A DNA stretch of 64,000 bases from Ascidia mentula (lineage: Eukaryota; Chordata; Ascidiacea; Phlebobranchia; Ascidiidae), in contig OX387204.1 in the NCBI GenBank assembly GCA_947561715.1, forward strand, positions 12,095,001-12,159,000, read 5' to 3'. Shown one piece after another: positions 1 through 64,000 of this stretch. Within the stretch, counting starts at the first letter, position 1. Each line of letters begins with the position of its first letter. The position numbers were made by a program, and so were the translations under genes. Under the pieces are notes generated by a model. It saw nothing but the letters and a program-made list of their open reading frames with translations, made no database searches and was not told the origin of the DNA.

Positions 1-246
1 AAACTATCCAATTCCTGGCGAAAAATTAAAATCTATTTTTTTCAAAATTACACATCTCAGGTGCTTACGGCCTAATGTAGGTGCATGGTCATGGACGTCA
101 TTACAACAACCACTAAGCAACGTTTTTTTATTGTTTGCGAGGATTTGGACGCCAACGACGTACATTATTTTGACAAGCCACCTTTCTCTAGATGACACTC
201 TGGCAAAGAACTTTTGAAAACGATTTGTTTTTCGTAAGAGTGGCGT

Positions 247-2843
247 TCAAGTCGTCTTTTTGCTTTTTTCCGTCTCTGGTAGAATGATAGAAGGATGGTT
301 TAGCGGATGAACAAATTCGTCGTAAATATTTTCAGGAAGTTCTGTATTGTTGTCTTCTGGAATATACCTAGGAAACGGACCTGAAAATATATTTTAGATG
401 TAGTTTTAATTCCAACAGAACGTATTTATTTATATTTCTCAATAGCCAACCAAATTTTTGTTGAAATAGTGTTTTCAAAGCAGGCCAACCAAGTGTTTTT
501 GAGCTAAAAATGTTTATACAGTTTTTACATTTGCCGGTAATAATTTAGGATGGGCAAAATAGTTGGGTTATTTGAATATTCGGCCGAATCCGAATATTAA
601 CACTGAAAAACAAAATCAATAAGTTTAACCCGAATTAAAACAAATTTACGCATTGGTGTTGAGATTTGCACACGAAAATGAGATATATGTAAAAATATAT
701 TGTCGAAAAGTAGCTGCTAGTTTTTTTTTCTGTGTTGGAATTAGAGGTAAAGTTACCGATTAGCCTTTCTGCTTCTTCTTTTGTGTTCGGTTTTAACCGG
801 CAAACAGAAGTGTCACTTATTTTCACGAATTGATTAATGTGCCCAGGAATCCTTCCTTTAACATATATCACATTGTATCTGGTATTGATGCGCAGAACCT
901 AGAAACCAATACATTTAAATGCCGGAAGTCAGCAAGTAGAAAGTTATTTCAATACCTTTAAGCCACGAGTGTTTTCATAAGTTCCACCAAGTTGGCCAGG
1001 CATTTTTTTTCCTTTTGTAACCTGTGCAGTCCCACTGTTAATGGAGCCAACCCTCCTTAGATTACGTTTTGCATTAGGATGCCCTCCTCCCATGTGCCAT
1101 CGCTGCACAACACCTTGAAATCCATAGCCGATACTGTGTGCAAAAAAAAACCTTTAGATATGTGACATTTTAAGAAACAGGGTAATATAATATCTGAATT
1201 TACTGCAGAAAAATGCCTTAATTTTCCAACTGAAGGTCGTTCATCTTATTTTCATTAAAACCCTATTAAGTCTTTTACAAGTAGTTTTACAACACTTCAA
1301 GGTCTAAAAATGTTGCTCAAGATTCTAACGGCAAACATAATTTCGTTTCCCAGTAATTAAAAAAAATGCTAACCAACAGAAAGGTCACCACACCCTGACC
1401 CAGAATACAAGTTAATTCACTTGGGAACTTAGTTATAAAAAACATTGTGTATCAATGAAGTTCTAGCCTACATTGCATCAGTTTGTAATACGGATATCAA
1501 TTGCAAGTGATGTATATACAAAGTTTGACTAACAATGACATTTGTATTTTGTAACATTTACCTTTTTGCTAAACAATCCACATACTGACCAACCCTAAAA
1601 TGCATTGCATTCAGAGGAGTGCCAGGTTTAAGAGCAGCATTTTCTGTTATAAGGAACCGAAAACATTTTGCTTTCATTGGCAAGCCAGCTTCAAGACAAA
1701 ACTCCGCGTACTTTTCATTTTTCTAAATTTAAGAACAGTGTTATGAGACAAAACATACTGAGGTAACAAAATGCCATCAGGACGTTTCAATTATGTTTTT
1801 TTCACATTGTAAGACACTTATTTACTTTTCCATCCAATAATTGCATTTTTTGTGAAAAAATATATTGTACATTGAATTTAGTAATAATAAGGATACACAC
1901 ATAAAAGGGGCTAGCATTTTTTCCTCCAACAAGAACTGCGGCATCCCTACAGTTGTATTCTTCTTTGGAAAAGTATTTAATGACATTGCAATCCACAATC
2001 TAAAAAATATAAATGGTTTGTATCGTACTTAATCATATCTTTGAAATTTTTTTCCACTTTTAGTATCTATATAGTAATTGTTACAAGCATAAGCTAAGTT
2101 TTTTAAAAAAAAACACAATAGTTTTTTTAAAAACCTGTATTAGAGTTGAATTGGCGTAACTTCCATCTTTGAACCAAATTGGGTGAACACCCAGTTTAAT
2201 GCCGACTGCACCACACCGTTGTGAACCTGATCAACAATTAAGACAGATTGTCACATTTAGTTGCAAATGAAATGTAACAACCACCATGAAAAACATATAG
2301 GCTTAATACCTCTGTGCCATTCCTGGATAGGCCATTGATCATCATTCAATGGGTAACTCAGTGATGCTTCTTGAAGAGTTTTTGAGTCTTGCATGGCAAC
2401 ATTATGTAAAAAGGCAGCATTTTCCTTCGTCAGGTCATAATCCCAAGACCATCTTGGTGGGGGTAGAGTGTGTGCAGGCACAAATTTATCTGATCTGACA
2501 CCATATCGGTCTGTGTAGCGCATCGAAAAGCGTTCATGTCTTCTCACAGCAGTAACTGGCTCAACAGGAGCAAAAACATTTTTTGCCTTGGGCCTTCTAT
2601 GTCTGTATAACATACATACATTTGTTACAAATACATGCATTTTTTGCATATTTGATATGTTGATAAATTTGCCCTGAATCTTTTCAGCAGTAATGTCACA
2701 CTTTTATGAAAAGACACATGCTTATTTGCCAAAACATACTACCTTTTGGCCATCCATTTCCTGTTTCCATGAAATGGTCTTTTGCAACATGTACAAATAA
2801 AATTGTCCAGAGAGGAAAGGAAAGGCCGTCTTCCTGTCAGCAT
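247..2843 (-). CDS. MRPL3: Mitochondrial large ribosomal subunit protein uL3m
   Basis: Structural protein of the mitochondrial 39S subunit; in this family it binds the large rRNA near the peptidyl-transferase centre. Eight exons join in consistent phase (2743-2843, 2310-2602, 2135-2226, 1901-1999, 1562-1722, 956-1133, 757-898, 247-380) to give 399 residues, close to the usual animal length of about 350-400. Recognition rests on the central uL3 block: CGAVGIKLGVHPIWFKDG, then ENAALKPGTPLNAMHFRVGQ, then GYGFQGVVQRW, and the hallmark KGKKMPGQLGG followed by GLKVLRINTRYNVIYVKG and a PGH motif. The start at 2843 gives MLTGRRPFLSSL, a basic N-terminus that could be a mitochondrial presequence. An AATAAA on the minus strand at 127-132 could be the poly(A) signal. 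The start codon lies about 290 bases from the left end of the big transposon, so its promoter probably overlaps or abuts that insertion. Identity is seen in sequence; exon 1 is the least certain exon. Confidence 0.88.
1326..1429 (+). repeat. Dispersed ~104-bp repeat, copy 1 (MRPL3 intron)
   Basis: This segment in an MRPL3 intron matches 21660-21764 in the same orientation with only a few differences. It includes the shared stretch cacaccctgacccagaata. No terminal inverted repeat or target duplication was recognised, so the family is unknown; it may be a short interspersed element or part of a longer one. Confidence 0.6.
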
Positions 2844-3132
2844 TTCCTTCTAGTGTTTCATCAAAAAAGTTACACTAATTAGGAACTTAATAAAACGAAA
2901 ACTTTGTGAAATAACAATAATTTTTTTAAACAAAACGTGTAAATTTTATAAAAACAAGGTAGAAGGTGTCTGTGTTTTTTAAGGCAAAATGCTACTGCAA
3001 ATGAATCATGGTATTCACAGTTGCATTTAGGTAACATTTGCATGGTTATTGTAATTAAACAACCCATGAAAAACATACAAACTGAAACAAAAATAAACCA
3101 GTCCAAAACGAACAATTTTGCATCTTCTATAA
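2844..3132. other. MRPL3 upstream region, no gene seen
   Basis: This is the AT-rich 5' flank of MRPL3 up to the transposon. ACTAG occurs just before the first exon and could be a cis- or trans-splice acceptor. No other promoter motif was identified. Open frames crossing this region run into the transposon end and look like chance. Confidence 0.5.
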
Positions 3133-3140
3133 CATTACCT
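3133..3140. repeat. 8-bp target site duplication, left copy
   Basis: CATTACCT lies directly outside the left terminal repeat and recurs exactly at 21506-21513 outside the right one. An 8-bp duplication fits hAT, KDZ (Zisupton group) and many MULE-type transposons. Confidence 0.85.
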
Positions 3141-3418
3141 ACTGCTGTCATTTCGGCGAAATTTTTTTTTATATCAACGAAATATTTTTCACGCATGACT
3201 GAACACAACTTCAATGGATTTACCAAAAACAAAACACAAGTATATGCACAAATTAGAGCATAATTACCATCAAAAAACATCAATGTAACTTTGGCACACC
3301 TCCGTGATCAATTCACACTATTTTGTTTTCACAAACTGTATATACTGAGGCAGCAATACTTGTGAATTTGGATGCGAACTTACACAAAGCATCAAGTGGA
3401 GAAGTCGCTTGATATAGG
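3141..3418 (+). repeat. Outer terminal inverted repeat, left
   Basis: About 280 bp of unique sequence outside the 206-bp array. It matches the reverse complement of 21228-21505 with roughly ten differences seen by eye. It probably carries the transposase cleavage site at its outer end. It joins the first tandem unit at the motif CGCTTGATA followed by taggcgaacatttgaa. Confidence 0.85.
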
Positions 3419-3548
3419 CGAACATTTGAAACCTTTCCGGGCCGTAGGATTTTTTTAAATTTTGCACAGAGCTTGCCTGGAGCATGCAGATGAACGCGGT
3501 ATAAGTTAAAATCCCAACAGTTTTCAAGTTTCCCAGCGAAATGAACTT

Positions 3549-4286
3549 AACTTCCATACCATATGTACAGGGAGTTTCTGAGCGGATATCTAGAATACTC
3601 AACGCCACTGGAGTAAAAGTTGTTATGAAACCGGTGTGCACTTTAGAAAACATGTTTCCCAAACCCAAAGACCATATTTCCATGCTTCAAATGACCGGTG
3701 AAGTTTACTTAATACCTTGCCTTGATTGTAACACTGTGTATATTGGCCAGACTAAGCGCAATTCAACGTCCCGTATTAAAGAACACAAGGCAGCCATACG
3801 CAATATGGAACCCAACAAATCTGCTCTATGTGCTCACATGCTTGACACCGACCACCGTATCCATTGGAAGGAAGCTAAAGTATTTAAACAAGAAACAATT
3901 TTGGCAAAACGGTTGGTTGTGGAAAATTATTTTTTAATTCGCTGCCTAATGTGGTAATTCGCAGTGATGAAAAAATACTCTCGCCCGTGTTCCGCAATTT
4001 CGCCCGTAACCATTCATGACATTTTGTTTCCTATGTTTGGCCTTTTGACCCGTGATCGATATTGTCCATTCATATATGTCCCGCTGTGTTTTAGCTGTTG
4101 CGGCCTTTTGTACTTTTTCGTTGCTGAATTTCTTTGCCCTTTGGTTCGCAATCTCTACTGTGATTGTCTTATTCTCTGAAGAATCCTAGTCGTGCGTGCA
4201 GGCGAAACGTCAGAAAATACCAGTTTTTTCAACAAAAGGTGCATATTAGTGGATTTTGAACCAGAAGAACGTAACTTCCATATTTC
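3549..4286 (+). mobile_element. Penelope-like retroelement fragment with GIY-YIG endonuclease
   Basis: An open stretch from about 3549 to 3957 encodes a linker (PYVQGVSERISRILNATG) and then a GIY-YIG-type endonuclease: VYLIPCLDCNTVYIGQTKRN, SRIKEHKAAIRN, and an H-x-I-x-W motif. This is the C-terminal part typical of Penelope-like elements; the reverse transcriptase part is absent, as expected of a 5'-truncated copy. The 3' tail carries CTGAAGA and GGCGAAACGTC blocks like those near other Penelope ends. A segment of the host 206-bp repeat of about 30-35 bp (tttcaagtttcccagcgaaa and onward) lies on both sides and may be the target duplication. It is an old, broken fragment. Confidence 0.75.
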
Positions 4287-6968
4287 AGTTTTCAAGTTTC
4301 CAAGTGAAATGAACATAAGTGCAGGTCAGCGGCTGTTACGGCATAGAGCCCTTTAAGCGCGTATAGGCTGGCCACAAGGCCTATCGTACAGGCGAACATT
4401 TGAAACCTTTCCGGGCCGTAGGATTTTTTTTAAATTTGGACAGAGCTTGCCTGGAGCATGCAGATGAACGCGGTATAAGTTAAAATCCCAACAGTTTTCA
4501 AGTTTCCCAGCGAAATGAACTTAACTGCAGGTCACCGGCTATGACGTCATAGAGCTCTTCACGCGCGTATAGGCTGGCCACAAGGCCTATCGTACAGGCG
4601 AACATTTGAAATCTTTCCGGGCCGTAGGATTTTTTTTAATTTTGCATAGAGCTTGCCTGGAGCAGGTAGATGAACGCGGTATAAGTTAAAATTCCAACAG
4701 TTTTCAAGTTTCCCAGCGAAATGAACTTAACTGCAGGTCACCGGCTATGACGTCATAGAGCTCTTCACGCGCGTATAGGCTGGCCACAAGGCCTATCGTA
4801 CAGGCGAACATTTGAAACCTTTCCGGGCCGTAGGATTTTTTTTAATTTTGCACAGAGCTTGCCTGGAGCATGCAGATGAACGCGGTATAAGTTAAAATCC
4901 CAACAGTTTTCAAGTTTCCCAGCGAAATGAACTTAACTGCAGGTCACCGGCTATGACGTCATAGAGCTCTTCACGCGCGTATAGGCTGGCCACAAGGCCT
5001 ATCGTACAGGCGAACATTTGAAACCTTTCCGGGCCGTAGGATTTTTTTTAATTTTGCACAGAGCTTGCCTGGAGCATGCAGATGAACGCGGTATAAGTTA
5101 AAATCCCAACAGTTTTCAAGTTTCCCAGCGAAATGAACTTAACTGCAGGTCACCGGCTATGACGTCATACATCTCTTAACGTGCGTATAGGCTGGCCACA
5201 AGGCCTATCGTACAGGCGAACATTTGAAACCTTTCCGGGCCGTAGGATTTTTTTAAATTTTGCACAGAGCTTGCCTGAAGCATGCAGATGAACGCGGTAT
5301 AAGTTAAAATCCCAACAGTTTTCAAGTTTCCCAGCGAAATGAACTTAACTGCAGGTCACCGGCTATGACGTCATAGAGCTCTTCACGCGCGTATAGGCTG
5401 GCCACAAGGCCTATCGTACAGGCGAACATTTCAAACCTTTCCGGGCCGTAGGATTTTTTTTAATTTTGCACAGAGCTTGCCTGGAGCATGCAGATGAACG
5501 CGGTATAAGTTAAAATCCCAACAGTTTTCAAGTTTCCCAGCGAAATGAACTTAACTGCAGGTCACCGGCTATGACGTCATAGAGCTCTTCACGCGCGTAC
5601 AGGCTGGCGACAAGGCCTATCGTACAGGCGAACATTTGAAACCTTTCCGGGCCGTAGGATTTTTTTTAATTTTGCACAGAGCTTGCCTGGAGCATGCAGA
5701 TGAACGCGGTATAAGTTAAAATCCCAACAGTTTTCAAGTTTCCCAGCGAAATGAACTTAACTGCAGGTCACCGGCTATGACGTCATACATCTCTTAACGT
5801 GCGTATAGGCTGGCCACAAGGCCTATCGTACAGGCGAACATTTGAAACCTTTCCGGGCCGTAGGATTTTTTTAAATTTTGCACAGAGCTTGCCTGAAGCA
5901 TGCAGATGAACGCGGTATAAGTTAAAATCCCAACAGTTTTCAAGTTTCCCAGCGAAATGAACTTAACTGCAGGTCACCGTCTGTGACTGCATTGAGCCCT
6001 TTACGCGCGTACAGGCTGGCCACAAGACCTATCGTACAGGCGAACATTTGAAACCTTTCCGGGCCGTAGGATTTTTTTTAATTTTGCACAGAGCTTGCCT
6101 GGAGCATGCAGATGAACGCGGTATAAGTTAAAATCCCAACAGTTTTCAAGTTTCCCAGCGAAATGAACTTAACTGCAGGTCACCGTCTGTGACTGCATTG
6201 AGCCCTTTACGCGCGTACAGGCTGGCCACAAGGCCTATCGTACAGGCGAACATTTGAAACCTTTCCGGGCCGTAGGATTTTTTTTAATTTTGCACAGAGC
6301 TTGCCTGGAGCATGCAGATGAACGCGGTATAAGTTAAAATCCCAACAGTTTTCAAGTTTCCCAGCGAAATGAACTTAACTGCAGGTCACCGGCTAGACGT
6401 CATACATCTCTTAACGTGCGTATAGGCTGGCCACAAGGCCTATCGTACAGGCGAACATTTGAAACCTTTCCGGGCCGTAGGATTTTTTTTAATTTTGCAC
6501 AGAGCTTGCCTGGAGCATGCAGATGAACGCGGTATAAGTTAAAATCCCAACAGTTTTCAAGTTTCCCAGCGAAATGAACTTAACTGCAGGTCACCGGCTA
6601 TGACGTCATACATCTCTTAACGTGCGTATAGGCTGGCCACAAGGCCTCTATTACAGGCGAACATTTGAAACCTTTCCGGGCCGTAGGATTTTTTTTAATT
6701 TTGCACAGAGCTTGCCTGGAGCAGGCAGATGAACGCGGTATAAGTTAAAATCCCAACAGTTTTCAAGTTTCCCAGCGAAATGAACTTAACTGCAGGTCAC
6801 CGGCTATGACGTCATACATCTCTTAACGTGCGTATAGGCTGGCCACAAGGCCTCTATTACAGGCGAACATTTGAAACCTTTCCGGGCCGTAGGATTTTTT
6901 TTAATTTTGCACAGAGCTTGCCTGGAGCATGCAGATGAACGCGGTATAAGTTAAAATCCCAACAGTTT

Positions 6969-9440
6969 TCAAGTTTCCCAGCGAAATGAACTTAACTGCA
7001 GGTCACCTGCTGTGACGACATAGAGCCCTTCACGCGCGTATAGGCTGGCCACAAGGCCTCTCTTACAGGCGAACATTTGACACCTTTCCGGGCCGTAGGA
7101 TTTTTTTTAATTTTGCACACAGCTTGTCTGGAGCATGCAGATGAACGCGGTATAAGTTTAAATCCCAACAGTTTTCAAGTTTCCCAGCGAAATGAACTTA
7201 ACTGCAGGTCACCGTCTGTGACTGCATTGAGCCCTTTACGCGCGTACAGGCTGGCCACAAGGCCTATCGTACAGGCGAACATTTGAAACCTTTCCGGGCC
7301 GTAGGATTTTTTTTAATTTTGCACAGAGCTTGCCTGGAGCATGCAGATGAACGCGGTATAAGTTAAAATCCCAACAGTTTTCAAGTTTCCCAGCGAAATG
7401 AACTTAACTGCAGGTCACCGGCTATGACGTCATACATCTCTTAACGTGCGTATAGGCTGGCCACAAGGCCTATCGTACAGGCGAACATTTGAAACCTTTC
7501 CGGGCCGTAGGATTTTTTTTAATTTTGCACAGAGCTTGCCTGGAGCATGCAGATGAACGCGGTATAAGTTAAAATCCCAACAGTTTTCAAGTTTCCCAGC
7601 GAAATGAACTTAACTGCAGGTCACCTGCTGTGACGACATAGAGCCCTTCACGCGCGTATAGGCTGGCCACAAGGCCTATCGTACAGGCGAACATTTGAAA
7701 CCTTTCCGGGCCGTAGGATTTTTTTTAATTTTGCACAGAGCTTGCCTGGAGCATGCAGATGAACGCGGTATAAGTTAAAATCCCAACAGTTTTCAAGTTT
7801 CCCAGCGAAATGAACTTAACTGCAGGTCACCGGCTATGACGTCATACATCTCTTAACGTGCGTATAGGCTGGCCACAAGGCCTCTATTACAGGCGAACAT
7901 TTGAAACCTTTCCGGGCCGTAGGATTTTTTTTAATTTTGCACAGAGCTTGCCTGGAGCATGCAGATGAACGCGGTATAAGTTAAAATCCCAACAGTTTTC
8001 AAGTTTCCCAGCGAAATGAACTTAACTGCAGGTCACCGGCTATGACGTCATACATCTCTTAACGTGCGTATAGGCTGGCCACAAGGCCTCTATTACAGGC
8101 GAACATTTGAAACCTTTCCGGGCCGTAGGATTTTTTTTAATTTTGCACAGAGCTTGCCTGGAGCATGCAGATGAACGCGGTATAAGTTAAAATCCCAACA
8201 GTTTTCAAGTTTCCCAGCGAAATGAACTTAACTGCAGGTCACCTGCTGTGACGACATAGAGCCCTTCACGCGCGTATAGGCTGGCCACAAGGCCTCTCTT
8301 ACAGGCGAACATTTGACACCTTTCCGGGCCGTAGGATTTTTTTTAATTTTGCACACAGCTTGTCTGGAGCATGCAGATGAACGCGGTATAAGTTTAAATC
8401 CCAACAGTTTTCAAGTTTCCCAGCGAAATGAACTTAACTGCAGGTCACCGTCTGTGACTGCATTGAGCCCTTTACGCGCGTACAGGCTGGCCACAAGGCC
8501 TATCGTACAGGCGAACATTTGAAACCTTTCCGGGCCGTAGGATTTTTTTTAATTTTGCACAGAGCTTGCCTGGAGCATGCAGATGAACGCGGTATAAGTT
8601 AAAATCCCAACAGTTTTCAAGTTTCCCAGCGAAATGAACTTAACTGCAGGTCACCGGCTATGACGTCATACATCTCTTAACGTGCGTATAGGCTGGCCAC
8701 AAGGCCTATCGTACAGGCGAACATTTGAAACCTTTCCGGGCCGTAGGATTTTTTTTAATTTTGCACAGAGCTTGCCTGGAGCATGCAGATGAACGCGGTA
8801 TAAGTTAAAATCCCAACAGTTTTCAAGTTTCCCAGCGAAATGAACTTAACTGCAGGTCACCTGCTGTGACGACATAGAGCCCTTCACGCGCGTATAGGCT
8901 GGCCACAAGGCCTATCGTACAGGCGAACATTTGAAACCTTTCCGGGCCGTAGGATTTTTTTTAATTTTGCACAGAGCTTGCCTGGAGCATGCAGATGAAC
9001 GCGGTATAAGTTAAAATCCCAACAGTTTTCAAGTTTCCCAGCGAAATGAACTTAACTGCAGGTCACCGGCTATGACGTCATACATCTCTTAACGTGCGTA
9101 TAGGCTGGCCACAAGGCCTATCGTACAGGCGAACATTTGAAACCTTTCCGGGCCGTAGGATTTTTTTTAATTTTGCACAGAGCTTGCCTGGAGAATGCAG
9201 ATGAACGCGGTATAAGTTAAAATCCCAACAGTTTTCAAGTTTCCCAGCGAAATGAACTTAACTGCAGGTCACCGTCTGTGACTGCATTGAGCCCTTTACG
9301 CGCGTACAGGCTGGCCACAAGGCCTATCGTACAGGCGAACATTTGAAACCTTTCCGGGCCGTAGGATTTTTTTTAATTTTGCACAGAGCTTGCCTGGAGC
9401 ATGCAGATGAACGCGGTATAAGTTAAAATCCCAACAGTTT
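6969..9440 (+). repeat. 1236-bp higher-order repeat inside the 206-bp array
   Basis: Two stretches 1236 bases apart (6 x 206) carry the same run of unit types. For example 7077-7286 and 8313-8522 translate identically over 69 codons, including the rare variants CTCTCTTACAGGCG and CATTTGACACC. A third run with the same markers begins near 9683. This indicates duplication of a block of six units by unequal exchange or replication slippage. The boundaries given are approximate. Confidence 0.7.
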
Positions 9441-10395
9441 TCAAGTTTCCCAGCGAAATGAACTTAACTGCAGGTCACCCGCTGTGACGACATAGAGCTC
9501 TTCACGCGCGTATAGGCTGGCCACAAGGCGTCTATTACAGGCGAACATTTGAAACCTTTCCGGGCCGTAGGATTTTTTTTAATTTTGCACAGAGCTTGCC
9601 TGGAGCATGCAGATGAACGCGGTATAAGTTAAAATCCCAACAGTTTTCAAGTTTCCCAGCGAAATGAACTTAACTGCAGGTCACCTGCTGTGACGACATA
9701 GAGCCCTTCACGCGCGTATAGGCTGGCCACAAGGCCTCTCTTACAGGCGAACATTTGACACCTTTCCGGGCCGTAGGATTTTTTTTAATTTTGCACACAG
9801 CTTGTCTGGAGCATGCAGATGAACGCGGTATAAGTTAAAATCCCAACAGTTTTCAAGTTTCCCAGCGAAATGAACTTAACTGCTGGTCACCCGCTGTGAC
9901 GACATAGAGCCCTTCACGCGCGTATAGGCTGCCAACAAGGCCTCTCTTACAAGCGAACATTTGAAACCTTTCCGGGCCGTAGGATTTTTTTTAATTTTGC
10001 ACAGAGCTTGCCTGGAGCATGCAGATGAACGCGGTATAAGTTAAAATCCCAACAGTTTTCAAGTTTCCCAGCGAAATGAACTTAACTGCAGGTCACCGGC
10101 TATGACGTCATACATCTCTTAACGTGCGTATAGGCTGGCCACAAGGCCTATCGTACAGGCGAACATTTGAAACCTTTCCGGGCCGTAGGATTTTTTTTAA
10201 TTTTGCACAGAGCTTGCCTGAAGCATGCAGATGAACGCGGTATAAGTTAAAATCCCAACAGTTTTCAAGTTTCCCAGCGAAATGAACTTAACTGCAGGTC
10301 ACCGGCTGTGACGACATAGAGCCCTTTACGCGTATAGGCTGGCCACAAGGCCCTTGGCACAGGCAAACATTTGAAACCTTTACGGGCCCGTAGGA

Positions 10396-10832
10396 GAAGA
10401 TTGGCTGGCGATAAATTGGTGAAGATGGCAGTTTATCACTTAATTGCATTTGAGGTGGGCGAATGGTATCATCGGCCAAGGTGTCCTAAGTGTATGACAA
10501 GCTAAAAACCTGATCAAAATTCTTGCCAGTGAAGCGTTAAAAAAAATAGTTACAATTCAGTAATCTGTCAGAAAATACAACAATAAGAAGCCGTCAGGTT
10601 TGGTTTGTACTGTTAATAAAAAAAAGTATGGTTCAGCAACCAATTAAGATCCGTCGCATTTCACATAAACCTATCATTTTTATTTACAGAAAATTGCTAT
10701 TTATCAACTTGCTGAATAACGAAAAGATCGAAGCCGCAACTGTGTGAAACCATCCGTGCTCATAACGTAAATTTCTCAACCACCAACGACACTGCTGTGT
10801 ATAACGACGAAAGACCGAAGTCGCAATCGACG
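10396..10832. other. Left inner unique region of the transposon
   Basis: Non-repetitive sequence between the left array and the first ORF, likely the promoter and 5' leader of the transposon genes. No clear TATA box or other motif was recognised. The ATG at 10833 sits in a favourable context (cgacgATGG). Confidence 0.5.
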
Positions 10833-13595
10833 ATGGGAAGAAGAACGCCGCCCAAGAAATATAAAGTTGGAGTTTCCGGAAAGCAGACATGTTACCTCCG
10901 TGCTGAGGGGTCGCCACTTCCTTCCGTGTTGTTGGTGACCGACAGCAACGGGAGGAACATTGCTACGTTTCCATGGCCACATTTGTACATAGCCCGAAAA
11001 CATGGCCCGATCATATACTAGGCCCGAACGAACAGGCGCAAAACGGCTTGCGTTTCCATGTCCGTTCAGACTTGTGCATGTTGTGGAAAGTACGGCCAAA
11101 TAATGCTGTCTTTCTGGTTATTAGACATAAAAGGGTGCCACAGAACATTGAATTCCCAAGAAAATTATAAAATACTGTACAACACCACCAACCTAGCCTA
11201 TTTCCACTTTTTGTGAAAATTAAGAAGTTTTAAACAGTTGTACACATTACAGATTCCATCATATAACTGTGCCCAGCATTAGACAGTAACATATTTTCTA
11301 GGGTGCAAAGTATCTGGAGTTAAATAGTCTAAATAAAAAAGCCAAAGCTAGAATGCTGTTCATCATAATGCTGGTAGACATATTTTCTATATCTTTGATT
11401 TTTTTAATCCACACAAAACTTTGTGATTTTATTTATTGAATTGAAACAAAACATGGTACACAATTCATTCATAGGTGAGCATTCACAAGGCCCATTTGCT
11501 TTCAATGGTTAGGTCCATACACACATAATACTGTGCACCATGATCAAGCTCATGTGAAGTTTCAATGACTGACCATTTTCATATGTCTGCATGAGCTTTA
11601 AATGTTTACTGGATTAACAACCTAATGCATTGTTTACAAAACATTTGTATGTGATAACAAGTCATCAAAATGTATGTGATAACAAGGGAAGCATATGGTG
11701 ATCCTTGTAGAATGGGAAGTTCCTTCAAATACAACTTGATTTCTGAACTTTCAAGCCAGTAGCTACCTGACAATTAATATCCATAAATTTACAAAAAAGA
11801 ATTAAATTGCAAATAATTAGTCATAAATGGTGAAGCTGTGACCTTTCTAATTTCATCAGCAACCAGCTGTACAGTGAGTCTACCACAATCCGGTTCATAG
11901 CATTTTTGCAAGGTGGCTATATAGTCACATTTTTGTCTCCCTGCAAGGATAATATTTTCAATAAATTGTTACTACTCAAGTTAACAACACTAACGCCATT
12001 CGCAGAACTATTTCTTATCACCACACGACTGCACAGTTACAACTTCAAAAAAACCGAAATCCGTCGGGCCGAGTACAGGGCTGCCAGATGGTTAAAACAC
12101 TTGACGGCCAATTTTTTTTTCTCTTACGGCCAAAATTCGGCCAAATCACGTTTTTGATATTTTTTTCTCTTACGGCCAAAATTCGGCCAAATCACGTTAT
12201 AAGTTTGATGATTTCTACAAAAACGACTACATAGCCGGAAATAAATTCGTAAATTGTATGTTCAAAACACTGTTATCTATATGCTTATCAGTGGTTTCAA
12301 AACCGGTTATGTTGCTAAAGCATTACGATTGCAGCATAATTCTTTACCAACTCAGTCAAGATTAGTTTATGACGTAACAATTTTTCGGAGACATATTTAT
12401 GACAACACAATCGTCCACAAATCTGTTGATAACCTGAAACCAGCAATGCCTTTTGTGGATTTATATAGTACCAAGTGAAATTCGGCCAAATTCGGCCAAA
12501 TATCTGCCTTACGGCCAAACGATTTTTTCGCGGCCAGGCCGATTTTCAAACGGCCAAATTTCTGGAATTTGGCCGTGAAGACGGCCAAATGGCAACCCTG
12601 GCCGAGTATACTCCGCCTCAACTCGGTCAGGCAACCCCTTCTAGACCGCCCGACCGATCGCCAGTTCAGGCGCAGTAAAGCGCCTCGTTTTACTACGTCA
12701 CTTCCGTTTTTCGGCCTTCGGGCCGAGTACTGCGCCTGAAAAGTGGCCATGGAAACGTAGTAATTGTCTGCCCCAGGTGGTATCGTCGGATAGTGAACTA
12801 TTTACGTTAAGTGCTATTTCTATTCCAGGGGGAACACTGAACCATGGAGCGGAGGAACTCATGTACGGGAAAAGGTTCGGGTCAGTTGATTTTATCATTC
12901 TGGCTCTTGGTACGAACGACTTGGTCTCTCGGCATGTGGATCACCACCATAGCAGTATCGGGACCGATTTTCAACATCTGATCGAGGTGTGCCAACAAAC
13001 GTACCCGCAGTCTCAGGTTGGTTGCATGTATTATACAAAAGTGCTGTTTGTTCCTGTTACTGCTTATTTGGCTCCAGGTGATGATAAGACTGTGAAAGGT
13101 AAAACAAACCAAGATATGGTTGATAAAAGCACGTTTCAATCGTCGTCTTCTGGTCTTGGCTTTCAGTCGCCTGCTGTAAGTCCATCGGTCGCATTTTCAC
13201 CGGCTTCCCCAGCACCTTCGTCGGCTGCATACACTTCAGAAATTGCACGCAATAGTTTAGGAGATAAGATACCGGCAATTATTACCAGGGATTTGGGTGA
13301 TCAAAACAACGACATAAATTTGTTTTCCAAATCGCAGGAAAACTTTGATGTGGTAAGCGAACTAGGTGGAATAAGTTTCGAAACGCAAAATAAGTTTCAA
13401 CATACAGCTGATGTCGCAATAGATGATGTTTTCGTTTTTTCACTTCAGGAATGGACAACAATTATTCAAAATAGATCCGCAAATCACTTTGGCAATGATA
13501 CGTACATTGATGTAACTGTAAGGCGCCTTCGCAAAATTTACTCTGGTTGTGTCCGAACGTATCCAACAATTATTTGGTTAACTTCAATGCTGTGA
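10833..13595 (+). CDS. Transposon ORF1: SGNH-hydrolase-like, split by a nested element
   Basis: The first part (10833-10963) begins MGRRTPPKKYKVGVSG and contains SVLLVTDSNGRNIA, an SGNH block I with its GDS-like Ser. The frame is then interrupted by a TA-flanked element (10966-12757) of 1794 bases counting one TA. It continues in the same phase from 12760 with IPGGTLNHGAEEL and FIILALGTNDL (block III GTND), then a Ser/Pro-rich tail, ending at 13595. The block V Asp/His pair of SGNH enzymes is not evident, so activity is doubtful. SGNH domains are known from some retroelement ORFs, where their role is unclear. The tail overlaps the main ORF in another frame by 49 bases; an intron or a frame change must link them if they form one protein. 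The element could be removed as part of an intron, but its ends are not GT-AG. Confidence 0.6.
12068..12608. repeat. 8-bp target duplications of the nested hAT-type element
   Basis: GCCGAGTA at 12068-12075 and again at 12601-12608 bracket the element at 12076-12600 exactly. Confidence 0.85.
12076..12600. mobile_element. 525-bp non-autonomous hAT-type element (MITE)
   Basis: Its ends are CAGGGCTGCCAGATGG and the reverse complement of CAGGGTTGCCATTTGG, imperfect terminal repeats with the CAGGG start typical of hAT elements, plus an exact 8-bp duplication (GCCGAGTA). The interior is rich in CGGCCAAA / TTTGGCCG motifs near both ends, probably transposase-binding repeats. It has no coding capacity of its own. 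It lies inside another element inside the large transposon, so it is the youngest layer of that stack. Confidence 0.85.
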
Positions 13596-16500
13596 AAAAT
13601 ATTAAGAAATCTGACGAATGTTACAAAGAAGGTTGGGTTAACTTCTATTGTGCACATAAAAGATGTGAGAGTTGTATGTGTGAGGTAAAATTTGTAGTGA
13701 CGTTTTGGTCGTTTGTGGACAAAGTTGAAGGTCGTGTGAAGATATGTGGGAAAAGAAACCATCACCGCGCTTGTAAAAAATGTAGACGTGTAAGTGGACT
13801 AATGAGGGAAGGACTTCGCAAAAAAATGCAGCATCAAACTGCAGTGAAACAATATCGCGAAATGTTTGACGAATTATCGCCAGAAGAACGTTGGTTAGGG
13901 GCATGTACGTACTTACCCTCGCAATCAGTTTTAAACAACATTAAAAGTGAACACAGTGGCAGCAAACGAATAAGCGATTCATGGTTTTTAAATTTAAATA
14001 TACAGCGACTGCAAATGGATGAAAAGTTTATTCGTTGTATTTCGGCGCATTTTCCTATGGTGGCAATGTATTCCGACGCACAGATAAAAATTTTTAATCG
14101 CGTGTGCGCGTTTGATATTGCGTATTTTGATTCTACCGGCAGTGTGCTGCGCCGAATTGAAAACTATTCTAATTTTCAAGTGTACACCTTACTAATTCGA
14201 AATCCAACTAAAGGTGGCGCACCACTTCCGGTTGCAACTTGCGTGACATCAAAGCATGATGCGATCACTATTAGTCATTTTTTGGAAACCTTTCTCTCCG
14301 ATTGTCTTAAAGTGTGTAGCGTGTCTCGAAAACCCAAACTGCTTATCATTGATGGCTCGATGGCAATGTGGAACGCTGTTTTAAAGGCATTTTGTCGGGA
14401 AACTCGTATAGAATTTTACAACAGGTGTTATCGAATTTTAACAGGCGTTCCAGAGCATGGCGATTTGCAGAAAACTGTGGTCCATAATTGCTACAGCCAT
14501 GCAATGAAAGCAGCCAAAATTTTATGCAACAGACACTGTCAAAGTTCAAAATTGTTGAAGACTTATTTGTTCTGGTTAAACATATTTTTTAATTGCGAGA
14601 ATTTTACGGATCTAGATATGGCTGTGGAAAGTTTTATTGTTTTGACTAACAGTGAAATTCCTTCCTCATTAGTCGAATTTCATTACAACCGCTTGAAATC
14701 CAAAGGTGCGTCCGGTAAATTCAATTTTGATGACACTGACGACGACAAGGGTGTGGCAGGGCACACAGATTATGTTTTTTCGAGTAAAGAAACAGATAAA
14801 TTACAGGAAAAACAGTCCCCATTTTTTATTCGATACAAACGGAAATTAGAAAACTTTTTGAAAACATGTTCCAAGACACCAACCTCTTCACAAATTGGCG
14901 CCAATGTCTATTACAATCCGAAATTGTGTGAACGTTTGATAGATGTGATTTTAAGCAGAATATGTTCAACCTCTAAGTTAATGCTTGGGGATTTGTCGCG
15001 GCATTTCCACGACAGCAAATCCACCAAAGAACAGGCCAACATGTTTATTACGTACTCGAAAGATTGCAATGTGATAAAGAGTTGCCTCCACCAAACAATC
15101 CTTCACAATAACAAAACACAAGGAATTATTGAGGAACATTTTCGAGATTTGAAACGAAACATAATTGATGGAAAGCGAATAGCTCGAATAGACGATTTTG
15201 CTTTGAAATACTTTGATGCCATTAAAGTTTTGCAAAAACTGTTTGCCGATTCGTTAATGAGCTTTCGTGGAAAAGCGAACAAATCCCCTTCAAACCCAAG
15301 CAAAACTGAAACCGCCGAGCGTACATTGGTTGTGGAGTCAAAGTTTAAAAAGAGGAAAAGAAACAAAACTAGTTTTTATTCATCAGAAGTCATATGTAAA
15401 CGTTTAAAATACGAAAACGAAAAATCACTTTCTCCGCAACCAATGTTAACACTTAAGTGCACCCCGACAATGCCATTTTTTACAAACTGTCCAAAACAAA
15501 ATGAAAATTTTCACGACTGTAAGAAAATTGCAGATTTCGTTTGGAATCATATTCCTTTTACCCCAACTTCAATTTTTGACACCGCCCTCGTCATGCCCTG
15601 CCGTCAGTCAGTTTCTTGGTTAGATTTGTGTTCCCTTTGCAGTAGACCTCGTGGAAAAACTTATTGTGCTTTAACTCAAAACCCGGCGAAAACACACAGT
15701 GACTCGACAATTGGTTGGCTAACGGAAAACGTTGTAGATTGTTATATTTCAAGAACTCTCCGCCGTTGTAATTTGCGCATGCCTGGGACGTTTGGTTTTG
15801 TGTCAAGTAGGACATCGGGAGAAGTGCTGCGAGGCAAAGAGTTCAAAAGTAACCGCAGGGCATTTCATACCTTGTTTTGTAATGAACAGTTGGTTAAACA
15901 CGCATTTATTCCATTACTTCATGAAGGCCATTTTGTTGTTTTGTGGTTAAAACATTTTGAGAATGAATTGGTTTTCTATGATTCTGCCGGAACTCCGCGA
16001 AAGGAACTTACGTCTCTGATAAAAAGATTTTTAATTCCAATTTTAATTTCAATTACCGGTCATGATATTTCTCTTAAATCTGATTCATTGGTGACTCAAT
16101 GCGATTTGTCCAGTTGTGGTGTGTGTCTGTGTTTCACTGTGGACAAAATAGCAAACAATATAGTTGGGATTGATGAGATTGAGTTCGACGTTGCGCGGTA
16201 TCGTATTTGGATTGTTTTTGCGCTTGTCCAGGAATCGATGAGTTGCAGTGATAAAATAATTTCTTGGATTGTTAAAAGCAAGCTAGTTTTGCCTGGTCTT
16301 TCCAATTTATGCAACAACTGTTGGTTGAATTCCGTCCTGCAAGCTGTTCAATGTTTGTTAGATGACACTTGTATTTTTCCAAAAGAAACTGACATAAAAG
16401 GTAAAATTGGCCAATTTGTTTATCACCTAGCTCATAAACTTGTCGATTCCACGTCATACTTGCAGTTGGTAAAAGACGTTTGTTGTCTGCTTAGTTTTAC

Positions 16501-17311
16501 GTTAGGTCAGCAGCAGGACCCTATTGAATTTTTAATGCTAATTGATTTTGTTTCCGTTTTGAAAAATTGTGGTCTATATTCGTCGTTTAATTATAATACA
16601 GCAACAACTTGCAAGACATGTGGCAACCAGGAGAAATTTGAGAACGAGCAATCTGTACTGACATTGCCGTTGTTCGATCACATCCCGGACAACGGCCATC
16701 TCAGCACGTATTGTGAAACTGAGTTTCACAACGTTGCCACCAGCCACTGTTCACATTGCAATTTGAATACGGAGAAGACGATTAGTAGTGAGATCAAAAG
16801 TCCAAAAGATGTTTTGTGCATTGCAGTTTTTAGAAATGTAGGCGGCAAAAAAAGTAGTAAGCGCATTGTCCCAGATGAATTTTTGCCTGTTTCAAATGGA
16901 GTAATGTTTAGGCTTGTGTCTGTTATTGTTCACATAGGATCTGCTGTCAACTCGGGTCATTATTTGGCGTATAAATTTTCTCAAGAAAATTTGACAGAAT
17001 ACAATGACGATATAGTGAAATATGTGACATGGAACAGCGTAAAAGAAAGGGTATTTACTAGTAGTTGCATTTTTTATTATAAGAAAGTCAAGTCCGATAT
17101 TCAGTCTCCCATTTCACCTCAGCCAAAGATTGTTGTCCATCGCAAACCGCGCCGTTTCAACGAGGCAGCAGCGAAATCTACGGATCGCATTATACACAGA
17201 AATTTTCTTCTTGAACAATACAATGATGGAAGAAGTATTGTAATTTCGGATGTTACGAAATTGACCCCCGCAATAAAACAATCATATGACTTCGTTTATA
17301 AAGAAAATTAA
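13547..17311 (+). CDS. Transposon ORF2: DDE transposase + Ulp1-like + USP-like protease domains
   Basis: The frame is open for 1254 codons. The first in-frame codon is TTG and an earlier exon or frame change probably supplies the start. In order: a Cys/His cluster (residues ~34-80: CAHKRCESCMC, then CGKRNHHRACKKC); a DDE-like core with Asp195 in YFDSTGSV, Asp269 in LLIIDGS, CxxH at 315 (NCYSHAMKAAK) and a possible Glu361 in DMAVESF; a linker; a Ulp1/C48-type domain with His795 (EGHFVVLW), Asp812 (VFYDSAG), Gln851 and Cys857 (SSCGV); and a C19-type ubiquitin protease with Cys925 (NLCNNCWLNSVLQ), QQDPIEFL, two CxxC pairs, His1138 (NSGHYLAYKF) and Asp1154. All catalytic residues of both proteases appear present. 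Ulp1 domains in MULE and KDZ transposons are known; a USP joined to them is not something I recognise. An AATAAA lies at 17411-17416. Confidence 0.85.
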   Translation: MCPNVSNNYLVNFNAVKNIKKSDECYKEGWVNFYCAHKRCESCMCEVKFVVTFWSFVDKVEGRVKICGKRNHHRACKKCRRVSGLMREGLRKKMQHQTAVKQYREMFDELSPEERWLGACTYLPSQSVLNNIKSEHSGSKRISDSWFLNLNIQRLQMDEKFIRCISAHFPMVAMYSDAQIKIFNRVCAFDIAYFDSTGSVLRRIENYSNFQVYTLLIRNPTKGGAPLPVATCVTSKHDAITISHFLETFLSDCLKVCSVSRKPKLLIIDGSMAMWNAVLKAFCRETRIEFYNRCYRILTGVPEHGDLQKTVVHNCYSHAMKAAKILCNRHCQSSKLLKTYLFWLNIFFNCENFTDLDMAVESFIVLTNSEIPSSLVEFHYNRLKSKGASGKFNFDDTDDDKGVAGHTDYVFSSKETDKLQEKQSPFFIRYKRKLENFLKTCSKTPTSSQIGANVYYNPKLCERLIDVILSRICSTSKLMLGDLSRHFHDSKSTKEQANMFITYSKDCNVIKSCLHQTILHNNKTQGIIEEHFRDLKRNIIDGKRIARIDDFALKYFDAIKVLQKLFADSLMSFRGKANKSPSNPSKTETAERTLVVESKFKKRKRNKTSFYSSEVICKRLKYENEKSLSPQPMLTLKCTPTMPFFTNCPKQNENFHDCKKIADFVWNHIPFTPTSIFDTALVMPCRQSVSWLDLCSLCSRPRGKTYCALTQNPAKTHSDSTIGWLTENVVDCYISRTLRRCNLRMPGTFGFVSSRTSGEVLRGKEFKSNRRAFHTLFCNEQLVKHAFIPLLHEGHFVVLWLKHFENELVFYDSAGTPRKELTSLIKRFLIPILISITGHDISLKSDSLVTQCDLSSCGVCLCFTVDKIANNIVGIDEIEFDVARYRIWIVFALVQESMSCSDKIISWIVKSKLVLPGLSNLCNNCWLNSVLQAVQCLLDDTCIFPKETDIKGKIGQFVYHLAHKLVDSTSYLQLVKDVCCLLSFTLGQQQDPIEFLMLIDFVSVLKNCGLYSSFNYNTATTCKTCGNQEKFENEQSVLTLPLFDHIPDNGHLSTYCETEFHNVATSHCSHCNLNTEKTISSEIKSPKDVLCIAVFRNVGGKKSSKRIVPDEFLPVSNGVMFRLVSVIVHIGSAVNSGHYLAYKFSQENLTEYNDDIVKYVTWNSVKERVFTSSCIFYYKKVKSDIQSPISPQPKIVVHRKPRRFNEAAAKSTDRIIHRNFLLEQYNDGRSIVISDVTKLTPAIKQSYDFVYKEN

Positions 17312-17356
17312 TGGGATTTTGTCAAAATCTTTTGAGCAAGGAAAAGATCTACCGGA

Positions 17357-17638
17357 ATGTTACCGCCTATGTTTATATTACCACGGAAAAAAAATGTGTT
17401 GATAAACTACAATAAACACTTTTCACACCTTAAAATCTCCCAAGATGAAATGAACAATACAATGCGATTCGTTGAATACTCGTTTTGTCGTCGTCTCGTG
17501 CGACAACGACTTGTTGGTAGTCAGGTTTTCCGGGAATCGTTTTGCGGCCGAGATTTGAAACCAGATTTGTTTGTGCAAGGAAGCATGATCAGTGAGATGT
17601 TGAAAGATGAGACACTGAATTTTAATTTTTTTTTTTGA
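17357..17638 (+). CDS. Small ORF after the transposase, function unknown
   Basis: 93 codons beginning 45 bases after the ORF2 stop and ending in a Phe run (NFNFFF) encoded by a T-tract. It contains a basic stretch (FCRRLVRQRLVG). No family is recognised. It could be a C-terminal exon of the main protein, a small accessory product, or chance. A candidate poly(A) signal at 17411-17416 lies inside it, which argues against a real gene. Confidence 0.2.
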   Translation: MLPPMFILPRKKNVLINYNKHFSHLKISQDEMNNTMRFVEYSFCRRLVRQRLVGSQVFRESFCGRDLKPDLFVQGSMISEMLKDETLNFNFFF

Positions 17639-18263
17639 TAACATTTTGTACTTTGAGGCATTAATTGGTTATTTTATGAGTGTGGGTAACAGTGCCTACG
17701 AGGAAACATGTAGAAGGGTCGGTTCTAAACCATCGCTTTATATTTAAAAATGCAAAGTAGATTTTTTTCATTTTTTTTATTTTGATTTATTGGTTAATCT
17801 AAGTATACTGGGCAATAAGCAGTGTTACCCGGGTCGACACTGTATAGACAAGGTTTTAATTTTCCCGCTACAGAGACCCCGCCCACCATACGTTAATTAA
17901 GGAATCCATTCACATATTTTTTTTAATTATATTTGTGTTTGCCGTAACGATATTTTGGAGTGATTATATTGTTTTGATTCAAATCAGTTATTTTCTTCAT
18001 TTGGATACACTTGCGTCCAAATGTTGTTTTATCTGCAAAATAAAACCACTACGATTGCCGGAACCTTGACGTGGTGTAGTGGCTTTGTACCAATACCGGC
18101 ACTAACTAAAACAAATCGAATCAATCACCACTAAAGCAAAGAGAGTCAATGTCCATGAAGTCATGTTCATTTTCGAATACTTGGAACATACCGATAACCT
18201 TCGTTAACGCCAGAATGAGCAAGTTATGTTTTAGCCATGTCGCTAGCGTATACGAGGGCAATG
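17639..18263. other. Right inner unique region of the transposon
   Basis: AT-rich, non-repetitive sequence between the gene block and the right array. No ORF, inverted repeat or other structure that I can name; presumably the 3' UTR and spacer of the transposon gene. Confidence 0.5.
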
Positions 18264-21231
18264 GACCGCGTTCATCTGCATGCTCCAGGCAAGCTCTGTG
18301 CAAAATTAAAAAAAATCCTACGGCCCGGAAAGGTTTCAAATGTTCGCCTGCACGAGAGGCCTTGTTGCCAGCCTATACGCGCGTAAGGGCTCTATGCCGT
18401 CACAGCGGGTGACCTGTAGTTAAGTTCATTTCGCTGGGAAACTTGAAAACTGCTGGGATTTTACCGTATACCGCGTTCATCTGCATGCTCCAGACAAGCT
18501 CTGTGCAAAATATAAAAAAATCCTACGGCCCGGAAAGGTTTCAAATGTTCGCCTGTACGATAGGCCTTGTAGCCAGCCTGTACGCGCGTAAAGGGCTCTA
18601 TTCCGTCACAGACGGTGACCTGCAGTTAAGTTCATTTCGCTGGAAAACTTGAAAACTGTTGGGATTTTAACTTATACCGCGTTCATCTACATGCTCCAGG
18701 CAAGCTCTGTGCAAAATTAAAAAAATCCTACGGCCCGGAAAGGTTTCAAATGTTCGCCTGTACGATAGGCCTTGTGGCCAGCCTATACGCGGGTGAAGAG
18801 CTCTATGACGTCATAGCCGATGACCTGCAGTTAAGTTCATTTCGCTGGGAAACTTGAAAACTGTTGGGATTTTAACTTATACCGCGTTCATCTGCATGCT
18901 CCAGGCAAGCTCTGTCCAAATTCAAAAAAAATTCTACGGCCCGGAAAGGTTTCAAATGTTCGCCTGTACGATAGGCCTTGTGGCCAGCCTATACGCGCTT
19001 TAAGAGATGTATGACGTCATAGCCGGTGACCTGCAGTTAAGTTCATTTCGCTGGGAAACTTGAAAACTGTTGGGATTTTAACTTATACCGCGTTCATCTG
19101 CATGCTCCAGGCAAGCTCTGTGCAAAATTAAAAAAATCCTACGGCCCAGAAAGGTTTCAAATGTTCGCCTGTACGATAGGCCTTGTGGGCAGCCTATACG
19201 CGCGTAAAGAGCTCTATGACGTCATAGCCGGTGACCTGCAGTTAAGTTTATTTCGCTGGGAAACTTGAAAACTGTTGGGATTTTAACTTATACCGCGTTC
19301 ATCTGCATGCTCCAGGCAAGCTCTGTGCAAAATTAAAAAAAATCCTACGGCCCGGAAAGGTTTCAAATGTTCGCTTGTAAGAGAGGCCTTATTGGCAGCC
19401 TATACGCGCGTGAAGGGCTCTATGTCGTCACAGCGGGTGACCTGCAGTTAAGTTCATTTCGCTGGGTAACTTGAAAACTGTTGGGATTTAAACTTATACC
19501 GCGTTCATCTGCATGCTCCAGACAAGCTGTGTGCAAAATTAAAAAAAATCCTACGGCCCGGAAAGGTGTCAAATGTTCGCCTGTAAGAGAGGCCTTGTGG
19601 CCAGCCTATACGCGCGTGAAGGGCTCTATGTCGTCACAGCAGGTGACCTGCAGTTAAGTTCATTTCGCTGGGAAACTTGAAAACTGTTGGGATTTTAACT
19701 TATACCGCGTTCATCTGCATGCTCCAGGCAAGCTCTGTGCAAAATTAAAAAAAATCCTACGGCCCGGAAAGGTTTCAAATGTTCGCCTGTAATAGAGGCC
19801 TTGTGGCCAGCCTATACGCGCGTGAAGAGCTCTATGTCGTCACAGCGGGTGACCTGCAGTTAAGTTCATTTCGCTGGGAAACTTGAAAACTGTTGGGATT
19901 TTAACTTATACCGCGTTCATCTGCATGCTCCAGGCAAGCTCTGTGCAAAATTAAAAAAAATCCTACGGCCCGGAAAGGTTTCAAATGTTCGCCTGTAGGA
20001 GAGGCCTTGTGGCCAGCCTATACGCGCGTGAAGGGCTCTATGTCGTCACAGCGGGTGACCTGCAGTTAAGTTCATTTCGCTGGGAAACTTGAAAACTGTT
20101 GGGATTTTAACTTATACCGCGTTTATCTACATGCTCCAGGCAAGCTCTGTGCAAAATTAAAAAAAATCCTACGGCCCGGAAAGGTTTCAAATGTTCGCCT
20201 GTACGATAGGCCTTGTAGCCAGCCTGTACGCGCGCAAAGGGCTCTATGCCGTCACAGACGGTGACCTGCAGTTAAGTTCATTTCGCTGGAAAACTTGAAA
20301 ACTGTTGGGATTTTAACTTATACCGCGTTCATCTACATGCTCCAGGCAAGCTCTGTGCAAAATTAAAAAAAATCCTACGGCCCGGAAAGGTTTCAAATGT
20401 TCGCCTGTACGATAGGCCTTGTGGCCAGCCTATACGCGCGTAAAGAGCTCTATGACGTCATAGCCGGTGACCTGCAGTTTAGTTTATTTCGCTGGGTAAC
20501 TTGAAAACTGTTGGGATTTTAACTTATACCGCGTTCATCTACATGCTCCAGGCAAGCTCTGTGCAAAATTAAAAAAAATCCTACGGCCCGGAAAGGTTTC
20601 AAATGTTCGCCTGTAGGAGAGGCCTTGTGGCCAGCCTATACGCGCGTGAAGGGCTCTATGTCGTCACAGCGGGTGACCTGCAGTTAAGTTCATTTCGCTG
20701 GGAAACTTGAAAACTGTTGGGATTTTAACTTATACCGCGTTTATCTACATGCTCCAGGCAAGCTCTGTGCAAAATTAAAAAAAATCCTACGGCCCGGAAA
20801 GGTTTCAAATGTTCGCCTGTACGATAGGCCTTGTGGCCAGCCTGTACGCGCGCAAAGGGCTCTATGCCGTCACAGACGGTGACCTGCAGTTAAGTTCATT
20901 TCGCTGGAAAACTTGAAAACTGTTGGGATTTTAACTTATACCGCGTTCATCTACATGCTCCAGGCAAGCTCTGTGCAAAATTAAAAAAAATCCTACGGCC
21001 CGGAAAGGTTTCAAATGTTCGCCTGTACGATAGGCCTTGTGGCCAGCCTATACGCGCGTAAAGAGCTCTATGACGTCATAGCCGGTGACCTGCAGTTTAG
21101 TTTATTTCGCTGGGAAACTTGAAAACTGTTGGGATTTTAACTTATACCGCGTTCATCTACATGCTCCAGGCAAGCTCTATGCAAAATTAAAAAAAATCCT
21201 ACGGCCCGGAAAGGTTTCAAATGTTCGCCTG
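18264..21231 (-). repeat. 206-bp tandem repeat array, right arm (~14 units)
   Basis: The same 206-bp unit as in the left arm but reverse-complemented, with the same subtypes (CTATGACGTCATAG, CTGTGACGACATAG, and GACGGTGACC-containing units). Some variants, such as CCTGTAGGAGAGGCC, are specific to this arm. About 14 units span 2968 bases. Arms of different length show that the unit number changes independently on each side. Confidence 0.95.
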
Positions 21232-21505
21232 TATCAAGCGACTTCTCCACTTGATGCTTTGTGTAAGTTCGCATCCAAATTCACAAGTATTGCTGCCTCA
21301 GTATATACATTTTGTGAAAACAAAATAGTGTGAATTGATCATGGTGGTGTGCCAAAGTTACATTGATGTTTTTGAATGGTCATTATGTTCTAATTTGTTC
21401 ATATACTTGTGTTTTGTTTTTGGTAAATCCGTTGAAGTTGTGTTCAGTCATGCGTGAAAAATATTTCGTTGATATAAAAAAAAATTTCGCCGAAATGACA
21501 GCAGT
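21228..21505 (-). repeat. Outer terminal inverted repeat, right
   Basis: Reverse complement of 3141-3418 with about ten visible differences. It ends ...CGCCGAAATGACAGCAGT directly before the right target duplication. Confidence 0.85.
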
Positions 21506-21513
21506 CATTACCT
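21506..21513. repeat. 8-bp target site duplication, right copy
   Basis: CATTACCT, identical to 3133-3140, directly outside the right end of the transposon. Confidence 0.85.
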
Positions 21514-21659
21514 TCACATAAAAACTCTGACAGGACCAAAAACATGTCTTCAAAAGCATTCCGCATGATTGAATGACGTTTCACACTAGTCTTATATTAA
21601 CGGCAATATTTTTTTAGATTAAAAAGAGTTCTACGTGGAAGAAACTAAAGCAAATATAT

Positions 21660-21764
21660 TAACGGCGAACATAATTTCGTTTCCCAGTAATTAAAAAAAA
21701 TTGCTAACCAACAAAAAGGTCCCCACACCCTGACCCAGAATACAAGTTAATTCACTTGGGGACT
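21660..21764 (+). repeat. Dispersed ~104-bp repeat, copy 2
   Basis: Matches 1326-1429 in the same orientation with a few substitutions. Lies just outside the transposon, on the opposite side from copy 1. Confidence 0.6.
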
Positions 21765-23237
21765 CCAAACAACACACATCTATTGTGTTTGACATTGCAG
21801 AAAGTAGGAATAAGTATATCAAAGCAAAAAGTTACCATATAGACCTTTGTCGAGTTTAGGTTACTTTATTAATTAACTTAAAAACTGGTCAAAGTGTAGT
21901 TGTTACGTACTGTACTTGGCTGAATGTCAAAAGCCTTTGCATTAGAAGTAACGTGTAAAGTACTTTTGCACCGATCTACGTATATTAATGGATAAACAAG
22001 TGGTACGAAGGTAATACTACCAAAAATGTTTTAAATTATTGAAGTGCTGTTTAATCATGCGTAATATTTATGCGGAAATTGTGTGTTGACATCGCCATCA
22101 GCAAGCATGTATCTGTTAATTTTCACAATCATTAATGCTACACTAAACGTTATGATGGAACAATTTCAACAAACCATGACGATATTTCAATCAATGTTTT
22201 TCACATGTGAACAGATTGCCTAATGCATAGTTTGGTATAAGTGCATCAACATTCCAAATTGGGAGTACAAATAAAAATGTATTTTTACAAAAAGCTTTAT
22301 AAACTACAAATATTCGTCAGTTCCAGATAAATTTACTGTATTTACATCTCGTAATGATGAGATGTTTGCATTTTTCTGAGGCACTTTAACCGTCTGAGTC
22401 ATGTTAGTCTTGCGATTCGTTCACGTTTAAAGAACAACAAATCACGATCAGACCTCGGTAATCTGAACTCCGCTATCTGACCTTATAGCATAACAGTTCT
22501 CGCAATGCATTTCTCACCCCTTCAATCAACAAAATCCTTGTTAAACCGACAGTTTACGTAACTGTCCACACGCAGAGAGTGTATCAGTGTAAACTATTAT
22601 TAGTGTAAATTATTCTTCGTTATATGTAGGTGTTCCGTTTTTCTTTTGGAGTCGACCTCACGGTCCTAGGAAATGCGGGGCCTGTATTTCACCTACTCAA
22701 TTAGATATTTGACCTTTTTGGTCTTCATGGTAACCAGTTTATGTTTGCATGTGTACTTTACATAATCTCACATTTAATCAAATCACTCATCGGTTCAAAA
22801 TTTACCAAACCTTCCAATCCCAAAGCAAATGCACAGAAAACTATGATACTGCAAAAACACGTACCTGCGTTTGTGATAATGTAACGCAACAAATATTTGG
22901 ACCCTCCCATTTAAAAAATCCTGGATACATCTCTGACAACGACAGAAAAAGCTACAGCAAACTTAGGCCGGGTCCACACTCACGCTTATTTGCGCCGGCG
23001 AATTCTTTGTTGGTTTTATTGTACGCCGGCATGCGGGCGTACGGCATTCAAGCAATTGCACAATAACATAAACATCAATTTGTGAAACATGAGTCAATTG
23101 TTTTCTTCTACAACTTCAATCGGTATTATGATGTCACAAACGACATAAAATGTTTAGGCGGGAGCAAGGCAGACGCACAAGAAGGTAAAAAACAATATTG
23201 TAGTGCTATTTTTTTTGCTGCCAGGCAAGTAATAATT

Positions 23238-23365
23238 AGGAATTGCTCTTATGGCACTTAAATTTCGAAAGTTGTTATTGAAACCACAACGTTTCGTCCA
23301 CCATCCGGCGAGACTTCCCTGAAGAAACACTTTCGAAACTTAAAGTGTCAGAAGAGCAAATTCCT
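23238..23365. repeat. Hairpin-forming inverted repeat
   Basis: Arms 23238-23272 and 23329-23365 are imperfect reverse complements (the left arm begins aggaattgctcttatggcac; the right arm ends agaagagcaaattcct) around a 56-base loop. The loop carries GAAACG-like and CTGAAGA-like motifs resembling Penelope-type tails, so it may be a retroelement remnant or a tiny foldback element. Confidence 0.5.
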
Positions 23366-24473
23366 GTTAAGTATGACTGTTGGTTTTGTATGAGATTATT
23401 CAGATACGGAAAACAGATTCAGTTCCGGTTCAGAAAGATTTTAGGGTTTGGGTTGAGCCAATCTTCGGCAATTAATTTTGGGCCCGCGAACGTAAAAAAT
23501 AGGGGATTACAGTTCACCAAATTTCCCGAATTTATCATAATACTGTATTAATGTTTAGCATAAATCCCGAATCGGAAAAGACGTTGCATCACCCAAAAAG
23601 TTTGACCTCTTGCTTGTGAGGTCGGGCTCGTTTCTTGGCGTGTCAGTTTCAGCTACGTGACTTATGAGCACCGTGTTGTAGACATTATTGACATTTATAC
23701 CACATACAGGGGGTATAGCAAACGAATTTCACAGCAGATGCGATGTTTGACAACATCAAACATTCCTTGCAAACAAGCTAATAAGTGTAAAGTCACATTT
23801 TAACATTTAAATGACATAAATTTGTTGCTAAACTACTACTTTTTTGAGCGAGTCTTATCAAAAAGATGCATTGCGTTTGACAAATTTCTGCCTAACATCC
23901 ACCAATAACCGATTCCAGGAACAAATTGCTTTGAAAACTGGGCTAATTTTTACATTAACAGCAGGGTTGAAAGTAAGCCGGAATGCCGTTCCGGTACAAA
24001 TCAACGGTGGTGTGTCCGAAAAAGTTGTGAAACTTGAACTTGGTAAATTGATTCACTTTTTTAAGAAAACTTACCTAGTATACGAAAACACGATGGGTTT
24101 ATTCTTCTGTAAATTCAATCGTTGCAGTAAGAATTATTTTTTACTTTTAACCCTAATTAACTGCAAAATTTACCATCCATACGACCCTTAGGTGCTTGAG
24201 TGAAACTGAAACATCTGTGTTTTCGACTATATAATGAACAAGGAAAAAAAATCAGTCTTGCGCGAGTGTTATTTTATTTTGAACAACTTTCATTTGCAAC
24301 AGACTGACAAACCATAATAAGAACTCTTTTCACATGATAACGACACAGCTTTTTTTGAAAAAACTGATGCAAATGGTCTGAAATTACGTTTTCAATTCGA
24401 CGGACACCACAGAAATGCGCTAATTACAGAAATGCAAGGACATAACTTTAGATTGCTACCAAGGTTGCAGAAA

Positions 24474-26522
<2,049 letters not shown>

Positions 26523-29270
26523 CAACTTTTGCACCAAATGTGATGCCCCTTTGCTGCAATTAATTGCCATTGTGTTTAGTTGGAAATCCTTTTATAAGTT
26601 TCAACAAAAACTAAATGACACACAGACGCTGGGAAGGCAAAAGGTGAATGGGAAAATTACTTCTATATAATCACGAAAGCAGGTAATAATCTTTCCCAAA
26701 TATTACATCATCCCCTCTATAGAACATTTTCCGTCCTGTCACGGTGTACCGACTATCGAATACAGACATACTACACAACGATCGAAGTCTACTGTATTTT
26801 TGTGCATGTCTGGCAGAGGCAGCAGAGGTGTCCAATCCTGAGGACAAAACAGACTACAAAATCCCTTGGTGACACTCGCCTTTCTTTAAAACCAACAAAA
26901 ATTTGTCGTTTAAAACCCATGAAATATTTGCCCAGCTACGACGCAATGAACATGGGGATGTTCCGGATATTAACGCTCCCTTGTATGTAAAATATATTTC
27001 CCGCATCCACCACTGCATTTCTCTCGCGCTGTTTGGATTTTCTGCTCACGGAATGCATTGCAAACCGATCAAATGTCGCAGTGTGTTGTGGTTGTTGTAG
27101 GCAATTGAAGTAAATGTACAGTTTTGTGTGGTTTACGAGGAAGCAGTCGTGGCGGAAACGTATATAAATTAATGTAAATAAATGCTTTAATCACACTAGA
27201 TGACAAAGTTGAAGCTGCTTTGAACTGTTATATAACTGTTATAAGTATTCTTCAATGCTATCAAGACTTCGCTGCGGTAAAACCCGACTCCAATGCCAAT
27301 TAATAGTAGCTGTCAGACCGTCAATTCCAGACGTTTTCTTTTCCAAAACATAAATTTTCGTTTTTGGTGCTGGTTCTTATATTCTTCGACAATTGCTGCA
27401 TTGCCTAAGCGTTCCCGCAAAATGATTTCTCGCTGCGCTACATGCGTTTTATTGAACAACTCCTATCTAAACCAATGCATTTTCGGGCAATCTTTATACT
27501 TGCAGCATGACGTTAGAGTCGAACGGTTCGACCCATTGATGACGCATTAATCAAGTCGGAACCATGACTATTCACAACGAAACTTATGCAGATCGTTGGT
27601 TTTGTCTTGTAGAAAGTAGAAGAAATGTTGTGTACCGTGCTATAAGTCCTTGGAAAAGCGGGACCCTGGTAGTGTACTTCACCTGTGCTATCACAATTTT
27701 CAACAGCAAATTTCAGGAATGTGATTCTTTTTAGGGGGAGGTCCCCGCATGTATTTTTTAACATTTTACATCTTTCGATTTTTCCAATGTTGGGTATATA
27801 AACCATTAACCACAAATGACAAACCATAAAAAGATGCGCAACGAGTGCAAAACCGTTGCACATGCGGGGACCGATGACGTTTAATCAAAAAGTTTCACTG
27901 CACACATACATATTTATGGCGAACTTTTTCTACGTATCAAATAAGTAAATTATATTCTATAGAAGTTTACTCATTAGACGAATAATGCAATTTTGGCTTG
28001 TTGGGTCTTTTAATCTGGTCCGCCAGGGGTTGGTATGAATAAGTGGCATAAATTCGTTATTGCTTAATATATAAAAGAAAATACAATAATGCTGCTATAT
28101 TTATGTCACCGATGGCCAATCATATCGTTATAATCAGGGTTGTCGAGTCGTAAAAAATTGAAAGACTCCGACTCTACGAAAATAGGGTTCGACTCCTACT
28201 CGTTTGTTTAAAAGTGGCTTTTACAAGAGTAGAATGGTCGCTGTTATTATTTCACGAATATTCGGATTTGGGCAAAATAAATGTTATTTTTCGGATTCGA
28301 ATCCGAATAATTTTGTTTTGACGTTACCTAAGTCGCTGCCCGTAATTACACAGCAATTAGTTTAAAAATATGGTTTGGAATTTAAGAACACTGTTGTGTA
28401 ATAAAAGGATTATGCCATTAACCAGATTCGGCTGTGCTATGGATTTACATTCAGACTTCCTGCATTTCCCCCTGATAATCAGGAAACCCCGCTGTCCAAT
28501 AGCGACACAACAATTTTAAAAACACAGTAGACTGACTATTGTAACGTGACTGTCTGTGCACAAGAGAACAACAGGAGAAATTGTTACAAGTTAAATTGTG
28601 GTAAAGTTTTTTTGTATCAAGTTTGTAATTTCGTTTTGCTTTTGTGTTGTACACACAGTAGTGTACCAATTTGCTCTCCGTATCTTTTAAGGCTTGCGCA
28701 AGTTTTACTTTGGTCTGTATTCTACCGCGTATATGCGCTGTTGGCAATCACGTAGTGAAGAATTAGCCCTTTTACTTCTTCGATTATTCTGAAACAATTT
28801 TTATTCAGCTTTTGTCAACAAGATATGTTTTCAGTACAGCTTGTTTGAAAACGTACCATGTCCTAGACGTGAGTTACTTTTACCACTTTTGTACTTTTTT
28901 TCAGCTACATGATGGTTTTATGCACAAAAACCGTAACCTGATATGACTGAATGAATTTTTGCCATAGAAAAAAAACGTGGATTGGCCGAATGAGAAACAT
29001 AATCCAGAAAAGTTGCATTTTATCGGAAATCATGCGTGACGGAAATTCTGCAAGGCAATGAAGAAATAATAATAATACTCTCTGTGTAGAAAATTAGGTT
29101 TTTATTTCTTTTCTCAATTTATTTAGTGCAATTAAAGCGTCATACCTTGTCGTTTGAATTGGATATGTATGCGCAATAAACCTCACGGTATTGATATGAT
29201 ATATGCACATTTGACTAATTGCACAAAATACAATCATATGCAGAATTAACAAAAAAAAATAGGTCATAAT
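26523..29270. other. Intergenic region between divergent GOT2 and GMCL1
   Basis: About 2.7 kb between two start codons facing away from each other, so both promoters should lie here. No TATA box or known motif was confirmed. The stretch 28136-28320 has a hAT-like CAGGGTTGTCGAGTCG end and the palindrome TTCGGATTCGAATCCGAA. Short ORFs at 27293, 27513 and 28451 show no domain. Confidence 0.5.
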
Positions 29271-32200
29271 ATGGGTAATGTATTGGGAATATCTGTTGCA
29301 AGCAATAGCAATGAGGAGTTGTCGACTGAATCTCCAAGAAAACGAAAGCGAAGTGACATCGATGATGCAAATGATACGGATGGGAGCAGCACACATTCTT
29401 GTTGTAGAGCAAGACACAAAAAAGTAAAAACCACTTCACAATATATATACAATGCTCTGTTCGAACAAGGAGAAAACAGTGACATAAAGATTTGTGCATT
29501 TGACCATGAATGGAAACTTCATAAAATTTACCTCAGACAAGCGAATTACTTCTCTGGAATGTTTCAATCGCAATGGAAGGAGTCTTTGATGGAGGTAGGC
29601 TACATTCTTTGTTTTGTGATAAAAAATGCCTTTTTGGTGTTTTTTGTTTTTACTGCTCGAAGGTAATACCCCAATCAACATTTATAGGCAATAGATCTGC
29701 AAATTCCTGATGAAAATGTTACCAAAGAATCTTTAAACACAGCTTTGGGTTCTTTGTATTCTGATGAAGTGGAAATTTGTCCTGAAACTGTTGTGTCTAT
29801 ACTTGCTGCTGCATCATTAATTCAACTGGAGGGATTAATGCAGCAATGCTCGGATGTAATAAATTAGTTACATAATGTCACTCTGGTTATCATGTTTATT
29901 GTGTCCCATGTTTTTTTTTCAGGCTATGAAGGAGTATGTGTGCTGTGAAAATGTTTGTAATTACTATAACAATGCTCGAATGTATGGCCAGAGCAGAGTG
30001 GAGCGCAAATGCATCAAATGGATGGAAAACAACCTTATGTTGCAAGCAAAAAACACCAAGTTCCTTTCTCAAATTGAACCAGAACTCATGGCGTCTATTA
30101 TATCTTCTCCGAACTTGTTTGTTCTACAAGTTGAAATGGACGTATACACACTTTTGAAGAAATGGTCATACTTAAGACTGCAGAGTCATTCAGAACCAGA
30201 AGTGGATGGCAAAAACTTAACCACAGTTTCCTCAGAATATTTCCAAGAAAGGTTTAAAACATGGGGAAAAGTTTTCCTGGAGTCTGTTGATGGCTTGCCT
30301 TTTTTAAGTGTCTTCCAAGCAGTCCGACTTTGCAATGTAATTGGGGAATTTGGGTGTTGCTTAGAGGTATGCAACTGTAGTTATAATATATACACAACCA
30401 GTTGCATTCATGGCAACTGGGTTTTTTTTTGTGTCATTTGTCGGTCATTGACCCAATTTTTTTAGAAATGTCACAAAAAATAAAAGCCATTTTGGACACA
30501 ATGTCCCAAAGGAAATTGGTTGGTAGATTATTCAATTTGCTTACTTTTTTGCGAACCAAAGTATTATACCGTAAATGACTAAAATAAATTGAAAATGTCC
30601 TAAATTTTTGCTGCCATTTCGGTCATTTGACAGAAATTTTTTAGTGAAAAAAAAACCCAGCATGGCAATTGGGAGATTCACACCAAATCACCCAATTAGA
30701 AGCACTTTTTTGACATGACTAATTTCAAGGAAATTTAAATAATAGTTTTTATTGCTGAATTTACTTTAAACGGTGATAATGTTCATATCTCAGCCATTTC
30801 TCAATTGATTTTTAATCTGTTGAGCTCAGCTTTAGGGTACAAAAAAAATCTGTCAGTCTTGTTAAATTAGACAACCATATTTTGCTTCAAAAGCATCATC
30901 AGTGTCTATAAAAAAGCAAAGTAAGAATTAGTTTAAAAAAAAACTCTCCACTACCTCCCCTCACGCCCTTTACACAACTAAAAACCTGCCATGTGCAACG
31001 GGTGGAAGCGTTGAGAAAACGCGGAATAGATATGGACACAGGAACAAACGCCCTTTTAGTTGTGTAAAGAGCATGATGTGAGGTAGTGGAGAGCCTTTTA
31101 TTTATTTTTTTTTAACCTAATTCTTGCTTTGCTTTTTCATAGACACTGATGATGCTAAAAGCGAAAATTAAAGCGAAATATATTTGTCTAATTTAACAAG
31201 ACTGACAGATTTCAGCCTGAAACGAAAGTTTCTAAGATAGTGAATATATTTAAAATAAGGTGGAAATAGTCAGGGCTACTTGCAACAGAATGGTAAATGA
31301 TTCCCAAAATCAATAAACAAATTGACATATTTTTAATTAATAAACCACTGCTTGAAGTAAATGAAATCAACAAACTTTTAAGGTTCATCAAAACAAAGCA
31401 TTTTTTTGGAAAATGTACACCATATCATATTATTTCATAACAAAAATAATTAGGAACGAAACTTAACAGTTTAGGAGTGGTTGTATTAACAATACAAATT
31501 TAAAATAAAAGTACAATTTTGCGAATGTTTCATGTTGTATAGCAACAAACAGTGATATAAGTAAATTTGTTGCTGATGTAAGCCTTGGTACCAATTTATG
31601 TTTTTACATTTGTTTAGTTGGAAAAAGATTGCATAATTCCACCTTCATGGCTCATGCCACTTTACCGTGAAAGATGGTTGACGATGTTAAGAGTGGAACA
31701 AGGTGTTGATAATGGTCCACAATCCACTAGTTCCATTGATGGAATGAGTTTACGGTGTGGAAGAATCTTGCAACAAAACTCTGATCATTGTTGGCGATGG
31801 AATGGATACAACTTCGGTTTGGATCTTCTTGTCACTTATAATTCGCAGGTAAACAAAACTTGTTTCTGTTGGAAAATATATAGGACAAGTGGTTTTTAAC
31901 ATTACTTTTTGAAAAAAATTATAACAGATGTAAACCACAATGACAGTAGTATTGTATTTCATTGTTGTGTGTTTGTTGTGACATTCTTTAACAGTTTAGG
32001 AAATACTGCACTATAGTTTGATAAAAATTAAAGATTCCTTTTTCAGAATCCAAAATACATGCAACTGAAGCGAAATATCCAGTCACAGCGTAGGCGTGCA
32101 TCAGTTGGACTTACACCGGTTCGGCGTATTCTCTACCATATTCGAGTGTTTTCAACCAACAGAAAAGGGCATGTTGTTGACCGCATGTCATGTGGGCCAA

Positions 32201-33004
32201 GTTTCCTTGCGCTGGAAAGAGACGATGAAAGAGTTGTCTTACATTTTGATAAAGGTGATTTTAAACATTACCAATGTTTTCTTATTAAAACACAAAATTA
32301 TGTAGCTTTAGGTACTTAATTTTTGTTTGATATATGTGCATGCTCATATACTTGAAGTTTAACAATGTACTTAAGTGGTCAGTTTGCATGCGATATGCAG
32401 GAATTTAGTATATATGTTCCTGAATTCAGTCCATAAAGCAGTTGTATATATTTTCTTTATTAAGTATGCACTGCAAACCGTGAACAAATGCCTCATCACC
32501 ATTAAAATTATATTTATATCAAATCATGCAACAAGAAACTTACAAAGAATTTTTTTTAAATCCTTATCAATTGCAGTAAACATGTTAAACCGCTATTTAG
32601 TGAATCTCATGTGCTGCTTGCTGATGTTTGCAAGCTATATACCTATTAAAAAATATCTTGACTCTTTGGGTAAAATCAACTACACTAAACAAACCTTAAT
32701 ATATTGTTAAAAAAGTAACAATAATATAAATATTTTCCTTTTTTAACAATTATTAAAACAGAAATACAATCTGTTTACAATCCCCCTTCTATTTGCACAA
32801 TTAATTACGTAAAGATAAACATGAGTGGCCAAACCGTTGCAAACGACTTTCACTTTCACAGGCGAGAAGCTGAGATTCCCACTCATGGTTGCAGCAACAT
32901 TGAAGATTGTTTCAGCACGGGACATGGATAATCCAACATACAGAATACCATTGCTCAGCATGGTTCCTTGTTCTATTTCTCGACAAGAAGAGGATCTAGT
33001 TTAA
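29271..33004 (+). CDS. GMCL1: Germ cell-less, BTB-BACK protein
   Basis: Homolog of Drosophila germ cell-less, a nuclear-envelope BTB protein that acts as a substrate adaptor for Cullin-3 ubiquitin ligase in germline formation. Six exons (29271-29594, 29688-29855, 29923-30366, 31618-31848, 32047-32254, 32862-33004) give 505 residues; human GMCL1 has about 515. It opens with MGNVLGISVAS, where Gly2 allows N-myristoylation. A basic stretch (PRKRKRS) and KKVKTTSQYIYNALFEQGEN follow, then the BTB domain (~65-170: SDIKICAFDHEWKLHKIYL), a BACK-like region, and the family C-terminus (LRCGRILQQ, CWRWNGYNFGLDLLVTY). The last exon (FPLMVAATLKIV) matches the family end. A candidate poly(A) signal is at 33147-33152. 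Intron 3 (30367-31617) contains a foldback element. RHOBTB converges from the other strand. Confidence 0.92.
30846..31212. mobile_element. Foldback (long inverted repeat) element in GMCL1 intron 3
   Basis: The left arm from 30846 (aaatctgtcagtcttgttaa) and the right arm ending at 31212 are reverse complements over roughly 140-170 bases. Shared blocks include GCATCATCAGTGTCTAT, AAAAAGCAAAG.AAGAATTAG, CTCTCCACTACCTC and CTTTACACAACTAAAA, separated by about 60 bases. It has no ORF. It fits a foldback or MITE-like DNA transposon. No clear target duplication was identified. Confidence 0.75.
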
Positions 33005-34715
33005 CTGCATTTATATCTTTTATTTATTTACACTTGTTATTTATTCATGGAAGTAAATGTTCTTATTTGCATGTCAGGAATTCATGTGAACAACTATACC
33101 ACATGCTTATTTATTTGTTCACAGTGCACAATTTTGTATGTGGTTGAATAAACACAGTTTGTGCTGGATTTTAAATCAAAGTTTAGTGCAATACTTGGTC
33201 ACCACAAAGGCTAACATCATTCCAGTATTAAGTCAAATCCTGAATTTTGATTAAAATGTTTGGTTTACTTAGAAAAAAAGCCATTTATATCAGCACAAAT
33301 TAGCAGCATTGTACAACAATGTTGAAACACAATAATAAGTTTAATAATGTTCAGTTTAGTTTATTTTTATCTACACCTGAAAATGTGCAACACAAAGAAA
33401 ATAGACAAGAAGCAATAAGTTGGTTTGGTCGCCCAAAAAACTACCTTTTTAATAGAAACTTGAATTTTAGTTCAGTGGAGTTCGTCTTAGCAATCATTGG
33501 TGATGTGATGGAGGAGTAACATAATTTTGACTCGCTTTGCACTAATTACAGTTATAATGCAATTGGTGAAGTTTTGTGTCCATTCTATTTATAAGATCAG
33601 AATTTGGAAACATTAGCATTGCACACTGGTTCTCCAGTTTCGTGATGTCAGAGTAGTCACAGGCGCCCAGTTTTTTTTTCAAAAATCTGCTACTGCTGAG
33701 ATGTCTAATGTGTATCTCATCAAGTGTTTTTGTTTGCCAACAAGACTGTAAAATACTTTTGTATGTTTCCAGGCAATGATTTTTAAATGTATGAACACTT
33801 TTGGAAACATACACCCTAGCAATATGGATAACCTCGTGCATGGAATCAATAAGTTCGCCGAACAGTAATTATGAAGATTTTCATGGGAAACAAAAATAAC
33901 TGCCAGCAGTTTATTGCCATCACCAAGCAAAAAAGAATACATTGTTTCATGAAAATGGAAACAAATTTACAAAATAAATGTGGCAAGCTTTCTGATGCAG
34001 TTCAATATTAATCCTATTCATACAACCAGCAAAAACTACAATGTACAGTTCATGCATCACCTCTAGTTACCCAACAACATCACAAGCTAATTGATTCAAC
34101 ATCTTTAAGTATTTCTGCACCAAGTGATTGCTTAATCCAAACAAATAATTCAATAGTTTGCTATTTTTGCCATTTTGGATGCAATAATTTCCCCGAAAAC
34201 TGAAGAAATAATGAAAATATTAACTCAACTCAAACATTTTCAAACACAGAAAAAAGAATGTTTACAAACAAAAATGAGAATGTTGAAGCGTTGTAAGCAG
34301 GGACAAAACGTGAATACTGCTAAACCCAAAATATGCAGTTTAGAACAAGAAATCAACTGCATTTTCCGTGAACAAGCAACAACAGCTAAAACAAAAATTA
34401 ACACTTTGAATAAATGCCCATTAAGCAGTCAACAGAAGCTGTGGAAAGTAACTCAAGCAAAAGTATGTGCAAATACACTTGCAGGATAATCTGTGAAAAA
34501 AATTATCAGCGCACAACTTGCAACACAAAGAATCAAGAAGGATACAATGTTCACAGAAAAATAAGGCATTGCTGAAAATAAGGTACAGGTTTGGTCAACG
34601 TTAACAGTGACGGTGCTAGACAAACATAATACTAAGTCACATATTTGTACAGAAGGTAAAACATGGGCATGAGTAAAAGCAATTGCACGAAAGAGAGTTG
34701 AAACGTAGAATGCGC
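33005..34715. other. Intergenic region between convergent GMCL1 and RHOBTB
   Basis: About 1.7 kb containing the two 3' ends. Small open frames at 33319-33519 (+), 33542-33841 (-) and 34175-34489 (+) show no known domain and no flanking splice logic; none is supported as a gene. The rest should be 3' UTR and spacer. Confidence 0.5.
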
Positions 34716-37700
34716 TTAAAGTTTTTTGGTCTTTCGCATGGACCTCTGCATACATTCTTCACTCTGTCGCTGTGATAGATTTCTCTCATACACGTCCCTC
34801 TGTTTTATGTACCAGACAGGAGGCCAGCGATTCTCAACAAGATATTTTTGTGTTTCACCGGGAAGACCCTACAGAGAAAACAAACAGAATGCATGATAAA
34901 ATTTTCTGTGCAGAAGCCTCATTTTTGCCAGAAGGCTAGTTTTTGAAAGGAAAAATTAAATATAAAAACAAATCAGAATATTTACAATGACTAACAAACT
35001 TTCAAAGTTAGTATACATTTATTTGAGATAACAAGATATAAAACATGGATTAGTGCAGGCATCATGTGTTTTGATCATATTCCCAACATATATTTGTCAT
35101 CAAAACTAAACAAATTTAGGCAACAAATACAAAAATAACTCTTTTACTTTGATGGACTTGGAGGCACAACGACAGGCTTCATTGTAATGCACATAAAGGA
35201 AGTGCAAGCACCACTTGTGCAATCTGAGGGCATTGTGAAGTTGTGACACTTCTAACATCCACAACACTTCCTCGCAAAGTTCTGACATTACCACAGTCTC
35301 TCCACTCTTGCAGTACATGTTTTCGTGGTTCATGAACATTTCAACCACAAAACATTCTGGGTAAATAAAAAACAAATTCATAAAATGTAACCACCTCATA
35401 CTTCTCAAATGTAAAAAACACCAAGCTGGTGAGTCTATACCAAAACACCCTAGTGTACATCTGCACTTAAATATCATCTGACAAAACACAGTTAAATAAA
35501 AAACTTATGTTATCAACAATTTTTTATAACGTTGCGTGCAACAGTTGTTTTAACAGCAAGTACATATTGTTTGATTTGATTGCGACATTGAAGGTTAGTG
35601 TCATAATAAAGCTTGTGTTTGAAGTGTAGCCTAATGAAACAAACAAAACACTTCAATTTTACAAGCCTTTCATGACGTGTTTGGTCCGCACATTTAATTA
35701 CCCATTAACCCTAACTTGTGGGTAAAACTAACATTCTAGTTTCAATGTCGCAAGTCACAAGATCACAAGCAAATACTTGCACTCACCAACTTGAGCAACA
35801 AGCCCAGGCAAGCAGAAGCGATTGGCAAGAGATATTACTTCACCAAAATCATCGTCCAAGCAATTGCTCAATCCTGATAAATCATTTGAGTAAATATATC
35901 CCAATACAGCACATAAACCCTTTTTGGTTGCAAATGAAAAATCAACCTGTAAAAAATACATCACAAAATAAAACATTCAATTTAAGGTAATTTTTCTCTA
36001 CAAGATTCACATTAAATTTCACTTCTGCGATCATTACTAACTGCCATGTTTACAACTACAAACTGTACTTTATATTAATATTCAGCAAACAAACTAAAAT
36101 AAACACGTAAGTAACCAATGCAATATTTGTAGCAAGATACACTAGCATTTAAGACACACCTGTCTGTCTTTGCTTTCAATAAAGTTTCCAGCGAGCATTG
36201 CATTCATGACATCACAACCAGCACACAAGAGAATCTTATGGCCCCACACACAGCTATCTTTCACCCTGAAAACAATATCTGACCAGCATTCTTGGTTGAG
36301 AAAGAAAATTTTCAAATTCTGTGCTCGCTGTAGAATGAACTGGTTGATCAGATCATCAACTCCATGTTCAGAATCGGAGTTAATTATATGGGCAGCTATT
36401 TTCATGAGACTTGTGAGTCCAAACCGCTGGCTGGCAATAATAACTTGTGTAAGGACATCAATGGTGTAGGAAGCATCAGTAAGTTTTTTGGAACCACTCG
36501 AACCACAGTAACAAAAGTCAATAATAATTTTGAAGATTTCTGGTGGAAGGTGAACAGCAAAGACATCCAGGTTTTTGTCATCTCTACCGCAGTATTCAAT
36601 GTCAGGATTAGACAAAACCATAAAAGGTAGATCATATTTGATACACTTGTTTGTAGTGGTGACCTCAGAAGATCTGCGCTTGTTGGTGACTTTCGAATTC
36701 CTGCTGTTTCCCTCAGTTAAACTTGGCTCATTTAATATTTGATCCATCTGTGTATTATCATTGTCCAAACAGAGATTTGTTTGTTCTCCAGTCTGCTTCA
36801 GGCAATCAAGCAGCTGATGGAAGACATTGGAACAGGCAGCAAGAACAGTTTTATGGGCATATATTTTCACACCCTGTACAATAAATTCATGTTATTAAGA
36901 CAAATTGGGGACATTTTTGCCACACGAGGTAATTCGCACTGGTTTCACAGGAAAAAGGTGGTTACCCATGAATGTTAAACCACATCAATATATGTTTCCC
37001 AACCCCCTTATTTACAATTCAACGTGCCTATTGACAGACACGCCCCTTATAGATTGCCTGCCACATAGTAACACCAGAAAACAGTTGAATATTGACAACA
37101 AGAGTTAAAAACTTTTTCACTCACTTGACAAATAAAGACGATGTCAGCAAACAGTTGGGAGTTGTACAAAGAAAATAGGTTGGGTAGCAAATCTGTATCC
37201 TTGTTTACAACACTAAGCTCAGGCGCTTGGGGCTTTGGAGGTTCCAGTGGCTTTTGCAGAAATGGACGCTGAATTCTTTTAAAACCAGAGTTCCAAAAGT
37301 ACAAGTTCCTCCTAAAAAATTCAACAATAAAGCTTGATAATTTTAATAACTTTTTGGGTAGATTTTTAAAGCATTTTATCTAAAAATAATAATACAACAG
37401 TGTTTAAACACATTAGCTACCTGTAAAGCAGGGCAGCTCTGCAAGCATTTTCAAAGACATCATGTATACCAAAACCAAGAAGTACGCTTGACTCATAATA
37501 GGGACAGTTTAGCGATTCCACAACAGTTCGACATTGGTCAGGATACAGGATGTCACTTTTCCTGATTGTCCTTGTTTAAACATATCAATGAATAATAAAC
37601 CACATGAATATTGATTTGACATTATGAAAAAGCTACATTAACAAGTTTGTGTATACACAACTTACTTTGTCAGCACTCCTTTTGATTTGTTCAGTTTTCC

Positions 37701-38541
37701 CAAGTCAGCAAATCTCAAATCCACTTTGCACGCCACAATAAATACTGGAATGCTTTTGCAATGCTTGCGCACTTCAGGCATCCAGAATTGTTGAACTTGC
37801 TGCAGCGATTTTTTGTCACACACAGAAAAGCAAATCACCACCACATCAGCCCTTTAAGAATGGAATCACAGTTTAAATTATGTTTTTCAGATTTATGAAA
37901 ACAAAACATCTGACTAAAAACAAAAAACAGTTAGTCTATTCATGTTGCTTCGTTTATATTTGGACTATCAATCAATTTTACATATTCATGTCCCTGAAAT
38001 TCAGGTATTATATTCACACAGAGCCCTTGGTGTAAAGAGTTTTTGTAATGCCCAATAAAAATATTTTCTCAAGGTATATATATATTTCTTACTTTCCATA
38101 GGCAAATCTTCGGTTTTTATGGTGATCTCCAAATGTGTCCCACAAACGTAACGAAACAACAGTGCCATCAATATCACACCTTGCATTTTGTAACACCTGA
38201 ATTAACATGTTAAAATAATATTATGACACACCTAAAGTGTTTAACATTGAAATTAAACATTGAGTTATTTTCTATGTCATATCCCACCTCTTTGTTGTTT
38301 CTGTATTGGTCAATTGCCCAAACAGTTGGTACATGACTGGTACCCATCATGCACCTATAAAAAGACAACATTACATTTGTATGTACAATCAGAATCTATG
38401 TTTGTTAAGTATGTACCTGATGTTAGGTGATGGCTCATTGTAAGCCCTTGAGCATATCAGTTTTGTTTTTCCAACATTGTTGTCCCCAACAACAACACAT
38501 TTGATGGTCTCTTCATTGGGGTTTTCAGTTGTGTCAGCCAT
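34716..38541 (-). CDS. RHOBTB: RhoBTB atypical Rho GTPase
   Basis: Atypical Rho protein and Cullin-3 adaptor. Ten exons in consistent phase (38417-38541, 38288-38354, 38093-38196, 37666-37851, 37421-37570, 37125-37311, 36160-36873, 35787-35946, 35148-35356, 34716-34868) give 684 residues; vertebrate RHOBTB1/2 have about 700. The Rho-like domain (1-211) carries the P-loop [36 protein letters not shown] and [11 protein letters not shown], with the altered switch and CKVD in place of NKxD that mark the family. A Pro-rich linker follows, then a BTB domain split by a long charged insert (~255-430), a second BTB domain (~455 on: [19 protein letters not shown]) and the conserved tail [19 protein letters not shown] splice acceptor at about 38608 upstream of the ATG suggests a 5' UTR exon or trans-splice site. 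Ascidians appear to have one such gene versus three in vertebrates (recalled). Confidence 0.94.
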
Positions 38542-41500
38542 ACTACAATTTCACTATCCACTTGGCTGAAGAACTCCACCATACACCTAATAACATCATT
38601 TACTCCCCTGCAATAAAGAAAACAATTTGAAGGCTAGTTTGAACCAACTAAGGTGCTCAACAGTAAATAGGAGCATTACATGTAAACATAAGGTATGCAG
38701 GGTAAGCACTTTCTTTGTCTGCACAGGAAAATGATGCTCAGTGACTACAGGAAGTGACATAATGAAGCATAATACACATGCAGTCAACAGTAGAAAAACA
38801 TGATTGCTGTATCCTTATTGTTATTGATTAAAGAAGTATGAATCCTACATGCTTAATGCTCTTGGGATTAACACACTAAATCAACAAACAGCATTCGCGT
38901 TGAAAGCAATTAAACTCTCAGACCACCGGCATTACAGGCACATTTAATATTATATTCTTTATGAATGTGCCCAGTACTTCTAAAAATAACAAAATGTGTA
39001 CATACAAATTATTTACAAATATCATGGCCATTGGAAAATTTAAAAATTAACCAGAATATGGCAAGAAAATGTTTTTTGAAGCTTTAAACTATATAAATTG
39101 ATGCTATTTTGTAAAGTTTTTGCAAGTATACATTCATTCAAATCACAAAAGCATTGTATTTTTAGAAATGCATAATTTTTTTTGCTTCTGTGTATATTCT
39201 CAGACAGGAAATATTACTTAAATTTTAATAAAACAATTAAAAACACTTCGCCTATACAAGTTATTTCACAAAAAGTGTGGAAGTTTTAAATTGAGCCAGA
39301 GAATATTTTTTTGTGCCTTTTTCCAAAAAGTATGAATTTTTTTAACAAAAATCCAGGTCACATGCAAATTGCTTTTATAACTTTCAAAAAAATATACATG
39401 GCAACAAAAACACAAAAATTAAGTTTGTGACTTTTATGGAGGCCAATATTTTGGTATATGAAATAAATTTGTTTATTTATTATGAGCAGATTGCAAATAA
39501 ATTGCAAAAATGTAAGTGGAGGATAAATCCTCCATAAAGGTGAACTACATTATTTAAAAATAGTCAATGTCTAATATGAATAGCAATAAAGCGATCTAAA
39601 AAATTAAAAAACGGACTTGATCAAATGATAATAAGTGACAAATGATAAAAAAATTGTCCAAGGGTAATAGGTGGTAAAATACATAGTAAAGCAGTTTGTC
39701 TGGTGATGTTAGACATATTACCATCATTAAAGTTCATCTGACAAAAAAATATTTATATTGATTAACATTTCGGTTGAATTAAACGTAATCAAAATGAATA
39801 TTATTTTTGCAGAAAAGTTACAACTAAAGTTACAGAAAGAGAAGTATATTGTTACACAGAATTTCTCAGTTGTATAATTGGTCACTTCCTAATTTCATAA
39901 GCTTAGCCAACATGACACTATTGACTTGTCATTATGACATGATTTGGCATGAAATCACTCATTTTTTAATAGGTTCACTAACTTTACATATGCCTAAAAA
40001 AAGGCACTTTAAATTGCAAACTAATATGTTTAAAACCAGATTGATCGAATTAGCATCCTCGGCTAACAATTTTTCTTTGGAAAGGGGTCAATTTGTTAAA
40101 TGCCGAAACGACCACAACTCACAAAGCACGACCATTCTGGAAACACAGTTCGGCAACAGAGCGTTGTGTGCGTCATCTGTCAGTCTATCTGTATTATTGT
40201 CACGCACGATGATTTTTAAGCACGTGATAAATGTTGTTTTTTGCTGACACCATTCAACCATAACCCAAAAATAATATTTATGTTTATACTTGGACTAGCT
40301 TCTGCCACTCTTACGCACATCGGCATTAAATATTTTCCTTAGTGCAGATTCTATTCCAGTTCGCCATAAGTGAACATCGACCAACTTCCTTTGCTGAAAG
40401 ATCCATAATAGGCCTACCCCGGCAATTCCCAACTGGGGCACACGGACAGCCAAGGGAACCATGATGGGGTGGTCACAGGGGGTCTTTAAGTACGAACTGC
40501 TATCTTATTGAATTGTACTTTATTTTTCCCAAACTCAGTTTATTGATTTTTTGTTGTTTGTTGATGTAAGTTTGTTTTAACCTTTGTTGATCTGAAACGC
40601 AAATGTGCAGCAAATTAACAAAGGCATTGTAAATAAATACAAAATAATTTGCGACGAAGACTTTTATAAATGAAAAAGCTTATTGAAGTTCTGAAAGGAA
40701 ATTAACTTGTTATCAGGCAAATCCAAAACGTAAGTGAAAATACGAAATCACTTAACGTGTCATAAAACGCAGTAGGCCTACGATAATTTTAACAGTTCTA
40801 CCCACGTAATTTTGTGGATATTTTATAATTAGATATGGCTTTGATATCTGTTTTGGATCTAATGAACATTGGCAGTCATTGAGCTGGCAGTCATACCATC
40901 CACATTTCTACGATGTGATATCCTGTTTTTGGTATGTGACATATAGTTTTCTTGAAAAAAAAACATGTGTTGATTCCATTCTAATTTAAAACCTGGGACT
41001 TTTATGTCGGTTTTAGTTACTTTTGTCAACACCAGATCTGGACAAAAACAGGGTTTTTGAGAAAATAAGTGTTTTGGCACCCCAAACTGAGACTTGTGCA
41101 TTTCTGCAATTGTTCAGCGAGGAAAATTTGCAAACGCAGTTACGCGCACAGAGCGATTTACTGCAAAATTTCCAGGAAAAAGTTGAGCGAAGTTATAACA
41201 AATAAAGGAAGAGACATTTTTTTGGGAAACGCTGTTTGTCTACTATTATGTTATGATATGGGCGTGTACTCTACATCCGGAGTAAATTTTGGAAAAATCG
41301 GGTTTGAAACAGGTCAATGAAATTTGGGCTGATACCGTTTACGTGGTAAAGTCGTGCAACTGTTCACGTAATAAGTCATTTCGTTTGAAAACGCCGCTTG
41401 TCACCCTTTTTGTTTTTATATGAGCGTTTAGTTTAATGCTGTTATCTAGCACATGATTTTAAAAAAAATATTAGTCACAAAATGTGTTTAAAATGTTAAT

Positions 41501-43022
41501 ACATTTTCGGCTAATATGTGACGTCACCTTCAAAGCAAAATACATAAAAAGGTGCATGTTTGTAGTCATTATGAAAGAAAACCATGATTTTTTACAATTT
41601 TTATTGCCTTTATGTTAACTAGCGCAGAATCTTGACAGTTACAGAGATTTTAAGAAAATGAAACGGTCTGAAAGTGTTTTTGTACTTAGTTGAATGTGGC
41701 GTAATTCCATAGCAAACAATGTGAAACAACCCAACGTAAGAACTCACGTAAGAGGCTCTGCATGTAACATCATTATTTCAGAGGTACATCACATCGGACT
41801 GGGCGTGCATTGGCAAAAAGGTAACTGCGAGATCAAAGTGGGACCATTTGAAAGAAGAGCAAGGTGAGGGATTTCCTTATGATCCGGAACGGTTTCTTCG
41901 AGCTTCGATATGAAAAGCAGCCGGGAAATTAGCAATAAAAGTCATTGCAGTTCACACAGTCCTTTGTACTATCTCACATGACATCCTAAAGGCGATATTG
42001 CAGTGTCATGATCAGGAATGCAATTTCGCTTTTATTGACGATGGTTGATGTTCACCGATGGCACACCGAAAGAGCCTGTACCACGGACGCTGGTTCAGGT
42101 AGAAAAACTTAAAAATCTAAATGTACAATTCATGGTTATGGTCAAGTGGTATTCAGCAACATCAGGTTTATACGCCCTTTTTCTGAAATACGGGTTGCAT
42201 CATAAGAAATCTTAATCGGGTTCAGCTTCAATATCTGTTGTCTTGTACGTGATCCAAATACCGCACGGTTTCAAAAAAGGTTAGTTTAGGTCAGTACATT
42301 CAGCAGTTTTTTGTATCTGCAAGTTTTAACGCATAGAGAATTTGCAAACGCAGTTAAGAACATAGAACAGATTGGGGAAAAAATTCCCAGAACGAGTTGT
42401 GCGAAATGAAACGATAAACGGAAAAGTCATTTTTTCGGAAAACTTCTTTTGTCTATGGGCTCATTGCATTTTATTCTGACATGGGCGTTTAGCTTGTGCT
42501 ACACTCAACATTCATTTATTATTATTGACTTATTGACAGAGAAGTCATTTCTTTGGAAAACTTCGGTATTTTACTATTTTATTTTGGTATGAGCGTTTAT
42601 TTCATCTTGTATTCTACCCAGAGGGCCATTTTCAGAATAATTGTAGTCGTTGAAGCGCTTGTTATAGAATAACTATTGTTGTAAACTGCCGGATACGCTA
42701 TGTAGAAGTTGGACATAGCGCGTGAATTGTTTCCTCGTTGTGTAGTAAGTCATTTTTACACCAGGTATAAAGTTGTATGCCGCGAATGATGTATAAAAAA
42801 TTAGGGTACAATTTGAAAACATTATTAACATGTGTTAGGTCATGCGGAACTTACTTTTTTTTATTTCGCAAGAATGACAATAATTTTTTTCTGAGCGCAA
42901 ACGTGAATGTTTTCAGTATTAGCTTTGTTGTCAGGTTTAGTATATGTCTCGTATTAATAAATTACTATCATACAAACACTTTTAATCATTTTTTGTTAAT
43001 TAGCCTTTTTACAAACCATCTG
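38542..43022. other. Intergenic region between RHOBTB and TM2D2
   Basis: About 4.5 kb between divergent genes. The part at 38.8-40.8 kb is AT-rich with nothing recognisable. From 41.0 to 42.7 kb there are exon-like stretches on the plus strand (41038-41205 and 41782-41913) and several degenerate, related segments (about 41130-41280, 41360-41430, 42330-42490, 42530-42600) sharing AATTTGCAAACGCAGTTA and TATGGGCGT-like blocks, which look like duplicated and decayed sequence. Confidence 0.45.
41782..41913 (+). CDS. Possible terminal exon of an unidentified gene
   Basis: After a good acceptor (cattatttcag) the frame reads 43 residues to a stop, with a composition like real protein: SDWACIGKKVTARSKWDHL, then EEQGEGFPYDPERFLRASI. 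A second exon-like stretch lies upstream at about 41038-41205 (LFSEENLQTQLRAQSDLLQN, coiled-coil-like). I do not recognise the family and could not join the two by clean splice sites. The upstream stretch has a decayed partial copy near 42330, so this may be a relic gene or an unresolved active one. Confidence 0.3.
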   Translation, partial: RYITSDWACIGKKVTARSKWDHLKEEQGEGFPYDPERFLRASI

Positions 43023-43890
43023 ATGGGAAACAGCATATTATTTTTGCTAATAATCCACTGCTTTGTATCTGGCACATTTTTATCCAACATTACTAACGAG
43101 ACAACAGTTATTGATATCTTCAATCCATATTCTCCAAAGATTTTGTGTCACTTGCTGTAAGATATTTATGATATATACATCTAGTTTCAATTTACAAATA
43201 AAACAAATCGTAGGATTTACTTTAGATGCAAGGCTCATGGATCATATCAGAGCTACATTGATTGTATTTTTTGTGTAACCCATAATTCACTGTATAGATC
43301 ATATATTTGCATGTTGTGTATTTTATGTAACCATAAAATGACATTTTACTTTCTTAGACCTGAGGAGTTTGTTGTATGTGAAGAGCCTTCATTTTCAACC
43401 AACGAAAGTGTTTCAAATGACAATTTCACATGTTCAGCTTTGGTAAGAATAAAGGTAATAGTCTAAATTACAATGTTTAAAAATTTTTTTTTAGATTGAC
43501 AAGAAGTATCATCACAGTGAAGTACAAGTTACATCTGTTATTTGTCAAGTGGTGGATAGCAGTATTGAGTGCACTGGAAATAGAACGTTTGTGAAAGAAG
43601 GAGTGCCTTGCCTTAAGTAATTATTATTTTATTTTGTAACAATGTTAACATTTAAAATTTTGTTTTGTTTTGGCAGATACACAGGCTACTGCTTTATAAC
43701 TGTGCTTCTACAGTCTGTCTTTTTGGGTTGTCTTGGAGTAGATAGATTTTATCTTGGATACCCAGGCTCAGGGGTTGGAAAGCTAATAACCCTTGGTGGG
43801 GTTGGTCTTTGGTGGTTCATTGACATTATTTTGTTGCTCACTGGTGTATTGGTTCCAGAAGATAAAAGTGACTGGTGCATTTACTACTGA
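43023..43890 (+). CDS. TM2D2: TM2 domain-containing protein 2
   Basis: Small membrane protein of the TM2D family (almondex/TM2D relatives linked to Notch signalling in flies). Four exons (43023-43156, 43358-43442, 43495-43616, 43677-43890) give 184 residues. The start at 43023 gives a signal peptide ([20 protein letters not shown]). The lumenal part has several N-glycosylation sequons (NIT, NET, NFT, NRT) and the family motif [16 protein letters not shown]. The TM2 domain follows: [24 protein letters not shown] between the two membrane helices, then [20 protein letters not shown] and the short tail SDWCIYY. The pattern fits TM2D2 better than TM2D1 or TM2D3. The stop at 43888-43890 lies 8 bases before the IGBP1 start, so the two are probably one operon. 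Confidence 0.92.
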
Positions 43891-43898
43891 GGTTCATA
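43876..43898 (+). promoter_or_regulatory. Putative trans-splice acceptor between TM2D2 and IGBP1
   Basis: The TM2D2 stop codon TGA overlaps an AG (43890-43891) preceded by a moderately pyrimidine-rich stretch (catttactactgag) and followed 7 bases later by the IGBP1 ATG. In tunicate operons the downstream mRNA is capped by spliced-leader trans-splicing at such a site, often with almost no spacer. This is inference from spacing; no leader read is available. Confidence 0.5.
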
Positions 43899-44888
43899 AT
43901 GGAAACAGCAAGCAGCTTGGAAGATCGGAAGCTGATTGATGTTTTTAGTGAAGCTTGGGACCTACAACAAGCAATTACTAACAGTTCTGAACCAACTGCA
44001 TCGGACAAAGTTCAGCAGGAGATTATAAATGCTCTTGCTTCTTTGGACTTGCTATGCAAATGTGTCGAGCAGCTTGGCATGTTCAGCAGTAATGAAGAAA
44101 TAGAGGAAGTGGTTACATCAGATTTACGATACATTTTACTTCATGCCTTAATAGCCGATATAACTTCACATAAAAAATGTGATATTCAGCAGAGACTTAC
44201 AATCCTGAGTACTTGTCAGGAAAATTATGTTTCATTCCTAAAACGCTGTGCTTTATATAACATTGTGGATTCTACACTTGTAGAAGAAGTTCTCAAAGAC
44301 TCAAACAGCAATTCAAGATTTTTTGGGAAACCGGACATTCATGCAATGAATGCAGCAAGAGATGTGAAAATAAAAAAATATCAGGAAGGAAAACTACGGT
44401 CACAAAAACTGAAAGATCTTGAAAGTCATTTGCATGAAGAAGAGTCTAGCAGGGAGTATTGGCTTTTGCAAATTCGTAAGTGGGTCGACACAGCCATAGA
44501 TGAACTGCGAAGCATGAAAGATGAAATCAGCATGTTGGAAAAAATGAAAAATGTTCCAAAGGCAGAAATTGATCAGTCCAGAAAAGAGGCTCGAAAGGCA
44601 AGTGGCATGAAACCATTCATTCTCACCAAAGACAAGTTGCAGGCATCGGTGTTTGGTGCCGGCTACCCAAGTGTGCCTACTGTAACCTTGGAAGAGTATT
44701 TCCAGCGTGAGGCAGCAGCTGGTAGAATGCCTGATCAGGCATCTGCACCTGCTAAAGACAAGACAAGTGAAGATACTGAGAAAGATTCGGATAATGAAAC
44801 CGATGAAAAATTAAAAAAAGAAAGAGAATTGGATGACTGGAAAGATGATCATAGAAGGGGTGCTGGGAACCGCAAAAACATGGGATAA
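43899..44888 (+). CDS. IGBP1: Immunoglobulin-binding protein 1 (alpha4/TAP42)
   Basis: Regulatory partner that binds and protects catalytic subunits of PP2A, PP4 and PP6, downstream of TOR signalling. A single uninterrupted exon encodes 329 residues (family about 340). The helical N-terminal TAP42 part begins METASSLEDRKLIDVFSEAW. ADITSHKKCDIQQRLTILST is followed by the PP2A-binding region RDVKIKKYQEGKLRSQKLKD. The C-terminus has the diagnostic MKPFILTKDKLQASVFGAGY and the acidic/basic tail ELDDWKDDHRRGAGNRKNMG. I chose the ATG at 43899 because the in-frame ATG at 43875 overlaps TM2D2 and adds an unrelated extension. Lack of introns and the 8-base spacer fit a downstream operon gene. A candidate poly(A) signal is at 45051-45056. 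Confidence 0.95.
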   Translation: METASSLEDRKLIDVFSEAWDLQQAITNSSEPTASDKVQQEIINALASLDLLCKCVEQLGMFSSNEEIEEVVTSDLRYILLHALIADITSHKKCDIQQRLTILSTCQENYVSFLKRCALYNIVDSTLVEEVLKDSNSNSRFFGKPDIHAMNAARDVKIKKYQEGKLRSQKLKDLESHLHEEESSREYWLLQIRKWVDTAIDELRSMKDEISMLEKMKNVPKAEIDQSRKEARKASGMKPFILTKDKLQASVFGAGYPSVPTVTLEEYFQREAAAGRMPDQASAPAKDKTSEDTEKDSDNETDEKLKKERELDDWKDDHRRGAGNRKNMG

Positions 44889-45190
44889 ATTGTTGAATTT
44901 ATTGTTACAGGATGCTTTATAACTAAAAATACACACTTCTTATCTTTTGGGTAACATACATGACATATGTACAATTCAACTTAAATCAATGTAATTTGTT
45001 GCTCAAACTGTGTGGCTTTTTATATGCCTTTATTTGTTTCAATCAAGTTAAATAAATTAATTCAAATACAACATCAATTTGTTATTGATAGTTTTCGAAT
45101 TGGGAGACTCTTTTTGTCAAATGTTTGTTTTTGTTTGTTAGAATATTTGGTAGGATTGTGTGCTTTTCCCTTGTCCAAACACCTTTCAAA

Positions 45191-48100
45191 ATGAAGTAAG
45201 TCAATCTTACATATGTGTCCCATTCTGTTTTTATTTGTTTACAAGTTATATTGTTTAGTTGCCCAACCAAGGTTGAAGCTGTAGCTTCATTGGAAACCTC
45301 ATCCTTTGACTGTATTGTGCTGGTTGCAGACTTTTTGGACAATGTCACTGGTGAACTTACATTCTTGAAAGATGCATTTACTCCATTGCAGGAAGTAAGA
45401 AGTGTAGTGCGTTGCTGACGCTGCCAGGCATATTGTTTCCTTCACTCAAAAAACTCTTTATTAAACATTTTTAGCAAATAGCAGCAATGCTTAAATAACG
45501 TCTTGTAGTTGAGTGCCATGCAACATTAATGAAGAAACCTAACTTCTGTTAAAAACTTTCAAATATAAAGCTGTATGTACAAATTTAGCAATATCAGGCG
45601 TTTTAGTATGTACATTACAACCAATAAAAATAATGTAGTTGTAGTATTTTCTAAATGTTAATACCATTTTTCAGGTTGACAAAGCTGTTGGAACTGAACC
45701 TGTGGTAGCCAGACTTGCTGGACCGTTTACAAGAGCTGTAAGTTGTTAATACTTTTTTGGGACCAAAGGACATAAGTGCCAACAGTCACTTGTTGCAAAA
45801 TTAAGTGTTTTTTGTCATTGACAGGTGTTTGCTTCAACTGGCCCGCTCAATCGTGATTATGATGATGTGCGGAGATTTTATGATGCAGCTTGCAGTGGAA
45901 TTAAAAGGGCACTGAAAGCAGGAAGTAGAAAACCTCTTCTGGTTACTGTGGAAAATGATAGGTCAGTGCTTAACTGTGGAAACTTTGTTTACTTGTGGTT
46001 ACTCCAAATGCTTAAGATTATGTATGTTTTTATAGTGAGGCAATTGCTTTGTTTGCAAATGGGCCTACTGAAGGACCAGCAAATAATAAAATTACCGTTG
46101 TGTTTCGTTATATCCATGATATTGTTTTATCATTAGTGTATTTAGATTCAAGCATGCATCTCTTGCATCTGCATTTGGGGCATTGGAGGGTTTGTACGTA
46201 CCCTTGGAGGTCCGTGAAGCTCGAGCTGAGAAAAAAACAAAAGTATGTCATCACAATTTAAACTCAACTTTTGTAGCACAAATAGCAATTATCTGTATTT
46301 TGCAGGCTGATAAGCTGGGCCTGTACAGAAAAACCGACAGTGAAAGGGTGGCCTGTTGCGTGGCTGCATACGAGAGCGGCAGGTAATTGGTTGTTTGTGC
46401 TTGTTGCTGACCCGCCTGCAAATATCACGTTAATTATTTCCAGGCACCTGACACGTGATATCCAAGGTTCAGATCCAGAGCGAATGGCCCCACCACGAGT
46501 TGCTGACCACGTGACTCAGCACTTCGACGGAACAAGCATTAAAGTACGATTTTTGCGTAATGGCGATACATTTAATCCAAATTTAGTCGATCTGTCTTCA
46601 GATAGTACGGCAGTCCGTTGTTGCATATGTGTGTGTAGAAAATTTTGCGATGTACCTCCAGCACGTATTTATTGTCACCCTTTAGACTTTCTTGGCATAA
46701 AAGAGAATGGTTTGTCAAGGCACTAAAGCTGGCGAAAACGTTTCCACCACGTGACAATATATGAACTATAGAAACGGAAACCACTTACTGCGTGACTGTA
46801 ATGGTGGAAATCTATTCCGTATTTTTGCAAGATTATTCATGAACACTTTTTACCTCACAGGTTGAAGTGATTTCGGATGTTGGTTACATCGAGGAAAACT
46901 ACCCTTGCTTGGGTGCAGTCAACCGCTGTGCGAAAGGTAGTTAAACAACATTCCACTACATCCATAGTTAAATTTTAACTACGTTACCTACTTTATTTAT
47001 TTGTGTTTGTCGATTGAAACATCTTGATGAATTTGCTCTATGTTAAAAACGTTGTAAAGGTGAATATAGACAAGATAAAAAAATGTTCTTGGTTGAGACA
47101 CTCATATTTCGCAAGCAAGCTTTGAAAGTAAACGCATGCACACGACAATGTGTGACATGAAATCAAGAGTTCATATAATTTAATATGTCAAGTAGCATGT
47201 TGTCACAAGCATAAACAAATGGGTTTACTTCATACGCGTTTGAATTGCGCCTTTTCCGCTGTAAAAACGATCTTGTTTCGTAACAAAATGGGTTGTAGCA
47301 AACGGTTTTGCTGAATAACCTGTTGTTTATTATACCGATTTTGCGCAGTGGTTCCACGTCACAACGCACGTGTTGTGAAGTTGTTTTACGAGGGGGAAGG
47401 TCCCATTACCGATACTTTATTCCTGGTTGGCAAAGGTGTGACATACGATACCGGCGGTGCCGATGTTAAGGCTGGAGGAATAATGGCTGGCATGCACCGT
47501 GACAAGGGTGGTGCATCCGCCGTAGCTGGTGTATTTGAGGTAAGTTCACAATTTTTGCAACTTTCTTCTATTTCTTGCTTCAAGTGTAACATTTTTGGCG
47601 TTTTACTCGTTCAATGTCAACTGCTTTTTAACGCATAACTGCTTATCACGTATTGTGTAAATTTTCTTAATACCTGGTTACTTAGCGGCATTGAAATAAT
47701 ATCATGAATGTCGAACGGTTGACAGGTTTTGGACAAGATAAGGCCAAAGCACATAAAGGCGTATGGGACAATGTCCATGGTGAGAAACAGCATTGGTTCA
47801 AATGGTTACGTGGCAGACGAAATCATCACATCACGAGCTGGCGTCAGGGTACGTTTGCTCACAAACTTGCTGTGTATGCTTTCTAACTTGTTACGTCAGC
47901 ATTTTAAAGTTGAAAGCGGGCCACAAGTATTGCTAATGGCAAACAATTTGTTTTAAAATAATTTGCAAATTTAGGAAATTATTTTAAACTAAGGGTTGTT
48001 GCGAAAAAAATACACCGTTCTTAAATTTTGGTCCGAAACATTTGCGTTTAGGTTCGAGTTGGCAACACTGATGCTGAAGGTCGGATGGCGATGGTTGATT

Positions 48101-49740
48101 GCTTGTGCGAGGCTAAGGAAAAAGCTTTAGGCGAAGTTAACGCACAGTTGTACACCATTGCTACATTGACTGGACATGCCATCATAGCAGTTGGACAAGG
48201 ATATGCTGTACGTATATATTCAGTTGACTGAGTAAAAATAAAAAATAAATGAAAATTTATTACTTATTGTCTTGACTTGTTGATTCTGCGTTTTGTAGTT
48301 GGCAATGGACAATGGACCAGCAAAGGCTGCAAAGAACAGTATTTTGCTGAAAGAAGCTGGAGAGGAAATAGGAGATATGTTTGAATTGTCAACTATCAGA
48401 CGGGAAGATTACGAATTTCACACAGGTACTATCGCAGACTTTCCCAAACTTTCAGGGCCGCGCCCCAATTTGCGAATTTGTTTTTTCTCGGACCCACAGT
48501 GTTATGCCACAGAAATTTTTGCGACCAATCAGCGTGGATGGTAAAAGTGAACAAAAAATGAAAAGCGCATCAACTAATTTAATGATCGCAAACGCTCACA
48601 AAATAAAGTTTGACTTCTTATTATAGGAACCATATATAGTTTGAGAAATCCTGCGCTGTCACGTGTGTATTATTTGAACGTTTGGTTTAAAATTGTCATC
48701 TCATGTAAATGTAGAGATTTAGTATTGTCGATATTTTACACCCGAACTAAAAACTTTAATTAAAGTCTGAACTAGGACCTAAAGTGAAATTAGACGACAC
48801 AATTATGGCATTTGAATTTTTTCAAACAAGTGTAATGTGACAAGAAGTGACATCAACATAGCTGACGTCACCACAAAGGTTTTTAGCACATTGTGCACAA
48901 ACACATTCTTGTAAAGATGTGAAATTACGACCCAAATATGGCATAGTGTTAATGTGGGCTTCAATCCGGCACGAACTTAAACCCATCGCGATATCCGGAA
49001 AATCCCTTCCTCACTTACAACTGTTAGTATTTAGTCTCCTCGGATTCAAGGTGTGCAAACGAGATCAGATGAGACCAAAAAACATGATATAATTATCACA
49101 TTTGAGATTTCACAAAATAAGGAAGCATTTGTTGGACCAATAATATCATACAATGTCCCGCGTTGTTGTTTTTATCGTTGCTGACGAATGCCTATAAGTA
49201 GGCGAAATATATCAGTGAAAACAAAGACCTTTAGGTTTTTCATAGTAGTCCAGAGATATGTAATGTTGAGTCTTTGTCTACCATAAAGATGACATGAGAT
49301 TCCGATGTCCCAAATTTTCGTACAATAGACGCTTTGAATTTGTTCGTTGAACTTGACCGTCAAATTTGTGTGCAGGCAAATCTGAATACGAAGATGTTTT
49401 GCAATGTAACAACAATCCATCTTCCCGTACTCCACGTGGTCATCAAGGTCCAAGTGCCTTTTTGATTATGACGTCAGGTCTTGACAAGGTTTGTTACCTT
49501 AAAAAGCTGTTTTGTTATTCTCCAAGTTCATTATGATATCTATACATAACGAGGATTGCCCCAACAGATTTAGTTTCAGGTTATTTATTTGCGTGGTGTT
49601 TTTTTTAGCACGGCATTGACTCGAAGCGGCCGCTTAAGTACACTCATCTGGATATCGCAGGAGCGGAAGGAAAATTTCCTGGTATTCCTACTGGCAACCC
49701 AGTGCCAGCTCTTTGCTTCCACCATTTGGTATCAAAATAG
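45191..49740 (+). CDS. M17 leucyl aminopeptidase, W07G4.4/NPEPL1-like
   Basis: Cytosolic metallo-aminopeptidase family (M17, two metal ions). Fifteen exons in consistent phase (45191-45195, 45259-45394, 45675-45737, 45825-45961, 46036-46101, 46146-46242, 46306-46382, 46444-46543, 46861-46936, 47349-47539, 47726-47848, 48052-48207, 48299-48425, 49376-49488, 49609-49740) give 532 residues, like C. elegans W07G4.4. Catalytic-core motifs: FLVGKGVTYDTGGADVKAGG, GMHRDKGGASAVAG, SRAGVRVRVGNTDAEGR (metal-binding Asp/Glu and the catalytic Arg), and TIATLTGHAI. The C-terminus has HLDIAGAEGKFPG. The residues expected for metal binding (Lys, Asp, Asp, Asp, Glu) are visible, so it may be active. The first coding exon has only 5 bases (ATGAA) and is the weakest call. 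It starts 302 bases after IGBP1 and could be a third operon member, although a poly(A) signal lies between. Introns 46544-46860 and 48426-49375 are the larger ones. Confidence 0.9.
48433..48655. mobile_element. Possible short hAT-like element in an aminopeptidase intron
   Basis: The left end CGCAGACTTTCCCAAACTTT and the reverse complement of the right end, CGCAGGATTTCTCAAACTAT, are similar, like the CAG(T/C)G(T)TTCCCAAAC ends of many hAT elements. No matching 8-bp duplication was found, so this is tentative. Confidence 0.35.
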
Positions 49741-50749
49741 TCATTGGGGTCCAAAGTTTAAGCAGCTGTTCTTATATACAGCTAAAATAACTGCCTTTCT
49801 AATCATTTTTGATCACCGTAGCAATATTTTTCTTTTTTTGCAGTGTTTTGTGAAATGAACTGCTATAATTGTTCAGTGCCGATCCAGTGCAATTTTCTCT
49901 TTTCATTACTTCATTCAATTTCGCAATTCATTCCATTGCTGATTCATTGTAAACTCGTTTTCGATTAACATGAACTTACAAAAAATTATGCTTTTGTTGA
50001 ATGGTTGAGAGTATTCAAAAAAGGACGATGCCAAATGTTTTATATTCACTAATTTCGGTTTGACCTCATCTAAATCGGAAGAACGTTCACAAAAAAAAAC
50101 ATATGAGTGATTCGAACAACATTTTAACAGTGGCTCCAAGTTACCAATCAGCTATTGGTTGTACATGAACAAACCCAAAATTGCTTCATATAATTTCATT
50201 TATCGACACTCGAAACCATCCCACAGACCCTCGGGTGTCTAGAAAGCCACTGGTTTAAGCCAATTGTTTGCATATTTTTGTAAAACAGTATCGGACAAAA
50301 GCACTCAATATTTGTCGCCGGGCAAGAAGGCAGGACTTACATCTTGTACTTTTGAGCCAACAATGCGAAATAAACTGAGCAAGAATCTAAGCGAAATTCA
50401 TCTTGAGGCTTTTCAGCAATATTATTATTCGAGCGCGCAGACAAAATGACAATAATCAGTTACGTCCATAAAAATGGGGGCATAATAGATGTTTGGAACA
50501 ATGAGCTAATAAAATATTCATAAACCAAGTGATATGTTCCAGGGGTTGCTACAGGCGATCTAAATTTTATTGAGGCATGGGTAAATTTTATGTGTGATAT
50601 CCAATTGAAAAACGCTAACCTGGGTACGGAACTGTCGAGGGTGGTTCAGTCAAATGTTGAGTTTGCTGCAGCCCTGCAAGTTCCACCGACATAACCAAAA
50701 TTTGGCGCTAAACATGGATGTGTTGGTGGGAAAATAAGTTTGGTCAAGT
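49741..50749. other. Intergenic region before the lectin/kringle gene
   Basis: About 1 kb in tandem orientation between the aminopeptidase stop and the next start codon. It should hold a 3' UTR and a promoter. No TATA box or other motif was confirmed. An open frame at 50264-50449 has no known domain. Confidence 0.5.
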
Positions 50750-53700
50750 ATGCGTAAGCTTTTATTGCATTTTATCTTTCAGGTTTTCATTCTTTTTGGT
50801 TTGGTGCAGTTGAGCCAAGGTAAGAAATATATTTGCTTGGTGTATAGTTGAAAACCAATGCTAAAAAGTGCCAAAATGTGAAAGCAACTGCTATTAAAGT
50901 ATTAAAACTTTACCCGACACCTAAAATTACTTTATTAGGCCGCCAAAACTTGAAAAACAATCGGTGAAGCAAGAACCTTAATATTAGTAAAGTAACAAAT
51001 AACAATCGTTCCACAACCACAGCGCTTGTAATAACTGTTTTTTCAGGTTATTTGTACATAACGGGAACTCCGCCAGTTGAGTTTTTCGATAATGGTGAAC
51101 CAGTTTCGAGCATTCTTGGGTTTTATGAACTTTGGTCAGCTTCCAAAAAAGAATATCTACAGGTCTTACCCGAACACCTCAGCGGAAAGCATTATATTAA
51201 GTTTACAACAAGCTTATCGAAAGTCTGGTTCATTTTGCAAAGTGAAGATTATCCGCTCGGAGGCGCAATTGCAATGGTAATTATTTGACGTAATAACGTC
51301 TGGTATTGTGTATGCGTGAATTTTTCTGCCCTTCACCTAAGCCGTTTGTCAAACTTCATGCCCGAAGTGTATTACGCACCAATAATTGCGTCACAATGAT
51401 AACAGAAATTAGAGCGGCGACCAATCTATGTTCTTTGTCACCGCTTACTAACTGTCAAGACAAGTTTATCGGGCACATTTTGTGACCATATCATGCAACT
51501 TATGTTAGCCTTCGATTGCTTTTTATTGATATCATGCAAATCTAGCTGGTTAAAACGTTAGATTCAAGGCGTCGATGACCTGACTCCTGTAAATGGGACG
51601 ATCCAGTTTACAGTCAGAAACAACGTTTACACTGCTGACAGAATTTATATCCAGGAAAAAGACGGTATAATTTCTTTTTTTTAGAAATACATTTTCGTTT
51701 AAATATAGTGTTTGTACTTTATATCAATGTTTTTAACTGCAGGTAAGCTTAATTTTTTTACCAGTCCCCAATATATTCTAGATTTTGTCTGGTGCAAAGT
51801 GCTATTTTATATTTTTTATTTAACACGCATATGTTTCATTCATTACATATAGTAGTTTAGATTTCAGAAAATAACGGAACTGTGAAAGTTGTTCGAAATT
51901 TTACCGATCCGCAAATACAGGAGGTTGAGAATCACTGTTGTAAATAATGCAAGTGCCAGTAATTTCTTCGGTGCATAACTGTTAAAATGAGTTCAGGTTT
52001 ATGTCATGGCCAGCACCTGTCACACAAAAAATTTTTTTGTTTCAAAACAACAGTTTTAAGACTTTCCGAAAATTGCAGATCTAGTGGTCGAGACGGCCAC
52101 CACTCCAACTCCATCACAAGTTTCTAACAGATACTTTGCCGGCGGCAAGTACGCTGTAGCCAACAATTTGACGGACTTCGAACGAGCAAATGCTGTTTGT
52201 CGTGAATTGAACGGTTATCTTGCTGTGCCCTCAACCCAATCGTCCATTGACATGATCCGATCGTTGCTGACCTCAAATAGTTCTAACTTTTGGACTGGTA
52301 AGAATGTAATTAGCAACTTGTATTTCTCAACCAATTGCCACCAAGATTTTTGCTGTTTTAAACAACAAATATGTTACCTTTTGGGTTTTTCCTGTTACTC
52401 AGCATTCAATGTTATTCTTACATGCCTCCTCAATCAGGCACTGCAGCAATTAACCGTACGAAGCACAAAACAGCACTGTTTTTAATTAGGTTGTGTTATT
52501 TTTATATGCTTTGTGTGTTATTTTTTGCTTGGGTAGCTTTGGAGAACTGTGAACATGACTTTTGCAGGATTTTACCGAAACAAAGTCGACGACTTATGGC
52601 ATTGGGTTGACAATTACGGTACAACTAATACCGTTGATGGGGTTGTTTTCGACGAGCTAAGCAACGAGGTTGGTTGTGTGCAAATATCTTCACTTGGGCA
52701 TCTTCTAGCGGCCGATTGCTCTTCTATGCGTCAATTTGTTTGTCAAACAGGTGGGAAATTAAATGTATTCATTTACATTTGCAAACAGGTGTGATAAAGC
52801 ATTTTTTGAAATATTTACCTACTTTTGCTGCCACGAAAAAATTGCTCGGTGATGCTTTCATAATGAGTTTTGAAACAGGTCGGCTGACATATTGGCTGAT
52901 TGCCCTTAAATTGTCTGTCTACCTGTGGCTCTCGGCTGAGATACGTTCAGTCAGCTTAACCAAATATTTGTTTATTAACCAAAGTTTCCGAATAATTTCT
53001 GAAGTTGGCAAAACCTTTCGAGAATCAGCAAACCAATAGTTGGCAGTTGAGGAGTTTATGATAAATGTGGAGTCCAAAATGGAATAGAACTGAATCGAAT
53101 ATCACGTCGAATAGAATAGTAGAATAGAATAGTTAGAATGGCCAACGCATGGAGTTATTTTAACAGACAGTATGTGATTAGTAACAATGGAGAAAAGACA
53201 GTATTGGCTCTCTTATGCCACGTGCGGCATATATATGGGAATAATTTCAAAAACGACATAAAATCTAAAGTGTTGTTGTATGCTGACTTTTCCATGTGAT
53301 ATATAATGCCTTATTGCCAATATAGAAGGTCTTGCAGCATAAAAGAAAAATCGATTTGGTTCAAACTCATAATCTTATTGTAAACTATTGTATAATTACC
53401 TCATGTATTTTTGACGTTGTAGAACAACACCTGTTTTGGAAAGATGTTTGGGTTCGTTTTTATGAAGACAATCTAAGTTACAACGAAAGTTTGAAGTATT
53501 GTCGGAATTTCCACAGCGGAGGAAAGTTGCTGGATAGATTGGAATTTGACAAGATATTAAATTCTACTTCGACATTTCTAAATTCATCGCATTCGTATTG
53601 GACAGGTATGTACTATTAATAAACGCACCAACATTCGAATTTGGCTATACCGATCATTCCAAACTGTGTATCACATTTTATTCAACAAAAATGCCTGTAA

Positions 53701-56700
53701 AGGATCGAAAAGTATGTATTTTGCTTCCAACATTTCAAAAACGTTTTTTCCTTGTGAAATTGCCACGCGCAAACATTCCTACTCGAAAAACATTTCTCAA
53801 ACTTCAAGTTGTTAAACCCGTTTGTTTTCACAGATCTCAAATTCAATAGCTTGTCCGGAACCTTTACGTTTAGTAACAACACCGAGCCGATCGTAACACA
53901 CTGGGCTGCCGGCGAGTCGTCCAGTGCTGGCGAATGCGTCGCACTGCGTGGTGGACAATGGTGGAAATACTCGTGTAACACAAAACTTGGATTTGCTTGT
54001 CAACATTCTCCTACTGCTGGTGCAGGTTTAGTAGCAGTTTTTAAAAATTCCTTAATTAAAGCGCTAATTAATAGCCCACTACGGTTTTATACACTTTATG
54101 TTCGTCGCAAACCGTGAAATATAATTTTACGACAATGAAAGGTATTTGTGTTATTTTGTGAATAATAATAAATCTTGATTTTTAGGTTCTTTGGGATACA
54201 AACGGTATAAAGACCAGTACTTATGGGCAACATCAGACGAGCACAGTTTTGAGAACGGCCAACGAGTTTGCGCCGAAAATGATCAGTCCGTGTTTCGAGT
54301 GGAGGACGAAACTGCGCTATCTTACGTCGTTTACAAATCCAAAGAATGGAACAAAGTTAGATCTGCAGTTCATGAGCGTATTACCATATACATATATATG
54401 ATACCTATTTTTTTTTTTTTAGATGTTTTGCCTGTGCCTTTTCAATTGTGGCATTTTGTCACATTTATAATTTTACAAATTTATGCATTCGACAAATTAA
54501 AACAATTGATGCGAAATTCTTGGCTTTTTTGCTATACTCGCACATGTTTTGCAAATTGTGTCACAAAACTAAGTTTTGGGCCAAATAAATTTTAAACATT
54601 AAACTGTTTTATTTTCACAATTTTTGTTTTTTTTTGTCAGATTTGGCTTGAGTTTAAATACCCAGCAAACTTTTCAACTTTGTTTGACAATTTCGACGAA
54701 AAAACGAACGGAATGGAGTGCGTGATGATGGTGACTCAGATGGACTTGCCACAACTGCGATGGAGCAATTGCTCAGATTCCGCCAACATATTATGTGTAT
54801 CACGTAAGTCATAACATATGTCAAACTTTGTATGACGTTATACGCTGAACAACGGGACGAAAAGTTTTAACATTTTTGCCATATATATCACAAGCAAATT
54901 TTACAGAAGCCATGCTGATTACCAATTGATTTCTGTGTTGGCGGTCGCACATAATATATTTTTTAAATGAGCGTTGTAATTTTAATTGAAAAAGGGTTAG
55001 GAGATTTCTTCATTTACCGTAAACTCTTATGCGGCATTTACTTGAGTCAGAACGAGATACGAAAAATCACACTGGCGGTGAAAATTCACAACCTCCGGCA
55101 ATGCGGACCACCCGAAAATCCGTTTACATTATCAGTAACAGGCGCAGTTTGTGGATGAGTTTTTTGAGCACCAGGGCCGTGAGAAAAAAATATGCCGAAC
55201 TTTTCGGGGAGGTCACATTAGGGGCCAAGCCGTTTCGGCAAAAATTCCTCAGTTTCAAAGCAACGATATTCATAGACCCATTTTGATATTCATTGCCCCC
55301 AGAATCGTATTGACCTTAATGCCCTACACCCCTTCTTCTGGGGATGGCTCGCATGACGAATTCATTCTTTTATTTGATTTATGCAATGCAGGTCGACTTA
55401 ATTCTATTATGTGTTATCTAAAAGGAACATTGAACCCCTACAAATTTACACAGGTAGAGAACACAGCGCTGTCCATTTCCTCCCGCCTATATTCTGTCCC
55501 GATAGATACGTTCTGTATGCTGAGGACATGTGCTACGACAAAATCAATTTCAGAAGATCCTGGACGGTGGCTCAACATGTCTGTCAAAGGTTTGGAGCAC
55601 TTGCGAAAATCGGAGACGTTGAGAGCGGGGTGGGCCTTAACCGTTTATTGGGGTTGTTTTTGGCCCTGCACCATCAGAACAACAAATATTTGTGGACAGG
55701 AATGTGCGGACAAGGTACAATTTTCTTGATAAAATTGTTTTGAAACAGCTACGTTGCTTAATATTATATTAGGTAGAATTTGCAACAGATGTAATGCTGA
55801 GGGGGGACATAGTAGGTCATTTTCTAATGTATCTGACTAACGACTATCACTGACAGATTCCCAACAATTAAGATGGGCTTCGGAGAAGGAATTTGTTGGA
55901 ATAACCACAAACACACCATTATCATTTTCAAACTGCGCAACTCTACACCCCGAACCTACCCTTTCTATAGAGAACTGGATGGAAACTATCATATGGAAAA
56001 ATGACCAAAAATTTGTGTGTGAGGCTGAAGCCAAAACAGAGGTTATATTATTGTTTGTCACTGCATGGTTGGACGTACAGTATATTAGTGCCTGAACTGT
56101 TTGCTAGTTTAAAGAATTGCAACATTTTAATCGTATTACTATGTACCATGCCCAATTATCCCAAACTTAACAAAAGGGTTTTCCGGGGTCAACAAACTTG
56201 TGAAACGTCGAAGTGCAAACATAATAACTGCTGGATGATGTACGTGTACATCTTTTGAATAATCTCAAAACTAAGTAAATTTCCTGGAATGCCAACACTA
56301 TTACCATCAAAAATCGGATGACAATATATCCCAGAAACTCGTTTGAGGAATTTGGTGTCAAACGTTTAACATCGACCATATATATAATAATACGACAACA
56401 TGCTAAATTCAATCTTACACTTTAAGTTTAAAACAAACGTGACAACCTTTACCTTCCAAACGCTTTCACCAAGCTATCATCTTGTAGAGATGTTTGAGGT
56501 TAATTTTTCCGAATACAGTCTATATTACCCTTTCGCCGTTCCGGTAAAATACTTTTTCCCGGAATGCTTTTCCGGTAAGATTTCAGCGGCTGATGTGTCC
56601 CAAATATTATTAAATTTAATAAATGGAGAAACTTAAATTTAGTAAATTTATTCGCTTATTTAAGAAATCTTATCTCGTATACGAAAACACAATGATTTAT

Positions 56701-59700
56701 TTTTTCCTGGAAATTCAAAAGTTTTAGTAAGAATGTTTTTATATTCAACCCTGTTGTCAATCCCAATATGATCGGAGTAGTAACTTCAGCATTTCTTCGT
56801 GAAATTTTTACTAACGTTCAATTGACGTTTGTTATTTTACAGCTACGGGACAACAGCGACCCAATCACAGATGTCATTATTGAAAGCGAAAATTTGTTGT
56901 CAGCTTCCTTCTGTCCAGAAAATAACATCGCGTTTGCCTCAAAAAGTGGGTGTTATGAGGTGCAAAACGCGTTCACGGAGTATTTTGGTAGTTGTACGTA
57001 CGTCGGTGGAAGTACTCTCGCCACATTTGAAACAGCGGATGAGCGGACAAAAATCACTGAGCTGATGAAAGTTCTTCGTTGGGTAGCCTTTGACAGGCAA
57101 GTTTCGCTTTTATTGTTCCTCATAAGAGCGGATTCAGAAAATTTCTCCAGAGGGCGGTATACCTATGGTAACTATCCAACTCATTGTGGCGCTTTAACGA
57201 CGATTTTGATCGTTCGACATGCATGCCGCTCATGAACGAAAAAATCCTATTATTTGTCTATCAATGGAGCGTTTATTTTTATGTAGGGAGGAGGGGCGAC
57301 CGCCCTGTTTACCCTCTCGTGGTTCCGCTCCTGATTTCAGAGAATTTTAAGTTTCTTCTTTACCTTTCTAAACGTACCTTTGACTTATTTTAGATTTCAT
57401 AGGTACTTTGGTTTGTAAAGTATATAGAAAATAAAAGTAGAAATTAAATTTAAAGAAATTAAGTCATCTTAGGTGATACAGATACTAACGAGTGTTTCAC
57501 ATACTTAATTGTTCAAAAAATAGAGTTTGGATCGGTGCTGTTTATAATGGTTTTCATACGGTATGGCTGGACGGATCCACAGTACAAAATCCCTGGTACA
57601 GAGAAAGCGTCAAACCAGATAGTATTGATTTCCAATGCATTTCTCTGGATCATGAAGGATACATGAACGTGGAGTCGTGTTCGAATTCCTTACCAGCGCT
57701 TTGCACCAGAAATGAGTGCTATCGATCCGAACCAGCTGATTACGAAGGAAGGGTGAGTGAGAAACTAGTTGGAGTTTTACCAAGATATTATGCCACCATG
57801 ACAGTTTTGTCAAAAAAAAAAAAAGAGGTTATGTTAATGTCAACAAAATTGAATCAGGGAGCAGTTTTTATTATACTTACTGCTTAGACGTCAAGGCAAT
57901 TTACCGGAACACAATTTAGGGTTAGCTGTCACTTCTGCACAGGGGTGCTATGACGTCCTGATTGCTGGGACAAGTCGTTCATATTTTAGGTTCCAGATTG
58001 ATGATCTTTGACCCGATCAACGCACAATATGTTACATTTTGCCTTACGTTAGTATATTTTCGTGAAACATAAAAACATATTACTCAGTAATTGACGGGTA
58101 ATACTCATTAAGTCAAAAATCTCAGCAAGAACGTACATACCTATAACATCGTTATTGTTATAGCAACCTGACACTTTAAAAATGGTCGCTTCCCCGTTCT
58201 TACTGGCTATATTAGCATTCTGGTCCAACGAGATGGGTTGCAGCCAATGTGGCGCAGGTTTTTGTAACTGGAATTTAAATTTGATTGTTCGATTGGTTTC
58301 CAGATCAACGTAACGATAAATGGCCTCTCTTGTCAAAACTGGAGTTTGCAGACACCACATATGCACAACTATCCACCAGAACCACACAACTATTGTAGAG
58401 CCTACGATGATTACTTCGCACCATTCTGCCTCACCGATTCCAACATGATGAGGTAAAAATACGAGATTGTTTACAAGCATTTCGTCAATGATCAAATTGG
58501 GCGCCCGAACCCACATGTGTCAACGTTCTATGGAAAGTATTTTTGTTACTAAATTATTTAAAGACATTATTTTGAATGATTCCACAGGTATACCTCATGT
58601 GCAGTTGAAGAATGTGGAGCGATACGTGAAGTTGCCAATCACGGTTTGGATAACTATTACCTCACAAACTTTGTATTGGAAGACACAGCGAAAACGTGTC
58701 CAGCAGGCACCATATTAACCGACTGTCGATGTGTTAACGAACACTGTCATGGTATTGAACTGGCAAATGTTAACGAATTGGCTGATTCCTGTGTGGTTCG
58801 CTTTCGACCTGACCCAGACAAATTTCCAGTTTCCACAAAAGGTATTTTATGTTGTTCATGTTTTCAGTGAGCTGCAGAGAGATGGCCACGGTTTTCACCT
58901 ATGAAATCATATGTTATTGGCTCCACTTGCTTATATATAAATGACTGTTGTTTGTGTTGTTATGTGCTGCACGAGTAGAACCTAAAAATTATACTAGAAA
59001 CAAGCTATGGTAAAAAGGGATAATGCTTTTATTGGCAAAACACTACAAGTTTGATGAAACGATTTTGTGCTGCTTATGAACCTTTCTTGTGTACGACTTA
59101 AGGCTAAGGTAATATACATGTTATACACCACTTATTCAATTGTGCAAAAAAAAATTAAATTAACTAAACCCCTCAGCATATCATGTGCTATAAAGGGTTA
59201 CGCTTTTGACACTTGATACGTTTTTCAAACTTGTTTATGGGTGTAATCCTGTACGTGTATTTAAGTTCACAAGGAACCCCAAAACATGAAACGATTTTTA
59301 CCAAAATTATCGTAATTTGTTTTCTGTTTGGCTTTGTTCTCATGCTTTTGTTGTCCAACGAAAATATTCAGCTGTTCTTGTCTAAAACTATAAGATATTA
59401 GCTCACGGAACCCTCGAAACTAGGGGGGGTTCGCGGAACCGACTTTGGGAATCGCTGTAGTGTACCAAGGTTCTGTATTTGTTGTGAGTTTCACTTTTTG
59501 TTCCTTTGCAGGAAAAATCTTTTGCAGAAACAAGACTTCGGATATTATGACGAGGGTTATTTACCTGATGGACAGTTCTGTTGCTCACATCGTATGTCCA
59601 CCCTTATTATCTCTGGTTGGATGTTTCACTGTTGATATGTCGAATAATTTGCCACGGTAAAAAAAACTAATGTAAGAAGGTGTGCTTTCGTACAAGATAA

Positions 59701-62700
59701 GATAATCAGCTCAGTAAATGATAAGATACATAAACACACGGAAAATTAAAAAGTCGGTTAAATCAAAACACTCTCCAGTAAACACCACTCACATGCTGGC
59801 ACTCATATTATTTGCCACATTTTTCATGTCAATATCTAGGTCATGCTTTTTGTATTTTTAGCCTTGTTTTTTGCAGAACTGATCATGCTTGTATTAAAAG
59901 ATATACGTTTTCTACGTGATATTCTAGATAGGTACAATGCATACAGAAATAAAACTTTTAGTAACTGTAAAATTTACTATCCAGATATCTTATTTAGGAT
60001 GCTTGGCTAGATATTTAAAAAAAAGTTTTTGTGTTGTTTAGAAGTCTAAAATAGTTTGAATAAACTATAAAAGTAAAAAAAAAATCATACATGAAAATGA
60101 TTTTTGTGTGTAGGTCTGACTTTGGCGCTGGATTGGTGAATGGAAGACTTTGCCGTGGTGATTTACAATCCCAGACCTCCACCACAACAGGTGTATGTAT
60201 GGGTACACGATCACACTTCGCATACCAAACCGGCACCAACCGTTTGCTGAGTACGGGCGGCGTTGAATTCACAGCCACCACAGTTTTCTCGTACATTACC
60301 GTAACGTACAATTCCTTCACAAGTTTGTGCATGTGGATAAAGACGACACAATTAGGAACACTGCTGTGGATGGTACAGGAAGGTCCAGCGCCCTCTCTTG
60401 CTATTTACGAAAGTGATACATCGGGCTGGGCGTTTTTTGCTGCCCCGGACGGCAGCGTTACTCTATATGATTCTACCGTTCTTTTGGACGACCGCTGGCA
60501 CCATCTATGCGTCGTTGCAGATGTATTTGAAGATTTAAGAAATTCTTTCGTCTGTCAGGTAACAATGGATCAAATCGTGTTAGCCTCATCTAGTGGAGAT
60601 GTCCCTTGCACTCTTGACAACTTTGTTGGTCATGTGATCATTGGCTCCCATTACGCAATGGCAGCGCAAGTTCAATACCGAAATGGCACTTGGACAATGG
60701 CCAAGCCTCCTGGCCCACAGATTGGTAATTATACAGCGAGCTTTGACAAACAGTTTGTTGGAATGCTCTTTGGTGTTTTCGCCACAAATGTCACGCTTTC
60801 GGCGAAGGAGCAGTTGGATCGTCGGTTTTACTGTTTAAAAAGCGACGAACAAGATGATTCAGGCAATTTATTGTCGAACCCGAATAGTTTTAACGCACAC
60901 GGAGAAATATATCTACTACATGGTGTGCATCCCTGCCAGGAAGTACTGGACAGTCTGGTTTTAAACGTAGATGTTGCCACTGTGCATAACGGTGACATTA
61001 TCACAGCTACAGTTACTCTGAGCTACGACTTTGCTGCGCTACGTTCTTTGCAAGTGTCGCATATAACCTTGAGGGCGGGATACGTGTCAAGCATGTAAGT
61101 TGCTGTTTAATAGTTAGAACCAGCGATAACGTCTATACAAACTTACAAACTAGTGCTTGTTATACAAACTTGAAGAAACGAGTATTTGAGACACCTGTTG
61201 ACTTTCACGGGTGTATTTGGCACAAAAATATACATTGAGTCTTACTACAACGGAGATTACTTTTCATGTTTCTTATCAATTTTTGCACAGAGATTTTCAA
61301 GCGAACGACGTGGTTCTGAAAGATGTCGTTCCAGGTCCTGACCCGTTTCAGATTGTATTTGAAGTCAACACTATTTCCGGTACCGCATACACGGAATACG
61401 CATATGCAAACATAAACACCAACCAACTACCCGACCATACAACACACGAAGGCGCCAGTACTATAGTGGTACGGCCCGACCCAGCCACAAACTTACGGTA
61501 AATGGAATATCGATGTGAAGAAAATCTGAACAAGTGAAGTTCAGAGAGTAAACGAAATAAAGACGCGTGTTTGTGTTTAAGTTTAAAAGATGTTGATGTA
61601 AAACGAAACGCACTGGATATTTGTATTGCATAGTGTCCAGGCAATATTTTTTAAATTTTTCCATAACTGTAGTTCTGGAGACTGTCTTTACTTGTTTTGG
61701 CAATTTAACATGATTTGCTCACAAAACTGTACAAAGGCACATGGTGTGTTTTATTTTTGACTCTTGTAAGAGTAAAAGCACCCATAAAATACATTAAGTT
61801 GATTTGCTCTTGGGTAATTAAATACATCTCTAAAAAGTAATCAATTTTTCAGTTCGGTAGTACCTTCGGATGAAACTTTGTTCCCTGGAATGGACGTCAT
61901 TGTTTGGGATCCGCCGCTAGAGGGCGCTGTTGATCGGTACGAGGTATTTTTGTTTGCTGTCTTCGAGGATTCGGAACAACGGCTGGTAAATGAAACATCG
62001 GTAGATCACAACATGGAACTTGCTTACGTCATCGGTAAAGAGAACATGAACTGACATGTCAAATATTAACGCATATCATCTTCAGCGAAACCTAGGTTAA
62101 AGCGTTATTTCAAGTGTTGTTTAGTTCCCTACATACTTACATAACTTAGCTATTTAATGAGGAAACTTTTTTTTAGGGTAATTTTTTTATTTCTTTTTAC
62201 GTGAAAACAAAGCACAACATACAATAATGATTATCTTCGGTGTAAACATTGTTTTCAGATGCAGATAACAATACATCAATTATATCTGCCGGACAATCTT
62301 ACGTGGTAAAGGTAACTCCTCGCTTTCGGGAGGTACCTGGGGATTCAGTGGACTATCATGGCAGGACACAACCTTACAAAATCGAGTTTACTCAGTTCAC
62401 CAACCTCACCACGCAGTCGAAGGAAACAACTGCAATGCTTTTAAGTTGGACAATTCCGGATTCTAAATATGTGGATTACTTTGTGATCCACGTTACAGGT
62501 GAAACATCTCTTTTTAAATTGCGAAATAAAGGGGCTCAGATGTCACAGCACGTAATTAGTTTAAACAGTACTTGGACTACTAAAATAAATGGGGCCTGTT
62601 ACAGCTGAAGGCTCGAGCGAGGTGAAGTCGTACGTAGTGGAGGCTCATCTTGTCCAATATCGTTTGAATGATTTGTTGCCCATTACCAACTACATCATGT

Positions 62701-64000
62701 CAATGACAACCATATCGGGGAACAAGGTGGCTGAGTCTTCCAGGGTATTCGTCACTTCAGGGTTCGCCCAAGGCTTGGAAATAAACCTAAACAGGTACTT
62801 ACTCTAAACCCAGCGTCAAGTGAAAGCCATGTAAACACTAACATGGTGAGCGACTTCATGATTTTCGTAAGTTACTTTGTGTTTGTTTGTTACAATATTA
62901 GAAACCAAACAACTTAAATTCTCAAAATTAATTTACAGAAAACTTTTTCCTTGTTTGGTCGAAAGACGTTTGCCCAAAGAAAATTTTTTTTAGTGTTCAA
63001 ATGAGCTTTGGGAATATTGACAAAGCGCATGTAAATCTGAGAATGATTTATCAGTGGGGCGAGATTTCTTAAAAAAAAAAATTATAGAATGTTATAGTTT
63101 GTGGGGGACCTGAACAATCAGTAAACATTGCCACAAGTTGTTAACACAATTTTTTCGACGCTTGCAAATCCAATACAAAATTTATCGTTGTTTAAAGACT
63201 CGTGCATTTAAATCATTAGAAAAGCAAAAGCTAAAATGTTATTGATCAAAGTGGCTTTCCTATTTAGTCTCATCAACTCCAGATATTTTGCACCCAAGTA
63301 AATCTTTAGATAAATGCAAAAATATGTCACTGAATTGGTCACTTAATTGAAGGATCGTTTTGTTCGTATAGAATCGGAGACGACAGAATTGTTGCCGAAT
63401 GGAAAGTAGACGAAGAATGTCACACATTTTACCTGGAGGTTGGTGTGGTCAGAGCGATTGAAGGATCCTTATCCACGTCAGCTTGTATTTCCGCATCAAG
63501 CAGAGCAGCATATTCTACAACACTTGCATGCGACAGTTACACAAGACAGTTTGTGAAATGGATGAACACCAGTTTGTCTGCACCTGCAGTTGGTAATTTG
63601 CTTTGATTAATCCAGTGTTGTATGGTGATTATCCTAATGCTGTGTTTATCCAACTTTTTCGCGTGCGACGTATTTGGAAAGATTCACGTCACTTGCGACG
63701 CACCAATTATAAATCTATCATGACGATTTGCTTCTATGTTTGTTATTTCCATTCGTGGAAGGATGATTTAAATTGTTCTTTGTCTGAATTCCTCCCCTCC
63801 CAGAAAAGAACAATTTTCTCGCTTTAAATTGAAATTTCTCGTTCGCAGGTTGCCAATATCAGGCGATACTGCGTCTTTACCGAGTTTCTCAACCTAAAGT
63901 GGTGGCGCTTGAAAGCATCACGGAGTTTTCTGTTCCTTTGCCTTTAACCTCTGTTAAAAACTTGGTGGTTTCTGTCATCGGACCAACAATGCAAGTCACG
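50750..64000 (+). CDS. Large multidomain lectin-kringle-LamG-FN3 protein, 5' part (runs off window)
   Basis: Signal peptide from 50750 (MRKLLLHFIFQVFILFGLVQ). Twenty-four exons in consistent phase (E1 50750-50819 to E24 from 63849) give about 1745 residues before the window ends. Order: N-terminal β-rich region (~25-158, unassigned); five C-type-lectin-like domains, each on two exons (E5-6 52079-52750, E7-8 53423-54025, E9-10 54186-54803, E11-12 55454-56041, E13-14 56843-57752) with the W-T/I-G and paired Cys pattern; a kringle across E14-15 (CYRSEPADYEGR, then GLSCQNWSLQTPHMHNYPP and NYCRAYDDYFAPFC); a Cys-rich stretch (E16-17); a LamG/pentraxin-like domain (E18 60114-61094, LDDRWHHLCVVAD); and FN3-like repeats (E19-24). 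EPN/QPD/WND sugar-binding motifs are not visible. E13 uses a GC donor (57097). It is extracellular by its signal and Cys content. It may be a polycystin/REJ-type receptor, but no later domains are in view. Confidence 0.8.
57741..58452 (+). other. Kringle domain spread over an exon junction
   Basis: The N-terminal half is at the end of exon 14 (NECYRSEPADYEGR). The rest is exon 15 (58304-58452) with the CxNW, PHxHxYxP and NYCR motifs of kringles. The intron 57753-58303 lies between them. A kringle next to C-type lectin domains is unusual. Confidence 0.75.
59402..59458. repeat. hAT-like element end in an intron of the lectin gene
   Basis: The sequence GGAACCGACTTTGGGAATCGCTG, read on the minus strand, resembles the CAGCG(A/G)TTCCCAAA terminal motif common to hAT elements, followed by GGTTCCGCGAACC and GGTTCCGTGAGC. 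The other end was not found. Sits in intron 16. Confidence 0.3.

Follow-up and report, generated by a model that had tools for sequence, protein, structure and literature searches.

Here we describe a long DNA transposon in the ascidian Ascidia mentula, whose central open frame encodes a DDE transposase core followed by an Ulp1-fold protease and a USP deubiquitinase domain. The window, that is, the whole stretch of DNA that was analysed, is 64,000 nucleotides long. The element was delimited by a match of terminal inverted repeats (TIRs), which pairs 3141-3552 with 21505-21094, and by its ends and target site duplications (TSDs), and the window copy comprises the following parts:

3141..21505, + strand: whole element, 18,365 bp, with ACTGCTGTCATTTCGGCGAAATTTT at both ends, inverted
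3133..3140, no strand: left TSD CATTACCT
21506..21513, no strand: right TSD CATTACCT
3141..10395, + strand: left arm; its outer 272 bp are unique and are followed by some 30 tandem copies of a 206-bp repeat
18265..21505, - strand: right arm; some 14 inverted 206-bp repeat units at 18265-21233, with unique sequence outside them at 21234-21505
10833..10964, + strand: SGNH-hydrolase exon 1 remnant, first piece (tblastn)
12756..13019, + strand: SGNH-hydrolase exon 1 remnant, second piece (tblastn)
13064..17932, + strand: remaining element part, a 98% match to copy B
13547..17311, + strand: open frame, 1254 aa, stop included

Foldback architecture and the copy in the window

The arms of the window copy measure 7.3 kb on the left, where an insert at 3553-4285 breaks up the repeat array, and 3.2 kb on the right. 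Long inverted arms of tandem repeats, the mark of a foldback element, were found in all nine copies with both arrays covered, with same-strand matches in none of the nine, and in copies I and J the sequence just reaches the inner edge of the inverted left array. The five copies with both ends covered all have an 8-bp TSD, and ten further end pairs gave 8 bp in eight cases, 9 bp in one and no duplication in one, so that over 15 elements the TSD is 8 bp in 13, 9 bp in one and absent in one; mispaired ends, taken as the control, gave 0/90. Across the genome there are 201 element ends at two mismatches or fewer, and none for the reversed pattern. An Rfam scan of the window at gathering scores gave no match.

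By its sequence, the window copy is one broken, decayed copy of this element. Upstream of the remaining part, it lacks some 2.8 kb found in copy B (in-frame repeats, hydrophobic segment and PHD finger), and its reading frame shifts near 13550, while the frames of the other aligned copies run to 1871-2596 codons, PHD finger added. A nested insert (10963-12762) separates the two pieces of its SGNH exon 1. A foreign origin was considered for the GDSL-like piece in the frame upstream and was rejected, as this piece is the element's own exon 1. SGNH exons lie upstream in nine of the 11 copies searched and were not found in the other two, K and X. In the six copies worked out, the predicted junctions between SGNH and giant exon, at sites chosen by eye, have GT/AG ends and are in frame (6/6); Pfam Lipase_GDSL_2 is above cut-off in all three spliced predictions tested, and Ser, Gly, Asn and Asp-x-x-His, which we take to be the four SGNH/GDSL hydrolase blocks, are visible in all six. 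An upstream SGNH hydrolase is thus predicted to be spliced in frame onto the giant exon in most copies looked at.

Domains of the giant exon and their conservation

The giant exon is laid out in the order in-frame minisatellite, hydrophobic segment, PHD finger, Cys/His cluster, DDE core, Ulp1-fold protease, USP and C-terminal extension. The hydrophobic peak was not found in copy X, and at E up to 10 a Pfam PHD match (best 4e-7) is present in 12 of the 13 copies, the finger being lost in the window copy. What the window copy retains is the following:

13628..13801, + strand: Cys/His cluster; C35, H37, C40, C43, C45, H72 and C76, invariant in 13 copies
14060..15271, + strand: DDE transposase core; D195, D269, C315-x2-H318, E529
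15329..15406, + strand: basic stretch VVESKFKKRKRNK, from the alignment of copies
15542..16237, + strand: Ulp1-fold protease; H795, D812, Q851, C857
16283..17092, + strand: USP (C19) deubiquitinase domain; N920, C925, H1138, N1153, D1154, zinc pairs C1022/C1025 and C1068/C1071

The Cys/His cluster likely binds zinc, and the basic stretch is likely a nuclear localisation signal. The 1254-codon frame confirms the preliminary description, made from the letters of the window, in its central claim that a single frame of a mobile element carries a DDE core, an Ulp1-type and a USP-type protease in that order; the domain searches by which it proposed that one of the proteases might fail ended in support for both.

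A genome search with the frame returned 48 matching rows, 20 of which span at least residues 3-1182. There are thus at least 20 long copies, dispersed through the genome, and 19 of the 20 are free of internal stops. Thirteen were aligned, at 33-97% identity to the window copy; the seven omitted are three K-like rows (frame length equal to that of K, identity nearly equal), copy J (99% like I), C70:3358357 (one stop), C69:9936009 and C67:9222152. With the exception of the Ulp1 acid, the key residues of DDE, Ulp1 and USP are kept in all 13.

For the USP domain, Pfam UCH scores 42.8 bits in the window copy against a cut-off of 23.9, and at E up to 10 it matches all 13 copies, each place being above the cut-off. 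N920, C925, H1138, D1154 and the four zinc-pair cysteines are invariant in the 13, and position 1153 is N in 11 and D in two; presumably these are the oxyanion Asn, the catalytic Cys, His and Asn-Asp, and the CxxC zinc pairs, and the complete-looking USP triad with its CxxC pairs described earlier holds. The domain is closest to host-type USP36/USP12, as might be expected if the frame were a gene of the host or had been captured privately by a single copy. That reading, named at the outset as one that could undo the proposal, is refuted and has next to no probability left, given the long dispersed copies, the TSDs, the 201 ends, relatives with identical domain order, and a USP kept in every aligned copy; a chance frame is ruled out by the same copies, duplications and ends.

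Of the complete-looking Ulp1 residues, His, Gln and Cys are invariant in 13/13, and hhalign to the Ulp1 of a resident Mutator-like element, L035, a known C48 domain, aligns H, D, Q and C at E 1e-13; the acid is Asp in nine copies and Asn in four, and Pfam Peptidase_C48 matched none of the 13 at E up to 10, no aligned copy being among the genome's 87 C48 rows. A fold search with the predicted model found the CE-clan fold, the best matches being SUMO/NEDD8 proteases. Because NEDP1 and the SENPs differ by no more than 1 to 2 Z units and the model is of low confidence (mean pLDDT 43.9, its USP part, at about 30-50, too poor to use), substrate choice among SUMO, NEDD8 and ubiquitin is not readable from the fold. 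Viral core proteases of the CE clan also match, at a Z of about 10, lower than the SENPs. In some large DNA viruses, CE-clan proteases process polyproteins, and the very large, multi-domain product together with these viral matches might suggest that the Ulp1-fold domain processes the giant protein by cutting it into parts, with the USP alone acting on host tags; we consider this improbable, since SUMO/NEDD8 proteases are the better matches and the tested sequence match is the Ulp1 of a resident MULE element.

Among 12 pairs of copies (10/12 unsaturated per enzyme domain), dN/dS is below 1 in every unsaturated comparison, ranging over 0.08-0.41 for DDE, 0.11-0.41 for Ulp1 and 0.11-0.66 for USP. 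The hydrophobic, PHD and C-terminal parts give 0.14-0.38 in six of seven pairs, the seventh being saturated, and in the pair A/B, whose members are almost identical, the basic linker gives 1.5. On these ratios, the giant exon is under purifying selection. The alternation of Asp and Asn at the Ulp1 acid and the failure of Pfam to find this domain would be expected of catalytically dead passengers, but low dN/dS and the invariance of the Ulp1 His, Gln and Cys and of the USP Asn, Cys, His, Asp and both CxxC pairs, down to 33% identity, leave that reading very little room. Between them, the two proteases look as if they could take SUMO-type and ubiquitin tags off proteins.

Superfamily placement, relatives and known systems

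In the predicted model, the DDE fold is nearest to the IS256, hAT and P transposases, and the IS256-like fold and the C-x2-H after the second Asp are MULE-type traits. Pfam did not support placing the element with the MULEs (Kaonashi type) or with KDZ, named in the preliminary description as known carriers of Ulp1 domains: neither MULE nor KDZ matched any of the 13 copies, and the genome's six KDZ rows are located elsewhere. MULEs have a TSD of about 9 bp, and the 15 elements here gave 8 bp in 13, 9 bp in one and none in one. Nor did the DDE profile, in hhalign against the MULE frames of the resident elements L035 and L036, give anything above the shuffled control. The superfamily is therefore not fixed by Pfam and fold together. 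Against viral structures, the DDE model has its top match in a polydnavirus protein that is uncharacterised (E 9e-9 and probability 1.00, yet a TM of 0.3 and an rmsd of 22), followed by a hAT-like pandoravirus protein (E 6e-5); in viral contigs, 26 pattern matches contained no relatives.

Outside this genome, the support for this domain order is thinner. In protein searches, which reach only relatives sharing exact 5-residue words and of similar length, P0003, P0004 and P0006 share the order DDE-Ulp1-USP, with a complete USP above the Pfam cut-off in P0004; P0003 and P0006, however, reach only its first part, the catalytic Cys box (missed by Pfam in P0003, E 0.078 in P0006), and P0002, P0005, P0007 and P0008 stop short of it. 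P0002, from Styela clava, has the PHD and DDE part only, and P0008 is a catfish DDE relative (25% over 296 aa) with C48 at E 0.004, below cut-off, where the protein ends. P0009 (E 0.006; UCH domain; 22% identity over 16% of the query) was dropped.

Several known transposons resemble the element in part. Like it, the foldback elements FB/NOF and Tetris, most of which are held to be Mutator-like, have long inverted arms, tandem repeats of about 200 bp and a unique outer flank; Tetris is described as having a TSD of 8-10 bp and no coding capacity (PMC4079207), whereas our element has longer arms and, between them, coding sequence for several enzyme and reader domains. Rehavkus, which has a MULE-related DDE, shares a PHD finger, a single ORF and a minisatellite, but its TSD is 9 bp and its TIRs are 26-400 bp, where our element has mostly 8 bp and arms of several kb; the descriptions in PMC6446971, on which this likeness is judged rather than on sequence, make no mention of Ulp1 or USP. 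Among Mutator-like elements, Kaonashi/KIU and L035 carry an Ulp1 that follows the transposase as in our element. L035, at rows of Pfam MULE and C48 in the same genome, has MULE, SWIM, Ulp1 and PHD, and by hhalign its Ulp1 is homologous to that of our element; its Ulp1 frame has no USP match, and our element differs from such MULEs in a DDE unmatched by Pfam MULE or the two resident MULE frames tested. Ginger1 likewise has Ulp1 or OTU, and once a PHD, fused to its transposase, but with a DDE of Gypsy-integrase type and, in the table of PMC2836005, one protease at a time. A USP on a DNA transposase is found in the Trichomonas transposase_11 - Peptidase C19 protein XP_001314237.1, though with a different transposase domain and in a protist, and no Ulp1 is mentioned for it (PMC2836005). 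Helitrons with VTD and OTU carry two deubiquitinase-family cysteine protease domains per transposon, as here, but are rolling-circle elements with other protease families, and the account in PMC9741609 describes no SUMO-type protease. Transposases with Ulp1, PHD or OTU are thus already published in these sources, as is one with C19, and our literature search found no report of Ulp1 and USP in one cut-and-paste transposase. We tentatively suggest, at somewhat less than even chances, that these giant foldback DDE transposons form a new lineage at the level of a superfamily, in which one protein would combine a PHD reader of active chromatin, DNA cutter and local eraser of SUMO and ubiquitin, with an SGNH hydrolase in most subfamilies, as a two-pronged counter-defence against protein modification by the host.

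Proposed role of the two proteases

The frame is the remnant transposase gene of a decayed copy from a large family of cut-and-paste foldback DNA transposons, whose proteases would probably counter host silencing and turnover. The PHD finger, which is KDM7/PHF2-like, may tether the complex to H3K4-methylated chromatin, and the DDE core would cut at the terminal ACYRYYGTCATTTCGGCGAAAT ends. The two cysteine proteases would remove SUMO (or NEDD8) and ubiquitin both from the transposase and from host proteins bound to chromatin, and this deconjugation could counter SUMO-dependent silencing and proteasomal turnover during transpososome assembly. There are precedents for such a function: in Helitrons the VTD has demonstrated deubiquitinase activity, the OTU being reported there without an activity test (PMC9741609), and an anti-silencing gene of Vandal carries Ulp1, although the text of PMC13317346 does not ascribe the anti-silencing role to Ulp1 itself. 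The proteases might instead act after cutting, remodelling SUMO and ubiquitin on repair factors for end processing; a repair-factor role was proposed for the Ulp1 and OTU of Ginger transposases, whose anatomy that of our element matches (PMC2836005). The present data do not tell this reading apart from the main one, and we hold it to be rather unlikely.

Several unrelated transposons bear a deconjugating protease whose purpose is conjectural. Here, proteases of the SUMO type and of the ubiquitin type have been retained side by side under purifying selection, along with a histone reader and a transposase, and the presence of both in one protein makes their role in transposons directly testable by single-residue knock-outs.

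A repeated element with inverted arms

The preliminary description had placed an open frame at 13547..17311, and we confirmed it at exactly these coordinates, on the forward strand. A chance open frame was ruled out, the log10 probability of a 1266-codon open run at the local composition being about -39. The sole Pfam domain in this frame is UCH (E 6e-11). The frame is a repeat: when the host genome (195.8 Mb, 79 contigs) was searched in all six frames, at least 48 rows matched it and at least 20, the window copy among them, spanned at least residues 3-1182. Internal stops are absent from 19 of the 20 long copies, and open frames reach 2596 codons. Thirteen of the 20, including the window copy (the 18.4-kb element at 3141-21505), were aligned, and these are 33-97% identical to the window copy.

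The window copy lies between inverted arms in which a 206-bp unit is repeated in tandem, about 30 times on the left and 14 times on the right; outward of the repeats, each arm has 272 bp of unique sequence and the terminus ACTGCTGTCATTTCGGCGAAAT. An 8-bp duplication, CATTACCT, flanks the whole copy, and four other copies for which both ends are available carry 8-bp duplications that differ from it (5/5 in total). Ten further end pairs gave an exact 8-bp duplication in eight cases, a 9-bp one in one case and none in the last, against 0/90 in a mispaired control; these target site duplications (TSDs) show the mobility of the element. The terminus occurs 201 times in the genome at no more than 2 mismatches (reversed-pattern control, 0). 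Several end pairs among the matches listed stand only 1-2.5 kb apart and are likely short non-autonomous derivatives; two short pairs, C1:14629053-14630476 and C1:18814329-18815402, each show a perfect 8-bp TSD. In 9 of the 11 copies examined, both sides carry tandem arrays (unit length about 182-206 bp), and in all nine the left and right arrays match in inverted orientation only; in copies I and J, the end of the sequence stretch just touches the edge of the inverted left array. A repeat of about 105 bp, 95% identical and in the same orientation, lies on either side of the window element (1326-1429 and 21660-21764).

Comparison of dS by domain reveals copies B, D, F, G and H (loci L009-L012, L015-L020) as mosaics. 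Copy D is close to B in the DDE core (dS 0.20) and to F in Ulp1-USP (0.08-0.10), and G and H diverge unevenly (0.23 in DDE, 0.04-0.07 in the proteases); this contrast in divergence between DDE and proteases points to recombination or conversion between elements. Copy F adjoins a gene frame for listerin, an E3 ubiquitin ligase (L015:1-2985, minus strand, E 2e-18).

The giant frame and its upstream exons

The window copy is broken, as the first two of the following features illustrate.

Features in the window
3553-4285: left-arm insert with a GIY-YIG piece just below the Pfam cut-off, perhaps part of a Penelope-like retroelement
10963-12762: 1.8-kb insert splitting exon 1 of the SGNH hydrolase
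43875-44888: TAP42-like gene (E 3.5e-68)

BTB, BACK and weak laminin-G frames occur elsewhere in the window. Besides the inserts, a 2.8-kb loss takes out repeats, hydrophobic part and PHD finger, the frame shifts near 13550, and it stops early at 17311; the reported 1254 aa are therefore a fragment. The giant frame of the other 12 aligned copies runs to 1871-2596 codons, and 5' of the DDE core it encodes a Cys/His cluster, a PHD finger, a hydrophobic segment and an in-frame minisatellite. Pfam recognises the PHD finger in 12 of 13 copies, the window copy being the one without. Its best solved relatives are of the KDM7/PHF2 type, and in the 11 copies with a complete PHD stretch the positions of the PHF8 methyl-lysine cage (Tyr, Tyr, Met and Trp) are filled by Tyr or Phe, Tyr, Met and Trp; the stretch of copy H is cut by the locus end. 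The hydrophobic peak appears in six of seven copies tested, X being the copy without it. The minisatellite unit varies between subfamilies (51, 54, 57 or 81 bp in the N-terminal frames of B, D, E, F, H, I and J), which share its coding position with unlike sequence.

Upstream of the giant frame, 9 of 11 copies, counting the window remnant, carry a two-exon SGNH hydrolase; its exons were not found in K, nor in X within the stretch examined. Lipase_GDSL_2 scored above the Pfam cut-off in all three copies tested. In each of the six copies worked out, with splice sites chosen by eye, both predicted introns are GT...AG, and predicted splicing joins SGNH exon 2 in frame to the giant exon.

Catalytic sites: conserved and under selection

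The copies show the anatomy of the element, and show that its catalytic sites are conserved and under selection. In all 13 aligned copies, the DDE core residues D195, D269, C315, H318 and E529 are invariant. The Ulp1 triad, previously described as complete-looking, holds at H795, Q851 and C857 (13/13), its acid position being Asp in nine copies and Asn in four. The proposed USP triad (C925, H1138, D1154) stands with its zinc pairs and N920 throughout; the aligned copies in the genome all retain the USP (13/13). Position 1153, presumably the third triad residue by analogy with USP2, is Asn in 11 copies and Asp in two. For each domain, 10 of the 12 copy pairs compared were free of saturation, and dN/dS is below 1 in every one of these: 0.08-0.41 for DDE, 0.11-0.41 for Ulp1 and 0.11-0.66 for USP. 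Constraint is looser in the basic linker that separates DDE from Ulp1, where dN/dS reaches 1.5 between the almost identical copies A and B. Among viral structures, the DDE model m65382ddbc976 finds its best fold match in O92526, an uncharacterised protein of a polydnavirus (E 9e-9, low TM).

Relatives, proposed function and novelty

We sought relatives among 5.8 billion proteins.

Related proteins and the parts they cover
P0002, Styela clava: PHD and part of DDE
P0003, ENA record: PHD, DDE, Ulp1, initial part of USP
P0004, ENA record: DDE, Ulp1, USP
P0005, ENA record: PHD and part of DDE
P0006, ENA record: DDE, Ulp1, initial part of USP
P0007, ENA record: DDE, start of Ulp1
P0008, catfish protein: DDE and beginning of Ulp1

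All three relatives that extend past Ulp1 run on into USP. The order DDE-Ulp1-USP is complete outside this genome in P0004 (Pfam E 3e-17 on the USP part). P0006 (E 0.078) and P0003 (no match) contain just the first part of the USP, too little for Pfam, so the evidence in these two is the aligned Cys box, joined in P0003 by aligned zinc pairs. P0009, a 2664-aa protein from an ENA record, has a UCH domain within a giant frame. A separate resident transposon (L035:501-3597) carries a MULE DDE, SWIM and Ulp1, with a PHD finger at its C terminus, and several MULE and C48 rows in the genome are spaced about 2 kb apart, as there.

Both proteases would be active, and would act near the transpososome. 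Our tentative preference is that they would remove SUMO and ubiquitin locally and so oppose silencing and turnover. Two precedents speak for this: transposon-encoded deubiquitinases from a different family are active, with a suggested role in protecting proteins that transposition needs (PMC9741609), and a Vandal anti-silencing gene acquired an Ulp1 domain, its own role unknown there (PMC13317346). That the proteases instead modulate repair, an idea drawn from PMC2836005, is less likely, and that the Ulp1 domain processes the giant protein itself is less likely still.

Transposases with Ulp1, OTU or PHD (PMC2836005), foldback arms (PMC4079207) and the PHD of Rehavkus (PMC6446971) are already published, as are one C19-transposase protein of Trichomonas (PMC2836005) and Helitrons with two deubiquitinase-type domains (PMC9741609). 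Among the results listed for full-text searches of open-access papers, none showed Ulp1 and USP together in one cut-and-paste transposase; the family would therefore be a new combination of published parts, and possibly a new superfamily.
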